64,000 nt of DNA from Allobosea sp. (GTDB taxonomy: Bacteria; Pseudomonadota; Alphaproteobacteria; Rhizobiales; Beijerinckiaceae). Under the pieces are notes generated by a model. It searched no databases and was not told where the DNA came from. It saw only the letters and a program-made list of their open reading frames with translations. Location of the stretch: positions 58,816-122,815 of the forward strand of contig NZ_JAFKFW010000011.1 in NCBI RefSeq assembly GCF_017308015.1, in the 5' to 3' direction. Positions within the stretch are counted from its first letter, which is position 1, and every line of letters begins with the position of its first letter. Position numbers and translations under genes: made by a program. Positions 1 through 64,000 of this stretch are shown here, piece by piece.

Positions 1-2
1 TC

Positions 3-875
3 ATCGGCGAGTTCAAGATGAACCCGACGCTGAAGCTCGCAGCCGTCGATCCGGGCGTGGCCGCCACCAAGACCATCGACGCCGCCGTGCCGATGCCGGC
101 CATGCCGGCGGCCCCCTCGCTCGATCGTGCCCAGATCGATATCAAGACCTGGGAAGTGGCGGAGCGCGGCAATTCCGCTGCCGATTATCGTGCCTATCTC
201 GACGCCTTCCCGTCGGGCCAGTTCGCGACCTTCGCCCGCAACCGCCTCGCCAGCCTCGAAGCGGCGAAGCCGGCCGCCGGCTTCCTCGCCACGCCTCCCG
301 GCGTCAACGACGAGGCGCTCAAGAAGGAGATCGGGACAGCGCAGACCGAGACCGCGATGAAGCTCGAGGCCAAGGACCGTCGCGAGGTGCAGGCCCGCCT
401 GCGCGTCAGCGGCTTCCAGCCCGGCAAGGCTGCCGCGACCTTCGGCCCGAGCCATCGCAAGGCGATCCAGGCCTGGCAGAAATCGCGCAGCATTCCGGAG
501 ACCGGCTTCCTGACGGCGATGCAGGTCAGCGCGCTGCGCGCCCAGAGCGAGACCGCCTATCAGGCCGTCCTCGCCGAGGAAAAGGCTGCTGCCGAGAAGA
601 AGCGCAGCACCAAGTCGGCCGGAGAAGGCAAGGCTGCCACTCGGAATGTGAGCTCCTATGAGGGCGACGAGATGTATCGGCGAGACCTCGCTCGCGAGCG
701 CGGCGAGACCTATCAGGGAACGACGACGCCGCGCCGCGGCACGACCAGCACCGGCTATCAGGGCCGCGTCCGGACGCGTGAAGGCGATGCCGGCGACAGC
801 GCTGGCGCCGCGATCTTCGGCGGTATCGTCGGCGGTGTGCTGGGTGGCGCGATCGGCGGCGGCTTCCGGCGCTGA
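3..875 (+). CDS. C-terminal part of a peptidoglycan-binding-like protein (5' end outside window)
   Basis: The reading frame is open from base 3, ahead of the first ATG at 18, so the gene very probably starts upstream of the window. The visible part has an Ala/Pro-rich linker and then a WEVAERGNSAADYRAYL stretch. About residues 120-175 (counted from the ATG at 18) look like a peptidoglycan-binding type 1 repeat (VQARLRVSGF, then AIQAWQKSRSIPETGFLTA). A charged linker follows, and the protein ends in a glycine-zipper tail (GGIVGGVLGGAIGGG) that could insert in or lie on a membrane. In alphaproteobacteria this arrangement often follows a caspase-like (peptidase C14) domain, which would lie upstream and cannot be seen here, so the enzymatic function is unassigned. 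A strong terminator follows the stop codon. Confidence 0.7.
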   Translation: MGEFKMNPTLKLAAVDPGVAATKTIDAAVPMPAMPAAPSLDRAQIDIKTWEVAERGNSAADYRAYLDAFPSGQFATFARNRLASLEAAKPAAGFLATPPGVNDEALKKEIGTAQTETAMKLEAKDRREVQARLRVSGFQPGKAAATFGPSHRKAIQAWQKSRSIPETGFLTAMQVSALRAQSETAYQAVLAEEKAAAEKKRSTKSAGEGKAATRNVSSYEGDEMYRRDLARERGETYQGTTTPRRGTTSTGYQGRVRTREGDAGDSAGAAIFGGIVGGVLGGAIGGGFRR

Positions 876-903
876 CGGAACGCTCCCTGCTTCCATGACG
901 TGG

Positions 904-934
904 AAGGCCGGCCTTCGGGCCGGCCTTTTCTTGT
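904..934 (+). terminator. Rho-independent terminator
   Basis: A perfect 10-bp stem (aaggccggcc at 904-913, ggccggcctt at 918-927) with a stable TTCG loop is followed by a T-rich stretch (ttcttgtt). It lies 28 bases after the stop of the preceding gene and just before the end of the converging lysR gene. Confidence 0.9.
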
Positions 935-1858
935 TCAGCCGCCGCGGGGCCACGGTTCGGCGCAGAGCCGTTTCAGGGCCGACGCGAAACTGCGCGCGGC
1001 CGGGCCGAGCGGTGCGTCCAGCCGGTGCCCGATATAGGCCTCGGCCGGTAATGCGCCGTGCCGGCCGAGCACGCCTGTCTCGACGCGAACCAGCCGGCCG
1101 CTGGCGATATCCTCCGCGGCCAGCCAGCCCGGCAGCCGGCCCCAGCCGAGTCCTGCCCGGATCATCGCATGCTTGATGTCCTGCCCGCCGACCCGGCAGG
1201 TCCGCGGCGAGATCACGCCGATGTCGCGCCCGTCGGTTAGCGGCGAGCGGTCAAACTGGACGATCTGGAGATGATCGGCGAGCGTGGCGGCATCGAGAAC
1301 CCGCTGGCGTGTCTGCGCCAGCGGATGGGAAGGGGCCGTAACCGCGATCATCTCGATCGACGTCAGTGCCTCGATCGCGATGCGCGCGTCGCGAAAGCTC
1401 TCGCCGACGATGACCGAGACCTGGCTGCGCTGCTCCAGCAGCGCTGTGATCGGGCCGCCCAGCGCCTCGGCAGAGAGCCGGATCGCGACCGACGGGAAGA
1501 CCACGCTCATCTCGGCCAGCGCCGCGCCGACCAGCAGGGGCGGAAACAGCACGTCGACCGTCAGCGACAGTTCCAGCTCGACGCCTTCACGCAGCCCCCG
1601 CGCCCGTGCCCGCATGGCATCGACGCGCAGCAGCACGTCGCGAACATTGGCGAGGAGCGCCCGGCCTTCCGGTGTCGGCACCGGCCGATGGCCTGAGCGG
1701 TCGAAGAGGCTGATGCCGAGTTCCCTCTCCAGCTTGGCGATGGCATGGCTCACCGCCGATTGCACGCGGCCGAGCTCCTTGGCGGCGGCGCGGAAGCTGC
1801 CGCTGTCGCAGACCGCCCGGAACATGCGCATCTGGTCGAGGGAGAGATTGTCGAGCAT
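935..1858 (-). CDS. LysR-family transcriptional regulator
   Basis: A 307-residue LysR-type regulator. The N-terminus holds the winged helix-turn-helix (MRMFRAVCDSGSFRAAAKEL, then VQSAVSHAIAKLERELGISL). The remaining ~220 residues have the length and pattern of a LysR periplasmic-binding-like effector domain. I chose the start at 1858 (MLDNLSLDQ), typical for the family; an in-frame ATG at 1870 would add four residues. It is divergent from the MFS transporter gene at 1954 with about 95 bases between, the classic arrangement of a LysR regulator with its target. The effector is unknown. Confidence 0.9.
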   Translation of the reverse strand: MLDNLSLDQMRMFRAVCDSGSFRAAAKELGRVQSAVSHAIAKLERELGISLFDRSGHRPVPTPEGRALLANVRDVLLRVDAMRARARGLREGVELELSLTVDVLFPPLLVGAALAEMSVVFPSVAIRLSAEALGGPITALLEQRSQVSVIVGESFRDARIAIEALTSIEMIAVTAPSHPLAQTRQRVLDAATLADHLQIVQFDRSPLTDGRDIGVISPRTCRVGGQDIKHAMIRAGLGWGRLPGWLAAEDIASGRLVRVETGVLGRHGALPAEAYIGHRLDAPLGPAARSFASALKRLCAEPWPRGG

Positions 1859-1871
1859 GATCGATATCATA

Positions 1872-1893
1872 GATCATCTCGGTGAGAATTATC
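1872..1893. promoter_or_regulatory. Candidate LysR operator in the lysR/MFS divergent region
   Basis: An imperfect dyad, gatcatctc-ggt-gagaattatc, sits in the AT-richer divergent spacer between the LysR gene and the MFS gene. Position and symmetry fit a LysR-type binding site, but no experimentally defined motif can be matched by eye. Confidence 0.25.
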
Positions 1894-1953
1894 TCTCTTC
1901 TGTCGATTGGCGGGGTGGTGCATCACAGGGCCCGGGCAACGAGGTGATGCGTC

Positions 1954-3174
1954 TTGGGTAAGATCGACGAAACGGCCGGGCGCGCGACAGCCGGCCGAAC
2001 CGACTGGTGGGTGGTGGCGCTGGTCGTCGCGGCCGGCATCGCCGCGTCGTTCCAGATCGGCAAGGCGGCGATCGCGATCCCGTTGCTGCAGGTCGAGACA
2101 GGGCGTGATCTCGCGGTGCTCGGTTGGGTCAGCTCGATCTTCGCAGTGCTCGGCCTCTTTGGTGGGGTGCCGGTCGGTGCGCTGGCCGCGCGCTTCGGCG
2201 ACAGGCGGATGCTGCTGCTCGGCTTGCTCATGCTCGCTATCGGCAGCGTTCTTGGGGCGGTGGCCTCGGGCCTCGGCCTCCTGCTCGCCTGCCGGGTCGT
2301 CGAGGGCGCGGGCTTCCTGATGGTTAGCGTCTCCGGCCCGGCGCTGCTGCGCCGTTGCGTCGGCGTGCGTGACCGCGAGATCGCGATGGCCCTGTGGAGC
2401 TGCTTCATGCCGGCCGGCATGGCGCTGGCGATGCTGCTCGGGCCGCTTTTCGGCGGCTGGCGCGCGATCTGGCTTGCGGGTGCGGGTTTCGCGCTGGTCG
2501 TGGGTGTGGCCGTTGCGCTGCGCGTGCCGGCAGCAATGGCGGGCGCGGTCGTGTCCTGGCGGCAGCTTGCTGCTGATGCCGGCAGCATGTTCCTGACGCG
2601 CGGGCCGTTCCTGCTGGCTGTATGCTTCGCGCTCTACGCCATGATGTTCTTCGCCGTGCTGAGTTTTCTTCCCGTTCTGCTGATTGAGCGGATGCACAGC
2701 TCCCTTGCGGTCGCAGGTTTGCTCAGCGGGCTCGCCACGGCCGGCAATATCGTCGGCAACCTGATCGCCGGCGCGCTGCTGGCTCGCGGCGTGCCGCGGC
2801 TGATCGTCCTCGCCGGGGCTAGCTTCGCGATGGGGCTCGCGGCAGTCTTCGTCTTCCTGCCGCTCCTGCCACCGACGGGGTCGTTTCTGTCCGGCATCCT
2901 GTTTGCGACCGCCGGAGGTTTCGTCCCGGCGACTCTGCTCTCGACCGCGGCCTTGCTGGCGCCGCGCCCCAATCTGGTGCCGGCCAGCATCGGGCTCCTG
3001 ATGCAGGGCAGCAATCTCGGCCAGGTTATGGGGCCGACCGTGGTCGGGCTGGTGATCTCCGGCATCGGCTGGGCCGGCGCCGCTGGGCTGGTGGCGGCTC
3101 TCGCCCTTTTGGCGGCGCTGACCGCTTTCGGTCTGCATCGCGATCTGTCCGGCCTTGCGGTGGCACGCGCTTGA
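1954..3174 (+). CDS. MFS transporter
   Basis: A 406-residue protein with about 12 hydrophobic segments, the size and pattern of a major facilitator superfamily permease. After the second helix it has the family loop motif form GALAARFGDRRMLL. The start is TTG at 1954, supported by a GAGGTG ribosome-binding sequence at 1941-1946; no suitable ATG lies nearby. It probably resides in the inner membrane as a proton-coupled exporter, but the substrate cannot be read from sequence. The divergent LysR gene is its likely regulator. It ends three bases before the converging bluB gene. Confidence 0.85.
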   Translation: MGKIDETAGRATAGRTDWWVVALVVAAGIAASFQIGKAAIAIPLLQVETGRDLAVLGWVSSIFAVLGLFGGVPVGALAARFGDRRMLLLGLLMLAIGSVLGAVASGLGLLLACRVVEGAGFLMVSVSGPALLRRCVGVRDREIAMALWSCFMPAGMALAMLLGPLFGGWRAIWLAGAGFALVVGVAVALRVPAAMAGAVVSWRQLAADAGSMFLTRGPFLLAVCFALYAMMFFAVLSFLPVLLIERMHSSLAVAGLLSGLATAGNIVGNLIAGALLARGVPRLIVLAGASFAMGLAAVFVFLPLLPPTGSFLSGILFATAGGFVPATLLSTAALLAPRPNLVPASIGLLMQGSNLGQVMGPTVVGLVISGIGWAGAAGLVAALALLAALTAFGLHRDLSGLAVARA

Positions 3175-3177
3175 GGT

Positions 3178-3789
3178 TCAACCGCTCTCCCAGCCCGCCC
3201 TGACGAGGTCGGGTACTTCGCATTCCTCCTCCGGCCAGCCGACGCAGAGATAGGCGACGAGCTTCCAGCGCGGCGGTGTATCGAGGGCTTCGGCGATCTC
3301 CCGGGGATCGAGGATCGAGACCCAGCCGACGCCGAGCCCATGAACGCGCGCAGACAGCCAGAACTGCGTGATCGCCGCGACCACCGAATAGTCCAGCATT
3401 TCCGGCATTGTCGCCCGGCCGAGGCCATGGCCGCGCGCGGTGCCATGATCGCAGAACACGGCGAACTGGACGGGCGCTTCCCGCAGGCCTTCGAGTTTGA
3501 GACGCGCATAGAGAGCGGCTCGTTCGCCTTCATAGGAGGCCAGCGCATCCGCATTGCAGCGGCTGAAGCTATCCTGCACGGCGGCGCGCCGTGCCGGCTC
3601 CGCGATGGACACCCAGCGCCAGGGCTGTGCATTCCCTACGGAGGGCGATAGACGGGTCTGCGCCAGCAGCGTTTCGATCAGTTCGGACGGAACCGGATCG
3701 CGCCTGAACCGCCGGACATCGCGCCGCCAGCGCAGCAATTCCGCGAACTGCCGGGAAAAGTCTTCATCGAAGACGGGTGGCCGGCTCAC
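3178..3789 (-). CDS. bluB: 5,6-dimethylbenzimidazole synthase BluB
   Basis: A 203-residue nitroreductase-fold flavoprotein of the BluB family, which makes the lower ligand of B12 (5,6-dimethylbenzimidazole) from reduced FMN and oxygen. The N-terminal RRDVRRFRRDPVP segment and GNAQPWRWV are FMN-contacting motifs of the fold, and MPEMLDYSVVAAI plus GLGVGWVSILDP match BluB rather than generic nitroreductases. Length is normal. The start overlaps the cobB stop by four bases (ATGA), so it is the last gene of the minus-strand cobalamin run. An aerobic B12 pathway with BluB agrees with CobG being present. Confidence 0.93.
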   Translation of the reverse strand: MSRPPVFDEDFSRQFAELLRWRRDVRRFRRDPVPSELIETLLAQTRLSPSVGNAQPWRWVSIAEPARRAAVQDSFSRCNADALASYEGERAALYARLKLEGLREAPVQFAVFCDHGTARGHGLGRATMPEMLDYSVVAAITQFWLSARVHGLGVGWVSILDPREIAEALDTPPRWKLVAYLCVGWPEEECEVPDLVRAGWESG

Positions 3790-5114
3790 GCCGGGTCCGC
3801 GACGGCGATGGCGTGGAAGAACGAGCCCGTGACCTGTCCGCGCCGGCTGCCGGCGGAAGCAGGCGCCGAACCATGCGGGTCGGTCACCATGGCGAAGGGC
3901 GGGTCGTCACCTTGTGCGACGATGCTGGCATAATGGAATTCATGCCCGGTCAGGGCCGAGCCCGCCGGCCCCAGCGGGCCGTCCGCTTCCAGCACCGCTC
4001 GGCGATAGCCCAGGTTCATCTTCCGCTTGGCGAAGGAGGTCTCGACCGAGAGCAGGCCGGCCATGGCGTGGGTGACGCCGTCCGCGTCAGTCAGGCTGCG
4101 TCCGAGCACCATGTAGCCCCCGCATTCGCCATGCACCGGCCGGGTGTTGGCGAAGCGGCGTAACCCGCCGAGGAAGCGGCTTGCCGCCGCGATCGTGCCG
4201 GCGTGCAGTTCGGGATAGCCGCCCGGCAGCCAGCAGGCGTCGCAATGATCCGGCGGCGCCTCGTCCTTGAGGGGCGAGAATGGAGCCAGCTCGGCACCCA
4301 CCGCGCGCCATCCTGCCTCGACATGCGGATAGACGAAGGAGAAGGCCGCATCGCGGGCGATGGCGATCCTCCGGCCGGGTGCGGGCAGGGGCGGAGCCAC
4401 ATTGCCAGCCGTTGCCGGAAGCATCGTGGCGCCGGCTGCCGCGATGACGGCATCGAGATCGACGGCGTTCGAGACGGCCTCCGCGAGAGCATCGAGCCGT
4501 GCATGCAGGTCTGCGGTCTCGCCGGCCTGGACCAGCCCGAGATGGCGCTCCGGCAGGATCAGGCTCGCCTCGCGGGGCAAGGCGCCCAGTATGGGCAGGC
4601 CGATCCGCTCCAGGCCCTGCCGCACCAGGCGCTCATGGCGGGCGCTCGCGACCTTGTTCAGGATCACGCCTGCGACGCGGATGCGCGGATCATAGAGCTT
4701 GCAGCCGAGCGCGACCGCCGCGACCGACTGCGCCGCCCCGGATACATCGACGACGAGCACGACCGGCCAGCCGGTCAGCGCGGCGATATCGGCGCTGGCG
4801 CCGGTATGTCCTTCGGGCCCCGGCACCGCGTCGAACAGCCCCATCGAGCCCTCGGCGATCACGATATCGGCGGCTCGGGCTGCTCCCCCCGCGATCCGCC
4901 CGAGCAACCCGTCCGTCATCGCATAGCTGTCGAGATTGGCGCTCGGCGCGCCGGTCGCGGCGGCATGGAAGGCTGGATCGATATAATCCGGCCCGCATTT
5001 CAGCCCGCGCACGGTCAGGCCGCGACGCGTCAGGGCGCGTTGCAGCCCGAGCGTGATCGTGGTCTTGCCCGAGCCTGAACGCGGTGCGGCGATAAGAAGC
5101 CCGCGCGCGCTCAT
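3786..5114 (-). CDS. cobB: Cobyrinate a,c-diamide synthase CobB
   Basis: A 442-residue glutamine-dependent amidotransferase that converts (hydrogeno)byrinic acid to its a,c-diamide using ATP and glutamine. The N-terminal half is a dethiobiotin-synthetase-like P-loop domain ([10 protein letters not shown], residues 10-19). The C-terminal half is a class I glutamine amidotransferase domain with [10 protein letters not shown] and the nucleophile in [11 protein letters not shown] near residue 330. Both domains are complete. It overlaps bluB and cobM by four bases at each end, so translation is probably coupled. In the aerobic route its product is the substrate of the CobN-containing cobaltochelatase encoded upstream in the same run. 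Confidence 0.95.
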
Positions 5115-5875
5115 TGCCCGCCACGCGGCCGGAAGCGGCGATCGTAATCGATCGAGTAAAGCGCGCTTTCGCCGAAATCATCGGCGGCCAGTGCGGGCCC
5201 GACGAGGATCAGCGCCGTGCGCTCGAGTGCGCTGGCGCGGACTTGTCCCGCGATATCGGCGAGCCTTCCCTGGAGAACTGTCTCATCCGGCCAAGTCGCC
5301 CGGAACACCACGGCGACCGGGCAATCAGCGCCGTAGAATGGCGTCAGCTCCGCTACGACCTGCTCGACGACATGGATCGAGAGATGGATCGCGAGCGTCG
5401 TGCCGGAAGCTGCGAAAGTCGCGAGCTTCTCCTTCTCGGGCATGGCCGAGGCTCGGCCGGAGGTGCGGGTCAGTACCAGCGATTGCGCCACGCCCGGCAA
5501 GGTGAGCTCGCGCTTCAGCACGGCGGCGGCGGCGGCGAAGGCAGGCACGCCCGGTGTCACCGTATAGGGAATGCCTGATCGGTCGAGCCGGCGCATCTGT
5601 TCGCCGCAGGCGCTCCAGATCGAGAGATCGCCGGAATGCAGCCGGGCCACATCTTGCCCGGCGCGATGCGCTGCTTCCATCTCGGCAATGATCGCGTCGA
5701 GATCGAGCGGAGCGGTGTCGACGATGCGCGCGCCTGGCGGGCACCAGTCGAGCATCGCTTTCGGGATCAGCGAGCCCGCGTAGAGGCAGACAGGGGAGGC
5801 TGCGATCAGGTCGCGTCCGCGCAGCGTGATGAGATCGGGTGCACCGGGGCCGGCGCCGATGAAATGAACGGTCAT
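5111..5875 (-). CDS. cobM: Precorrin-4 C11-methyltransferase CobM
   Basis: A 254-residue tetrapyrrole methylase. The N-terminal [18 protein letters not shown] is the SAM-binding start of the family, and [22 protein letters not shown] and a C-terminal [11 protein letters not shown] complete the fold. It methylates C11 of precorrin-4 to give precorrin-5 in the aerobic corrin pathway. Stop and start overlap with cobB and cobE by four bases each. Normal length and no missing motif. Confidence 0.95.
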
Positions 5876-6282
5876 GCGAGGCTTCTGGCGAGCGCGCAGG
5901 TGACGCGCGCGGTTGCGATACGCGGCTGTATCAGTTCGCCGCCCGGACCTGCCGCAGCCAAAGCCGCGGCTTCAGCCACCGAGCCGACGCCATAGAGCGA
6001 GGCGATCCGGGTCGAACGCGTCGCGCAGGCGGCCTCGAAACCCTTCAGCGCCTCGTCGGGGATGGCGACGAGCTCGGCTGCGCGCTCGTTGGCGGCAGCG
6101 ACCATGCCGGCTTCCGCGGCGCGGCTCGCCAGCGTGGCGAAGCGCGGCGCCGGTGCACCGGCAAGCCCCGCGCTCGCCAGAGCCTGGTCGAGACAGGCGA
6201 GGATGTCGGCGGCCTCCGTTCCAGGCCGGATGCCGATCCCGGCGACGAGGCGGCCCGTGCTCAAGGCTTCTCGACCCGCCAT
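5872..6282 (-). CDS. cobE: Cobalamin biosynthesis protein CobE
   Basis: A 136-residue protein matching CobE, the stand-alone equivalent of the CbiG C-terminal domain ([16 protein letters not shown] at the N-terminus; [17 protein letters not shown] near the C-terminus). CobE occurs in aerobic pathways, where its exact role is not settled; involvement in hydrolysis or handling of a late precorrin has been proposed. It overlaps the cobL end by 22 bases and the cobM start by four. Confidence 0.88.
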
Positions 6283-7511
6283 TGCGTCACCGGCATCGCC
6301 GGGCGCCAGCCATGCTTGCCGCCGACAGGCGCGAGCCGGTCGATCGAAATGCGGCGCAAGGAACCGCCATGCTCGGCATGGAGTGCGGCGAGCTTGGCCT
6401 CGCCCTCGATCGTCACGACGTTGGCGACCAGCCGCCCGCCCGGTTTCAGCGCCGCCCAGGCAGCGTCGAACAGACCGTCCCCGGTCAGGCCGCCGCCGAT
6501 GAAGACCGCATCCGGCGCCTCGCGACCGACGAAGCCGGCCGGCACCTCACCGACCACCTCGACCGAGAGCCCGCCGAGTTCGAGCTTGTTGCGCCTGATG
6601 CGCTCGGCTCGTTCCGGCTTCGCCTCGAAGGCGACGGCCCGGTTGTGCAGATGGCGCTGGCACCATTCGACCGCGACGGAGCCGGAGCCCGCGCCGACAT
6701 CCCAGAGCAGTTCGCCACCGCGCGGGGCGAGTGCCGAAATCGTGATCGCGCGGATTTCCGACTTGGTGATCTGCCCGTCATGGGCGAACCACTCCTCGTC
6801 GAGCCCCGGCGCCAGCGGCAAAATGCGGGAATCGCGGGTGGCGGCGACCTCGACCGCGATCAGGTTGAGCGGCACGATGTCGCTCAGGTCGAAAGCATCG
6901 GCGCGGCATTCGCGGATGCGCTCCTGCGGCCCGCCGAGCGATTCCATCACTACGATGCGGCTTGCGCCCATGCCACGTGCGGTCATCAACTCGGCCACGG
7001 CGCGCGGTGTCGTCTCGTCCCAGGACAGGGCGAGGATGCGTGCTTCCGGCTGGAGATGCGGCACGATCCGGTAGAGCGTGCGGCCGTGCAGCGAGACCAG
7101 CGTGCATTCCTCCTGCGGCCAGCGCATCCGCGTGCAGGCCATCGAAAAAGACGAGAGCTGCGGGATGATCCGCATTTCTTCGGCCGGAATCGCGCGGCTG
7201 ATGCTGTTGCCGATGCCGTAATGGAACGGATCGCTGGTCGCGAGCACGCAGACCTTGCGGCCGCGCTCTCGGAGAATCTGCGGCAGCGCGTTGCGGAAGG
7301 GCTGCGGCCAGGGGCGTAGTTCACCCGGAACGGAACCGACCAGCGCGATATGCCGCTCGCCGCCGAAGACGATCTCTGCGTCGTTCAGAGCCGCCAAGGC
7401 CTCCCGGCAGAGCCCGGAGGCTCCATCCTCGCCGAGGCCGATCAGCGAAAGCCAGGGCGCTGGCGTCTCGCGGCTCGACAGAACATCCGATTCACGCAAA
7501 ACTGGCGACAT
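6261..7511 (-). CDS. cobL: Precorrin-6Y C5,15-methyltransferase (decarboxylating) CobL
   Basis: A 416-residue fusion. The N-terminal half is a CbiE-type tetrapyrrole methylase (LSLIGLGEDGASGL) and the C-terminal half a CbiT-type Rossmann methyltransferase (LLWDVGAGSGSVAVEW). It adds methyl groups at C5 and C15 and removes the C12 acetate carboxyl to give precorrin-8X. I chose the ATG at 7511, preceded by a GAGG ribosome-binding sequence; an in-frame ATG at 7523 is less well placed. Its start codon overlaps that of the divergent cobK (shared CATG at 7509-7512), so no separate promoter fits between them. Confidence 0.95.
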   Translation of the reverse strand: MSPVLRESDVLSSRETPAPWLSLIGLGEDGASGLCREALAALNDAEIVFGGERHIALVGSVPGELRPWPQPFRNALPQILRERGRKVCVLATSDPFHYGIGNSISRAIPAEEMRIIPQLSSFSMACTRMRWPQEECTLVSLHGRTLYRIVPHLQPEARILALSWDETTPRAVAELMTARGMGASRIVVMESLGGPQERIRECRADAFDLSDIVPLNLIAVEVAATRDSRILPLAPGLDEEWFAHDGQITKSEIRAITISALAPRGGELLWDVGAGSGSVAVEWCQRHLHNRAVAFEAKPERAERIRRNKLELGGLSVEVVGEVPAGFVGREAPDAVFIGGGLTGDGLFDAAWAALKPGGRLVANVVTIEGEAKLAALHAEHGGSLRRISIDRLAPVGGKHGWRPAMPVTQWRVEKP

Positions 7512-8274
7512 GACCGTCCTCATCCTCGGCGGAACGAGCGAAGCTGCTGCGCTTGACCAGCATCTGGCTGATCAGGCTCCCGACATCCGTGCCATTATCT
7601 CGCTGGCGGGCCATACCGTCGATCCCCGTCCGACCAATCTGCCGGTCCGCACCGGCGGCTTCGGCGGTGTCGAGGGTCTCAGGCGCTATCTGGTCGAGGA
7701 AGGCATCGTCGCCGTCGTCGACGCCACGCACCCCTTCGCCGCGATCATGCCCTTCCATGCAGAGCATGCCTGCAAGGCCGAAGGTGTGCCGCTGCTGGCG
7801 ATCCGGCGCGAGTCCTGGAAGCCTCGCGCCGGCGATCGCTGGAAATCCGTGCCGGACATCGAGGCCGCCGCGCAGGCGCTGGGTGACGAGCCGCGGCGTG
7901 TCTTCCTGACGGTCGGCCGGCTCGAACTTCCGGCCTTCGCCGATGCCCCCCAGCATCGCTATCTCGTGCGCGCCATCGAGCCGATCGGCGACCGCCTGCC
8001 CGTGCCGCATGTCGACGTCATCCAGCAGCGCGGGCCCTTCGATGCCGACGACGAGGAGGATCTGATGCGCCGCGAGGGCGTCGAGATCCTGGTCAGCAAG
8101 AACTCGGGCGGCCCGGCTACGGTCGGCAAGCTCGTAGCGGCGCGCCGGCTCTCCCTGCCGGTCGTGATGGTGGAGCGCCCGCCCAAGCCCGATGTCGAGA
8201 CCGTCGATCATATCGATCAGGTCCTGCCCTGGCTGGTGGCGCAGGGCATCTTCGCGACCGAACGCGGCGTGTAG
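7510..8274 (+). CDS. cobK: Precorrin-6A reductase CobK
   Basis: A 254-residue protein beginning MTVLILGGTSEAAALDQ, the Rossmann start of CobK/CbiJ, with DATHPFAAIM and VSKNSGGPATVGKL as further family motifs. It reduces precorrin-6A to precorrin-6B with NADPH. It is the only plus-strand gene within the minus-strand cob run: its start overlaps cobL head to head and its last 58 bases overlap the 3' end of cobJ. It therefore needs its own promoter, which must lie inside cobL. No strong ribosome-binding sequence is visible. Confidence 0.94.
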   Translation: MTVLILGGTSEAAALDQHLADQAPDIRAIISLAGHTVDPRPTNLPVRTGGFGGVEGLRRYLVEEGIVAVVDATHPFAAIMPFHAEHACKAEGVPLLAIRRESWKPRAGDRWKSVPDIEAAAQALGDEPRRVFLTVGRLELPAFADAPQHRYLVRAIEPIGDRLPVPHVDVIQQRGPFDADDEEDLMRREGVEILVSKNSGGPATVGKLVAARRLSLPVVMVERPPKPDVETVDHIDQVLPWLVAQGIFATERGV

Positions 8275-9008
8275 AGGTAAGGCGCAGCGCCCTCGCGCGC
8301 GATCAGGCGCGTGCTCGACGCTCCGATCATCACCAGCGTCGCCATGTCCGCGGTGCCGGCAGCCGCCACGGCTTCCGCCAGCGTCAGAATGCGCAGGCTT
8401 TCGTCCGGCCGCCCGACGGCGCGGGCGAACAGCACCGGCGTTGTCACCGCACGGTGCTTGGCCGCCAGATCCAGCGCCTTGCCGAGCTGCCAGGGCCGCG
8501 CTTTCGAGATCGGGTTGTAGAGGCAGATCACCAGATCGGCTGCGAGCACCGCTTCAAGCCGTGCCGTCACCACCTCCCAGGGCTTCAGGTTGTCCGAGAG
8601 CGAGATCGCGCAGAAATCGCCGCCGAGTGGGGCACCGGCCCGGGCCGCTGCCGCCAGCATCGCGGTGATGCCGGGCTCGACCGTGATCGGAAGTGCACGC
8701 CATGTGGCTGGTCCGGCTTCCAGCGCCTCGAACACCGCTGCCGCCATCGCGAAGACGCCGGGATCGCCGCCCGAGACCACCGCGACCGTCCGGCCTTCCG
8801 ACGCCATTTGCAGCGCGTGCGAGGCACGCTCGACCTCGACGCGATTGTCGGAGGCGTGCTTGGTCAATCCGGTCCGCTCGGGCACGCGGTCGACATAGGG
8901 GCCGTAGCCGACGAGATCGGTCGCGGCATCGAGCGCGGCCTGTGCGGCCGGCGTGATCCACCCCGCAGTGCCGGGTCCGAGTCCGACGATGGTGAGCGAG
9001 CCCGTCAC
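8217..9008 (-). CDS. cobJ: Precorrin-3B C17-methyltransferase CobJ
   Basis: A 263-residue tetrapyrrole methylase with the SAM-binding start SLTIVGLGPGTAGW, VSGGDPGVFAMAAAVFEAL, VEPGITAMLAAAARAGAPLG and LYNPISKARPWQLG, all typical of CobJ/CbiH. It methylates C17 and triggers ring contraction from precorrin-3B to precorrin-4. I chose the GTG at 9008. The open frame continues upstream to 9311, but that extension is translated repeat sequence and antisense of cobI. The 3' end overlaps convergent cobK by 58 bases. A 112-base palindromic repeat separates it from cobI. Confidence 0.93.
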   Translation of the reverse strand: MTGSLTIVGLGPGTAGWITPAAQAALDAATDLVGYGPYVDRVPERTGLTKHASDNRVEVERASHALQMASEGRTVAVVSGGDPGVFAMAAAVFEALEAGPATWRALPITVEPGITAMLAAAARAGAPLGGDFCAISLSDNLKPWEVVTARLEAVLAADLVICLYNPISKARPWQLGKALDLAAKHRAVTTPVLFARAVGRPDESLRILTLAEAVAAAGTADMATLVMIGASSTRLIAREGAAPYLYTPRSVAKMPCATSQGRT

Positions 9009-9050
9009 AGCAGCCGCCCCGCTCTTTGTGCCGGGCCTTCTCCCCGCGCC

Positions 9051-9162
9051 GTCATCCCGGACGTAGCGAAGCGAAGATCCGGGATCCATGCCTGAACCCT
9101 CGTCGGAAGCGCTCCGGCATGGATCCCGGATCGGTGCCGCTTCGCGGCTTGTCCGGGATGAC
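9051..9162. repeat. REP-like long palindromic element between cobI and cobJ
   Basis: Two long arms face each other. Gtcatcccggac (9051-9062) pairs perfectly with gtccgggatgac (9151-9162), and gatccgggatccatgcc (9076-9092) pairs with ggcatggatcccggatc (9116-9132). The parts between are also partly complementary (gcgaagcga and cgcttcgcg). It looks like the palindromic intergenic elements dispersed in many Rhizobiales genomes. It lies inside the cob operon, so the mRNA should form a very stable hairpin there. Confidence 0.85.
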
Positions 9163-9195
9163 GGCGGAGAGACGGAAAGAGACGTCGGACCGAAT

Positions 9196-9936
9196 TCACA
9201 GCCGCCGCCCCTCGCCCGGCACGAGCACCATTGCGAAATAGGGCGCCTCGTCATCGGTCTTGTCGGCGAGGCGCGCCACGACCTGCCGGGCCATGGTCGC
9301 GCGCTCGACATAGATCGCGCGCCCTTCCAGCCCGGCGGCCACGAGCGCGCGGCGCACCTTCGGCAGGTTGCGGCCGAGCTTCATGATCACGGCTGCGTCG
9401 GTATCAGCCAACCGGCGCGCCAGTTCCGCCTCCGACAGCGTGCCGGGCAGCACGGTCATCACGTCGTCGCCCCAGGTGATCGGCGCGCCGGCCTCGCCCC
9501 AGGCGCCGGTCATCCCGGTGACGCCGGGCACCACCTCGGTCGGGAAGCGGTGGCTGAGCCGACGCCACAGATGCATGAAGGAGCCATAGAAGAACGGATC
9601 GCCGTCGCAGAGCACGGCGAGCGTCCGCCCGGCCTGCATCTCGACGGCCAGCCGCTCGGCCGCCTCCTCGTAGAAGGCCGCAATCGGGCCGTCGTAATCG
9701 GGCTCGCCGACGCTGGCCTCGATCGTTACCGGGAAGGCGAGCTCGATCTCGCGGGCCGGATCAGGCGCGATGATCGCGTCCGCCGTGCCGCGGGCGTTGC
9801 CGCGCCTGCCGCGCTTGCAGAAATGCACGAGACGGTCGGCCGTGGTGATGATCTCGCGCGCCCTGACGGTCATCAGGTCCGGAGCGCCCGGCCCGAGGCC
9901 GACGCCGTAGAGCAGGGTCCTGTTCGTCCCGCTCAT
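9196..9936 (-). CDS. cobI: Precorrin-2 C20-methyltransferase CobI
   Basis: A 246-residue tetrapyrrole methylase. LLYGVGLGPGAPDLMTVRA is the SAM-binding start, followed by LCDGDPFFYGSFMHLW and VVPGVTGMTGAWGEAGAPI, characteristic of CobI/CbiL. It makes precorrin-3A from precorrin-2. It starts four bases after the cobH stop, in the same strand and run, and is followed by the palindromic repeat before cobJ. Confidence 0.95.
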   Translation of the reverse strand: MSGTNRTLLYGVGLGPGAPDLMTVRAREIITTADRLVHFCKRGRRGNARGTADAIIAPDPAREIELAFPVTIEASVGEPDYDGPIAAFYEEAAERLAVEMQAGRTLAVLCDGDPFFYGSFMHLWRRLSHRFPTEVVPGVTGMTGAWGEAGAPITWGDDVMTVLPGTLSEAELARRLADTDAAVIMKLGRNLPKVRRALVAAGLEGRAIYVERATMARQVVARLADKTDDEAPYFAMVLVPGEGRRL

Positions 9937-9939
9937 CGC

Positions 9940-10572
9940 CTATTCCTTGTCCTGCGCCAGCGCATTGACGGCCGCCGCCGCCATGGCCGAGCCGCCGCGG
10001 CGCCCATGCACGACGACGAAAGGCACGCGCCCATCGTTTGCCAGCGCTTCCTTCGATTCCGCCGCGCCGACGAAGCCGACGGGGATGCCGATCACGGCGG
10101 CAGGCTTCGGCGCCCCGGCGTCGAGCATTTCGAGCAGGCGGAAGAGCGAGGTCGGTGCATTGCCGATCACCACCACGGCGCCGGCAAGCCGGGGCTTCCA
10201 GAGTTCCATCGCGGCAGCGGAGCGGGTCGTGCCCATCTGCGCCGCCAGAGCCGGAACCTGCGGATCGTCGAGCGTGCAGAGAACCTCGTTATTCGCCGGC
10301 AGGCGCGCGCGGGTCACGCCATTCGCCACCATCTTGGCGTCGCAGAGGATCGGCGCGCCGGCCTTGAGCGCGGCCTGCGCGGCCTCCGCGAAACCGGCTG
10401 ATATCTCGACGTCCTTGGGCAGGTCGGTCATGCCGCAGGCATGGATCATGCGGACGACGACGCGCTCGGCCGCCCCGCTGAAGCGGGCGAGGTCGGCCTC
10501 GGCGCGGATGATGGCGAAGGAGCGCTCGTAGATCGCCGCGCCGTCCCGGATATAGTCGTATGCCTTGCTCAA
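9940..10572 (-). CDS. cobH: Precorrin-8X methylmutase CobH
   Basis: A 210-residue CobH/CbiC protein that moves the methyl group from C11 to C12, giving hydrogenobyrinic acid. [20 protein letters not shown] contains the conserved catalytic histidine; [29 protein letters not shown] and [17 protein letters not shown] are further family motifs. The start overlaps the cobG stop by four bases. Confidence 0.96.
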
Positions 10573-11852
10573 CCCTGCGATCCCATTGAACGCCCGGCCT
10601 TCACCAGCCGGGCGTGAATATCCTGTCCGGGCTGCAATCGCGTGAGCAGCGCCGAAAGGTCAAGCGTCGCGAGCGGCTTGTCCCGCGTCGTCCCGCCCGG
10701 CACGATATCGTAGTTCCCGTCCCGCCCCACCAGCGTGAGATCGGCGGCTGTCGGGTGAGCGCAGGCCTTGACGCAGCCGGAGACATGCAGCGTCACGCCC
10801 TGTACGAGCAGGCTGGCGGCGGCCGCGGCAAGCGCCGCCGCATCGGTCATGGTCGGTGCCTCGGCGCGCGAGCAGGAGGGGCTGCCGGCGCAAGCCTGCA
10901 CCGAGAGGCGAGGATCGTCGTCCTGCGTGATGAGGCCGAGATCGCCGGCCAGCCGCAGCAGTGCCTCTGCTCCGGTGCGATCGAGATCGCGGAAGGCAAG
11001 CCCGCGCCACGGCGAAAGCCGGATGTCGGCCTTTGCCAGTGCGGCGCCGAGCCTGTCGAGCGTCTCCGCATCGCAACGGCCGAAGGGCAGGCCGACGAGC
11101 GTAGCGAACCGATCGTTTTCCAGCGCGAACAGCCCGGCGCGTCGGGGTGGCATCCGGGGCGCCGGAGCGGCGGCTTCGGGCAGGGTGCTCAGGCTCGCCA
11201 AGGCTTCGGATGACAGGTCGCGCAGGCGGCGGATCTGATCCGGTGCGGCGGCTCGCAGTGCGGCAAAGTCACGGAGGATCGCTGCCACGGTTGGCGCGGC
11301 TTCGGTGACCGGGATAGGGCCAAGCCAGAGACGATCAGCGAGACACAAGACTGCGCTCCTGGCGTCCATCCCGACCAGCCGGATATCCCCGGAAAAACCA
11401 TCGAGAGCCTGTGCGCCGCCATCGTCCACGACGATGCCGAGCTTGGCCGGCAGGCCATCAACGGTGCGGGCGCGCGGCTCGATCAGCGCAACCAGAGCGG
11501 CGGCGTCGATCAGGCCGGTCGGATCTCGTCCCGCCAGCGGCGAGACCAGCGTCACGCGCTGCGGCCCGTCGCCTTCATGTTCGTCGACGAGCTGCTCCGT
11601 CAGCAGCCGTTCGACGAGCTTCGGATGGCTCTCCGCCGTCACGCCGCGGATCTGCAGATTGGCGCGGGCGGAAATCTCGATGAGCCCGTTGCCATGCTCG
11701 GCCGCCAGCGCCGCGATCCGTTGCAACTGCACAGGCGTCAGCGTCGCGCCGGGCGGATGCAGCCGCACCAGCCAGCCGTCCCCGGTTTCCATCGGTTTCA
11801 GCGTGCTCGGGCACCAGCCGCGCCGCAATGCTTCCTGTGACAGCGCGCTCAT
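10569..11852 (-). CDS. cobG: Precorrin-3B synthase CobG
   Basis: A 427-residue protein of the sulfite/nitrite-reductase-like family. Residues 317-365 carry the iron-sulfur cysteine pattern C-X5-C (ACAGSPSC, Cys321 and Cys327) and C-X3-C ([10 protein letters not shown], Cys360 and Cys364). CobG is the oxygen-using step that marks the aerobic pathway: it hydroxylates C20 and forms the gamma-lactone of precorrin-3B. I chose the ATG at 11852 ([13 protein letters not shown]), which overlaps the cobN stop by four bases; an open frame runs upstream to 12005 but lies wholly within cobN. Confidence 0.93.
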
Positions 11853-14800
11853 TCCGCCGCTTCCCGCGCGAGGAAGGCGCCGACGGAATTGCGCCGGCTG
11901 GTCCAGAGACCTCGCCGGGCCGCGTCTGTCAGCCGCGAACGGATCGAGGTGGCGGCGGGCGCGTTGGCGGCTTCCAGCGCCGCCCAGACCTGGGGATCGG
12001 CGCAATAGGCCTGGAACACCGCGTCGAACAGCCCGTCGGCGACCGCATCCGTGCTGGCGGCGAAGACGAAGAGCGTGTCGACTGCTTCCGCCAGTTCCGC
12101 CGCGCCGCGCCAGCCATGGGCGAGCTGCGCGGCGATCCAGCGCGGATGCGTTAACCGGCCATGGACGATGCGGGCGATGTCCTCGGCGAGCGTGCGGGCC
12201 TTCGGCGCCTCCGGGTTCGAGCTGTCGAGGCTGTAGAGCGCAGGATCGGTGCCGAGCGCCTTCGCTGCCGCTGCAAGTCCGCCGATGACGTCGGCGGCGC
12301 TGCTGGCTTCGAGGATGTCGCGCCCCGCCGTGTCGCTTACATGGATGAAGGCGTCGGAGACGCGGATGCGATCGGCAAAGCCTGCATCGATCGCAGCCGT
12401 GCCTTCCGCCCCGCCATAGGCATGGTCCGACGCCGCGAGATAGGCGGCACCCAATTCCTCGCGGTGCGTCCAGTTGCCGTCGAGGGCACGGTCGGCCATC
12501 GCCGCGCCATAGCGGCCGGGCGCGGCGCCGAAGATGCGCGCTCCGTGCTCGCCGCGGCGGCGGGCGGCGGCGGGCTCGTTCCAGTCATCCGTCTCGTCCA
12601 GCGCAGCCACGGCCCGCGCGGCCTGGTCGAGAAGCGCGATCTGGCCCGGAAACGTGTCGCGGAAGGTGCCGGAAATGCGCAACGTCACGTCGAGACGCGG
12701 ATAGGAGAGCTTCGGCTGCGGCACGACGCTGAAGCCCGTGACGCGGGTCGAAGCATTGTCCCAGATCGGCTCGATGCCCATCAGTGCCAGCGCGTGCGCG
12801 ATATCTTCGCCTCCGGAGCGGAGCGTCGGCGAAGCCCACAGGTCCATGACGATCCGGCGGGGATAGTCGCCGTGATCCTGGAGATGGCGCGAGACCACCG
12901 CCTGCGCCGCCAGTCGACCCAATCGCGCAGCGGCACGTGTCGGGATGGCGCGGGGATCGAGCGTCGAGAGGTTGCGCCCGGTCGGCAGCACGTCGGGCCG
13001 GCCACGATGCGGAGCGCCTGCCGGGCCGGGCGCGACGAAACGACCATCGAGCGCGGCGAGAAGGTTTTCGCGCTCGTTGCGGGCGGATTCTAGATCGATC
13101 TCGGAACGGCCGAAGACATGCAGCCCGTCGCGGAAGGGCAATTCGGCGATGTCGCAGAGATGCGCGTCGAGACGCGTCAACGCCTCGTTCATCTCGGTAT
13201 CGGCGGCGACGCCGCAGGAGGCAGCGAGCCCGCTCGCCTCGGCCCGCGCCCGGATTTCGCTGGCGACGACATCTGCCCGGCGCGGATCGAGCACCTGAGC
13301 CTGCGAAAACTCCTCGACGAGGTCGCGCAGCAAGGCGGTTTCGCCGGCGGCTTCCGTCTCGGCTAGAGGCGGCGGCAGATGGCCGAGCGTGACGGCCGAG
13401 AGCCGCCGCTTGGCCGGCGCGGCCTCGCCGGGATCGTCGACGACGTATGGATAGATCATCGGCAACCCGCCGACGGCGAGGCGGGGCCAGCAGGCCGCCG
13501 AGAGCGCCACCGCCTTGCCCGGCAGCCATTCCGTTGTGCCATGCGTGCCCAGATGGATCAGCGCATCGATGGCTTCCGCCTCACGCAGCGCGAGGTAGAA
13601 CGCGAGGTAGCCATGACCCGGCGGCGCGTCGGGGTCGTGATAGCGTGCCTTGCGGTCGGGCGTGGCGTCGCGTGGCGGCTGCAGGGCGACGGTAAGGTGG
13701 CCGCAGCGCACGGCGCGGAAATGGAAGGCGCCGTCGCGGCAGGCGGGGTCGGTCTCCGGCGCGCCGTGGCTGGCAAGAAGGGTCTCACGGGCCGCGGCAG
13801 GAATGGTGTCGAACCAGTCTCGGTAGGTCGCGAGCGGAATGCTCAGCTCTGCAGGACCCGTCGTCAGGGCAGCCATCAAAGCCTGGCCATTCAGGTGGGG
13901 GGCATCGAGCGTGTAGCCGGCATTATCCAGCAACTCCCGGATCGCCGTCACGCTCGCCGGCGTGTCGAGCCCGACGGCGAAGCCGGCACGTCCGCCGCGC
14001 GCGGGATAATCCGACATCACCAGTGCCAGCCGGCGCCCGGCGGCCGGTTTGCGCGCCAATGCGACCCAGCCCGCCGCCAGATCGGCCAGCCCGGCAATGC
14101 CCTCCGCATCGGGCACGAGCCGGCGGATGGACAGGCCGGCCGCCGGGCCGGTCTCGTCCGCCTTGAAGGCAACGGGGATCGCACCGATGCGCCCGTCGAA
14201 TTCCGGCAGCGCCACCTGCATGGCGAGATCGGCGGCCGATAGCCCGCGCGGCGATGCCTCCCAGGCCTCGCGGGGGCTGCCGACCGGCACCGCCTGCAGG
14301 ATCGGGCAATCGGCGCCGTCGAGCACGAAATCCGCGCCTTCGCGGGCGGAGAAGGCGGTGGTGGTGATGATCAGCGCGGGCTTCGGGATCGCAAGCAGCG
14401 CCGCGAGCTCGGTGGTGACGGCGGGGTCTTTCAGGCTGGTCAGCGCGAGCGGCAAGGGTGCGAGGCCGCGTGCGGTCAGCGTGGTGGCAATCGCTTCACC
14501 CATGGCGGTGTCGCCCGCTGCGACGCCGGAGCGGTAGAGCAGGATCGGGACGAGTGCGCGATCGCGGGGCAGGGTGGCGAGTGCTGCGCGCCAGGGCAGG
14601 GGACGACCACCGGCGCCAAGCGCGAAGAAGGATGGCAGCGGGACGGGAGCGAGGTCCGTATCGTTCCGCTCAGGCTTATCCGCCTGATATCCTTCGATCC
14701 GCCGCAAGAGTCGCCGCATGTTCTCGGCACCGCCGCCCGCCTGGAAGTAGGCCTGCAGCTCTGCCGTGAATTCCGCCGGCACCGTCGCATGCTCGCCAAG

Positions 14801-15160
14801 CCGAGGATCGTCCCGCTTGTCTCCGGGGAGGATCACGAGCGGAATGCTGCGCTCGCGGCAGGCGATACCGAGCTGCTCGATGCCGTAGCGCCAGTAATCC
14901 AGCCCGCCGAGGCAGCGCACCAGCACGAAGCGGCATTGCGCCGCCGTCTTCTCGATGAGGAAATCAATCGAGAGCGGATGCTTCAGGCGTCGGAGCGGCG
15001 CGAGCCGCACCGACAGATTGCTGCCGCCTGCCGCCACCGCCAGCGCCGAAAGGTCGCTGTCGGTGAAGGACAGGACGAGCACGTCTCCCGGCGGCAAGGC
15101 GAGATCGACGGCGTCCTCGCCGTCGTCGAGCCTGATCTCGCTGGTCGGGAGAAGGTGCAT
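11849..15160 (-). CDS. cobN: Cobaltochelatase subunit CobN
   Basis: A 1103-residue CobN/magnesium-chelatase H-type protein, the large subunit that binds hydrogenobyrinic a,c-diamide and cobalt. The conserved LIHLGTHGTTEWLPGKAV motif is near residue 533, and the rest aligns in style with the family. It is shorter than the roughly 1250-1275 residues usual for aerobic CobN, but no frameshift is evident and the N-terminus is plausible. CobS and CobT, the ATPase partners, are not in this window. It ends overlapping cobG and begins nine bases after cobW. Confidence 0.95.
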   Translation of the reverse strand: MHLLPTSEIRLDDGEDAVDLALPPGDVLVLSFTDSDLSALAVAAGGSNLSVRLAPLRRLKHPLSIDFLIEKTAAQCRFVLVRCLGGLDYWRYGIEQLGIACRERSIPLVILPGDKRDDPRLGEHATVPAEFTAELQAYFQAGGGAENMRRLLRRIEGYQADKPERNDTDLAPVPLPSFFALGAGGRPLPWRAALATLPRDRALVPILLYRSGVAAGDTAMGEAIATTLTARGLAPLPLALTSLKDPAVTTELAALLAIPKPALIITTTAFSAREGADFVLDGADCPILQAVPVGSPREAWEASPRGLSAADLAMQVALPEFDGRIGAIPVAFKADETGPAAGLSIRRLVPDAEGIAGLADLAAGWVALARKPAAGRRLALVMSDYPARGGRAGFAVGLDTPASVTAIRELLDNAGYTLDAPHLNGQALMAALTTGPAELSIPLATYRDWFDTIPAAARETLLASHGAPETDPACRDGAFHFRAVRCGHLTVALQPPRDATPDRKARYHDPDAPPGHGYLAFYLALREAEAIDALIHLGTHGTTEWLPGKAVALSAACWPRLAVGGLPMIYPYVVDDPGEAAPAKRRLSAVTLGHLPPPLAETEAAGETALLRDLVEEFSQAQVLDPRRADVVASEIRARAEASGLAASCGVAADTEMNEALTRLDAHLCDIAELPFRDGLHVFGRSEIDLESARNERENLLAALDGRFVAPGPAGAPHRGRPDVLPTGRNLSTLDPRAIPTRAAARLGRLAAQAVVSRHLQDHGDYPRRIVMDLWASPTLRSGGEDIAHALALMGIEPIWDNASTRVTGFSVVPQPKLSYPRLDVTLRISGTFRDTFPGQIALLDQAARAVAALDETDDWNEPAAARRRGEHGARIFGAAPGRYGAAMADRALDGNWTHREELGAAYLAASDHAYGGAEGTAAIDAGFADRIRVSDAFIHVSDTAGRDILEASSAADVIGGLAAAAKALGTDPALYSLDSSNPEAPKARTLAEDIARIVHGRLTHPRWIAAQLAHGWRGAAELAEAVDTLFVFAASTDAVADGLFDAVFQAYCADPQVWAALEAANAPAATSIRSRLTDAARRGLWTSRRNSVGAFLAREAAE

Positions 15161-15169
15161 CGGCCGATG

Positions 15170-16225
15170 TTACGCCCCCGCGAGAGCCGCTTCCACGGCC
15201 TTGAGGTCGAAGCCCTTGAGGCCGATCACGGTGAGGCGGCCGTCGCGTGGCTCGCTCGCGCCCCAGGCCCGGTCGAAATGATGCCCGACGCGGCGGCCGA
15301 CGCCCTGCACGACGAGCCGCATCGGCTTGCCCGTCACGGCGGTGAAGCCCTTGAGCCGCAGGACGCCTTCGGCTTCGGCAGCCTTGGCGACGCGCGCCGT
15401 CAGTTCTTCCGGCGAGAGACCGGCCGGCAGCGGCACGGCGACCGAGTCGAAGTCGTCATGGTCGTGATCGTGCTCGCCTTCGCCATGATGCGAGGGGCGG
15501 GCGGCGAGATCGTTCTCGGCGGCGGCGCCGAGGCCCACGATCAGCGCCGGCTCGACCTTGCCATGGGCCGTCTCGACGATCTTGATCGCCTTGGGCAGGT
15601 GCTCGGCGATCTCGGCCTTGACCCGCGCGCGGCCGGCCTCGTCGACGAGGTCGCTCTTGTTGAGCAGGATCAGGTCGGCGCAGAGGATCTGGTCCTCGAA
15701 CACCTCTTCCAGCGGATTGTCGTGATCGACGGAGGCGTCGGCCGCCTTCTGCGCCGCGAGCGCTTCCGGATCATCCGCGAACTGGCCCTCGGCCACGGCC
15801 GGGCCGTCGACTACGGCGATGACGCCGTCGACGGTGACGCGAGAGCGGATCGCCGGCCAGTTGAACGCCGTGACGAGCGGTTTCGGCAGGGCGAGGCCGG
15901 AGGTCTCGATCAGGATGTGCTCGGGCGGGTTCGGGCGGTTCAGCAGCTTCTCCAGTGCCGGCACGAAATCGTCGGCGACGGTGCAGCAGATGCAGCCGTT
16001 CGGCAGCTCGACCACGTCCTCGTCGCTGCAGCCGGCGATGCCGCAGCCCTTCAGGAATTCGCCGTCGAAGCCGAGGTCGCCGAACTCGTTGACGAGCACG
16101 GCGAGCTTCTTGCCCTGCGCGTTCTCGAGGAGGTGGCGCACCAGCGTCGTCTTTCCGGCGCCGAGGAAGCCGGTGATGATCGTGCAGGGCGTCTTGCCCA
16201 GATTGGCGGTCTGCGGAGCATTCAT
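15170..16225 (-). CDS. cobW: CobW-family GTPase/metallochaperone
   Basis: A 351-residue G3E-family GTPase. Residues 19-26 are the P-loop (GFLGAGKT), 77-81 the metal-binding GCICC motif, 189-192 the NKSD guanine motif, and 246-260 a His/Asp/Glu-rich linker (HHGEGEHDHDHDDFD) before the CobW C-terminal domain. Proteins of this family deliver metal ions; the location between cobN and the cobalt transporter genes suggests cobalt supply to the chelatase. I chose the ATG at 16225; the open frame upstream is out of character. Confidence 0.94.
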   Translation of the reverse strand: MNAPQTANLGKTPCTIITGFLGAGKTTLVRHLLENAQGKKLAVLVNEFGDLGFDGEFLKGCGIAGCSDEDVVELPNGCICCTVADDFVPALEKLLNRPNPPEHILIETSGLALPKPLVTAFNWPAIRSRVTVDGVIAVVDGPAVAEGQFADDPEALAAQKAADASVDHDNPLEEVFEDQILCADLILLNKSDLVDEAGRARVKAEIAEHLPKAIKIVETAHGKVEPALIVGLGAAAENDLAARPSHHGEGEHDHDHDDFDSVAVPLPAGLSPEELTARVAKAAEAEGVLRLKGFTAVTGKPMRLVVQGVGRRVGHHFDRAWGASEPRDGRLTVIGLKGFDLKAVEAALAGA

Positions 16226-16229
16226 GATG

Positions 16230-16619
16230 TCATCCTTGCTGGCGCGCTGGCAAAGGCGGCACGCGCGCGACCACGCCCTTGCGGAAGGACTGCGGCCGCT
16301 CTTTCCAGGGAACGATGCCGTTGGCGCTGGCGGCATAGGCCTCCGCGGCGCCGACGATCTCGTCGAGATGGGTGTCGGGGTCGAGATCGCCGATCAGATA
16401 GGTCCATTTGCCGTCGGCGCTGAGCGCGATGGTGCAGGGCCGCTTGCAGACGCAGAGGCACTCGACGGGCAGCACGGGGATCGTGCTGCCCTTGGCTTTG
16501 AGCTCGGCGGTGAGCCGCTCCGCCAGCGCCAGTCCCGGCTGGTCGTAACCTTCCGGGAGATCGGCGCGGGCGCGGCGGCAGGCCGTGCAGACATGGATGG
16601 TGAGGTCGCCCCCGGACAT
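16230..16619 (-). CDS. DUF1636 family ferredoxin-like metal-binding protein
   Basis: A 129-residue protein of the DUF1636 family. Six cysteines cluster as C11-X2-C14 (HVCTACRRA) and ECLCVCKRPC (Cys54, 56, 58, 62), resembling a thioredoxin-like 2Fe-2S ferredoxin fold or another metal site. The C-terminus contains IVPWKERPQSFRKGVVARVP. The gene lies between cobW and cbtA behind the cobalamin riboswitch, and the family is commonly found with cobalt uptake genes. Function is not established; electron transfer or metal handling in cobalt uptake or insertion is an inference. I chose the ATG at 16619. Confidence 0.85.
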   Translation of the reverse strand: MSGGDLTIHVCTACRRARADLPEGYDQPGLALAERLTAELKAKGSTIPVLPVECLCVCKRPCTIALSADGKWTYLIGDLDPDTHLDEIVGAAEAYAASANGIVPWKERPQSFRKGVVARVPPLPARQQG

Positions 16620-16629
16620 TGGCTTGCCT

Positions 16630-17370
16630 TCAGGCTTGCGCGGCCCGACGGCTCGCCCAGGGCCAGAGCACGCCGACCATGAAGGCGGTGGCGAGCCAGA
16701 GCGCCGCCTGGATGCCGAGCGAGAGCGACGCGAAATGCGCGGCGACCTCGGCCGGAACCTTGCTCTCCGGCGCGGCCGGATGCGGGGCGCCGACGACATG
16801 CGGCAGCAGGATCAGGACGACGGCGGCAAGCTTGAGCCAGGGCTGATCGAAGCGCAGGAACAGGAAGAGCCCGGCCGCTGTGGCGATGGCGGTCCAGAGC
16901 CACCAAAACTGGCGCTGTTCCAGCGCGGCGGAAGCCGCACCGGGCAGTTCGGGCGCCAGACCCATCGCCGGTGCGAGCCCGAGAGCGAGGAAGCCGCAGG
17001 CACCCCAGACGAGCGCGCGGCTCTGGTCGATCGTATCGCCGGCCGCGATCATGCCGGCGAGCAGCAGCGCCGCGAAGCCGATCGCGGTCGCGATCGTCAC
17101 CGCGCCCGTGAAGAGCGTGCGCTGGAAGCCGTCCTGCGGTTTCCATTCGGCATGGTCGTGGCCGGGCGCATCACCCGCCGGTCCATGCGCGAGAATGAGC
17201 TTCGCTTCGCCGTCGAAGGCGGCCAGCGTCGGCGCCTTCAGCGCGAGCGCCGCCTCATAGGTCTCGGCCTTGAGGATCAGCGGGGTGGTGGTGACATGCT
17301 GCAGGGCGGCGACGATCAAGCCAGCCAGAAGCCCGGCCAGGATGCTGACCGTGAGAACACGCGTGACCAT
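16630..17370 (-). CDS. cbtA: Cobalt transporter subunit CbtA
   Basis: A 246-residue integral membrane protein with about five to six hydrophobic segments. The start MVTRVLTVSILAGLLAGL, the HDHAEWKPQDGFQRT loop, RALVWGACGFLALGLAPAMG and a C-terminal GVLWPWASRR match CbtA, predicted to form a cobalt transporter with CbtB. It lies 12 bases downstream of cbtB and under the cobalamin riboswitch. Transport is inferred from riboswitch-linked occurrence in the family. Confidence 0.88.
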   Translation of the reverse strand: MVTRVLTVSILAGLLAGLIVAALQHVTTTPLILKAETYEAALALKAPTLAAFDGEAKLILAHGPAGDAPGHDHAEWKPQDGFQRTLFTGAVTIATAIGFAALLLAGMIAAGDTIDQSRALVWGACGFLALGLAPAMGLAPELPGAASAALEQRQFWWLWTAIATAAGLFLFLRFDQPWLKLAAVVLILLPHVVGAPHPAAPESKVPAEVAAHFASLSLGIQAALWLATAFMVGVLWPWASRRAAQA

Positions 17371-17382
17371 GATGGCTTTCCC

Positions 17383-17559
17383 TCAGTGGCAGGGAAAGGC
17401 GAGGCCGTGACGGGTGTCGTGCGCGGCGTTGTGGACATCGGTCGAGGCCGCGAAGCCGGTCGTGTAGATCAGCGCGAGGCCGATCACGAGCGCGGCCGCG
17501 ACCGCCTTGACGCGTTCCGAAACGCTGAGTGTGGGTGTGGAAACCGAAACGGTGTTCAT
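17383..17559 (-). CDS. cbtB: Cobalt transporter subunit CbtB (58 aa)
   Basis: A small gene that automated callers may miss. Translating the minus strand from the ATG at 17559 gives 58 residues: a short N-terminus (MNTVSVSTPTLSVSERV), one transmembrane helix (AAALVIGLALIYTTGFA) and a His-rich tail ending HGLAFPCH. That is the CbtB pattern: one helix with a histidine-containing C-terminus thought to bind cobalt. It is the first gene after the cobalamin riboswitch, with 49 bases between, and cbtA follows directly. Confidence 0.9.
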   Translation of the reverse strand: MNTVSVSTPTLSVSERVKAVAAALVIGLALIYTTGFAASTDVHNAAHDTRHGLAFPCH

Positions 17560-17608
17560 AGGCGTTCTCCGTGGCCGCCCCGCCGGCAGCCGGTTGGATC
17601 TCTGCGGG

Positions 17609-17780
17609 TCGACGGCAGGTCTCCTGGCTCGCGGATTTGGCGCCCCTTGCCGCCTTCCCGGAGCGAGCTCCAGTGGCCGATGGCGAAGAACATCCGCTTA
17701 CAGTTGCGGGGGCAGCCGCGGCATTGGGCAAGACAAGCCCGCACCGCGTTCCCTTTTCACCTCCTTGCGGAGGCACCGTC
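17609..17780 (-). promoter_or_regulatory. Cobalamin (AdoCbl) riboswitch
   Basis: Read on the minus strand the region contains all landmarks of the cobalamin riboswitch in order: GGTGCCTCC near the 5' end, GGTGAAAAGGGAA, the B12 box GCCCCCGCAACTGTAAGCGG, GCCACTG, GGGAAGGCG, and GAGCCAGGAGACCTGCC at the 3' end. It lies directly upstream of cbtB and should repress the downstream cobalt-uptake and cob genes when adenosylcobalamin is abundant. Confidence 0.97.
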
Positions 17781-17788
17781 GGCGATCA

Positions 17789-17817
17789 TCATTAGCCATC
17801 GCCGTGCCGCTGTGCAA
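17789..17817 (-). promoter_or_regulatory. Candidate promoter for the cbt-cob operon
   Basis: On the minus strand, TTGCAC (17817-17812) and TAATGA (17794-17789) are separated by exactly 17 bases and would start transcription about five bases before the first conserved base of the riboswitch. The -35 match is modest; position is the main support. Confidence 0.4.
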
Positions 17818-17830
17818 TGCAGTGCGCGTC

Positions 17831-17871
17831 GCAAGGGCGCCATTCTCGGGCTCGCCCCGAGAATCCCTTGC
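17831..17871. repeat. Palindromic hairpin between riboswitch and cobU
   Basis: Gcaaggg (17831-17837) pairs with cccttgc (17865-17871), and attctcggg (17842-17850) with cccgagaat (17856-17864). A second half-palindrome, atgccccgggtcgcgcccga plus gcat, follows at about 17905-17930. The gcccgag(c/a)atgacg end recurs at about 19127-19141 after cobO, suggesting remnants of a dispersed repeat. No T-run follows, so it is not a clear terminator. Confidence 0.55.
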
Positions 17872-17948
17872 AGGAAGGGGCTCCGGTGCCTCCTTGGGAT
17901 CGAGATGCCCCGGGTCGCGCCCGAGCATGACGGCAGAGGATCTTTCGA

Positions 17949-18461
17949 ATGGAGCTGCCCCGTCTCACTCTCGTCCTCGGTGGCGCTCGGTCCGGCAAGA
18001 GCCGCCATGCCGAGGCGTTGATCGAGTCCTTGCCGGCGCCCTGGACCTATATCGCCACCGCCCAGGCCTATGACGACGAGATGCGGGAGCGCATCGCCGA
18101 GCATCGTGCCCGCCGCCCGGACGGCTGGCAGACAGTGGACGCGCCGCTCGAACTGGCCGATGCTATCGCCGCCCAGCCGGTGGGCCGGCCGATCCTGGTC
18201 GATTGCCTGACGCTCTGGCTGACCAATCTGATTCTGGCGGAACGCGATACCGCCGCCGCGAGCGAGGCCCTGATCGCCGCCTGCGAGCGCGCCTCCGCGC
18301 CGCTCGTGTTGGTCGGCAACGAGGTCGGCCTCGGCATCGTGCCGGAGAATGCGTTGGCCCGCCGCTTTCGTGACGAAGCCGGCCGGCTGCATCAGGCGCT
18401 TGCGGCGCGTGCGGCCGGCGTGGTCTTCATGGTCGCCGGACTGCCGATGCGAGTGAAATGA
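17949..18461 (+). CDS. cobU: Adenosylcobinamide kinase / adenosylcobinamide-phosphate guanylyltransferase (CobU/CobP)
   Basis: A 170-residue P-loop enzyme that phosphorylates adenosylcobinamide and then transfers GMP to give AdoCbi-GDP. Motifs are the P-loop GGARSGKSRHAE, DCLTLWLTNLI, VGNEVGLGIVPENALARRFRD and a C-terminal VFMVAGLPM, as in CobU/CobP. It overlaps cobO by four bases. It is transcribed away from the riboswitch-controlled operon, so it needs a separate promoter; no second riboswitch is visible in front of it. Confidence 0.95.
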   Translation: MELPRLTLVLGGARSGKSRHAEALIESLPAPWTYIATAQAYDDEMRERIAEHRARRPDGWQTVDAPLELADAIAAQPVGRPILVDCLTLWLTNLILAERDTAAASEALIAACERASAPLVLVGNEVGLGIVPENALARRFRDEAGRLHQALAARAAGVVFMVAGLPMRVK

Positions 18462-19069
18462 TGACGGACACCGAAGATGCCGCCCGCCACAAGGCGAAGA
18501 TGGAGAAGCGCAAGGCGGTGCAGGACGCCGAGGTCGCTTCCAAGACGCTCGAGAAGGGATTGCTGATCGTCAATACCGGCCCCGGCAAGGGCAAGTCGAC
18601 GGCGGCCTTCGGGCTGATCCTGCGCGCGCTCGGCCATGGCTGGCGCATCGGCGTGGTGCAGTTCATCAAGGGCGCCTGGTCGACCGGCGAGCGCAAGGCG
18701 CTGGAGGCCTTCGGCGACCAGGTGAGTTGGCACAGCATGGGCGAAGGCTTCACCTGGGAGACGCAGGACAAGGCCCGCGACATCGCCGCCGCCGAGCGCG
18801 CCTTCGCCAAGGCGAAGGAGCTGATGGCCGATCCGGATATCCGTCTGCTTGTGCTCGACGAGCTCAACATCGCCCTGCGCTACGACTACCTGCCGCTGGC
18901 CGAAGTGGTCGCGACGCTGACCGCCCGCCGGCCTGACCTCCACATCGTCGTCACCGGACGCAACGCCAAGCCGGAGCTGATCGAGGCGGCCGATCTCGTC
19001 ACCGAGATGACTTTGGTGAAGCACCATTTCACGGCCGGGGTGAAAGCGCAGCAAGGGATCGAGTTCTGA
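18458..19069 (+). CDS. cobO: Cob(I)yrinic acid a,c-diamide adenosyltransferase CobO
   Basis: A 203-residue CobO/BtuR-type corrinoid adenosyltransferase. The P-loop is NTGPGKGKSTAAFG, followed by GVVQFIKGAWSTGE, LLVLDELNIALRYDYL and VVTGRNAKPELIEAADL, and the C-terminus TAGVKAQQGIEF is diagnostic. It attaches the 5'-deoxyadenosyl group to cobalt. The start overlaps the end of cobU (ATGA at 18458-18461); the next codon is also ATG. Confidence 0.96.
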   Translation: MMTDTEDAARHKAKMEKRKAVQDAEVASKTLEKGLLIVNTGPGKGKSTAAFGLILRALGHGWRIGVVQFIKGAWSTGERKALEAFGDQVSWHSMGEGFTWETQDKARDIAAAERAFAKAKELMADPDIRLLVLDELNIALRYDYLPLAEVVATLTARRPDLHIVVTGRNAKPELIEAADLVTEMTLVKHHFTAGVKAQQGIEF

Positions 19070-19165
19070 AGAGCTGGCGCGCCACAGGGCTCTGGCGACC
19101 TTCCGGCAGGAGACCCTCGTATCTGCGCTGCGCTGCGCCCGAGAATGACGAGCGCTTTGCGGGCG

Positions 19166-20143
19166 CTAGCCCCACATCGCCAGCGCCCCTATGAGCGCCA
19201 GCGCCCATAACAGCCCGCACGCTTTCCGATAAAGGCCCAGCGCCCGGCGGATGTCGGCCGCGTTCGCCTCCGCCCGGCCATCGCCCATCCAGTGATCCTC
19301 GACGCGGGTCTCGCCATAGATGCGCGGTCCGGCCAGGCGCAACTCCAGCGCCCCGGCCATCGCGGCTTCCGGCCAGCCGGCATTGGGCGAGCGGTGCTTG
19401 CCGGCATCCCGCCGCAATGCCCCCCAGGCACCGGCAGCATCCGCGTTGCGGTCGAGCGCCGCCGAGACGACCAGCAGCAGTGCCGTCAGGCGCGAGGCCG
19501 GCAGATTGACGAGATCGTCGAGCCGCGCTGCCGCCCAGCCAAAGGCCAGATGGCGCGGCGTACGGTGGCCGACCATCGAATCGGCCGTGTTGATTGCCTT
19601 GTAGGCGGCGATGCCCGGCAAACCGCCGACGCCGAGCCAGAAGGCCGGCGCGACGATGCCGTCCGAAAAATTCTCGGCGAGGCTTTCGATGGCGGCGCGC
19701 GATACGCCGGCCTCGTCCAGCGTCTGCGGATTGCGCCCGACGATCATCGAGACGGCGCGCCGCCCGCCTGCGAGTCCGTCCCGCTCCAGGCCCTCGGCGA
19801 CGCGGGCGACATGCTCGTAGAGGCTGCGCTGGGCGATCAGCGTCGAGGCGAGCAGTGCGAGCGGGATCAGGCCGAGCGGCCCGAACGACAGGCACAGGCG
19901 CTGGGCCAGCGCCGACAGCGCGGCGACGGCGGCGAGCAGCAGCAGGAGCGCCAGCACGCCCATCGCCTTTCGCTGCGTGGAAGAGGCAGTCTCGCGATTC
20001 AGCCTTCGGTCAAGCGTGCCGATCAGCCTCCCGATCCAGGTGACGGGATGGCCGATCGCGGCATAGAAGCGCTGGGGATAGCCGAATGCCGCCTCGATGG
20101 TCAGCGCGAGCACGAGCAGCGGCAGGCTGGCGGAGAGATTCAT
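19166..20143 (-). CDS. cobD: Adenosylcobinamide-phosphate synthase CobD (CbiB)
   Basis: A 325-residue membrane protein with several hydrophobic segments. GHPVTWIGRLIGTLDRRLN near the start, ENFSDGIVAPAFW, INTADSMVGHRTPRHLAFGW and the C-terminal GETRVEDHWMG are CobD/CbiB signatures. It attaches the (R)-1-aminopropan-2-ol arm or its phosphate to adenosylcobyric acid. I chose the ATG at 20143; its start codon overlaps that of divergent cobC (CATG at 20141-20144). Confidence 0.95.
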   Translation of the reverse strand: MNLSASLPLLVLALTIEAAFGYPQRFYAAIGHPVTWIGRLIGTLDRRLNRETASSTQRKAMGVLALLLLLAAVAALSALAQRLCLSFGPLGLIPLALLASTLIAQRSLYEHVARVAEGLERDGLAGGRRAVSMIVGRNPQTLDEAGVSRAAIESLAENFSDGIVAPAFWLGVGGLPGIAAYKAINTADSMVGHRTPRHLAFGWAAARLDDLVNLPASRLTALLLVVSAALDRNADAAGAWGALRRDAGKHRSPNAGWPEAAMAGALELRLAGPRIYGETRVEDHWMGDGRAEANAADIRRALGLYRKACGLLWALALIGALAMWG

Positions 20144-21176
20144 GCAGGGCGCGCGGGGCAGGGTCGTGGCTGAGGACGGTATCTGGCATGGCGGCGATCT
20201 CGCCACGGCCCGCACGCTCTTTCCGGAAGCGCCTGGGCCCTGGGTCGATCTCTCCACGGGGATCAATCCGATTCCCTATCCGCTTCCGGCGCTGCCGTTA
20301 AGCCTCTGGACGCGTCTGCCCGGTGCCGATGACGAGGCGGCGCTGATCATCGCCGCCCGAGCCGCCTATCGCGTGCCGGCTTTTGTGGACATCGTGGCGG
20401 CGCCCGGCACGCAGAGCCTGATCGAATTGCTGCCGCGCCTTGCACCCGCCGGCCCGGTCGCGATCCTCGGCCCGACTTATGCCGAGCACGGCCATGGCTG
20501 GCGCAAGGCTGGTTATGCCGTCACCGAAACCGCTGTGCCTGCGGAAACGGCCGCGACCATCGTCGTGGTCAATCCGAACAATCCCGACGGCCGCGTGTTG
20601 CCGCGAGCCGAACTCGCGAGTCTTGCCGCAGGTTGCACCGCCCGAGGCGGCCTGCTCGTCGTCGACGAGGCTTTCGCGGATTTCACGCCTGAAGCCAGCA
20701 TCGTGCCGGATCTGCCTGATGGCACGATCGTGCTGCGCTCCTTCGGCAAGACCTATGGCCTCGCCGGCCTGCGCCTCGGCTTCGCCATCGGGGCGCCGGA
20801 GCCGATCGCGCGGCTCAAGGCGATGTTAGGCCCCTGGTCCGTCGCCGGCCCCGCGCTTCATGTCGGTGCACAGGCCTTGTCGGATGCCGGTTGGCTCGCG
20901 GGGACCGGCCGGGAACGGGCCCACGATGCCGCCCGTCTCGACGCGCTGCTGGCGCCCCATGGCCGCATCGTCGGTGGCACGACTCTGTTCCGCCTGCTCG
21001 AAACGCCGCAAGCGGCAACGCTCTTCGCCCGCCTCGGCCGGCACGGCATCTATGTCCGCCGCTTCCAGCATGCGCCCGAGCGCCTGCGCTTCGGCCTGCC
21101 GGGCGACGAGCCCGCGTGGTCGCGCCTGCGCGCTGCGCTCACTCTCCACGCCCCGGAAGCATCGCCACCAGCGTGA
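20142..21176 (+). CDS. cobC: CobC, threonine-phosphate decarboxylase-like PLP enzyme
   Basis: A 344-residue fold-type I aminotransferase-like protein. VDLSTGINPIPYPLP at the N-terminus is typical of CobC, VNPNNPDGRVLP and VVDEAFADF of the family, and RSFGKTYGLAGLRLGFA carries the PLP lysine. It probably supplies aminopropanol phosphate by decarboxylating L-threonine-O-3-phosphate, working with CobD encoded divergently. I chose the ATG at 20142, with GGAGAG about seven bases ahead; a GTG at 20166 is possible. Confidence 0.92.
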   Translation: MQGARGRVVAEDGIWHGGDLATARTLFPEAPGPWVDLSTGINPIPYPLPALPLSLWTRLPGADDEAALIIAARAAYRVPAFVDIVAAPGTQSLIELLPRLAPAGPVAILGPTYAEHGHGWRKAGYAVTETAVPAETAATIVVVNPNNPDGRVLPRAELASLAAGCTARGGLLVVDEAFADFTPEASIVPDLPDGTIVLRSFGKTYGLAGLRLGFAIGAPEPIARLKAMLGPWSVAGPALHVGAQALSDAGWLAGTGRERAHDAARLDALLAPHGRIVGGTTLFRLLETPQAATLFARLGRHGIYVRRFQHAPERLRFGLPGDEPAWSRLRAALTLHAPEASPPA

Positions 21177-21258
21177 AGCTTGCATGCGGCACATGCGGGG
21201 ACAGGAGCCGGCGGGCGGGCTAACGTCGACCGCTCAAGGAATCGGGGAGAGACACCGC

Positions 21259-22230
21259 ATGGCATTCCTGCCGCCGGAAGGCGAGCTGACGATCGGCTTC
21301 GCTCATAGCGCCTATCAGCTCCGGGACGAGTTCCTGAGGCGCGGCCGTGCGGTGAAGAGCTTCGAGCTCCGCACCCTCGACGAACTGCGCGAGCAGGCGC
21401 CCGAGGCGGACGTGCTCGTGATCTCCGGCCTCTGGCGCAATGACCTGCTGCCGCGTCTGCCCAAGCTGCGCCTCATTCAGTCGGTCAGTGCCGGCACAGA
21501 CCAGTTCGACAAGACGGCGATCGGCGCAGGCGGCATCCGCCTCGCCAGCGCACAGGGCAGCAACGAGCGGGCGGTTGCCGAGCATGCGCTGTCGCTGATC
21601 CTGGCACTGACCCGTCAACTCCATTTCGCCCGCGACAACCAGGCGAAGCAGCTCTGGCGTCGGATAATCGGCGATCCCGCGCAGCGGGAGGATGAACTCG
21701 GCGGCAAGACGCTGGTCATCGTCGGGCTCGGCCGTATCGGCCTGCGGTTGGCGAAGCTCGCGAGCGCCTTCGACATGCGCGTCATCGGTGTGCGCCGCAG
21801 CGCCGAGCCGCAGCCTCATGTCGAGGCGCTCGTCCATCCGGGCAAGCTCGCGGAGGCGGTGGCCGACGCCGATTTCGTCGCCCTGACCTGTCCGCTGACT
21901 CCCGAAACCGAAGGCCTGATCGATGCCCGCATCCTCGGCGCGATGAAGCCTTCCGCTTTCCTGATCAATGTCGCGCGTGGCCGTGTCGTCGATGAGATGG
22001 CCCTGCTCGATGCGCTCGGCAACAGCGCCATCGCCGGCGCGGGGCTCGACTGCTTCCATGATGAGCCGCTACCGCCGACCTCGCCCTTCTGGCGGATGCC
22101 GCAGGTGATCGTGACGCCGCACAGTGCCGGAGAGACGCGCGCCTATGAGGCCAACGTCATCGATATCCTTCTCGACAATCTGGAGCGTCTCGGACGCGGG
22201 GAAACGGGTCTGCGCAATCAGATCGTCTGA
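21259..22230 (+). CDS. D-isomer-specific 2-hydroxyacid dehydrogenase
   Basis: A 323-residue NAD(P)-dependent dehydrogenase. The nucleotide-binding motif is VGLGRIGLRLAKLA, the family signature is LINVARGRVVDEMALLDAL, and catalytic Glu/His lie in the DEPLPPTSPFWRMPQVIVTPHSAGE stretch (split here at DEPLPP and TPHSAGE). It belongs to the glyoxylate/hydroxypyruvate or phosphoglycerate dehydrogenase type; the substrate cannot be fixed from sequence. The ATG at 21259 has GGGGAGAG upstream. It lies nine to eighteen bases ahead of the MFS gene, so the two are probably co-transcribed. Confidence 0.9.
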   Translation: MAFLPPEGELTIGFAHSAYQLRDEFLRRGRAVKSFELRTLDELREQAPEADVLVISGLWRNDLLPRLPKLRLIQSVSAGTDQFDKTAIGAGGIRLASAQGSNERAVAEHALSLILALTRQLHFARDNQAKQLWRRIIGDPAQREDELGGKTLVIVGLGRIGLRLAKLASAFDMRVIGVRRSAEPQPHVEALVHPGKLAEAVADADFVALTCPLTPETEGLIDARILGAMKPSAFLINVARGRVVDEMALLDALGNSAIAGAGLDCFHDEPLPPTSPFWRMPQVIVTPHSAGETRAYEANVIDILLDNLERLGRGETGLRNQIV

Positions 22231-22248
22231 GCGGAGCAGGTGGCGGCG

Positions 22249-23469
22249 ATGGCTTCACCCAGATTCTTTCGGCCGGGTGGGCCAGCGCTGATCCCGGCGC
22301 TCGGCATTACCCAGGTGCTCGGCTACGGTGCGCTCTACTACGCCTTCACCGTTCTGGCGCCGCGCATGACCGCCGATTTCGGCTGGGCGCCGGAATGGAC
22401 CTATGGCGGGTTCGCTGTCGGGTTGCTGCTGGGCGGCGCCGTCGCACCTGTCACCGGCAGCCTGATCGATCGCTATGGCACGCGGCTCGTCATGACCATC
22501 GGCTCCGCGCTGGCCGGCCTGTCGCTTTTCGGGCTGGCCGAGGCGCGTGGCATCGTCAGCTACACGGTGGCGATGGTCGCACTCCAGGCCGTCACGACGG
22601 CGGTGTTCTACGATGCCGCTTTCGCCGCACTGACCCAGGCCCGCGGCAGCCAGGCGCGTCGCGCCATCAGTCAGCTCACCTTGATCGGCGGCTTCGCCTC
22701 GACCCTGTTCTGGCCGCTGACCTCGAGCCTGCTCGGGATGTTCGACTGGCGCGGCGTCTACCGGCTCTACGGTCTTTCGCAGATCGTGGTCTGCCTGCCC
22801 CTTCATCTCTTTTTCCTGCCGGGGCGCGTGAAGCGACCGGTGGTCGCCGAGACCGGCGCTGCTGTCCCTTCCGGCTCGCAGGAGCCGGAGGCAGCCTATC
22901 TCACGGGCGATACCCGTCGCCGCGCCTTCCTGCTGCTGGCGCTGGCCTTCTCGCTCCAGGGCTTCGCCGTCTCGGCCATGGCGGTGCATATGCTGACGCT
23001 GCTCCAGGGCTTCGGGCTCAGCGCTGCGGTCGCCGTCGGCATCGGCGCGATGCTCGGCCCCTCGCAGGTTGCCGGGCGCCTCGCCGAGATGCTGTTCGGC
23101 CGTGCCGTCTCGCCGGTGACCACCGCCTGGGCCTCGGCCTCGCTCATGCCATTGGGTCTCGCTTTGCTGCTGGCGGGCGGTGCGCTTCCGGTCGTCGCAG
23201 GGCTCTTTGCCGTTGCCTTCGGCATCAGCGTGGGGCTGAGCTCGATCGTGCGCGGCACCGTCCCGCTTCAGCTCTTCGGCCCGGTCGGCTTCGGAGCGAC
23301 CATGGGCAAGCTCTCGGCGCCCGGGCTGGTCATCAAGGCGGCGGCACCGCTCGCCTTCGCCGTCGCGCTGGAGCGCGGCGGCGTCATGCTTTCGACGCTG
23401 CTTCTGATCGCCTTTTCGGCGCTCGCAGCCGGCGCGCTCTTGCTGCTTGCCCGCAGCCGCCCGGTCTAG
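22249..23469 (+). CDS. MFS transporter
   Basis: A 406-residue permease with about 12 hydrophobic segments. ITQVLGYGALYYAFTVLAP in the first helix and LIDRYGTRLVMTIGSALAG after the second are typical of the oxalate/formate-like and monocarboxylate MFS group. An ATG at 22249 with AGGTGG upstream is used here; GTG at 22240 would add three residues. It probably pairs with the upstream hydroxyacid dehydrogenase, suggesting uptake of a small organic acid. The stop overlaps the converging gene at 23466 by four bases. Confidence 0.85.
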   Translation: MASPRFFRPGGPALIPALGITQVLGYGALYYAFTVLAPRMTADFGWAPEWTYGGFAVGLLLGGAVAPVTGSLIDRYGTRLVMTIGSALAGLSLFGLAEARGIVSYTVAMVALQAVTTAVFYDAAFAALTQARGSQARRAISQLTLIGGFASTLFWPLTSSLLGMFDWRGVYRLYGLSQIVVCLPLHLFFLPGRVKRPVVAETGAAVPSGSQEPEAAYLTGDTRRRAFLLLALAFSLQGFAVSAMAVHMLTLLQGFGLSAAVAVGIGAMLGPSQVAGRLAEMLFGRAVSPVTTAWASASLMPLGLALLLAGGALPVVAGLFAVAFGISVGLSSIVRGTVPLQLFGPVGFGATMGKLSAPGLVIKAAAPLAFAVALERGGVMLSTLLLIAFSALAAGALLLLARSRPV

Positions 23470-23993
23470 GCCCGAACCGCCCGCCACCAGTTGCGCACGG
23501 CGTCGCGTGTGCGCATGGCCAGATCATAGGCCGCCGTGGCCCGAACCCAGCCGAGCATGTGGTCGCGCACGCGCACCACCTGATCCATGATCCAGGCGAA
23601 CCAGCGGTAGCTCAAAAGCTTCTCGCGTCCGGCATCGTAGATTCGCTCGACGAAGACGAAACTCATCAGATGCGCGAAGGCGGTCACCACGAGCCCCGCC
23701 CAGAACTGCCCGCGTGCGAACAACAGCAGGCCGAACAGCTTCAGCGGCTCGGCAATGGCGAAAGGGATCGCCAGCGCCAGCAAAACGAAGACGCGGGGCA
23801 GGGCCGCGACGGTCTCCTCCAGCCGGCGCATGATGCGCAGGTCCGCGAGCCGGCGCAGCAGTGGTCGGTAGAGCGGCCGCAGGAGTTCGTCGAGAATGAC
23901 GAAGACGGTGATGACGGCGCGCAAGACCGCGAGCAGTCCGCGCATCAGCGGACCGCGTTCCGGCGCAGGCGAAGGCGAAAGCTCCTCGGTCAT
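23466..23993 (-). CDS. Conserved hypothetical membrane protein
   Basis: A 175-residue protein of unknown function with about three hydrophobic segments: LRAVITVFVILDELLRPL, FVLLALAIPFAIAEPLKLFG and FWAGLVVTAFAHLMSFVFV. These are followed by a basic, aromatic C-terminal region (MDQVVRVRDHMLGWVRATA) likely on the cytoplasmic side. I do not recognise a named family, though similar proteins occur in Rhizobiales. It converges on the MFS gene with a four-base overlap. Two direct copies of ttccatgccgct lie upstream at about 24029-24052. Confidence 0.7.
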   Translation of the reverse strand: MTEELSPSPAPERGPLMRGLLAVLRAVITVFVILDELLRPLYRPLLRRLADLRIMRRLEETVAALPRVFVLLALAIPFAIAEPLKLFGLLLFARGQFWAGLVVTAFAHLMSFVFVERIYDAGREKLLSYRWFAWIMDQVVRVRDHMLGWVRATAAYDLAMRTRDAVRNWWRAVRA

Positions 23994-24081
23994 CGCGGGT
24001 GATTCATAAGCGGGGATTTACGGCAATTCCATGCCGCTGCCGTTCCATGCCGCTCCTCGCCAGCGCGCTCCGGCGGCCGTA

Positions 24082-25746
24082 CTAGCGGCGCGCGTCTTCC
24101 TTCAGCATGGCCACGCCCTTTTCGGCGATCATCATCGTCGGATTGGCGGTGTTGCCGGAGGTGATCGTCGGCATCACCGAAGCATCGATGACGCGCAGGC
24201 CCTCGACGCCGCGCACCCTGAGCCGCTCGTCGAGAACAGCGCCGGGATCGTCGTCGCTGCCCATCCGTGCCGTGCCGACGGGATGGAAGATCGTGGTGCC
24301 GAGCTTGGCGGCGGCCTCCAGCAAGGCTTCGTCTGACTGGGTTGCCTCGCCGGGCGTGTACTCCTCCGGCCGAAAGCGGGCGAGAGGTGCCTGCGCGACG
24401 ATACGGCGCGTCAGTTTCATTGCATCGATCGCGACCTGCCGATCCTCTTCCGTGTCGAAATAATTCGGCGAGATCACGGGATTGTCGCGCGGATCGGCAG
24501 AGCGCAGATGGACGCTGCCGCGGCTCGTCGGTCTGAGGTTGCAGACGCTTGCCGTGAAGGCGTCGAACGGATGCAGCCCGGAGCCCCAGCTATCGAGCGA
24601 GAGCGGCTGGAAATGATATTGCAGGTTCGCCGTCGCGTATTGGGGTGAGGACTTGGCGAAGGCGCCGACCTGTGAGGGTGCCATGGTCAGCGGGCCGGTG
24701 CGCAAGGCTGCCCATTCCAGCGCCATCAGGGGCCGGCGCCAGAGCCTGGCATAGTCGCTGTTCAGCGTCTTGACGCCCTCGACCTTGTAGACCGGCCTGA
24801 TCTGAAGATGGTCCTGCAGGTTCTCGCCGACGCCCGGCGCATCGACCAGCGTCTCGATGCCGAGGCTCTGCAGGCGCGCCCCGCCGCCGATGCCCGAGCG
24901 TTCGAGCAGGAGCGGCGAGGCGACGGCCCCGGCCGAAAGCACGACCTCGCCGCTGACCTTGACCAAAAGCTTCTCTTCGCTCGGCGTACCCAGCCCGTGG
25001 GTGAATTCGATGGCTTTGGCCCGCCCGTCTTCGAAGACGATGCGCTCGACATGGACGCGCGTCTCCAGCCGGAGATTGCTGCGCTCTTTCTCCCGGAGCA
25101 GCGGTTTCAGGAAGGCGCCGTAGGCGCTCAAGCGTCGTCCACGCCGCTGGTTCACCTGGAAATAGGACGAGCCCTCGTTGTCGCCGGTGTTGAAGTCCGG
25201 GATCTTGGCGATGCCGGCCGCTTCCGCAGCGTCCCGGATCGCATCGAGGATCGCCCAGCGCACGCGCGGATGCTCGACGCGCCACTCCCCGCCCGCCTTG
25301 TGCAACCCGCCCGGCGGCGGCGCGATATGGTCCTCATGCTTCAGGAAATAGGGCAGCACGTCGTCCCAGCCCCAGCCGGCGAGGCCGCGCTGGCGCCAGC
25401 CTTCATAGTCGGCCGCCTGGCCGCGCATATAGACCATGGCGTTGATCGCGGATGAGCCGCCCACGACCTTGCCCCGCGGATAGGCGAGAACCCGCCCGCC
25501 GAGCCCGGCTTGCGGCTCGGTCTGGAACAGCCAGTCGGCACGGGGATTGCCGATGGCGAAAAGATAACCGACCGGAATGTGGAACCAGATCCAGTCGTCC
25601 ATGCCGCCGGCTTCGAGCACGAGCACTTTGATATTGGGATCGGCCGCCAACCGGTTGGCGACGACGCAGCCGGCCGAGCCCGCGCCGATCACGACATAGT
25701 CGAAGCTGCCGATCAGGCGGCGGTCGGTGGAGGCGAGGTCGGGCAT
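24082..25746 (-). CDS. GMC-family FAD-dependent oxidoreductase (choline dehydrogenase-like)
   Basis: A 554-residue glucose-methanol-choline oxidoreductase. The ADP-binding motif is DYVVIGAGSAGCVVANRL, the GMC signature 1 is YPRGKVVGGSSAINAMVYM, signature 2 is in GAVASPLLLERSGIG, and the C-terminal active site contains FHPVGTARMG and TSGNTANPTMMIAEKG. It oxidises an alcohol; choline is one candidate but betA-specific neighbours are absent. I chose the ATG at 25746 because AGGAAC lies just upstream; the longer start at 25770 lacks this. Confidence 0.92.
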   Translation of the reverse strand: MPDLASTDRRLIGSFDYVVIGAGSAGCVVANRLAADPNIKVLVLEAGGMDDWIWFHIPVGYLFAIGNPRADWLFQTEPQAGLGGRVLAYPRGKVVGGSSAINAMVYMRGQAADYEGWRQRGLAGWGWDDVLPYFLKHEDHIAPPPGGLHKAGGEWRVEHPRVRWAILDAIRDAAEAAGIAKIPDFNTGDNEGSSYFQVNQRRGRRLSAYGAFLKPLLREKERSNLRLETRVHVERIVFEDGRAKAIEFTHGLGTPSEEKLLVKVSGEVVLSAGAVASPLLLERSGIGGGARLQSLGIETLVDAPGVGENLQDHLQIRPVYKVEGVKTLNSDYARLWRRPLMALEWAALRTGPLTMAPSQVGAFAKSSPQYATANLQYHFQPLSLDSWGSGLHPFDAFTASVCNLRPTSRGSVHLRSADPRDNPVISPNYFDTEEDRQVAIDAMKLTRRIVAQAPLARFRPEEYTPGEATQSDEALLEAAAKLGTTIFHPVGTARMGSDDDPGAVLDERLRVRGVEGLRVIDASVMPTITSGNTANPTMMIAEKGVAMLKEDARR

Positions 25747-25911
25747 TGGGGTTCCTGCGTTGAGTTGCAAGCCTGCCCGATGCTCCGGCAGTGATGGAGC
25801 AATCTGGCATAGGCCGGCTGCCGTGACAGCAGGTGAAAATGCACAGCGCGATGGAGGTGATACGGGGTCGGGGTTGTCTGGTGCCTGAAGGGTGACAGTA
25901 ACCCTGCAAAT

Positions 25912-27300
25912 TCAGGATATCCGGTATCCTTCGAGGAAGACCTTCTGCTCAACCTCCCAGCAAAGGCTTTCTGCCGCTTTGAGAGAGTTCCGCTTCATCT
26001 CTTCGATATCACAACGCGTAAGGCTGTTTATCGAATTGGCTATCGTTTCGGCATCGAATTCCGCAACAAGCTTGCCGTTCTTATGCTTTCGGATGATTTT
26101 TGAAAGCTCGGGGACATCCATCACGACTAGGGCCAGGCCCGACATGATGTATTCAAAGAATTTGTTCGGGAGAGTGTACTTTCGCTGATTGGAAAAGACG
26201 TCGAAGGCAAAATAGCCGATATCGGCCTGGTTGGCCGATGCTACGAGGTCCGCGAACGGCACGGGAGGCGCGATCGTGAACCGATGCGCCACGCCGAGCT
26301 GCTTGGCGAGGTCCAGCAACTCCCGATCGTAGTTTGGATCGGCAGGCCCGCGCATCGTCAGTTGGAATTCTTCGCGGCACAAGACCAGTGCTCGCACGGC
26401 GATATCGAGATTGCGAGTGGGAGTGATCAGCCCGTGATAGACGATCTCGATTGTCTCGCCGCAGGGCCTGAAGGGCATCCGCTCGTAGAAGGGTGTCGAT
26501 CTGACGACGACCGGCCGCTGCGCAAGCTTGTAATCTGCGGTCAGAAGGTCGGCAATCCCGTCGCATACTGTACTGACGACGTTCGCGCTGTTGAAACAAT
26601 GGCGCTGCAACGCATCGACATAAGGCCGTGTCACGGTCAACCAGTAATTCCGCGCATCATGGTCCGGATTTTTCGCGTAATCATATTGCTGGAGCGCGTA
26701 TTCGTGACAATCGAGCCCAAGCCTCGCGCCGCGTCGTTTTGCGACGTCGTCCGCCAGGATATACGTGAAATAGTCATGCGCTATGACGAGGTCGCACGGC
26801 GGAACCTTCGCGATCAGGTACCTTTTCAGGTTCCGCGTCGCCTTGTCGCGATAGAAATGTTTTCGCGCCTCGCGCCATGACCATGGACGATCTATGGGCG
26901 AGGCTAGGGGCAACCTCACGCGCAGCTTCGGCACAGCCCTCCTCGCATGAGCGACGAGGATTTCCGAAATGCGGCGTGCTGCTGCTAGGGGATCCGAGAG
27001 GACCATTTGCCGGATTCTGCGGGTTTCCGGCGGTCTTACGCGACCGGAGCGATCCGGCAGAAGCTTGAGGTCGGCTTCGATGAAGTCCCATGTGTCTGGG
27101 GGCTGCTTGCCGTGGCTGTATCCGACCACGGTCACCAGCCAGCCCTTTTCCAGGAAGGCGCTGATCTGACGTAGAACCCGTGGCTCCTGGACTACGGACG
27201 TGAGCGAGATGATGCAGACCCGTTGGGTTCGGGCTTTGGGCTCTACGACAAGGGACGCGTCCGCAGCGCCGGAATGCTCGGAAGACGGTTGCTGCGTCAT
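25912..27300 (-). CDS. GT4-type glycosyltransferase
   Basis: A 462-residue GT-B glycosyltransferase. N-terminal RVCIISLTSVVQEPRVLRQI and LGLDCHEYALQQYDYAK and C-terminal YTLPNKFFEYIMSGLALVVM match a GT4 subfamily that recurs twice more here (28727 and 47519). The acceptor and donor sugars are unknown. The start at 27300 overlaps the stop of the amidotransferase gene by four bases. It is the last gene of the minus-strand polysaccharide run. Base composition looks somewhat AT-richer than the surrounding genes, a possible sign of transfer. Confidence 0.85.
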   Translation of the reverse strand: MTQQPSSEHSGAADASLVVEPKARTQRVCIISLTSVVQEPRVLRQISAFLEKGWLVTVVGYSHGKQPPDTWDFIEADLKLLPDRSGRVRPPETRRIRQMVLSDPLAAARRISEILVAHARRAVPKLRVRLPLASPIDRPWSWREARKHFYRDKATRNLKRYLIAKVPPCDLVIAHDYFTYILADDVAKRRGARLGLDCHEYALQQYDYAKNPDHDARNYWLTVTRPYVDALQRHCFNSANVVSTVCDGIADLLTADYKLAQRPVVVRSTPFYERMPFRPCGETIEIVYHGLITPTRNLDIAVRALVLCREEFQLTMRGPADPNYDRELLDLAKQLGVAHRFTIAPPVPFADLVASANQADIGYFAFDVFSNQRKYTLPNKFFEYIMSGLALVVMDVPELSKIIRKHKNGKLVAEFDAETIANSINSLTRCDIEEMKRNSLKAAESLCWEVEQKVFLEGYRIS

Positions 27301-28691
27301 GCACCACCGAGCTTGCGTCGGAGCAGCCGCACGGCACCGCGTGCGCGGGGGACGAACCATCCCTTCAAACTTGCGACGGGGCTTTGCACAACCTTTGCCA
27401 AGCGGAGAGCCGGATAGTAATACCGCGGTCGATACTTCGTGTCGGTATCGAAGTCCCACAAGGAGATCGGGGGGGTCTTCAACAAATCTTCATATTCCGC
27501 GTCCGAAATGCCGAGTTTCTTGAGCACGAATTGCCGGTCAATCTTGGCCTGCTCCTCGGCGATGGGCGGCTTCTGGATCGCGGCAAGCGCCTCGTCTCGC
27601 GTCATGCGGTGGTCGTTGATCAGGCAGGACAGATGCGGCCGTCGCTTGTCGGCGCCGAATTTCGTGAAGAGATACTGCGTCTGGTAGAAACGCGTGTAGA
27701 TCGACTCGTGGTGCTTGTCGCCGTAGGAGACCCAGCCGAGCTCCGACTTCATCAGGTCGAGAGCCTCGAACTTGTTGTATTCGAAGTAGTTGAGCACATA
27801 GACCATCTCCATGTGCTTGATCGCCGGCCAGAGCACGGCGTAGTCGAAGAACGTGTAGTGCGGATAGGTGCGAAGCGGGCCGGCTCCGAACTTTTCCCCG
27901 ATGGTGCGGATATAGCGCCAGTCCGAATGCCCGTCCGACCAGGTGCGCGGAACCATCTGCTCCGTCGCATAGTTCGAGCCGCCCATGATGAAGCGGACAC
28001 CCTGCTCCATCGCCACGCGATAGAGCACGGCGGTGATCGCGTGATCGGTCGGAATCTCGCAATCAGGAACGCCAGAGCGGACGAAGGCGGCCTGCAGGCC
28101 CCGGAATTCCTCCCAGTTCAGCACCTCGGTATAGAGATCGATGCCGAGCTTCGTGACGACGTTCTCGATGTTGCTGACGGCGATCTCGGTATTCCAGCCA
28201 TTGTCCAGATGGATGGCGAGTGGACGAAGGCCGAGCTTCTTCACCACGACATAGGCGACATAGGTCGAATCGACGCCGCCGCTGAGGCCGATGATGCAGT
28301 CGTATTTCTTGCCGCGGCCTTCGTCGCGGATACGCTGCGCGATCGCTTCCAGCTCGGCCCAGCCGTCCGGTCCACGTTTTACATATTGCTCGATCGTGGC
28401 GTCGTAGGAGATGCAGTGATTGCAGACACCGTTTTCATCAAACGAAATTTCGGGGTCAGACGTATCCATGATGCATCGGGAGCAGATCTGGTAGCGCGTC
28501 GAAGATTGCTCGCCCGGCCGCTGGCGCGGCGGCTTATAATTCTCTCCGATTGAACGGTTCACATGAGCCGCGAAAAATTTGTCGAGAGCGTTGATCGCCG
28601 TTTCGCGAACATAGGTCGACGTTTTCGTCACGGGAATTGTCCATACATCTGAGCGCGCGGTTCGCGTGACATGGCGGAGAAAATCGGCCAT
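27297..28691 (-). CDS. N-acetyl sugar amidotransferase (WbpG-like)
   Basis: A 464-residue adenine-nucleotide alpha-hydrolase superfamily protein. Cys70/Cys73 and Cys90/Cys93 (QICSRCIMDTSDPEISF, then VCNHC) form the family zinc-like motif, and residues 137-142 (SGGVDS) are the PP-loop that adenylates the substrate. In Pseudomonas aeruginosa WbpG uses ammonia from HisH2/HisF2 to turn an acetamido into an acetamidino group; both partners are encoded at 29994-31426. The first ~65 residues and the last ~40 are extra compared with WbpG, so the true start may be further in. The divergent gene begins 36 bases away. Confidence 0.88.
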   Translation of the reverse strand: MADFLRHVTRTARSDVWTIPVTKTSTYVRETAINALDKFFAAHVNRSIGENYKPPRQRPGEQSSTRYQICSRCIMDTSDPEISFDENGVCNHCISYDATIEQYVKRGPDGWAELEAIAQRIRDEGRGKKYDCIIGLSGGVDSTYVAYVVVKKLGLRPLAIHLDNGWNTEIAVSNIENVVTKLGIDLYTEVLNWEEFRGLQAAFVRSGVPDCEIPTDHAITAVLYRVAMEQGVRFIMGGSNYATEQMVPRTWSDGHSDWRYIRTIGEKFGAGPLRTYPHYTFFDYAVLWPAIKHMEMVYVLNYFEYNKFEALDLMKSELGWVSYGDKHHESIYTRFYQTQYLFTKFGADKRRPHLSCLINDHRMTRDEALAAIQKPPIAEEQAKIDRQFVLKKLGISDAEYEDLLKTPPISLWDFDTDTKYRPRYYYPALRLAKVVQSPVASLKGWFVPRARGAVRLLRRKLGGA

Positions 28692-28726
28692 GTCAAAACT
28701 CCGGGTTTCCGAGCTTTGTTCCGATT

Positions 28727-30007
28727 ATGACCGAGCGTTCCATCTGCATCCTGTCGCTTTCCGCTATCGCGGACGATCCGCGCGTGAGGCGCCAGGGTGA
28801 TGCATTTGCGGACGCAGGCTGGCAGGTGACGGCCGTCGGATTGGATGGAGGAGCGTCTCCGGCACCATCCTGGACCATCAGAACACCTGGCGGAGGCCGG
28901 CAGCAGAGCGCCGCCACCGAGGCGGTCACGCCCAGGGCCAGGGCGCTGGCAGCGCGCATGCCGGGCGCATTGCGTCGGCTCGTCCAGCCTTGCTGGCGCC
29001 TGGCTTTGCGCCTGTTGAAGCTGCCGGAATATGTCAGGCTGGCCTCGTTCCGGATGGCCCCCGGCCAAGCCGCTGCTTATTACTTGCGACGCCCGCATAT
29101 TGCTCCACTCTATGCCGCGGCTCGTGACGTGAAGGCGGCGGTATATCTGGCCAATGATTGGCATATGCTGCCGGTCGCGATGGCTCTGGCGGATCGGCAT
29201 GGCGGTATCGTCGGGTACGATACCCATGAATATGCACTCGAAGAATATGGCCATAGATTGGCTTGGAAGCTGACGCGGGTGCCCCTGGTTCGCGCCGTCG
29301 AGGGTGCCGGACTTGCCCGCGCTAGGGTCAGGACGGCGGTTTCAGCCGGCATCGGTCAGGATATCGCGCGCGTCTACGGGCTCCCTGAAGCGCTGCAGGA
29401 GATCAGGAACGTTCCCGATCGCCACGACGTGCCATTTCGGGCGGTCGGCGGCCGATGTTCCGTCCTTTTCCACGGGATTCTCGCACCCAATCGCGGCATC
29501 GAGGCTTGCCTCGAAAGCGTGCCGCACTGGCGTCCCGAATTCGAGTTCGTGCTGCGCGGCCCCGGAGAGCGCAGCTATCTGGACCTCATCGAGCAGACGA
29601 TCGACCGGCTGAAGATCCGCGACCGGGTGCGGTTGGATCCGCCGGTGCCCATGGTCGAGCTGGTCGCACGGGCGACGGAAGCCGATATCGGGATCGTCAC
29701 GCTGCCACCCAGCTCGAAGCACAATCTCTATGCGCTCCCGAACAAGTTCTTCGAGTATGTGCAGGCAGGCTTGGCGCTGATCGTGTCGGATCTGCCCGAT
29801 ATGAGAGCCCTCGTCGAGCGCCACGGCTTCGGGGTCCTGACCGAGAGCCTGACGCCGGAGGCGATCGCTGCTGCCGTGAACGGTCTCGATGCCGCCCGGA
29901 TCGAGACGCTGAAGCGGCGTAGCCTCGAGGCCGCCCGGGAGCTCAATTGGGATGTCGAGCGCTCCCGGCTCGTCGGTCTCTACGACGACGTGGTCAGCCG
30001 AGCCTGA
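28727..30007 (+). CDS. GT4-type glycosyltransferase (only plus-strand gene of the locus)
   Basis: A 426-residue GT-B glycosyltransferase with SICILSLSAIADDPRVRRQG at the N-terminus, GYDTHEYALEEYGHRLAWKL, VLFHGILAPNRGIEA and YALPNKFFEYVQAGLALIVS. It shares the subfamily pattern with the genes at 25912 and 47519. It is inverted relative to the other polysaccharide genes: 35 bases separate its start from divergent wbpG, and its last 14 bases overlap the end of the HisF-like gene. It interrupts the wbpG-hisH-hisF set, probably a later insertion or inversion. Confidence 0.87.
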   Translation: MTERSICILSLSAIADDPRVRRQGDAFADAGWQVTAVGLDGGASPAPSWTIRTPGGGRQQSAATEAVTPRARALAARMPGALRRLVQPCWRLALRLLKLPEYVRLASFRMAPGQAAAYYLRRPHIAPLYAAARDVKAAVYLANDWHMLPVAMALADRHGGIVGYDTHEYALEEYGHRLAWKLTRVPLVRAVEGAGLARARVRTAVSAGIGQDIARVYGLPEALQEIRNVPDRHDVPFRAVGGRCSVLFHGILAPNRGIEACLESVPHWRPEFEFVLRGPGERSYLDLIEQTIDRLKIRDRVRLDPPVPMVELVARATEADIGIVTLPPSSKHNLYALPNKFFEYVQAGLALIVSDLPDMRALVERHGFGVLTESLTPEAIAAAVNGLDAARIETLKRRSLEAARELNWDVERSRLVGLYDDVVSRA

Positions 30008-30797
30008 ACACGTCGTCCAGCACGTTTTGCGTCGGGTAGGTGATCAGCACCGCCCGATGTGTTCCCTGGAAGACGAACATGCTGCCGGCGGCCGCCGCGG
30101 CCGCACCGGCCTCGACTGCCATCCTGAAATCCTCCGGCCTGCCAGCGCCGCCGAGCGCGACCACGGGAACATCGACCGCGTCGGCAACGGCCTTGATCAG
30201 CGGGAGATTATAGCCCGCGAGCGAGCCTTCACGCTTCATGTCCTGGATGATGATCTCGCCGGCGCCGCGCCGCACGCTCTCCTTGGCGATTGCCAGCGGG
30301 TCCATGCCGGTTGCGCGCGTGCCGTTCTGCGTGAAGACCTTGTAGTTTCCTAGCAGATTGCGCTTGGCGTCGATGCAGACCACGGTGCTGGAGGCGCCGA
30401 GGAGGGCGGATACCTCCTCGATCAGTGCCGGGCTCTCCACGGCTGCGGTGTTGATGATCGCCTTTTCGACGCCGAGCGACGCAAGTCGGGCGGCGTGTTC
30501 GACCGAGCGGATCCCGCCGCCATAGCCGATCGGCATGAAGCTCTCGCTGACGATTTCCTCGATCAGCGCGTAATCCGGTTCGCGGCGCTGGGGCGTCGCG
30601 CTCATGTCGAGCAGGACGAGTTCGTCGGCGCCCTTGTCGTTGAAAATCTTCACGGCCACGCGCGGGTCGCCGACGTAGCGCGGCGCACGGAAGCCCTGCG
30701 GCTTGTACAGAAGTCCATCCTTGATCAGCAGGACCGGGATGACGCGCGGGCGCATCGGGGGGAGCTGAAGCGGGGGAAGACCGGTCGGGTCGGACAT
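29994..30797 (-). CDS. HisF-like cyclase subunit of an amidotransferase (sugar amidination)
   Basis: A 267-residue TIM-barrel protein of the HisF family: RPRVIPVLLIKDGLLYKPQG, ADELVLLDMSATPQRREPDY, PIGYGGGIRSVEHAARLASLG, VVCIDAKRN and VVALGGAGRPEDF. In O-antigen loci such HisF copies with a HisH partner channel ammonia to WbpG rather than make histidine. The start at 30797 shares one base with the HisH stop (TAATG), indicating coupled translation. The genomic context of wbpG, hisH and asnB supports the sugar role over histidine synthesis. Confidence 0.87.
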   Translation of the reverse strand: MSDPTGLPPLQLPPMRPRVIPVLLIKDGLLYKPQGFRAPRYVGDPRVAVKIFNDKGADELVLLDMSATPQRREPDYALIEEIVSESFMPIGYGGGIRSVEHAARLASLGVEKAIINTAAVESPALIEEVSALLGASSTVVCIDAKRNLLGNYKVFTQNGTRATGMDPLAIAKESVRRGAGEIIIQDMKREGSLAGYNLPLIKAVADAVDVPVVALGGAGRPEDFRMAVEAGAAAAAAGSMFVFQGTHRAVLITYPTQNVLDDVFRLG

Positions 30798-31426
30798 TAG
30801 GGACGCCATGCAGCGAAATTGGACAGGAGCTGCATGCCGTAACGGTGGCTTTTCTCGGGATGGAACTGGACGCCGATGACCGTGCCGTTGGCGATCCCTG
30901 CATTAAACCGGCAGCCGCCATAGGAGGACTCCAGCAGGACGTCCTGGCGCGAGGCGCAATCGACCCAGTACGAATGCACGAAATAGAAGCGAGGCATTTC
31001 CAACCCCGTCAGAACCGGGTGCTCTTTGGCCGCCGCGACATGGTTCCATCCCATATGAGGGACGGTCGGCGGCTTCTGCCCGGTTTCGCCGGGCTGCAGG
31101 CGAAACTTGATGCTGCTCGCCGCGATCAGCCCAAGGCCTTCGCCGGGACCCTCCTCGCTGTCGTTGCCGAGTAACTGCATACCCATGCAGATGCCAAGCA
31201 GCGGTGTACCGCTCTTGAGGACTTTGTCGCGGAGCAGCGAACGCAATCCCATCTGAGCGACATTGCCGGCGCAGCGCGAAAAATTGCCGACGCCCGGCAG
31301 CAGCAGCTTGTCGGCTTTGGCGATGTCCTCATGCTTGTCGGTCAGCTTGGCTTCGATCCCCAGACGCCTGAACATGTTGAGGATCGAGCCGAGATTCCCC
31401 ATCTTATAGTCAATGATTGTAATCAC
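30797..31426 (-). CDS. HisH-like glutamine amidotransferase subunit (sugar amidination)
   Basis: A 209-residue class I glutamine amidotransferase of the HisH type. MITIIDYKMGNLGSILNMF, LLPGVGNF, the nucleophile Cys80 in LLGICMGMQLLG and VQFHPEKSHRYG with the catalytic His/Glu are all present. It should release ammonia from glutamine for the HisF-like partner and then WbpG. It overlaps asnB by four bases upstream and the HisF gene by one base downstream. Confidence 0.9.
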   Translation of the reverse strand: MITIIDYKMGNLGSILNMFRRLGIEAKLTDKHEDIAKADKLLLPGVGNFSRCAGNVAQMGLRSLLRDKVLKSGTPLLGICMGMQLLGNDSEEGPGEGLGLIAASSIKFRLQPGETGQKPPTVPHMGWNHVAAAKEHPVLTGLEMPRFYFVHSYWVDCASRQDVLLESSYGGCRFNAGIANGTVIGVQFHPEKSHRYGMQLLSNFAAWRP

Positions 31427-33381
31427 GCGCAGACAACCTGCATGGGGTCGCTGGAGGGCGCATCGTCATTGTCGAAGCCGTCGCGCCAGACATCGTCGCG
31501 ACCGAGCCTAAGCCACTCGCTCGCGCTGATCCAGCGCCATAGATACCAGGAGGTATCGGCCCCGGTCTGGTGCCGTTGCCATGCGGTCTCGATCGCGTCG
31601 CGATCGTAGGTCGCCTGCTCCACGATGGGACCGGCGAACAGCAGTTCATGGGCCCAGTCCTTCAGCGCGCCGCGCAGCCACCGATCCTGGGGCGCGGCAA
31701 AGCCGACCTTGTCGCCGCGCCATTGCACGTCTCGCGGGATGATGCCGTCCATCGCCTTGCGTAGCGGCCATTTCTGCCAGCCGTCCCGAATGAGGATCTC
31801 GTCCGGGAGATGGCTACACCAGTCGACCAGCTCGTGGTCGAGGAATGGGAAGCGGGCCTCGATGCCGAACGCCATTGCATTGCGATCCGACATGACGAGC
31901 TGGTTGGGCAGCATGTCGTGGAGCATACCATCGGCGAGGTAGGCCCGGAAGAAGCGCCCGCCCGCCGGATCGGGTGTCCCGATGCGGCGCTCGAGTTGCG
32001 GCTCCAACCGGGATGGCTTTCCGCGCATCACACGCGCTTTGTCGATGAAGCCGCGCTTGAGCATGTCGAGGATCGATCCGGCGGCATCGGCATTGAACCG
32101 GCGGTCGGCATCGGCATATTTCCGTGCTTCCTGCATCAGATGCCGGCGGTGAAGGTATGTCTGACGCGTCAGCTCGAACCAGCGGCCGGTGTTCAGCCAG
32201 TCGATCTGCTTGACGCCGAAATAGAACTGATAGCCGCCGAGCAGTTCATCTGCGCCCTGGCCGTCGATCATCACCGTCAGGCCGCTTTCGCGCGCGGCCC
32301 GATGTACGCACCATTCGAGATAGGCGGAAGCCGACAGGAACGGCATCTCCTGGTGCCAGTGGAGTGCCCGGGACTCCTCCATCAGTCGCAGCGGATCGGG
32401 CTCGATGCCGACGCCCGTGGCGCCACAATGGCGCAGCACGCTATCGATATGAGTTCCTTCGCTCAACGTCGGATCATCGCCGAAGCGCGCCGATATCGTA
32501 TGAAGCAACTGGTCTTTTCGGGCGACACCCTGTCCGGCCATGAGGCCGACGAGCGAGGACGAGTCGAGGCCGCCTGACAAGCAGGCGCCGACCTGTACAT
32601 CGGAGCGCAGGCGAAGCCTGACCCCATGCATGAGTCTTTCCCGGAACTCCGCCACGGCATCCGCCGGGCGGATCGGGCGGACATCGCCGAAATCGGGGAG
32701 CCAGTAGCGCCAGGAGCGGCGAATCCGGCCGTCTGCGGAGACGACCATCGCATGTGCCGCCTCGAGCTGGCTTACGCCGCGAAATAGGGTGTCGGCGCTG
32801 GCATAATCCGCCCGCCCGCCGGTGAAGACATTCAGGCGGTCCCGATCGAGCTCGACCGTCACGCCCGGATGCGCGAACAGCGCCTTCATTTCCGAGCCGA
32901 TCGCCAGGCCGCCGCCGGCGATGGCGGCATAGTAGAGCGGCTTCTCGCCGTAGCGGTCACGCGCCACGAAAGCTTCGTTGCGTCTTCCGTCCCAGATCAC
33001 GAAGGCGAACTGCCCGTTGAGGCGCCTCAGGCAATCCTCTCCCCAGACCAGGTAGGCCTGGACGAGCACTTCGGTATCGGACTCGGTCCGGAACGTGACA
33101 CCCGCCGCCCTCAGCTCATCGCGCAGTTCGATGTAGTTGAAGATCTCGCCGTTGAAGACGATCGCGATCCGGCCATCCGCTGCCAGCATGGGCTGCGTCG
33201 CGGCATTCGACAGGTCGATGATCGAAAGCCGGCGATGGCCCAGCCCGACAGTGGCGTCGCCGACGCGCTCCAGCCAATGTCCGGCGCCGTCGGGGCCGCG
33301 ATGGACGAGGCGGTCCCGCATCCGGACGAGGGTGGATGTATCGAGCGGTCCCGGAGCCAGGACCGCGACCAAGCCGCACAT
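31423..33381 (-). CDS. Asparagine synthetase-type amidotransferase, copy 1
   Basis: A 652-residue AsnB-family protein. It has the N-terminal nucleophile Cys2 (MCGLVAVLAPG), IVFNGEIFNYIELRDEL of the glutaminase domain, and in the synthetase domain the PP-loop CLSGGLDSSSLVGLM and MIDGQGADELLGGY. Copies in polysaccharide loci often amidate uronic or other sugar carboxyl groups; an amidated uronic acid would fit the WbpA pathway here. It overlaps hisH by four bases and ends seven bases before the methyltransferase stop. A paralogue is at 45531. Confidence 0.88.
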   Translation of the reverse strand: MCGLVAVLAPGPLDTSTLVRMRDRLVHRGPDGAGHWLERVGDATVGLGHRRLSIIDLSNAATQPMLAADGRIAIVFNGEIFNYIELRDELRAAGVTFRTESDTEVLVQAYLVWGEDCLRRLNGQFAFVIWDGRRNEAFVARDRYGEKPLYYAAIAGGGLAIGSEMKALFAHPGVTVELDRDRLNVFTGGRADYASADTLFRGVSQLEAAHAMVVSADGRIRRSWRYWLPDFGDVRPIRPADAVAEFRERLMHGVRLRLRSDVQVGACLSGGLDSSSLVGLMAGQGVARKDQLLHTISARFGDDPTLSEGTHIDSVLRHCGATGVGIEPDPLRLMEESRALHWHQEMPFLSASAYLEWCVHRAARESGLTVMIDGQGADELLGGYQFYFGVKQIDWLNTGRWFELTRQTYLHRRHLMQEARKYADADRRFNADAAGSILDMLKRGFIDKARVMRGKPSRLEPQLERRIGTPDPAGGRFFRAYLADGMLHDMLPNQLVMSDRNAMAFGIEARFPFLDHELVDWCSHLPDEILIRDGWQKWPLRKAMDGIIPRDVQWRGDKVGFAAPQDRWLRGALKDWAHELLFAGPIVEQATYDRDAIETAWQRHQTGADTSWYLWRWISASEWLRLGRDDVWRDGFDNDDAPSSDPMQVVCA

Positions 33382-33388
33382 TCTCTTC

Positions 33389-34297
33389 TCACGCGTTAGG
33401 AAGTTTCCGGAAGATCATCGTCGATCTCCGTCTGTCTCGGGCGCGGAAAGCATAGCACGCTTTGCCGCTGCGCTCCGCCGACACCAAACGCCGCACTGCC
33501 GGCTGCTCATGCAGATATCGTGCTAGGGTCCAGTAGCGATTCAGGTCGTGATCGTAGACATAGAGGCTCGGATCCGTCTCGTCGGCGCGGCTCTGCAGGA
33601 TGTAGCCGGCCTTATCGAAGGTGCGGATCACGCTTTCCGGCTGGCGCAGGCGGAAATAGCTGAACTCGTCGAGCTGGACCCGCAGCATCACGCCGAGCGT
33701 CGGGATGACGCTGTGGTTGACGATCAACAGCCCGTCATCGGCGAGGATCTCGCGGGTATCCTGCGCGAATTTCGCAAGGTCCTGGCAGAACATGATCGCG
33801 GCGCGCGCCATCACGATATCGAACGTCTTGGGAACCTCGCTCTGGATGCTGTGGCTGTTGAAATTGAACAGGCGGACATCGATTCCATGCGTGGCCTTCG
33901 CATAGTCGATGGTCGGCTGGTTGATCTCCGTCAGCGTCACCTTGGCGCCGAGCTTGGCGATCTCCATCAGGAAATGTCCGTTGCCGCCACTGATGTCGAG
34001 TACGCGCTTGCCGTAGAAGGCGATCCGGTTCGGTTCGGCATGCTGGCGCAGGAAGTCGCCGGCCGTGCCGATCGAGTAGTCGATATGATCCTGGTGGGTG
34101 AAGTAATCATACATCGACGCCTCGTCCTCCTTCATCTTCTTCAGATGGGGGTCGGGCAGAAACGTCAGGGAATACCGGTCCTTCTGCTGCGGAAAGGCGT
34201 CGCCGCAGGCATGGCACAGGAACCAGCTCCGCTTGTAGGTGTTCAGCGAAAGCAGATCGTCCGACTGGCAGGAAGGGCAGATCACGGCGGATCCCAT
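33389..34297 (-). CDS. Zinc-ribbon class I SAM-dependent methyltransferase
   Basis: A 302-residue methyltransferase. The N-terminus has a C-X2-C...C-X2-C zinc-ribbon (ICPSCQSDDLLSL, WFLCHACGDAF), then VLDISGGNGHFLMEIAKLG, the SAM motif I, and a domain resembling the Methyltransf_11/12 group. Such zinc-ribbon methyltransferases occur in polysaccharide and nucleotide-sugar pathways, so O- or C-methylation of a sugar is plausible. Its target is unknown; O-methylation of a phosphoramidate is one possibility. Confidence 0.8.
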   Translation of the reverse strand: MGSAVICPSCQSDDLLSLNTYKRSWFLCHACGDAFPQQKDRYSLTFLPDPHLKKMKEDEASMYDYFTHQDHIDYSIGTAGDFLRQHAEPNRIAFYGKRVLDISGGNGHFLMEIAKLGAKVTLTEINQPTIDYAKATHGIDVRLFNFNSHSIQSEVPKTFDIVMARAAIMFCQDLAKFAQDTREILADDGLLIVNHSVIPTLGVMLRVQLDEFSYFRLRQPESVIRTFDKAGYILQSRADETDPSLYVYDHDLNRYWTLARYLHEQPAVRRLVSAERSGKACYAFRARDRRRSTMIFRKLPNA

Positions 34298-34300
34298 CGT

Positions 34301-35716
34301 TCACTGGCGCGCCGCGAGGCGGGCGTCTTCAGGCGGCCGATCAGGGTAATGCCACATTCCGTTCATATGCACGAGAGGCGGATCGGAATCATTGCTCGGT
34401 GCGTAGTTCAGGCAGCCGAAGCGCGACCAGAGATCGTAATGCGCAGCACTATCTGCTTTCGCCGCCGCATCATCGATCGCCAGCGAAAGCAGATAGTGCT
34501 GCGCGCCGAGGAGAAGCGGGCCGAGCACCATGCGGAAGGTCGTCTCCGCGCCGGCGGGAAGATCGTCCAGCTTGATGAGCTCTCCTCCGGCAGACGCAAA
34601 GCGCTCGCCGGACAGCGAGTATATCCGCAATTGCGGCGTGATCGCGAAACTGCCGCCCGTGGCGCTGGACAGCCGCACCGTCAGTTCCAGCTCGTCGCCG
34701 ACGACGAGGCCGGTCATCCGTGCCGGGGATGCGCGCATCTCGATCCCGGCGATGCGCAACCCCGGCTTGCCCGGATAGGACATGACGGTCCGCCCGTTCA
34801 CCCGTGTGATGGGGACCGGCTCGCCGTCTATCCGTTCCGCAGCGCGGATGGCCTCGGCCACGAATTCGGTGTCGAGGCTGGCCGGGAGGTCGAAGGGATC
34901 GGTCGCTTCCTCGATCCGGGCGGCCGCGCCGCCATGGGCCGCGGCGATGTCCTCCATCTCCGCCTGATAAGCCGCAAGCACGGCTTCGGCAGGGCCGTCC
35001 TGGTGGACCCGCCCCTCTCGCAGCCAGATGACGCGCTCGCAATATTGCAGGATCTGCGTGGCGTCGTGGGACACGAGCAGGATCGTGCAGCCGCTATCGA
35101 CCAGTCCCCGCATCCGGTTTGCGGACTTGACCGCAAAATAGCCGTCTCCCGCGCCCAGCACCTCGTCGATTACGAGGATGTCGGGCTGGATGGCCGTCGC
35201 CACCGCGAACTGGGTCCGTGCCTGCATGCCCAGCGAGTAGACGCCGAAGGGCTGGTTGATATGCAGGCCCAGCTCCGTGAAGGCGACCACGTCGGCGATG
35301 GCGTCCCTCAGGCGCTGGCCGGTCAGCCCGCTCTGGGACAGGGCGGCTTCGATGTTCTGGAAGCCGGTCAGGTCGGGATGGAACCCGCCCGCTACGCTCA
35401 TCAGCGCCTGGACGGTCCCGTTCCTTTCGATCGCGCCTTCGCTCGGCGCGACGGCACCCGTCGCGAGCTTGAGCATCGTCGTCTTGCCGGAGCCGTTGCG
35501 CCCGACGATGCAGACCCGCTCGCCGCGGCGGATCGACAGGTTCAGGCCCCTGAGCGCGGAGAAGACCGGAATCTCCGGCCGCTTCCGAAAAGGCAGGCGG
35601 CGCAGGCCGAGCTGGTCGACGGCGACCTGCAGCGGCGAGGCATACATCTTGTAGAGCTTGGCGACGCCGGAGAACGACAGGGCCGGCTGCTCGGGGAGCG
35701 GAGAGGGGAGCGTCAT
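34301..35716 (-). CDS. ABC transporter ATPase, Wzt type with C-terminal extension, copy 1
   Basis: A 471-residue polysaccharide-export ATPase. The Walker A is GRNGSGKTTMLKLATG, the signature is the degenerate YSLGMQARTQFAVA usual in Wzt/KpsT/TagH, and the Walker B is ILVIDEVLGAGD. About residues 270-471 form a beta-rich extension (ITPQLRIYSLSGERFASAGG, then WSRFGCLNYAPSN) resembling the carbohydrate-binding domain of Wzt that reads the O-antigen terminus. It overlaps the amidotransferase gene by four bases. No permease is adjacent; the only permease is at 44700. Confidence 0.88.
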   Translation of the reverse strand: MTLPSPLPEQPALSFSGVAKLYKMYASPLQVAVDQLGLRRLPFRKRPEIPVFSALRGLNLSIRRGERVCIVGRNGSGKTTMLKLATGAVAPSEGAIERNGTVQALMSVAGGFHPDLTGFQNIEAALSQSGLTGQRLRDAIADVVAFTELGLHINQPFGVYSLGMQARTQFAVATAIQPDILVIDEVLGAGDGYFAVKSANRMRGLVDSGCTILLVSHDATQILQYCERVIWLREGRVHQDGPAEAVLAAYQAEMEDIAAAHGGAAARIEEATDPFDLPASLDTEFVAEAIRAAERIDGEPVPITRVNGRTVMSYPGKPGLRIAGIEMRASPARMTGLVVGDELELTVRLSSATGGSFAITPQLRIYSLSGERFASAGGELIKLDDLPAGAETTFRMVLGPLLLGAQHYLLSLAIDDAAAKADSAAHYDLWSRFGCLNYAPSNDSDPPLVHMNGMWHYPDRPPEDARLAARQ

Positions 35717-36342
35717 CCGAGCGCGACCTTCAAGGGCTGTCCGGACAGGATCGCTTTAAGCAGCCGCTGCTGACGCTCCGGCTCGGCGATCGTCCTTTCA
35801 GGATGCCACATCAGGCAGGTGATCGGGCGAGCGCCGTGGAACGCGGCCTCGACGGTATCGTCGCTGCCCCAGAGCAATGGCTCGAGCTCGGGAGCGAGAT
35901 CCGCGCGGTCGATGCCGAAATCGTGGAAACTGTTGACGAGGAACGACGCTCCATTGGCGGCCGAAACCTTGTGGCTGGCCGCGACATGGCCTTGCACGGG
36001 CCGAACCTGTCCGCCGAGGCGCTGGTTGATCGCCTGCATGCCCCTGCAGATGCCGATGGTGACACGTCCGTGCCGCTCCGCCCAGGACAGCATGGCCCCT
36101 TCGAGCAGGTTGCGGTCCGCATCCGGCTCGCTGCCGGGCAAGGGATCGCTTCCGCCGGTCAGGATCAGCGCATCGGGCTGAAGCCGATCGAGCAGCGCAA
36201 GGGGATCGGTCGCGGCATTGGGCAAGGCGATCATCTGGCAGCCGAGACGGCCGAGCAGCCGCGCCCATTCCTGGTCGAGGCAGTCACGGCGCTCCTTGTA
36301 GCGCGTTTCCTCATGGGTCCGTTGACTGAGCGCGACCAGCAT
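35713..36342 (-). CDS. Class I glutamine amidotransferase, Cj1417-like (candidate gamma-glutamyl-CDP-amidate hydrolase)
   Basis: A 209-residue peptidase C26-type enzyme: VALSQRTHEETRYKERRDCL, ALILTGGSDPLPG, nucleophile Cys99 in TIGICRGMQAINQRLG, VNSFHDFGI, and His180/Glu182 in CLMWHPERT. The pattern matches, from memory, Campylobacter Cj1417, which hydrolyses CDP-L-glutamine to cytidine diphosphoramidate and glutamate in capsule phosphoramidate synthesis. It lies three bases from the Cj1418-like kinase gene, and a Cj1416-like cytidylyltransferase is close by. The alternative is a generic gamma-glutamyl hydrolase, for which neither the neighbours nor the VNSFH motif speaks. Confidence 0.78.
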   Translation of the reverse strand: MLVALSQRTHEETRYKERRDCLDQEWARLLGRLGCQMIALPNAATDPLALLDRLQPDALILTGGSDPLPGSEPDADRNLLEGAMLSWAERHGRVTIGICRGMQAINQRLGGQVRPVQGHVAASHKVSAANGASFLVNSFHDFGIDRADLAPELEPLLWGSDDTVEAAFHGARPITCLMWHPERTIAEPERQQRLLKAILSGQPLKVALG

Positions 36343-36345
36343 CGA

Positions 36346-39300
36346 CTACCTCAGCACCATGATGCGCCGTGCTGCGCAGTCGAGCTCGACGATTTCGGCC
36401 TTCAGCAACGCGTCCATCTTGATCTCGCCAACCCCGATCGCGGCCGGTAACCCGAACTCCGCCGCACGGATGGCCATGTGTGAATTGGCCCCACCATAGG
36501 TCGTGACGAAGCCCGCGAGCTTGCGCCCGAACAGCCAGTCATAGCCGGGATCGGCATTCTCGATAAGGGCGATGGCGCCGTCGAGCGCATCGTCCTTCAC
36601 CAGGCTGGTGACGGGGACGACACGCGCTGTAGCCTTGCCCATCGTGACGAAGTTCGGATCGACCTCCGGCATGATGAAGGACTCGAAGTCACGGGCGTCG
36701 GTCAGAAGCGGCGGCAATTGCATGGACTGGACGAGCCGCACCCTGTCCTTGGCGGTCGAGATCCGGCGCCGCAGGCGGTCGACATCCGGCCCTATCGATC
36801 CCGCGCCGATGCTCAGCACGTCGCCGATGCTGAGATAGGCCGCATCGGAGTGCTCGATGCCGCTGGCTTCCGCCCAGGAGGCGATGTCCCTCAGGGCCGA
36901 GCAGACGCTGCGGGAGAAGATGAACTTGGCTTCCTCGCGCCCTTCGATCGAACGCCGCAGGAAGCGATCGATCTCATGCATCTCTTGCGGAAGCTCTGCC
37001 GCCTGCATGGCTTTCTGCCAGTTCCGGGTCTCGTCCGCCGACCAGGCGAAGGAGGGGTGGGATGGCTCCACAGCGTTGTCGACGAGCGGGCGCAGGTAAT
37101 CTTCCGGTGCCTCCCCATAGGATGGCGCCCCGATATCGTATGTGCCCGGACGCAGGTGAGCGTAACGCGCGACGAATTCATCCCACCCGAGAGCGCCCTT
37201 GCGCACCTGCCAGGCATCTTCGGGAAGGCGATGGCCCACCGTCCGGATCGAGCCGAGGAAATCGGTCATGCGGGCAGCCGAGATCAACCCGGTCTGCACG
37301 GTGCTCTTGAGCAGCGACATCGCGACGAAGCCGCAGCGCGCGAGATGCGCGAATAGCAGAGTCCCGGTCCGGCGGCAGACATGCAGGCTGGCCTGGAGCC
37401 GGCTGAACAGGGCGCCCTCGGCCGCCAGGAGTCTTTCCTGCAGCGCGGCATAGGACTCCAGCGCAGTCCATGAGCGTTCGCAGCGCGTGAACGCATGGCG
37501 CGTAACTGTGGCCAGGGCCGCCCGATAATCGGCGATTTCGGCTTGGTCGAGTCCGGCTTCACCCAGCCGCTCCCGCCAGGAATCGAACGTGAAATCGAAG
37601 CAGGTCAGCGTGATCCCGAATTCCAGCTTGTCGTGCAGATGCGGTTCGCGGCGCAGCCGGGCGATGCCTGCCTCGACGATCTTGCGGGCGACGGCATCGG
37701 GAATGGCGGCGGGGATGAAGCTGTTCAGGCTCGCGCGGACATCCACGTAAGGGTGGCCCGCGAACAGCCGAATGAGCGGTTGATGCCGGAGATCGCGATA
37801 GCCGAATTCGGCGCGCTGGACCGCCCAGGTCTCGTCGGTGATGAGATGGCGGTACAGGCTTTCCGCGAGCGGAGCGGGTGTGATCCCGATCAGCTCGGCT
37901 GGGTTCCAGTCCGGCATGATGCCGTAGATCGTGGCGGCGCCGACGACGCCGGGCATCGGCGCCTGGCTGTCGCGGAACGCCTGCTGCGCATAGGCGATCT
38001 CACGGGCGATGAGCGCGTCCGTGTCGCCGGTCCGCTCTCGCTCCATGACCAGGGGGCGAACCTGGAGAATATGGCAGGTGCCCTCGTCGTCGATCGCGAA
38101 CTCGACATCGAGCGTATCCAGCTCCGTCAGGCGCTCGACCTCGTCGAGCGCCTCGACGAGGCGGGCGAGTGAGGAGTGCGCGTCGGGTGGCAGCTCGGTC
38201 GCGCTCCGATGCAGGTAGATGACGCTGCTCTCTCCGCGCATGCCGCTGGTCACGATATCGGTGCGGCTGCCCTCGGAGGAGTTGATCACCCGATAGGGCG
38301 CCCCGATGCCGAGCGTCCGGGTGAAGGCCACGCCGCTGCGCGCGACATTACGGATCATCGGCTGGACGAGGACCTGATGATCGTCGCCCTCGTCATAGGA
38401 TGCGATGACGCGCTCGATCGCTGCGGCAAGGCTTTCCGCATCGAAGCCGACGTTCAGCTCGGACTGGAACTTGCCCGCATTGCTTTCGCTGAAGCCATCC
38501 TCGTTGCGGGCGCTGGAGCGGACGGCGAGATCGCCGGCCGGCAGCTCCGCCAGGACACGTTCTGCGATCGCAGCCCGATCGCAGCGCCAGTCTGCGACCG
38601 AAAACGTCGCCTGCGGCGCGATCCGGGCCTTGGTCACGACCTTCGCCAGCCGCGCCAGCGTTTCGGCCTTGGTGCCGAAGATGAAGCGGGCGAGAACGGC
38701 CTCGCTGTCCAGGTCGGTCCAGTGGCCGGACGCGTCATGGAAGCTGAAGGCTTCGCCGCGCTGGCGGAGCGTCTCCAGCCAGGCGGTGAGATGGGCCTTG
38801 GGGTCTTTCGTCAGCGTGGCGGCGAGAGCATCGGCCGCGGCCTCGACGCGAGAGGCTGGGATCCTGATGAAGCCGACGACGTCATGCACGGCCTTATCGA
38901 GCTCGGCTGCCCGCCCGAAAGCGGATGGCTGGCCGTCCGGGCCGAACAGGACGACCTCGCGGCTGGTGCGGCGCGCCGTCCGGCGCGACGAATCCACGGC
39001 GAGCCCGATCCGCTCCGGCGAAGCGGTGCTGCTCAGTGCCTGGACGAGATCCGGCCGGAACAGGATGTCGGCGTAGCTGATATAGACATCCTGCCCTGAG
39101 CCCAGCCCGGCTTCGGCGAGCGAGCGGATGCTGCCCGAACGTTCCCAGTCAGGATTGACGGCATAGTGCAGTTGCGGGAACCGCTCCATGATGTCGGTAA
39201 CGGCGTATCCGCCGACGAAATGGACGTCGTCGCCGAGCGGCGACAGGGTCGAGAGCAGCCAGTCGAGCACGTTGCCGCGCCGGCTCACCGCCCTCAGCGA

Positions 39301-39360
39301 GCTGTGGCTCTCGCCGTGAAAGGGCCGGCCGGCGCCAAGAATGATGACGCGCGGCTTCAT
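36346..39360 (-). CDS. Nucleotidyltransferase-like/glutamine kinase fusion (Cj1418-like)
   Basis: A 1004-residue multidomain protein. Residues 1-230 resemble a sugar-phosphate nucleotidyltransferase (ILGAGRPFHGESHSSLR, VYISYADILFRPDL) but lack the usual GxGxR signature and lysine spacing. Residues ~236-450 look like a PEP-synthase/PPDK ATP-grasp (LAVRSSARNEDG at 278-289). The C-terminal PEP-utiliser-type mobile domain carries His961 in YGGANSHMAIRAAEFGLP. From residue ~230 on it has the size (~770) of Cj1418, the L-glutamine kinase that starts capsule phosphoramidate synthesis in C. jejuni. It sits between the GATase and the formyltransferase-like gene (four-base overlap). The N-terminal domain is an unusual addition. 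Confidence 0.75.
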   Translation of the reverse strand: MKPRVIILGAGRPFHGESHSSLRAVSRRGNVLDWLLSTLSPLGDDVHFVGGYAVTDIMERFPQLHYAVNPDWERSGSIRSLAEAGLGSGQDVYISYADILFRPDLVQALSSTASPERIGLAVDSSRRTARRTSREVVLFGPDGQPSAFGRAAELDKAVHDVVGFIRIPASRVEAAADALAATLTKDPKAHLTAWLETLRQRGEAFSFHDASGHWTDLDSEAVLARFIFGTKAETLARLAKVVTKARIAPQATFSVADWRCDRAAIAERVLAELPAGDLAVRSSARNEDGFSESNAGKFQSELNVGFDAESLAAAIERVIASYDEGDDHQVLVQPMIRNVARSGVAFTRTLGIGAPYRVINSSEGSRTDIVTSGMRGESSVIYLHRSATELPPDAHSSLARLVEALDEVERLTELDTLDVEFAIDDEGTCHILQVRPLVMERERTGDTDALIAREIAYAQQAFRDSQAPMPGVVGAATIYGIMPDWNPAELIGITPAPLAESLYRHLITDETWAVQRAEFGYRDLRHQPLIRLFAGHPYVDVRASLNSFIPAAIPDAVARKIVEAGIARLRREPHLHDKLEFGITLTCFDFTFDSWRERLGEAGLDQAEIADYRAALATVTRHAFTRCERSWTALESYAALQERLLAAEGALFSRLQASLHVCRRTGTLLFAHLARCGFVAMSLLKSTVQTGLISAARMTDFLGSIRTVGHRLPEDAWQVRKGALGWDEFVARYAHLRPGTYDIGAPSYGEAPEDYLRPLVDNAVEPSHPSFAWSADETRNWQKAMQAAELPQEMHEIDRFLRRSIEGREEAKFIFSRSVCSALRDIASWAEASGIEHSDAAYLSIGDVLSIGAGSIGPDVDRLRRRISTAKDRVRLVQSMQLPPLLTDARDFESFIMPEVDPNFVTMGKATARVVPVTSLVKDDALDGAIALIENADPGYDWLFGRKLAGFVTTYGGANSHMAIRAAEFGLPAAIGVGEIKMDALLKAEIVELDCAARRIMVLR

Positions 39361-40214
39361 GGTGTTCCATCACTGAGAAGGCGCATTGCCTTGCGCTGCA
39401 GGCGGGCATGCATCCAGTAGAAATTCCGTCCGCTCTCGGGATCCTGCGGCGTGTTCGGCAGCAAGGCGAGGTCCCGGCCTCCGCAGGCCGCGACGACATC
39501 GGCAAGAAGCTGAGCGCGCAGATGCGGGTCATAGGCGTAGAGCAGGGCCGAATAAACGACGTCCGGACGCTGCTCGATCGCCTCCTTCAGGAACGGCATG
39601 GTCGGCCGTTCGAACTCCCGCGTGCGGATGATCGAGCCGGTATCGATTCCGGGATTCATGTAGAAGCAGCTCATCCCTGGCCGCCCGCGCGTCAGCAACG
39701 ACCAGAACAGGCCGTCCGAGCCCCGCACATGCGGAACCACGCCGGGGTGGATATGGATCATCCTGAAGCCCGGCCGGTCGAGCAGCGCCGGCGGAACCCT
39801 GCCGCCATTGGTGTAGAGCCAGACGGGGATGCCGGCCTTCATCAGCCGCTCGTGCAGGTCCCTGTCGTCATAATCCTCGGCGACGAAGGGCAGAACCTGT
39901 TCAGCATGTTTCGACCAATCGAAGGCGCCGAAATAGTCGACCGGGTGCGGAACGACGGCCTGCATGGCCTCGCAGAGCGCCCGGAAACCGTCGTCGAAAT
40001 GCCGGTCCGGCAGCCTGCGCCGCTGTTTCAGTAGTGGCGCGACGAGCCGGTCGAACTGCCCGCGCAGGCCTTGCCTGTGCCGGAAAGGGCCGGTGAAATC
40101 GGTCAGCAGCACGAGCCGGACCCGATAGCCCGCGGCCCTGAGATAGGTCAGATAGGTGCGCGACGTCGAACAGAAGCGGTCCGCGACGATTCCGAGATCG
40201 ATGGTCTGCATCAC
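39357..40214 (-). CDS. Formyltransferase-like protein
   Basis: A 285-residue protein. Residues 154-196 (HIHPGVVPHVRG, then NPGIDTGSII) match the active-site region of the formyl transferase N-terminal fold used by methionyl-tRNA, glycinamide-ribotide and sugar formyltransferases; Asn136, His154/156 and Asp191 are candidates for the Asn-His-Asp triad. It lacks the C-terminal tRNA-binding domain, so N-formylation of an amino sugar or a related hydrolase reaction is more likely. It overlaps the kinase gene at one end and the small unknown gene at the other by four bases each. Confidence 0.65.
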   Translation of the reverse strand: MMQTIDLGIVADRFCSTSRTYLTYLRAAGYRVRLVLLTDFTGPFRHRQGLRGQFDRLVAPLLKQRRRLPDRHFDDGFRALCEAMQAVVPHPVDYFGAFDWSKHAEQVLPFVAEDYDDRDLHERLMKAGIPVWLYTNGGRVPPALLDRPGFRMIHIHPGVVPHVRGSDGLFWSLLTRGRPGMSCFYMNPGIDTGSIIRTREFERPTMPFLKEAIEQRPDVVYSALLYAYDPHLRAQLLADVVAACGGRDLALLPNTPQDPESGRNFYWMHARLQRKAMRLLSDGTP

Positions 40215-40651
40215 GGGGCTTCGCCGAGGGAGACGCGCAGGGCACTCTCGAAGGCGGCGGGAAGGGCGATGGGCCTGTCGATGAGAATGCCGTCCTGCAT
40301 TTTCATGGCGGTGTTCAGAAATTTCCAGTCGCCGCGTACGAGGCCGGCGAACACGAACAGACAGGCGAGATAGGTCGACACCTCGGCCCGTACCGGCCTG
40401 TCATCCACGGGCTTGCCGAAGCCGTCGATATAGGCAGCCCGAAGCCGGCGGCCAACCTCGACCTTCCGCGACAATTGTTCCAGCACGGCAACGGCTGCAT
40501 CGTCGGCCGTCAGCAGGGCGGGATCGAGGATGATCCCCTCGGTCGCGGGCTGCTCGGGCGACGCGAGCGACTTGAGCGCCGCCGCGAGCATCTCCCGCAG
40601 CGCCTCCGGGGTGCCGGCTGTGACCACGGGCCTTTCAGCGGCGATCGTCAT
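40211..40651 (-). CDS. Small hypothetical protein in the phosphoramidate region
   Basis: A 146-residue protein I do not recognise. It has no signal peptide, P-loop or transmembrane helix; it is largely alpha-helical in character (LREMLAAALKSLAS; AAVAVLEQLSRKVEVGRRL) with a central YLACLFVFAGLVRGDW segment. It is tightly embedded: the start overlaps the nucleotidyltransferase end by 17 bases and the stop overlaps the formyltransferase-like gene by four. Position implies a role with these two enzymes. Confidence 0.7.
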   Translation of the reverse strand: MTIAAERPVVTAGTPEALREMLAAALKSLASPEQPATEGIILDPALLTADDAAVAVLEQLSRKVEVGRRLRAAYIDGFGKPVDDRPVRAEVSTYLACLFVFAGLVRGDWKFLNTAMKMQDGILIDRPIALPAAFESALRVSLGEAP

Positions 40652-41423
40652 AGAAGGCCAGCAATTCGCCGCTTTGCGCGAGGCCGTTATAGGCCTCGTA
40701 ATCGGCCAGGCTGTCGATCTCCAGCCAGCCGCGGTTGAAGAAGCCCGGACGCACCTCGATTCCTGCGTTGATCATCGCCTGGATGAAGGACGTCATGAAC
40801 ATGTTCGCCTTGTCCCGGCCGTCATGCGGGCCGACGGGGTCGAGCTTGTCGTAGAGATCGACGATGCCGCGCTGGGCATCGGCCCTGAGCTTTATCAGGC
40901 CAATGTACTGGCCTTCAATGTCGGCGTAGCTCTGGGGCTTGCGGCCGAGCTCGACCAGTTCGCCGGCCGGTCCGATCTTGAGTGTCTCCGCATCCGAGAG
41001 CGGATCGTCCATGCGCAGGCTCCACAGGTCGCGCCAGCCCCGGTCGACCGCCACGGCGACGGGGGCATCGACCGCAAGCAGCGCGGCCAGGACCGTGCGC
41101 TGGTAGACGATGTCGCCATAGCAGATCAGGAGGTCGCGCGATCCGTCGAGAAGATGACGTGCGCAGAAGAGCGACGACACCATGTTGGTGCGCTCATAGT
41201 CCGGATTCAGGACCTTCTTCAGACCCGGAAGCTGGATCCGATCCTCAAGATGCCCGGCCACGATCGAGATGTCGTCGACCCCCTCCGCGGCGAGCGTCCG
41301 CAACTGACGCGACAGCAGGCTCTCCCCGGCCAGGGGCGTCAGGCATTTGGGAGCGGTGTCGGTGAGCGGCCTCAGCCGGGAGCCGAAGCCGGCGGCGAGG
41401 ATGACGGCACGCGGTGAGGTCAT
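40635..41423 (-). CDS. Cj1416-like nucleotidyltransferase (candidate CTP:phosphoglutamine cytidylyltransferase)
   Basis: A 262-residue nucleotidyltransferase with an intact signature (LAAGFGSRLRPLTDTAPKCL, residues 10-29) and DLLICYGDIVYQ at about residue 100. VDRGWRDLWSLRMDDPLSDA, ETLKI, FMTSFIQAMINAGIEV and NRGWLEIDSLADYEAYN follow the pattern I recall for C. jejuni Cj1416, which joins CMP to L-glutamine phosphate. LicC-type phosphocholine cytidylyltransferases are the nearest alternative. It overlaps the TagF-like gene by four bases. Confidence 0.75.
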   Translation of the reverse strand: MTSPRAVILAAGFGSRLRPLTDTAPKCLTPLAGESLLSRQLRTLAAEGVDDISIVAGHLEDRIQLPGLKKVLNPDYERTNMVSSLFCARHLLDGSRDLLICYGDIVYQRTVLAALLAVDAPVAVAVDRGWRDLWSLRMDDPLSDAETLKIGPAGELVELGRKPQSYADIEGQYIGLIKLRADAQRGIVDLYDKLDPVGPHDGRDKANMFMTSFIQAMINAGIEVRPGFFNRGWLEIDSLADYEAYNGLAQSGELLAFYDDRR

Positions 41424-42541
41424 CGGAGGTCCTTCATCAAGGCGATCAGGCTGGCCGCGGCGCGCTCGCCGACATGGGCTTGTTCATAGAGGAAATCGGG
41501 TACGACGGCCGCAATGGCCTCCGGAGGCGGGGGCACCTCGATCGCCGTGAGGATCGCCTGCATCGCATCGCCAAGATTGCAGGCTGCGATGGCGCCGAGC
41601 CGCGCGCGCAGCGCGATTTCGACCGGTTCGGACGCGATCTCCTGCCAATCCGGGTTCAGCACCTTCTTGGGCAGGTCGACGAAGACCGTCGGCCGGTGCC
41701 GCAATGCGGCGTATTCGAAGGCGATGCCGGAATAGTCGGTCACCAGCACATCCGCGCTCAGCATCGCGGTCTGGACGATATCGGTCGAGGTTTCCAGGAC
41801 GAAGCGGGGGTTGCCGGCCGCGGCTTCCAGCGTTGCGGCCAGTTCCGGCTCCTGCTTGAGGAAGAAGCTCGGATGTGGTCGCAGCGTGACCTGCAGGCTT
41901 TCCGCCAAGAGCCCGGCCACGAGCTGCGGACCCATACTGCGCAGCAGATTGGCCTCGCCCCAGGAGGGTGCCAGAAGCACATGCCGTTGGGGCTTGGAGG
42001 GGCCAGCCGCCTTGAGCACATCGGCGAGCGGGTCCATCTTTCCGTAGCCGACATCCACGGACAGCCCCGGCGCCAGGCCATGGCGCGCACGGATCAGTTC
42101 CCACTCGCGGGTATGATGCGGGCCGGCCGCAAACAGCACGTCGTAATCGTCGAACGCATCGCCCGGATAGATCATGTGCAGGCTGACCAGCGAATGCGGC
42201 ATGTGAACGAACCGCCGCAGCGACGGCCCGAAGAACGCCCTGGGAATGCCGCTCGACGCGGTGACGACTAGTCGCATCCGGAGCTTGTGTAGCTCTTCGA
42301 TATTCGAGGTCTCGATCAGCGAAACCCCAAGCGCAGCATAGCGGTCCTTGAGCGCCTGCGGCGCCGCGCCCGGCCCGCCCGAGAGCACCAGCCGCAGCTT
42401 GAGCCCGCGGGCGAGGCAGGCCGCGATCGTGCTGCGGACCCAGATCTCGTCGATCCAGCTCGATGCGTAGAAATCGACATCGACGCCATGGCCCGGCCTT
42501 CCGAAGAAGCGGCGCATCGCTTGCAGGAGGCGGCGTTCCAC
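41420..42541 (-). CDS. CDP-glycerol glycerophosphotransferase-like (TagF/TagB) protein
   Basis: A 373-residue protein with the teichoic-acid polymerase C-terminal pattern: VLLAPSWGEANLL, LRPHPSFF, SADVLVTDYSGIAFEYAALR and PTVFVDLPKKVLN. The family transfers alcohol-phosphate from a CDP-linked donor. No glycerol-3-phosphate cytidylyltransferase (TagD) is near, and the neighbouring cytidylyltransferase looks Cj1416-like, so I infer that this enzyme may transfer phosphoramidate from cytidine diphosphoramidate. A glycerol- or ribitol-phosphate transferase remains possible. Confidence 0.72.
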   Translation of the reverse strand: MERRLLQAMRRFFGRPGHGVDVDFYASSWIDEIWVRSTIAACLARGLKLRLVLSGGPGAAPQALKDRYAALGVSLIETSNIEELHKLRMRLVVTASSGIPRAFFGPSLRRFVHMPHSLVSLHMIYPGDAFDDYDVLFAAGPHHTREWELIRARHGLAPGLSVDVGYGKMDPLADVLKAAGPSKPQRHVLLAPSWGEANLLRSMGPQLVAGLLAESLQVTLRPHPSFFLKQEPELAATLEAAAGNPRFVLETSTDIVQTAMLSADVLVTDYSGIAFEYAALRHRPTVFVDLPKKVLNPDWQEIASEPVEIALRARLGAIAACNLGDAMQAILTAIEVPPPPEAIAAVVPDFLYEQAHVGERAAASLIALMKDLR

Positions 42542-42553
42542 GATCCGTGCCTG

Positions 42554-43369
42554 TCAGATCTTTCTCATCACGTAGAATTCGCGCAGGCCGGATTCCGTCT
42601 TCTTGAAGACGCCGTCCCACGAGAACAGGTCGCGCACGGTTTCCATCGCCGCGTAGAAATCGGCCTGGCCGGGATCGGCCGCATGGGTTTCGAACAGGAG
42701 CAGCCCGTCCGGCGCGAGATAGGAGTGCATCCGCTCCATATGGTCCCGGATCGACACCCGGTAATTCTCGTCGTCGGTCCAGTGCGTCGCGAAGGACAGA
42801 ACGACGGTGAACGGTTCCTTGGCCGCGTATTCTTGAATGCGGACGGCCTCCAGGGAGACGAGGCTCCCGACATTGAGATGGTCCGCGCAGAGACGGCCGA
42901 TCTCGATCATATAGGGGTTGATGTCGATGCCATGGGCGCGGCACCCGGTCCGATAAGCCGCCATCAGCGCGATGAAGCCGCAGGAGCACCCGATGTCGAG
43001 GACGTTGTCCTTCTCGCTGATGAACTTCCTCAGCTCGTATTCGTCGAAGCGCGGATCGGCGAGCCGGTCCCCGAACACGTTCAGGAGCCCGAGGCCCTGA
43101 TAGGGATAGCCGTTGAAATAGGTATAGCTCTTGTATTCCTGCGCTTGCCGGCGAAGCGTGTCGTTGATCGCGGCGTTGAGGCCGCGCAGGCGCACGACGG
43201 GATCGCGGTCGTTCAGTCCGCGATCATCGGCATAGATCGCGTTCATGAGCTCGCGGCTCAGCGCGACCATCTTGACGCCGAAATCGTTCAGGCGCGACGA
43301 GAGCTTGAGCGCGAGAGGCCAGCGGCGCTGGTCTGCTGAAAAATAGCGGCGGACGAAAACCGGGATCAT
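42554..43369 (-). CDS. SAM-dependent methyltransferase
   Basis: A 271-residue class I methyltransferase with motif I NVLDIGCSCGFIALMAAYRT and HGIDINPYMIEIGRL, then FTVVLSFATHWTDDENYRVS and LAPDGLLLFETHAADPG. The N-terminal ~110 residues are unrelated to the fold core. The substrate is unknown. With the zinc-ribbon methyltransferase at 33389 it gives two methyltransferases in the locus, as in the Campylobacter phosphoramidate cluster (Cj1419/Cj1420), but homology to these is not established by eye. Confidence 0.8.
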   Translation of the reverse strand: MIPVFVRRYFSADQRRWPLALKLSSRLNDFGVKMVALSRELMNAIYADDRGLNDRDPVVRLRGLNAAINDTLRRQAQEYKSYTYFNGYPYQGLGLLNVFGDRLADPRFDEYELRKFISEKDNVLDIGCSCGFIALMAAYRTGCRAHGIDINPYMIEIGRLCADHLNVGSLVSLEAVRIQEYAAKEPFTVVLSFATHWTDDENYRVSIRDHMERMHSYLAPDGLLLFETHAADPGQADFYAAMETVRDLFSWDGVFKKTESGLREFYVMRKI

Positions 43370-43384
43370 GGTGCTTCTTGAACC

Positions 43385-44707
43385 TTAATGTCGTGCGGGT
43401 CGAGCGAGCGAGACCTGCAGGGGATGCCGTATCAGAAAATCGTCATCGCCGCCCGGGGGCACGACCTCGAAGTCGAGCGCATGCGCCAGCACGTCGTACC
43501 GGGCCTCCTGAGCTGCAGCCGAGCCGTGCTTGTCGACATCGTAGACGGAAAACGACACGAAATAGCGGCCGCGGGTCAGGACTTGCGCCGGCGTCTCGAA
43601 GCGGATGCTGCGGCGTTCGCCGGCCACCAGAGTGAAGCGGTCCACGTCGTTCTCGATCCTGCCCACCCGCCGTCCGGCCGCGGTCCAGAGCGTGATCACA
43701 TAGCGGCAGATATAGTCGCCGTCTTCTTCCGCCACGATCGAGAGGCCGACCTTCAGCGGCTCGCCGGGCCGGAACTTGTTCGTCGGTCCCAGTTCGTTCT
43801 CCAGGCTCAGGCTGTCGATCTTGACCCCCTTCTTGCCCGGCCAGCGGTAGACGTGGCGGCCGTCGCCAAGCCGTGTCTTCATCTCGTCGGAGGAGGCCGG
43901 CGGCTCGAAGCGCGATTGCGGGTCCTCGCTGCTGATGCCCAGTCGCGACAGTCGCTCCAGATAGACTTCATAGGCGTCGATCACCTCGAGCGCCGGCCCG
44001 TCCATGACGAGGCGTCCGCGATCCAGCCAGATCACGCGATCGCAGAACTCCAGGATCTGCTGCATCGAATGTGACACGATCAGCATCGTGGCGCCGCGCT
44101 CGACGAAGCCCTTCATCCGGGCGGCGGATTTATGCGTGAAATAGACGTCGCCCGCGCCGAGGATCTCGTCGATGATCAGGATATCGGGGTCGACCGCCGT
44201 GGCGACCGCGAATTGCAGCCTCGAGCCCATGCCGAGCGAATAGGTCTTGAGCGGCTGGTCGAGATGGTCGCCGAGCTCGCAGAAATCGATGATCTCGTCG
44301 ACGACGCGGAGCATCTCGCTCTCCGGCAGCCCGTTATAGGCGAGGGCGGCATGGATGTTCTCCCGCCCCGTCATCTCGTTCGAGAAGCCGATCCCGGTCT
44401 GCATGAGGCTGTGGACGGTTCCGTTCCGCTCGATCGTGCCGCGGCTCGGCTTGAAATTGTCGGTGACGAGCTTCAGGAGGCTCGTCTTGCCAGCGCCGTT
44501 GCGGCCGATGACGCCGACGCGCTCCCCCTTGCTGACCGAGAAGCTGATATCGGCGAGGGCGTCGAAGGAAGGAAATTGCGGCCGCAGCGCACGCGGCACC
44601 AGCCGATAGAATCCGAAAGCGTCCAGCGCCCGCTGCCCCGGCGTCTCGTAGAGCGGGAACGTCTTGCCGACATTCGAGAAGCGCAAGGCCGGGCTTGCGT
44701 CAGGCAT
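43385..44707 (-). CDS. ABC transporter ATPase, Wzt type with C-terminal extension, copy 2
   Basis: A 440-residue export ATPase with Walker A GRNGAGKTSLLKLVTDN, signature YSLGMGSRLQFAVATA and Walker B ILIIDEILGAGD. The last ~180 residues form a beta-rich domain (ICRYVITLWTAAGRRVGRI; RYFVSFSVYDVDKHGS) as in Wzt. It overlaps the permease gene at 44700 by eight bases, so it is the direct partner of that permease. A paralogue lies at 34301. Confidence 0.9.
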   Translation of the reverse strand: MPDASPALRFSNVGKTFPLYETPGQRALDAFGFYRLVPRALRPQFPSFDALADISFSVSKGERVGVIGRNGAGKTSLLKLVTDNFKPSRGTIERNGTVHSLMQTGIGFSNEMTGRENIHAALAYNGLPESEMLRVVDEIIDFCELGDHLDQPLKTYSLGMGSRLQFAVATAVDPDILIIDEILGAGDVYFTHKSAARMKGFVERGATMLIVSHSMQQILEFCDRVIWLDRGRLVMDGPALEVIDAYEVYLERLSRLGISSEDPQSRFEPPASSDEMKTRLGDGRHVYRWPGKKGVKIDSLSLENELGPTNKFRPGEPLKVGLSIVAEEDGDYICRYVITLWTAAGRRVGRIENDVDRFTLVAGERRSIRFETPAQVLTRGRYFVSFSVYDVDKHGSAAAQEARYDVLAHALDFEVVPPGGDDDFLIRHPLQVSLARPARH

Positions 44708-45518
44708 AGTCGTAGAATGCCAGCTTGGCGCGCTGGAACAGCCAGAAACCGCCCGAGAACGACAGGATCGACGAGAGGACCATGGCCGTCGCGAGCTTGC
44801 CCGTCGGAAGGGCGCCGCGCACGAGGATCTCCTGATAGGACAGGACGAAATAGGCCAGCGGATTGAGATAGGTCAGCAGCGCCAGCCGCGGCGGGACCAT
44901 TTCCAGCACGTAGCCGATCGGCGTCACGATCAGCAGGATGATCACGAGATACTGGATGAGATGCTGGATGTCCCGCAGCACCAGGGTCACCAGCGCCAGC
45001 ACCCAGACGATGCCGCAGGTGAACATGAACTGGAGCAGCATGACGACGGGAAGCGCGAGGACGCTGGTGTCGGCCGATCCGTAGAGCATCGCACCCAGAG
45101 CAATCACCAGCCCTCCGACGAGAAGGGGCGGAAGCGTGACGATCACTGCCCTGACCGGAAGAAGTTCCGGCGGGAAGACGGTGCTGGTCAGCATCTGCTT
45201 GTTGCGGATCACCGAGACCGAGCCGCCGGCCAGAGCCCCCGCGAAGGAGAGAAAGGCGATCAGCCCTGCCGAGACATGGGCGATGTAGTCCGCGGTGGTC
45301 AGTCCGGGGACGCGAACCTGGAAGATATAGGCGTAGGTCAGAGTGTAGATGGCGAGCAGCAGAAGCGGCGCCAGGATCACCCAGGCCAGCCCGAGCACCG
45401 ATCCCGCATACATCATGCGCAGCTCGATCAGCGACGTCGTGGTCAGGATCGCCCGGTGCCGGAAGACCAGTTGCCACGGCGCCAGCAGGAAATCTCCGAC
45501 TTTACGGGCAAGTGTCAT
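44700..45518 (-). CDS. ABC transporter permease, Wzm/KpsM type
   Basis: A 272-residue membrane protein with about six transmembrane segments: WQLVFRHRAILTTTSLIELR before the first, VLGLAWVILAPLLLLAIY, LIAFLSFAGALAGG, and a C-terminal FSGGFWLFQRAKLAFYDYA. It is the ABC-2 export permease type that moves undecaprenyl-linked O-antigen or capsule across the inner membrane. It overlaps the ATPase gene by eight bases and lies 12 bases after asnB copy 2. Confidence 0.92.
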   Translation of the reverse strand: MTLARKVGDFLLAPWQLVFRHRAILTTTSLIELRMMYAGSVLGLAWVILAPLLLLAIYTLTYAYIFQVRVPGLTTADYIAHVSAGLIAFLSFAGALAGGSVSVIRNKQMLTSTVFPPELLPVRAVIVTLPPLLVGGLVIALGAMLYGSADTSVLALPVVMLLQFMFTCGIVWVLALVTLVLRDIQHLIQYLVIILLIVTPIGYVLEMVPPRLALLTYLNPLAYFVLSYQEILVRGALPTGKLATAMVLSSILSFSGGFWLFQRAKLAFYDYA

Positions 45519-45530
45519 GAACCTGCGCCT

Positions 45531-47420
<1,890 letters not shown>

Positions 47421-47518
47421 CGTCCTGTTCCGCTTGCTTTTCCGCCGCCGCAGCGACGAAGGCGCCGCGCAGTCGGCAGCTTCTATACGGTGCGTCCGCG
47501 CTCTTCAAGCGAAGCCGG

Positions 47519-48712
47519 CTAGGCCGTCAGGGCGTCCGCGATCTCCATCATGCGTCGCTCTTCGTGCTCCCAGCTCAATTCCCGGGCGGCGGCGAGCGCG
47601 CGGCGCTTGTGCTCCTCCACGGCGGACCGGTCCAGTCCGTTGACGACCGTGGCGATGTCGGTGGCGGAGAGGCCTGGGATCAGGCGGCCCTGGCCATAAT
47701 GAGCGACCACCGCCGCCATTTCCGGGAGATCCGAGACGCAGACGCAAAGCCCGGCCATCGTGTATTCGAATAGCTTGTTGGGCAGGACGTAGCGGTTCTG
47801 GTGCGAATGCGGCGAGAGGACGAAGATGCCGATGTCGTGCGTCGATGCAGCCTGAACCAGGTCCGTGAACGGTACGGGCGGATCGAAATGGACCCGCTGC
47901 GCCACGTTGCCGGCCTCGGCGAGGCGGCGAAGTTCGGCGAGATAGGCGTCGCTGCCCGGCCCGCGGATCGTCAGCTCGAACGCGTCGCGCCAGAGCGTGA
48001 CGGAGCCGATCAGGGCCTCCAGCCCGCGGTTCGGCATCACCAGCCCATGATAGAGCACCTTGATGCGCTCGCCGCACGGGCGGAACGGCACCTCCTCGTA
48101 GCGCGGCACGTTGCGGACCACCACAGGGCGGCGCGCCAGCCCGTAGACGGCCGCCAGCCTGTCGGCGATGCCATCGGAAACGCAGGTAATCTCCGCCGCC
48201 CGGGCGATGCCGGCCGCTTCGATCTTGCTGACCAGCGGGCGCATGAAGGTCCGCCATTTCCAGTTCTCGGGAAACTCGTCCGAGGCGAATTCATGCGTGT
48301 CGTAGATGAAAGGGGTGCGATCCCTCTCGGTCAGCCGTGTCGCGAGAGGCAGCATGGTCCAGTCGTTCGCCAGCCAGAGATCCGGGCGATAGGGCTCGGC
48401 GAGCTCCAGAATGGCACCGTAGTTTTCCGGGAGATTCCAGAAGACGGCCTCCGGCGCCCACGGTTGCACCTGCAGGCGGCCGAGGCGCACGAGCCGCCGC
48501 AGCCGGCTTCGGAACGAACGGTCGTGGGATGGCAGATGCGCTTCCAGCAGCTCGCCCGCCGGCGGCGCGGCACGCCCACCCGTGGCGCCGAAAGCGAGAA
48601 CACGCCAGCCGGCCTTGCTGAAAGCCTCCACCTGCCGGCGAACCCGTGGGTCGTCGGCAATGGCCGTGTGGGTCAGGATACCGACCGAGCGGCGGCGGTC
48701 CCTGGCTGTCAT
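47519..48712 (-). CDS. GT4-type glycosyltransferase
   Basis: A 397-residue GT-B glycosyltransferase: SVGILTHTAIADDPRVRRQV, FIYDTHEFASDEF, VLYHGLVMPNRGLEALIGSV and YVLPNKLFEYTMAGLCVCVS. It is the third member of the subfamily found at 25912 and 28727. Donor and acceptor are unknown. It overlaps the next glycosyltransferase gene by four bases. Confidence 0.88.
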   Translation of the reverse strand: MTARDRRRSVGILTHTAIADDPRVRRQVEAFSKAGWRVLAFGATGGRAAPPAGELLEAHLPSHDRSFRSRLRRLVRLGRLQVQPWAPEAVFWNLPENYGAILELAEPYRPDLWLANDWTMLPLATRLTERDRTPFIYDTHEFASDEFPENWKWRTFMRPLVSKIEAAGIARAAEITCVSDGIADRLAAVYGLARRPVVVRNVPRYEEVPFRPCGERIKVLYHGLVMPNRGLEALIGSVTLWRDAFELTIRGPGSDAYLAELRRLAEAGNVAQRVHFDPPVPFTDLVQAASTHDIGIFVLSPHSHQNRYVLPNKLFEYTMAGLCVCVSDLPEMAAVVAHYGQGRLIPGLSATDIATVVNGLDRSAVEEHKRRALAAARELSWEHEERRMMEIADALTA

Positions 48713-49806
48713 CGCCCGCCCTCGATCTGCGCGAGAACGCTATCGATCGCTGCGGCACGCGCCGCCCATGAATGGTAAGCAAGTGCCTCGGTCGCGCCGC
48801 GTTCACCCATTGCTGCCGCGGCTGATGGATCAGCGGCCAGGCGTGCGACGGTTTCCGCCAGCGCCGCCGGGTCTTGCGGGGGAATGACCAGCCCGCAATC
48901 GGTGGAGCGCACCAGCTCCGCCTGTCCCTTCAGGTCGCTGGCGATGACGGCGACGCCGCAGGCCATCGATTCGAACAGCTTGAGTGGCATGACGCCGTAA
49001 TCGGAGCGCCCCTCGGGATTCTCGATCGTGACGAGGCTGGCCAGCGCTCCCCGGTACAGCGGCGGGATGGCGTCCTGCTCTTGCCTGCCGAGATAGGTGA
49101 GCCGGTCCGACCGGGCGGCCTTGACGGCGGGAGCCTCGACGCCGTCACCGGCGATGACGAGGCGGACGCCGTCGGGCCATGATGGATGATCGATCGCCGC
49201 GAGCATCGTCTGGATGCCGTGCCAGCGCACCAGTCCGCCGACGAACACGACATAGGGGTGATCGAAGGAGGCTTTCGGGCCCTGCGGATTGAACAGCGCA
49301 GTATCGGCGGCATTCGTCACGACCGAAACCCGGTCATGCCCGGCATGATCGCTGGCCCATCGGGCGAGTGCTTCCGTCACGGCGAAAAGATGATCCGCCT
49401 TCTTGTGCTGGATGCGATCGAGCCAGGCGAAAACCGGATAAAGCCGCCGCAGTGCCGGATAGGTGACGACGATATCGCGCGTGGTGCCGTTGATCTCGTG
49501 GACGACGGTCTTGCCGAGAAGCCGCAGGATGAGCGCGGCCGGCGCCGCCATGCAATGCCCTCTCACGAAGACGACGCGGTAACGTGCAGCCCTCATCAGC
49601 AGGGAGGCCTGCGCGGCGAGCTGCGACATGAGCCGAACCGGGAACGAGGCGCGGCCGGAGGCGCCGCTCTTCGCGGCGGTAAAGAGAGAGACGTTCCAGC
49701 CGAGCGCTCTCAGTTCGCCGATGATGGCGTGGACATGCGTATGCGCGGCCTGGCCGGGTCGCGGGTTTTCCAGCGCCAGATAAGCAAGACGCTTCTGCCG
49801 GCTCAT
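48709..49806 (-). CDS. GT4-type glycosyltransferase
   Basis: A 365-residue GT-B enzyme of a different GT4 branch: RLAYLALENPRPGQAAHTHV, HEINGTTRDIVVTYPALRR, VVFVGGLVRWHGIQTMLAAI, MPLKLFESMACGVAVIASDL and GERGATEALAYHSWAARAA. It overlaps the glycosyltransferase and aminotransferase genes by four bases on each side, which ties it to the WbpE-D-B-A set; it could transfer the resulting diamino uronic acid. Confidence 0.88.
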   Translation of the reverse strand: MSRQKRLAYLALENPRPGQAAHTHVHAIIGELRALGWNVSLFTAAKSGASGRASFPVRLMSQLAAQASLLMRAARYRVVFVRGHCMAAPAALILRLLGKTVVHEINGTTRDIVVTYPALRRLYPVFAWLDRIQHKKADHLFAVTEALARWASDHAGHDRVSVVTNAADTALFNPQGPKASFDHPYVVFVGGLVRWHGIQTMLAAIDHPSWPDGVRLVIAGDGVEAPAVKAARSDRLTYLGRQEQDAIPPLYRGALASLVTIENPEGRSDYGVMPLKLFESMACGVAVIASDLKGQAELVRSTDCGLVIPPQDPAALAETVARLAADPSAAAAMGERGATEALAYHSWAARAAAIDSVLAQIEGGR

Positions 49807-50960
49807 GCCACCGCGGCCGACGGTGCGGCCAGAGCCTCCAGAACCTGTGCGATGATGTAATCCTGCGTCTCTTCGTCGAGATAGGGATGCATCGGCAGGG
49901 CAACGACTTCCTGCGCGGCGCTCTCCGAGATCGGCAGGCCGTTCCCGGCTACGGGATAATGTTTGTAGGCGGTCTGCAGGTGCAGCGGCTTCGGGTAATA
50001 GACAGTCGTCGGCACACCCTTGGCCTTCAGCGCCGCCTGGAAGGCGTCGCGGCGATCGGCATCGACGCGGATCGTGTACTGGGCCCAGGTCGAGACGCAG
50101 TCCGCCATGACGTGGGGTGTGATCACGACGTCCTTGAGGGCGGCGGTGTAGCGGGCCGCCACGACCTGCCGCTTCTCGATCTCCTCGGCATAGACCTTGA
50201 GCTTCTCGATCAGAACGGCGGCCTGGATGGTGTCTAATCGCGAATTCACGCCGACGCGGACATTGTCGTACTTGTACGAGCCCTTGCCGTGGAAGCGCAG
50301 CGACATCAGCAGTGCCGCATGCTCGTCGCTGTCGGTCAGGATCGCGCCGCCGTCGCCATAGCAGCCGAGCGGCTTGGCCGGGAAGAAGCTGGTCGTGACG
50401 AAATCGCCGATTGCGCCTGCGACGCGGCCCTTGTAGCGGGCGCCGTAGCCCTGCGCGGAATCCGAGATCAGGACGAGGCCGTTCTGCTTGCAGAAGGCCT
50501 CGATCGGCTCGTAGTCGCAGGCCTGGCCGAAGAGATCGACGCTGATCAGGGCGCGCGGGTTGAGCTTGTGCTGCTTCGCCGTCTCGAGGGCGGCGCCGAG
50601 GCTCTTCGGGTCGATATTGTAGGTCGCTTCGTCGATCTCGGCGAAGACGGGTGTAGCGCCCATCCAGGCGACGACCTCGGCAGTCGCTGCGAAGGTGAAA
50701 CTTGGGCAGATCACCGCGTCGCCGGGGCCGATGCCGAGCGCTTCGAGCACGAGGATCAGCGCATCGGTGCCGTTGGCGACTCCGATCGCATGTTTCGCAC
50801 CGCAGAAAGCGGCGAGCTCGGTCTCGAACTGCTGGACCTGCTGGCCGAGGATGTAGTTGCCATCATGGACGACCTTGAGGATCGCCTCGTCCATCGCCTT
50901 GCCGATGTACTGGCGCTGGGCCTTGAGGTCGATGAACTCGATCACGGGACGCTCGCTCAT
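49803..50960 (-). CDS. DegT/DnrJ/EryC1-family aminotransferase (WbpE-like)
   Basis: A 385-residue PLP-dependent sugar aminotransferase. GVANGTDALILVLEALGI is the conserved N-terminal motif, and the PLP lysine is Lys196 in SFFPAKPLGCYGDGGAI. With WbpA, B and D encoded next to it, the likely reaction is transamination at C3 of UDP-2-acetamido-2-deoxy-3-keto-glucuronic acid (WbpE of P. aeruginosa). The stop/start with the acetyltransferase gene share one base. Confidence 0.9.
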   Translation of the reverse strand: MSERPVIEFIDLKAQRQYIGKAMDEAILKVVHDGNYILGQQVQQFETELAAFCGAKHAIGVANGTDALILVLEALGIGPGDAVICPSFTFAATAEVVAWMGATPVFAEIDEATYNIDPKSLGAALETAKQHKLNPRALISVDLFGQACDYEPIEAFCKQNGLVLISDSAQGYGARYKGRVAGAIGDFVTTSFFPAKPLGCYGDGGAILTDSDEHAALLMSLRFHGKGSYKYDNVRVGVNSRLDTIQAAVLIEKLKVYAEEIEKRQVVAARYTAALKDVVITPHVMADCVSTWAQYTIRVDADRRDAFQAALKAKGVPTTVYYPKPLHLQTAYKHYPVAGNGLPISESAAQEVVALPMHPYLDEETQDYIIAQVLEALAAPSAAVA

Positions 50961-51562
50961 CAGGCAATCTCCTCAAGCTGCTCCGGTGCGGTTTCCCGGT
51001 AGCGCGTTCCGGTCAGTGGGCAGGTCAGGTCGGGCCCGAGCCTCTCGCCGGCCTTGCTCATCCAGCCGATCCGGCGCGCCGGCACCCCGGCCATCAGAGC
51101 ATAGTCCGGCACATTCTTGGTCACCACCGCGCCGGCGGCAATGAAGCAATACGCGCCGAGCGTGTGCCCGCAGACGATGGTCGCGTTCGCCCCGATGCTC
51201 GCGCCGCGCTTCACCAGCGTGCGGCGGAACTCTGCCTTGCGGTTCATGAAGGCGCGCGGATTGTTGACATTGGTGAAGACGCAGGACGGGCCGCAGAACA
51301 CGTCCGCCTCCAGCTCGACACCGTCATAGAGTGCGACGTTGTTCTGGATCTTGCAGCCGTCGCCGATGGTTACCCGCGGCCCGGCCATCACGTTCTGGCC
51401 AAGCACGCAGTCGCGGCCGATCGTGGTCTGGCCGAGCACATGCACGAAGTGCCAGATCTTGGTGCCGGTGCCGAGCGTCGCGCCCTCGTCGACATAGGCG
51501 CTCTCATGCACGAGCGCGCCCGGGAAACGCGGATCTTCCCGCATCTGGGACGCGCCGGCCAT
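50960..51562 (-). CDS. Hexapeptide-repeat N-acetyltransferase (WbpD-like)
   Basis: A 200-residue left-handed beta-helix acetyltransferase with many imperfect hexapeptide repeats (ATLGTGTKIWHFVHVLGQTT, IGRDCVLGQNVMAGPRVTIG) and the loop FTNVNNPRAFMNRKAEFRRT. It matches WbpD, which N-acetylates the 3-amino group of UDP-GlcNAc(3NH2)A. The start at 51562 has AAGGGC upstream; ATG at 51544 is an alternative. It lies between the WbpE- and WbpB-like genes. Confidence 0.9.
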   Translation of the reverse strand: MAGASQMREDPRFPGALVHESAYVDEGATLGTGTKIWHFVHVLGQTTIGRDCVLGQNVMAGPRVTIGDGCKIQNNVALYDGVELEADVFCGPSCVFTNVNNPRAFMNRKAEFRRTLVKRGASIGANATIVCGHTLGAYCFIAAGAVVTKNVPDYALMAGVPARRIGWMSKAGERLGPDLTCPLTGTRYRETAPEQLEEIA

Positions 51563-51564
51563 CG

Positions 51565-53906
<2,342 letters not shown>

Positions 53907-54064
53907 GACCGGCTTTCTGCGTGGGAAGGCGCGCTGGATGCGGTAAGCAAAGATATGGGTGGCTTTGCAACTGCCTTAGAAAGATGTCAACCAGCCTACG
54001 CAGCGAGCGTGGCGAAGCAACGTGGCAGTGTCGAAAAAAGCTGTGGTCGCTATGCGAGCGAAAG

Positions 54065-54098
54065 CCGGGTTCCGGTCTCTGCTCGGCCCGAAACCCGG
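54065..54098 (-). terminator. Hairpin, possible terminator of the secreted-protein gene
   Basis: Ccgggtt (54065-54071) pairs with aacccgg (54092-54098), and the inner ccgg/ccg bases can extend the stem. It lies about 50 bases past the end of the minus-strand gene at 54150. No clear T-run follows, so intrinsic termination is uncertain. Confidence 0.35.
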
Positions 54099-54149
54099 TA
54101 CGCATTGTTGAAGACGGCGAAGCGATATCGAGCTGGAGACGCCGTGTGA

Positions 54150-54572
54150 CTACCACCGCGATCCACGGGCGGGCCGGAGAGGCCGGCATCCGCGACGATT
54201 GCAGGTGCTCTCCCAGACGCGCCCATTGCCGTCGATGCAGCGATTCTGGTTGCAGTCGAAGCCTCCGCCGCCATAACCTCCGCCTCCATAGCCTCCGCCG
54301 CCCCATTGACGCTGCGGTGGGGGGGCGCCGTAGGCGGGACCACCGATCCGGCCGACAGGGCCGCCGATCGGGCGGCAGCCGTAGCGGTCACAGGTCGACT
54401 GCGTATAGACGCCGGTTCGGGGATCGATGCAGCTCGCGGCCGTGCACTGCAGTTGGACCTCGGTAATGTCAGAGCCGATGGGCATCCCCGCTAGTGGCAG
54501 CGCATTGGCCTGTGATGCCCAAAGCGCGAATGCGGCGAGGGCGACGTTCCGCAAGAAAGATCGCATAGACAA
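54150..54572 (-). CDS. Small secreted Cys-rich protein with duplicated motif
   Basis: A 140-residue protein with a signal peptide (SMRSFLRNVALAAFALWASQANA). The mature part has two copies of a motif: CIDPRTGVYTQSTCDRYGCR and CIDGNGRVWESTCNRRGCR, with three cysteines each. Between them is a Gly/Tyr-rich stretch of GGYGG repeats. I do not recognise a named family. Paired cysteines and export suggest a disulfide-bonded periplasmic or surface protein. Confidence 0.8.
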   Translation of the reverse strand: MSMRSFLRNVALAAFALWASQANALPLAGMPIGSDITEVQLQCTAASCIDPRTGVYTQSTCDRYGCRPIGGPVGRIGGPAYGAPPPQRQWGGGGYGGGGYGGGGFDCNQNRCIDGNGRVWESTCNRRGCRPLRPARGSRW

Positions 54573-54753
54573 GACTCCTTCGACATCGAAGATACGCGCG
54601 TGATTCTGAACGGTTCCCTGCTGAACAGCGAGAACGGCTCATATATGGTCTGTCGTTGCCCCCGGAGCATACTTGCTGGCCGGTCGACAGCTATGATGGT
54701 GCATGCCTTGCTCGGCTGAAGATCGCAGAGCAGGTTTGCTGCGAGAGGTCTGT

Positions 54754-56793
54754 ATGAGTTTCCGCAATATCCACGCTCACGGCCTCGTCCGCATCGCCGG
54801 CGCCGCGCCGCGGTTGAAGGTCGCCGATCCGGCTTTCAACGTGGCCGAGACCATTGCCCTGTTGCGGCGGGCGGAGGAGGGGGGAGCCTCGCTCTGCCTG
54901 TTCCCGGAGCTCGGCATCAGCGCCTATGCCATCGACGACCTGCTGCAGCAGAACGCCCTGCTCGACGCGGTGAAGGAGGCGCTGGCGCGACTGGTCGCCG
55001 AAAGCCGGAGTCTGCGCTGCGTCGCGGTGGTCGGGGCGCCCTTGCGGGTCGAGGGGCGGCTGTTCAACTGCGCCGTCGCGATCCATCGCGGCCGCATCGT
55101 CGCTGCTGTCCCTAAGACCTATCTGCCGAACTATCGCGAGTTCTACGAGCGCCGGCAATTCGCTTCCGGCGAACGAGCCGGCGCACTCTATATCGATCTG
55201 TGCGGGCAGGAGGTGCCGTTCGGCACCGACATCCTGCTGACGGCGACCGATATTCCCGATCTCACCGTCCATATGGAGATCTGCGAGGATGTCTGGACCC
55301 CGATCCCGCCCTCGTCCTATGCCGCGCTCGCCGGCGCGACCCTGCTGCTCAATCTCTCGGCTTCGAACGTCACCATCGGCAAGTCGGACTGGCGCCACGC
55401 GCTCTGCAAGGCTCATTCGGGCCGCTGCATCGCGGCCTATGCCTATTCTGCCGCCGGTACGGGAGAGTCGACCACGGATCTCGCCTGGGATGGGCAGGCG
55501 ATGATCTACGAGAACGGCGTGCTGCTCGCCGAAGCCGAACGCTTCGCCGCCGAGCCGCAGCTCATCCTCGCCGATGTCGATCTCGAACGGCTGGCGATGG
55601 ATCGCATCCGCCAGAACACCTTCGGCGACAGCGCCGATCTCAATCGCGACAGGCTCGGCTTCCGCCGCATCGCCTTCGCGCTGGAGCCGGATCGTGACAG
55701 CGATCTCGGCCTCGCCCGCGAGGTCGATCGCTTCCCCTTCGTGCCCAATGACGACGCAAGGCTGAACGAGCTCTGCTTCGAGGCCTACAACATCCAGTCA
55801 CATGGCCTGCGCAAGCGGCTGGAGAGCACGCGGCTCGACAAGGTGGTGATCGGCATCTCCGGCGGTCTCGATTCGACGCAGGCCCTGATCGTCGCGGCCC
55901 ACACCTTCGACGCGCTGGGGCTCCCGCGCAAAAACATCCTCGCCTATACGCTGCCGGCCTTCGCGACGAGCAAGGACACCAAGGACAATGCCTGGCGGCT
56001 GATGCGGGCGCTCGGCGTCAGCGCCGAGGAGATCGACATGACCCCGGCCTGCCGGCAGATGCTGATCGATATCGGCCATCCCTTCGCCAAGGGCGAGCCC
56101 GTCTACGACATCACCTTCGAGAACGTGCAGGCCGGTGCGCGCACCTCGGTGCTGTTCCGCCTCGCCAACCGCCACAATGCGCTGGTCATGGGCACTGGCG
56201 ATCTCTCGGAGCTGGCACTCGGCTGGTGCACTTATGGCGTCGGCGATCACATGTCGCATTACAACGTCAACGGCTCCGTGCCGAAGACGCTGATCCAGCA
56301 TCTGATCCGCTGGGTCGCCCAGTCCGGTCGTTTCGGGGCGGAGGCGTCGGACGTGATGCTCGACATCCTCGCGACCGAGATCTCGCCGGAACTGGTGCCG
56401 GGCGACGGCGACAAGCCGGCCCAGAAGACCGAGGATTTCGTCGGCCCCTACGCGCTGCAGGATTTCAACCTGTTCTACACGACGCGCTACGGCTTCCGGC
56501 CGAGCAAGATCGCCTTCCTCTCCGAGCACGCCTGGCGCGATGCCGCGGCCGGTGACTGGCCGCCCAACATGGAGGCGGGCAAGCGCGTCGCCTATGACCT
56601 GCCGGTGATCAAGCGCTGGCTCGGCGTCTTCATCCGCCGCTTCTTCGAGACCAGCCAGTTCAAGCGCTCGGCCGTGCCGAACGGCCCGAAGGTCTCCTCC
56701 GGCGGTTCGCTCTCGCCACGCGGCGACTGGCGCGCGCCGAGCGACGCCTCCGCCGCGCCCTGGCTCGAGGACTGGGAACGCATCCCCGATTGA
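54754..56793 (+). CDS. nadE: Glutamine-dependent NAD+ synthetase NadE
   Basis: A 679-residue two-domain enzyme making NAD from nicotinate adenine dinucleotide, ATP and glutamine. The N-terminal nitrilase-like glutaminase domain carries Glu52 (CLFPELGIS), Lys121 ([13 protein letters not shown]) and Cys177 ([11 protein letters not shown]). The C-terminal synthetase domain has the PP-loop [15 protein letters not shown] near residue 366. Length equals the large NadE type known from Mycobacterium. I chose the ATG at 54754, with GAGAGG five bases ahead, instead of the ATG at 54703. Confidence 0.97.
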
Positions 56794-56875
56794 GGGCAGG
56801 CCGGGTGTGCTGCTGGCCCTCGTTGCCGCCGGCGGGGCCTTGTCGCCTTCTGCGTGAACGTATTACCGTAGCCGC

Positions 56876-57012
56876 GTTCTCAGGGCGGGGCGGAATTCCC
56901 CACCGGCGGTATGCGGCCTTGGCCGCGAGCCCGCGAGCGCCCTCCTTGCGGAGGGGTCAGCAGACCAGGTGCGAGGCCTGGGCCGACGGTCATAGTCCGG
57001 ATGAAAGAGAAC
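56876..57012 (+). promoter_or_regulatory. FMN riboswitch (RFN element)
   Basis: All RFN landmarks appear in order on the plus strand: ttctcagggcgggg, ggaattccccaccggcggta, gagcccgcgagcgcc, gtcagcaga with cagg.gcgaggcctg, ggccgacggtcatagtccgg and atgaaagagaac. It precedes ribH2 by about 80 bases and should reduce its expression when FMN is plentiful. Confidence 0.97.
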
Positions 57013-57093
57013 GTGTCCGCCGTCCGCGCCTTCCGGCGCGGCGCTGGCTCGTGATCGCCTTGGGTGACGTGTCTGTCGCGAAAGGAGATCACC

Positions 57094-57528
57094 ATGACAC
57101 TCGCCCGCTACGCTTTCATCAAAGCCGCCTGGCACGCCGATATCGTCGATCAGGCGCTCAAAGGCTTTTGTGAGGTTATTCCCGCCGATCAGGTTGATGT
57201 ATTCGACGTGCCCGGCGCCTTCGAGATGCCATTGCTGGCCCGCGATCTTGCAACCACGGGCCGCTATGCAGCCGTCATTGCAGCCGCCCTCGTCGTGGAC
57301 GGCGGCATTTATCGCCACGAATTCGTGGCGCAGGCCGTGGTCGATGGCTTGATGCGCGCCGGCCTGGACTCGGGTGTGCCGATCCTGTCGGTCTCGCTGA
57401 CTCCGCATCATTATCGCGAGGGTGTGCATCAGGGCGAGATTTACCGGGCGCATTTCGTGACGAAGGGGCGCGAGGCTGCCGAGGCCGCGCTGATGATCCT
57501 GCGCACGCGCGCTCGCCTTGCCGCCTGA
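57094..57528 (+). CDS. ribH2: 6,7-dimethyl-8-ribityllumazine synthase, RibH2 type
   Basis: A 144-residue lumazine synthase. AFIKAAWHADIVDQALKGF, VFDVPGAFEMPLLARDL, VVDGGIYRHEFVAQAVVDG and VPILSVSLTPHHY match the RibH2 isoform described in Brucella and other Rhizobiales, not the housekeeping RibH1. It condenses 5-amino-6-ribitylaminouracil with dihydroxybutanone phosphate. The ATG at 57094 has an AAAGGAG site at 57081-57087. It stands alone under the FMN riboswitch, away from other rib genes. Confidence 0.93.
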   Translation: MTLARYAFIKAAWHADIVDQALKGFCEVIPADQVDVFDVPGAFEMPLLARDLATTGRYAAVIAAALVVDGGIYRHEFVAQAVVDGLMRAGLDSGVPILSVSLTPHHYREGVHQGEIYRAHFVTKGREAAEAALMILRTRARLAA

Positions 57529-57597
57529 TCCAGGTCGAGAGGGCACGCACCAAGCGGTCAGCTTGCCAGGGATTCAGTTGTTTTCACTGACAAGGGG

Positions 57598-57617
57598 CCC
57601 GCGGCTTGTGCCGCGGG
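57598..57617. terminator. Hairpin between ribH2 and yeiH-type gene, possible terminator
   Basis: Cccgcggc (57598-57605), loop ttgt, gccgcggg (57610-57617) form a perfect 8-bp stem in the space between converging ribH2 and the exporter gene. It has the same stem as the terminator at 58911-58930. No long T-run follows on either strand, so its strength is unclear. Confidence 0.5.
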
Positions 57618-57662
57618 CTGATCGTTTCGGGTTTCGGGTACCGGCGGTTCGGCCGTTCGGTC

Positions 57663-58754
57663 TCAGGCGATGCCGAGCAGGCGGATCAGGCCGAGGCTGA
57701 CGGCCGTCAGGGCGATCAGGGACAGGGTCACGGCGGCGGTGACCCGCCCGCCGGCGCGGGCGACGACGCGGACATCCACCCCCAGCCCCAGCGCCGCCAT
57801 CGAGATGATGGTGAGCACGGTCGCGGTCTTGGCGATGGGGGCAAGCGCGACCTCCGGGATGAGGCCGTGGCTGCGCACTGCTGCCATGCCCAGGAAGGCG
57901 ATGATGAACCAGGGCACGAGCTTGTTGACTGCAATGCGACGCGACGCCGGCTTGGCGCCGCCCGTGCCGCCTTCCTGTTCCTCCCGCAAACGGTGTCCCA
58001 GGATGGAGAGCGCGAGCACGACGGGGCCGAGCATGAGGACGCGGACGAGCTTGACGAGCGTGCCGATCTGGACGCTCGCCGCCGCGACAGGGGCCGTCGC
58101 GGCGAGGACCTGCGGCACGGCATAGACCGTAAGCCCCGCGAGAACGCCGTACTGGATCTCGCTCAGGCGCAGGAGCGGCACGAGAAGCGGCAGCCCGAGC
58201 ACGACCAGCACGCCCAGCACCGCCGTGAAGGCGATCGAAGCGGCCACGTCCTTGCCGTCTGCGCCGATCACCGGCGCCACGGCGGCGATGGCGGAGTTGC
58301 CGCAGATCGAATTGCCGCAGGCGACGAGGACCGCCATGCGCTTCGGCAAGCCGAGCGCCCGGCCCAGAAGGAAGCTGATGACGAGCGCCATCGCGACCAC
58401 CACCGCAATTCCGGCGAGCAGGGCCGGCCCGGCGGCGACGATCATCGCTACGTTCAGGGATGCGCCGAGCAGCACGATGGCGATTTCCAGCACCATCTTC
58501 GCGGAGAAGGCGATGCCCGGGCGCCAGAGATCGGAGGGCGTCCAGACAGTGCGGATGGCAGTGCCGATCAGGATCGCCAGCACCAGCGCCTCGAGCCAGG
58601 CGCGGCCGGTGGCCAGGGCTTCGAGATGCTCGAGGGCGAAGGCCAGCCCGCTGATCGCGGCACAGAGAACCAATCCGGGCAGAATTCGAACCATTCCCCG
58701 GAAGGCGGAACGGAACGGCGCGGGCAGGGGGGCGGTGGTGGGCATGTCGGCCAT
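57663..58754 (-). CDS. YeiH-family putative sulfate exporter/membrane protein
   Basis: A 363-residue membrane protein with about ten hydrophobic segments. KMVLEIAIVLLGASLNVAMI, LVACGNSICGNSAIAAVAPV and KLVPWFIIAFLGMAAVRS are hallmarks of the YeiH (UPF0324) family. The family is annotated as putative sulfate exporters, but the substrate is not firmly established. It is flanked by terminators, so it is probably monocistronic. Confidence 0.9.
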   Translation of the reverse strand: MADMPTTAPLPAPFRSAFRGMVRILPGLVLCAAISGLAFALEHLEALATGRAWLEALVLAILIGTAIRTVWTPSDLWRPGIAFSAKMVLEIAIVLLGASLNVAMIVAAGPALLAGIAVVVAMALVISFLLGRALGLPKRMAVLVACGNSICGNSAIAAVAPVIGADGKDVAASIAFTAVLGVLVVLGLPLLVPLLRLSEIQYGVLAGLTVYAVPQVLAATAPVAAASVQIGTLVKLVRVLMLGPVVLALSILGHRLREEQEGGTGGAKPASRRIAVNKLVPWFIIAFLGMAAVRSHGLIPEVALAPIAKTATVLTIISMAALGLGVDVRVVARAGGRVTAAVTLSLIALTAVSLGLIRLLGIA

Positions 58755-58901
58755 GGCAGAACCTTCTTCTCCCCTGTCCTAGTCGGAGAAGAATCATGCT
58801 GTCTATCGCATTGTTCCGATCGCTCTGTTCTATCAGGCCGAATGATTCATGGCCCTTCTCGGCTTGCCGGGAGTGTCGCGTTTCCGATCAGGGGGCGTCG
58901 A

Positions 58902-58930
58902 AACAAAAAACCCGCGGCTTGCGCCGCGGG
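58902..58930 (-). terminator. Rho-independent terminator of the oligopeptide ABC operon
   Basis: On the minus strand an 8-bp stem CCCGCGGC-GCAA-GCCGCGGG (58930-58911) is followed by TTTTTTG. It lies 26 bases beyond the stop of the ATPase gene. Confidence 0.92.
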
Positions 58931-58955
58931 CTGGTTGTTCCAGGCTCCGGAAGAC

Positions 58956-60806
<1,851 letters not shown>

Positions 60807-60824
60807 GTCAGGCCCTTCGCTGGA

Positions 60825-61766
60825 TTAGATGACACGACGCGGGTCGAGCGCATCGCGCAGGCCGTCGCCGATGAAGTTGATCGAGAGCACGGTAAGGAAA
60901 ATTGCGGCGCCTGGGAACAGGGCCCAGTGCGGTGCGGTGTCGAGCTGGTCCTTGGCGTCGAACAGCAGGCGCCCCCAGGTCGGGATGTCCGGCGGGAAGC
61001 CGAGCCCGAGGAAGGAGAGCGTCGATTCGGCGATGATCGCCGAGGACACCTCGATCGTCGAGGCGACGATGACGGGCCCCAGCGCGTTCGGCAGGATATG
61101 CCGCATCATCTGGCGGAACTTGGTCGCGCCCTGGGCGCGGGCCGCCTCGACGAATTCCTTTTCGCGCAGCGACAGGAACTGCGCGCGCACCAGCCGCGCG
61201 ACCGGCATCCAGCGCAGGCCGCCGATGACGATGACGATCAGCACGAAGACGCCGCCCTCGACGCCGAACACGGCTTTGAGCTGCTCGCGGAACAGATAGA
61301 TGATCAGCAGCAGCAGCGGGAGCTGCGGGAGCGACAGGAACAGGTCCGTCACCCACATCAGGATCGGATCGGCGTATTTGCGCGACATGCCCGCAAGCGC
61401 GCCGATCAGGACGCCGACGATCGTCGCCACCACCATCGCGGCGAGGCCGACGGCGAGCGAGATGCGCCCGCCATACATCATCCGCGCCAGGATATCCTGG
61501 CCGAGATCGTCGGTGCCGAGCGGATGAGCCCAGGATGGCCCCTGGAGCTGCGCCGAGAAGTCGATTTCGTTGATCGCCACGGGCCAGAGCCAGGGGCCGA
61601 TGATGACCCCGAGGATGAGCAGGCCGAGCACGACCGTGCTCGCCATGGCCAGGCGGTGGCGACGGAAGCGCCGCCAGGTTTCGCGCGCCGGCGAGACCGC
61701 CGCTTTGGCCACGACGGCGCCTCCGGCCGGATTAGCCGAAGGAGATGCGAGGGTCGAGCCAGCCAT
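60825..61766 (-). CDS. Oligopeptide ABC transporter permease (DppC/OppC type)
   Basis: A 313-residue membrane protein with about six transmembrane segments and the binding-protein-dependent EAA region (FVEAARAQGATKFRQMMRHI). HPLGTDDLGQDILARMMYGG near the first periplasmic loop is typical of DppC. The ATG at 61766 lies within the end of the DppB-type gene (35-base overlap); a GTG at 61712 would remove it. Confidence 0.93.
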   Translation of the reverse strand: MAGSTLASPSANPAGGAVVAKAAVSPARETWRRFRRHRLAMASTVVLGLLILGVIIGPWLWPVAINEIDFSAQLQGPSWAHPLGTDDLGQDILARMMYGGRISLAVGLAAMVVATIVGVLIGALAGMSRKYADPILMWVTDLFLSLPQLPLLLLIIYLFREQLKAVFGVEGGVFVLIVIVIGGLRWMPVARLVRAQFLSLREKEFVEAARAQGATKFRQMMRHILPNALGPVIVASTIEVSSAIIAESTLSFLGLGFPPDIPTWGRLLFDAKDQLDTAPHWALFPGAAIFLTVLSINFIGDGLRDALDPRRVI

Positions 61767-62691
61767 AAAGAAGGTCCGCGATGAGATTGAAAAGAACGAC
61801 CAGGCAGGAGAACACGAACGTCACGGCCATGATCACCGGGGTGTCGTTGGCGAGGATCGCGTCGATCAGCAGCGATCCGATACCCGGAATACGGAAGATC
61901 TGCTCGGTGACGATGGCGCCTCCGAACACGGCCGGCATCTGCAGCGCGACCAGCGTCACGACCGGAATCAGCGCATTGCGCGTGATGTGCCGGAGCGTGA
62001 CCTTGCGCTCGCTGAGGCCCTTGGCGCGCGCCGTGGTGACGTAGTCGAGCCGGATGACGTCGAGCACGGCCGAGCGGACATACCGCGTGTAGGAGGCCGC
62101 CTGGAACAGGCCGAGCACCATGATCGGCATGATCGCCTGGCGGAACATCTCCCAGTACCAGCGCCAGCCCGTCGCTGCGATGTCGGAGCGATAGACGAAG
62201 GGGAACCAGTCGAGCGTGACCGAGAAGATCAGGATGAAGAGCAGGCCGGTGAAGAAGGTCGGCAGCGAGAAGCCGACGAAGGCGAGCGTGTTGGCGATCT
62301 GGTCGAAGACCGAATAGGGCCGCGTCGCCGCGAAGATGCCGACAGGCAGCGCGACGCACAGCGCCAGGATCTGCGAGGAGCCGACGACGAAGAGGGTGGT
62401 CGGGACCCGCTGCAGGATCAGGTCGTCGACATTGATGCGGCTGGCGAAGGAGAAGCCCCAGTCGCCCTGAGCCATGTTCGACAGCCAGCGCAGGTAGCGC
62501 ACCATGATGGGGTCGTTGAGGCCGAAGCTGGCGCGCAGTGCCTCGCGTACCTCGGGCGGAACGTTCGGATTCGTCGCCATTTCCGAAAACGGATCGCCCG
62601 GTGCGAGCGCCAGGATCGTGAACAGGATGACGCTGATGCCGAGCAAACTTGGAATGGCGATCAACAGCCGCCGGATGAGATATGTCGCCAT
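61732..62691 (-). CDS. Oligopeptide ABC transporter permease (DppB/OppB type)
   Basis: A 319-residue permease with the typical start MATYLIRRLLIAIPSLLGIS and FTILALAPGDPF, and an EAA loop (DYVTTARAKGLSERKVTLRH). About six transmembrane segments. It follows the substrate-binding protein gene after a 140-base spacer containing a strong hairpin. Confidence 0.94.
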   Translation of the reverse strand: MATYLIRRLLIAIPSLLGISVILFTILALAPGDPFSEMATNPNVPPEVREALRASFGLNDPIMVRYLRWLSNMAQGDWGFSFASRINVDDLILQRVPTTLFVVGSSQILALCVALPVGIFAATRPYSVFDQIANTLAFVGFSLPTFFTGLLFILIFSVTLDWFPFVYRSDIAATGWRWYWEMFRQAIMPIMVLGLFQAASYTRYVRSAVLDVIRLDYVTTARAKGLSERKVTLRHITRNALIPVVTLVALQMPAVFGGAIVTEQIFRIPGIGSLLIDAILANDTPVIMAVTFVFSCLVVLFNLIADLLYGWLDPRISFG

Positions 62692-62791
62692 GAAGTGGTC
62701 TCTGTACGCACGGCAGGGCCGCGGACTGTTTTGATGGCGGTCGGCCCGCCCTGTGGCTGACGAAGCCGCAGGCGCGGGCCGACGCGTTTTC

Positions 62792-62821
62792 TCCCGTCAC
62801 GGCAGGGCCGCCGTGACGGGA
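62792..62821 (-). terminator. Hairpin between binding-protein and permease genes (attenuator or mRNA stabiliser)
   Basis: A perfect 12-bp stem (tcccgtcacggc at 62792-62803, gccgtgacggga at 62810-62821) with a 6-base loop. On the minus strand it is followed by GAGAAAACG, not by a T-run. Such hairpins between the binding protein and permease genes often protect or partly terminate the mRNA so that more binding protein is made. Confidence 0.6.
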
Positions 62822-62831
62822 AAGCGGGCGG

Positions 62832-64000
62832 TTAGCTGCGATACCAGGCCGCGATGTTCCAGCTATCGACGTCCCAGCCGCTGTGGTCATGCGACAGGTT
62901 GTTCAGCGAAGCCGCCACACGGGTGCGCGACAGGATCGGCAGGATGACGTTGGCCTCGCAGAAGATCTCGTTGACCTTGATCAGCAGCGCGGCGCGCTTG
63001 GCCGGATCGAGCTCCTTCTGCGCGGCCTTGTAGGCCTTGTCGGCCTCCGGGTCGGAGTAGCGCGAGACGTTGCGGCCCAGCCACTTGTTCTCCTTGGTCG
63101 CGACCTCCCAGGAGACGAACTGGTTGAGGAAGCGCTCCGGATCGGGCTGCGTCTGCGTCGTCGTGTACATCTCGATGTCGCAGTACAGCTTGGTGTAGGT
63201 GTCGGGGTTGGCAACGTCCGACGAGAAGAACACCGAAGCGGTGACCGACTTCAGTTCCAGGTCGATGCCGGCGCGCTGGCACGCCTGCTTGATGATGGCC
63301 TGGGTCTTCTGGCGGGGGGCGTTGATCGAGGTCTGGTAGACGTATTTGAGCTTCTTGCCGTCCTTCTCGCGAATGCCGTCCGAGCCCTTCTTCCAGCCGG
63401 CGTCGTCGAGGATCTTGTTGGCCTTGTCGATGTTGAACTCGTACTTGAGCTTGGTCGACTTGAACTGCTTGGGTTCGTTGACGAAGCTCGCGGTCGCGGT
63501 GCCGCCGCGGCCATAGATGAACTTCTGGATCGAATCGCGGTCGATCAGCAGGTTGATCGCCTGGCGCACGGCCGGGTCGCTGAGCGTCGGGTGCTTGGTC
63601 TTGACGCTCGAGCGTTCGCCATCGACCTCGGTCCACGGGTCCGTCGTGTTCAGGATGATGAACTCGATATCGCCCGAGGGAACGGCGCTGATCTTGCCGC
63701 GTCCGCCGGTCTCCATGCGCTTGAGGACCTCGTCCTCGACCTGCAGGTTCCAGGCGTAGTCGTATTCGCCGGTCTGCAGGACGGCGCGCGCCGCCGAGAC
63801 CGCGTCACCGCCGCCCTTCACCTCGATCGTGTCGAAATGCGGCTGGATCTTGACGTGGTAATCCTCGTTGCGGGTGCCGGTCAGGATGTCGCCCGGCTTG
63901 AAGTCCGCGAACTTGTAGGGGCCGGTACCGACGGGCTTCAGGTTGGCCGGAGCCTCGCGCGACTTCGCGCCCTTGTACTCGCCGAAATGGTGCTTCGGGA
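62832..64000 (-). CDS. Oligopeptide-type ABC substrate-binding protein (partial, N-terminus outside window)
   Basis: A family 5 extracellular solute-binding protein. The frame stays open to the window edge: reading on the minus strand from 64000 gives GTGPYKFADFKPGDILTG and NEDYHVKIQPHFDTIEVKGG, then DAVSAARAVLQTGEYDYAWN. About 390 C-terminal residues are visible; the signal peptide and the rest lie outside. The C-terminus reads HSGWDVDSWNIAAWYRS. It is the first visible gene of the importer operon. Confidence 0.93.
   Translation of the reverse strand, partial: PKHHFGEYKGAKSREAPANLKPVGTGPYKFADFKPGDILTGTRNEDYHVKIQPHFDTIEVKGGGDAVSAARAVLQTGEYDYAWNLQVEDEVLKRMETGGRGKISAVPSGDIEFIILNTTDPWTEVDGERSSVKTKHPTLSDPAVRQAINLLIDRDSIQKFIYGRGGTATASFVNEPKQFKSTKLKYEFNIDKANKILDDAGWKKGSDGIREKDGKKLKYVYQTSINAPRQKTQAIIKQACQRAGIDLELKSVTASVFFSSDVANPDTYTKLYCDIEMYTTTQTQPDPERFLNQFVSWEVATKENKWLGRNVSRYSDPEADKAYKAAQKELDPAKRAALLIKVNEIFCEANVILPILSRTRVAASLNNLSHDHSGWDVDSWNIAAWYRS

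Follow-up and report, generated by a model that had tools for sequence, protein, structure and literature searches.

A predicted phosphoramidate gene trio with a fused kinase and alternative partner genes in an alphaproteobacterial polysaccharide locus

The gene cluster and its products

The window, that is, the whole stretch of 64,000 nucleotides analysed here (Allobosea sp., contig NZ_JAFKFW010000011.1), carries on its minus strand genes for an amidotransferase, an ATP-grasp/PEP-utilizer kinase and a cytidylyltransferase. These had been noticed in an initial annotation of the DNA and all three are confirmed. From 42541 down to 33389, the junctions between genes measure −17 to +3 bases and, because of this spacing, the genes look like one tight operon. 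Besides the trio, the part up to 42541 encodes a formyltransferase-like protein (39357-40214), a small protein (40211-40651) and a TagB/TagF-like protein (41420-42541), the gene of the latter overlapping that of the cytidylyltransferase (40635-41423) by 4 bases. On the same strand are found a SAM methyltransferase of the operon (42554-43369; Pfam; relatives in loci L012, L032, L033 and L054), which differs from the methyltransferase usual in Campylobacter-like trios, and a polysaccharide exporter composed of Wzt, with its Wzt_C domain, and a Wzm-like protein (43385-45518; Pfam, with ABC2_membrane slightly below cut-off). At the other end, a second Wzt-like ATPase (34301-35716) is encoded directly after the hydrolase, and a second methyltransferase occupies 33389-34297 (both from Pfam and NCBIfam). 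Amino-sugar genes are also present at the locus.

A match near 100 bits to the Cj1417 model occurs in 3 of 61 genomes of the genus, one of the three being that of the window, which argues that the cluster is not a product of chance. Only these three matches were used, because at E 0.001 the Cj1417 family search was positive in 14/14 controls and 99/101 genomes. Gene order in the relative G012 is conserved throughout the 20 kb that were compared, and in G044 from AsnB, which lies upstream, as far as HisF, minus the second methyltransferase.

The amidotransferase (35713-36342, 209 aa, Cj1417-like, C26/class I fold) has the Cys99, His180, Glu182 and VNSFH stretch (residues 136-140) on which the initial annotation had relied. 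Its best NCBIfam model is the gamma-glutamyl-CDP-amidate hydrolase NF045546, with 98.9 bits against 26 for the next family and 250 for the curated cut-off. This model was also the best match for 6/6 other trio hydrolases tested (92-119 bits, all below cut-off too). Since the cut-off is missed here and in these six, the protein is predicted to work like a gamma-glutamyl-CDP-amidate hydrolase, and membership in the NF045546 equivalog is not claimed.

The kinase protein (36346-39360, 1004 aa) has the ATP-grasp and phosphohistidine-type organization previously described, with a PPDK_N stretch and a C-terminal PEP-utilizer domain (Pfam) whose swivel histidine is His961, and the kinase motifs are conserved over 51 loci. 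For the predicted L-glutamine kinase domain (Cj1418-like, residues 223-1004, 36346-38694), the best NCBIfam model is NF004508/PRK05849, reached with 835.7 bits (cut-off 501) over model positions 6-788 of 789; we infer that Cj1418 itself belongs to PRK05849. Identity to other trio kinases outside G012 is about 32-47%. When the whole protein was compared to the PDB with phmmer, the mobile domain alone was matched. Identification as a plain PEP synthase was rejected, the corresponding models staying below 40 bits.

Residues 1-222 of the same protein (38695-39360) constitute an additional nucleotidyltransferase-fold (NT) domain, as indicated by profile matches, by an AlphaFold2 model with a pLDDT of 91 and by PDB matches to IPCT, PntC, LicC and GlmU. 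Upon alignment, the nucleotide-binding GxGxR...PK motif is absent from this domain; of the 9 NT domains in that alignment, which did not extend to L054-L056 and L058, L012 alone keeps the PK. The domain probably no longer binds CTP. A role as working phosphoglutamine cytidylyltransferase was rejected, because the motif is lost and it is a separate gene that is conserved across loci. The initial annotation mentioned neither this domain nor likely replacements for the later steps of the pathway.

That separate gene encodes the predicted phosphoglutamine cytidylyltransferase (Cj1416-like), a LicC-type protein (NTP_transf_3; LicC 1jyk) with an intact GxGxR...PK motif, which is the conserved third trio member across kinase loci; an NCBIfam search returned no curated phosphoglutamine cytidylyltransferase model for it. 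Best hits to PEP synthases, plain gamma-glutamyl hydrolases and LicC-type cytidylyltransferases had been named beforehand as arguments against a phosphoramidate pathway. The former two are contradicted by the scores above; the third holds, yet concerns a conserved partner of the trio.

The formyltransferase-like protein gives 22.6 bits with Formyl_trans_N (cut-off 26.1). Formyltransferases of this family use an Asn-His-Asp catalytic triad. Here, HxHPG replaces the usual NxHP (His154, His156, Asp191), so that the His and Asp are kept and the Asn is a His, as in 11/11 members of the formyltransferase-like group; by triad and by score, the protein falls outside Formyl_trans_N. An AlphaFold2 model built from three sequences had a pLDDT of 48 and was left unused. 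The small protein encoded next to it has no Pfam or NCBIfam match, and relatives in L032, L033, L011 and L054. The TagB/TagF-like protein exceeds the cut-off of the CDP-glycerol glycerophosphotransferase family (Glyphos_transf, PF04464; 36.9 versus 22.1 bits) and is a candidate phosphoramidate transferase.

Trios across genomes and their two partner sets

Kinase, hydrolase and cytidylyltransferase are co-located in 48/55 kinase loci from several phyla. The titles of the records with complete trios name Pseudomonadota, Bacteroidetes, Firmicutes, Amycolatopsis, Patescibacteria, Omnitrophota and archaea, several of these records being metagenome bins. The seven loci left out (L023, L025, L028, L045, L046, L061, L062) are without both partners nearby; in L025 and L028 the contig ends inside the kinase gene, whereas a search for the partners was negative in the remaining five. 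Removal of near-duplicates (L027, L032, L039, L040, L064) left 43 trios, in which the hydrolase gene lies within 1.5 kb of the kinase gene in 40 cases and the cytidylyltransferase gene within 2 kb, also in 40. The three genes are predicted to form one module, by which glutamine, ATP and CTP are converted into cytidine diphosphoramidate. The proposal that the steps of Cj1418, Cj1416 and Cj1417 are encoded here is thus upheld at the level of sequence.

The neighbours of the trio differ according to the presence of the NT domain. An APS-kinase-like neighbour was detected by profile in 1/11 NT-fused trios and 26/32 others. In L012, the exception, the neighbour belongs to the ordinary APS kinases (PRK03846, 300 bits), and PRK05541 is the best model for 9/9 other neighbours of this type tested. 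Cj1415 is presumably a member of the APS kinase family. In L059, a Cj1415-like kinase-type domain is fused in the slot occupied elsewhere by the NT domain. After correction for L012 and L059, a Cj1415-like kinase accompanies 0/11 NT-fused trios and 27/32 others, the NCBIfam check covering 9 of the 26 neighbours outside NT-fused loci plus that of L016, and our own profile the remainder. The usual methyltransferase is distributed in a similar way (0/11 versus 23/32). Cj1419 and Cj1420 of C. jejuni are presumably methyltransferases as well. Conversely, a Glyphos_transf neighbour occurs in 7/11 NT-fused trios and 3/32 others, and the same counts, 7/11 and 3/32, apply to the formyltransferase-like protein. 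Among the NT-fused loci, L035 has a Glyphos_transf match just below the Pfam cut-off (21.2 versus 22.1 bits), and L013 and L058 have no CDP-using transferase among the genes scanned, both points weighing against the pathway proposed below.

Because the loci are related by descent, Fisher values for these counts overstate independence. Moreover, peptide patterns taken from the kinase protein of the window, including one from the NT domain, were used to retrieve the first locus set, so that the proportion of NT-fused loci does not reflect their frequency in nature. In the phylogenetic tree, NT-fused and plain sisters with swapped neighbours are seen (L034 versus L031; L012/L013 versus L018/L029); the fusion requires 4 changes and a single origin is not shown. 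The window represents a second variant of the trio, newly described here, with an NT-fused kinase and other predicted finishing partners.

Relatives of a sulfotransferase-domain protein accompany 7/27 trios with a Cj1415-like kinase and 0/16 others. One observation against a pairing of transferase and donor comes from the NT-fused locus L055, in which a sulfotransferase match of low score (20.6 bits, cut-off 27) is present. Two further ideas were discarded. Spread by viruses was rejected, since no stretch in viral contigs matches the peptide patterns. PEP mutase, with three matches over cut-off in the window's genome, was rejected as a sign of phosphonate metabolism because it also exceeds the cut-off in 9/14 controls.

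A possible pathway and its alternatives

In the model that we favour, to which a probability of about 0.6 may be given, the cluster would make a phosphoramidate donor and decorate with it the ABC-exported polysaccharide. The kinase domain, as judged from its family, would phosphorylate the amide nitrogen of glutamine. The cytidylyltransferase would convert phosphoglutamine and CTP into CDP-glutamine, from which the hydrolase would release glutamate by hydrolysis, leaving cytidine diphosphoramidate (CDP-NH2). The Campylobacter pathway continues with 3′-phosphorylation by a Cj1415-type kinase. No such enzyme was visible to the initial annotation, and this holds genome-wide: with an L017 PRK05541-type protein as query, rather than Cj1415 itself, the best match in the window's genome has 17.6 bits (E 0.007, 561-aa frame). 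Consequently, the donor most likely stays CDP-NH2. By its association with the trio, the TagF-like protein would recognize the CDP end as in CDP-glycerol and transfer the NH2-PO2 group to the polysaccharide. The formyltransferase-like protein and its small partner would replace the usual methyltransferase, probably for a one-carbon modification of the group, this being the weakest step. Finally, the extra NT domain may hold or pass on phosphoglutamine or a CDP intermediate.

A more general version of this model may be put forward tentatively. It would be an unreported second end of the pathway, in which CDP-NH2 is used directly, without 3′-phosphorylation, by a TagF-like enzyme, or elsewhere perhaps by a CDP-alcohol phosphatidyltransferase-like one. 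A folate-dependent formyl-type cap would take the place of the O-methyl group of Campylobacter, and the dead NT domain would be an intermediate-binding or channelling module in a slot that the 3′-kinase can also fill.

Other possibilities may be envisaged. The ordinary Campylobacter route, in which a Cj1415-type kinase from another part of the genome would supply 3′-phospho-CDP-NH2 to another transferase, would fit the first three genes; and in G012, which has the same cluster, the kinase query does match a 657-aa frame outside the cluster, with 73 bits. From its length, we take this frame for a putative bifunctional sulfate-activation enzyme. Given the low score in the window's genome and the lack of any match to the same query in G044, and since a search without positive control (E 1e-10) found no usual-type methyltransferase in any of the three genomes, this route appears very improbable. 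It is also quite unlikely that a drifted kinase phosphorylates another amide or acid, giving a different CDP-activated group: the modest identity to other trio kinases and the promiscuity of the cytidylyltransferase family, members of which can accept phosphoglycerate and other substrates according to PMC12275187, speak for it, but the hydrolase has intact catalytic residues and continues to accompany the kinase.

The two partner proteins raise alternatives that are less improbable. The trio might make CDP-NH2 while another CDP donor serves the TagF-like protein in the synthesis of an alditol- or sugar-phosphate backbone, the phosphoramidate being transferred by an unrecognized enzyme. Such a role in backbone synthesis is suggested by Glyphos_transf genes near three trios that do have a Cj1415-like kinase (L022, L042, L050) and by the C. 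jejuni HS1 complex, for which PMC7901785 describes TagF and TagD encoded beside the phosphoramidate genes and a teichoic-acid-like backbone. However, no match to TagD, the glycerol-3-phosphate cytidylyltransferase (TIGR01518), was found in the window's genome (G000), G012 or G044, whereas 12/14 controls match, 2/14 over cut-off. Thus CDP-glycerol is not the obvious donor, and probably not the donor, for the TagF-like protein, although other CDP donors are conceivable without TagD in view of the substrate range of the cytidylyltransferase family (PMC12275187). With, in addition, the overlap between the TagF-like and cytidylyltransferase genes and the enrichment of the former in trios without 3′-kinase, we consider a backbone role unlikely. 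A little less doubtful, but still improbable, is the idea that the formyltransferase-like protein has no link with phosphoramidate and that its substrate for formylation is an amino sugar in the polysaccharide. The amino-sugar genes of the locus and a weak match to the dTDP-amino-sugar formyltransferase NF005755 (E 0.002) point in this direction. Against it, its only strong relatives in 397 genomes (more than 280 bits, the next having 65) are three proteins at kinase loci, these three having already been in the query alignment and scoring having covered no more than six candidates per genome. Furthermore, the protein never occurs together with the usual methyltransferase, which is found in 0/10 trios with it and 23/33 without it, or 0/3 versus 23/29 when NT-fused loci are set aside.

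Comparison with known systems

Orthologues of cj1416-1418 have been reported from 13/30 Campylobacter strains (PMC3907429), the glutamine kinase is termed C. jejuni-specific in a review (PMC9561416), and Cj1419 and Cj1420 had no assigned function as of 2025 (PMC11800397). Outside Campylobacter, PMC12660748 reports for Borg elements a predicted O-methyl phosphoramidate region, with a predicted CTP:phosphoglutamine cytidylyltransferase and phosphonate genes; this case is a structure-based prediction in archaeal elements. Phosphoramidate is a rare phosphorus-nitrogen group previously seen in the capsule of Campylobacter. Genes predicted to make it in a bacterium unrelated to Campylobacter, along with different predicted enzymes for finishing and attachment, would mean that this chemistry is more widespread and more diverse than in the reports found. 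The trios outside Campylobacter show two coherent partner sets, from which a testable rule may be proposed: a donor with a 3′-phosphate would go with a PAPS-style transferase, and a donor without it with a CDP-X-style transferase. Non-Campylobacter organisms may therefore be the place to locate the transferase and the capping step.

Compared with Cj1415-Cj1418 of C. jejuni, the window has in common a PRK05849-type kinase, a hydrolase nearest to NF045546 and a LicC-type cytidylyltransferase side by side. It differs in that its genome is without a detected Cj1415-type kinase, in that its glutamine kinase carries an NT domain, and in that the partners of the trio are a TagF-like and a formyltransferase-like protein.

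The core trio and its operon

The predicted glutamine kinase, hydrolase and cytidylyltransferase genes that the initial annotation had placed together do form a real cluster, within a tightly packed, operon-like run on the minus strand (45518-29994). In the direction of transcription, this run holds genes for a Wzm-like permease (ABC2_membrane at 24.5 bits, cut-off 26.9), a Wzt protein with a Wzt_C domain (43385-44707), a methyltransferase, a TagF-like Glyphos_transf (PF04464) protein (41420-42541), a LicC-type cytidylyltransferase (40635-41423), a 146-residue protein without known family (40211-40651), an adjoining formyltransferase-like protein (39357-40214), a kinase fusion of 1004 residues (36346-39360), a C26-type amidotransferase, which is the predicted hydrolase (35713-36342), a second Wzt-like ATPase (34301-35716), a second methyltransferase, an AsnB-like protein (31423-33381) and finally HisH, then HisF2. 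Gene junctions across the stretch between the Glyphos_transf and second methyltransferase genes measure -17 to +3 bases. Among the genes scanned, two Wzt-like ATPases are thus found for one Wzm-like permease, and the Wzt_C domain is recognisable in only one of them. A second AsnB-like protein was spotted by eye at 45531-47420, and the 146-residue protein has divergent relatives in three other loci (L011, L033, L054).

Over residues 223-1003, the kinase domain scores 835.7 bits against NF004508/PRK05849 (cut-off 501). PEP synthases, named beforehand as the best match that would speak against a glutamine kinase, stay below 40 bits, and this identity was rejected. The best model for the hydrolase is NF045546, gamma-glutamyl-CDP-amidate hydrolase, with 98.9 bits (next family, 26), short of the curated cut-off of 250; six further trio hydrolases from other organisms score 92-119 bits, none of them reaching that cut-off. 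The catalytic residues already noted, Cys99, His180 and Glu182, are all in place. The cytidylyltransferase resembles LicC and has an intact GxGxR...PK motif. The central proposal, that steps of the Cj1416-Cj1418 type are encoded here, is well supported by sequence and gene context, and the trio would carry out the first three steps of phosphoramidate synthesis.

The run is surrounded by amino-sugar genes (sugar dehydrogenase, Gfo/Idh/MocA protein, hexapeptide-repeat transferase, DegT aminotransferase). The acetamidino-modification proteins HisF2 and WbuX score 312.9 bits (cut-off 310) and 285.5 bits (cut-off 203.2), respectively. Amino-sugar-acid and acetamidino-modification genes (HisF2, HisH, WbuX) are spread over 27297-28691, 29994-31426 and 49803-53906. 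The cluster is therefore assigned to an ABC-exported polysaccharide, which probably contains an acetamidino sugar.

A second variant of the module

The present analysis adds a second, coherent variant of the predicted phosphoramidate module. In 11 of 43 complete trios (near-duplicates removed), the kinase carries, as in the window, an extra N-terminal nucleotidyltransferase-fold domain. These fused trios and the other 32 have different neighbours: an APS-kinase-like protein in 1/11 versus 26/32 (Fisher p 3.8e-5), the UbiE-like methyltransferase in 0/11 versus 23/32 (p 2.9e-5), and a Glyphos_transf protein and a formyltransferase-like protein each in 7/11 versus 3/32 (p 9e-4 for both), all p values in this study serving as guides only since the loci are related. 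The sole fused trio with an APS-kinase-like neighbour, L012, has an ordinary APS kinase (best model PRK03846, 300 bits); PRK05541 is the best model in all nine of the other such neighbours tested. The glutamine kinase at L059 (8563-11550) begins with a fused CysC-like domain that fits the Cj1415-like profile and takes the place of the window's extra N-terminal domain, linking the two enzymes directly. Once L012 and L059 are corrected for, a Cj1415-like kinase is found in 0/11 fused versus 27/32 other trios (p 7.6e-7).

In the kinase-domain tree, fused L034 is sister to plain L031, and fused L012 and L013 are sister to plain L018 and L029, whose records are titled archaea; in both cases, the neighbours differ to match. 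On the L034 stretch (7513-16050, Vibrio alfacsensis plasmid), which has no annotated cysC, the fused kinase comes right after cysD and cysN and is followed by an XrtA/PEP-CTERM exopolysaccharide region.

Possible modification, donor and transferase

The formyltransferase-like protein has a weak match to Formyl_trans_N (22.6 bits against a cut-off of 26.1), and the motif Asn is replaced by His in all 11 group members at trio loci. The usual methyltransferase occurs in none of 10 trios with this protein versus 23 of 33 without (p 1e-4) and, outside fused loci, in 0/3 versus 23/29 (p 0.017). Among 397 Pseudomonadota, the only strong relatives (>280 bits) are three at kinase loci, the next best scoring 65 bits; since those three sat in the query alignment, the informative part is that no strong relative was found elsewhere, with at most six candidates scored per genome. 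We think that its target is the phosphoramidate and that it takes over the step performed elsewhere by the methyltransferase. Its chemistry is perhaps, as a guess, a folate-dependent one-carbon transfer.

The initial annotation saw no Cj1415-type kinase, and this holds for the whole genome of the window (100% complete by the tool's estimate), where the best match has 17.6 bits. In two relatives from the genus with the same cluster, G044 gives no match and G012 a 73-bit match far from the cluster, in a 657-residue frame that, judged by its length, is probably a bifunctional sulfate-activation enzyme. No glycerol-3-phosphate cytidylyltransferase was found in these three genomes, so that the TagF-like protein lies mid-operon without an obvious supply of CDP-glycerol; its gene sits beside those predicted to make cytidine diphosphoramidate. 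The CDP-alcohol phosphatidyltransferase family also uses CDP-activated groups, and one member adjoins the trio in L056 and in Agrobacterium/Allorhizobium plasmids, with no Cj1415-like kinase nearby. On the plasmids of Agrobacterium vitis (L063, 8914-14003) and Allorhizobium ampelinum (L039, 8992-14071), the trio is followed by a LysE-type gene and this family's gene, and no polysaccharide genes are annotated in the stretches viewed; in the L039 annotation, the kinase gene is split in two.

Proteins related to a sulfotransferase-domain protein of Azospirillum accompany 7 of 27 trios with a Cj1415-like kinase versus 0 of 16 others (p 0.03). Judged by these associations, donor form and transferase type may go together. 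Against such a pairing stand a Glyphos_transf gene near three trios with a Cj1415-like kinase (L022, L042, L050), a weak sulfotransferase match in fused L055, a Glyphos_transf match below cut-off in L035, and the lack of a CDP-using transferase among the genes scanned in fused L013 and L058. In Pseudidiomarina planktonica (L011, 4056-8962), the fused kinase is immediately preceded by genes for a PEP mutase fused to a cytidylyltransferase, a TPP enzyme, an iron-type alcohol dehydrogenase and a Glyphos_transf protein; phosphonate and phosphoramidate genes thus share one locus.

Distribution and relation to known pathways

Scanning genome contigs yielded 21 loci encoding relatives of the kinase protein; plasmid records add named cases, among them Vibrio alfacsensis, Roseovarius pelagicus, Azospirillum and Agrobacterium vitis. 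In genome draws, centre genome counted, the kinase domain occurs in 13/397 Pseudomonadota, 5/296 genomes of the phylum of L013, 4/321 of the class of L011, and 1/192 and 1/149 of the phyla of L012 and L016, the sole positive in each of the last two being the centre genome itself. Hydrolase and cytidylyltransferase lie within 9 kb of the kinase domain in 48 of 55 loci. Neither is near the kinase on plasmids of Cupriavidus taiwanensis (L061, 8947-11310) and Microvirga lotononidis (L062), the former stretch also having nifK, TPP enzyme and aminotransferase genes. Two Amycolatopsis loci (L026, L027; Actinomycetota) have the full trio plus the usual methyltransferase and a Cj1415-like kinase. Of 61 genomes from the genus of the window, 3, its own included, have a strong hydrolase match; G012 keeps the gene order across the 20 kb compared, and G044 from the upstream AsnB gene through HisF, minus the second methyltransferase.

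In the literature searched, published descriptions of the glutamine kinase pathway concern Campylobacter, one O-methyl phosphoramidate region is predicted in archaeal Borg elements (PMC12660748), and a 2014 study mentions Xanthomonas and Shewanella lipopolysaccharides with phosphoramidates lacking the O-methyl group (PMC3907429). No published report of the fused-kinase variant was found in the literature searched, outside which most subscription papers lie.
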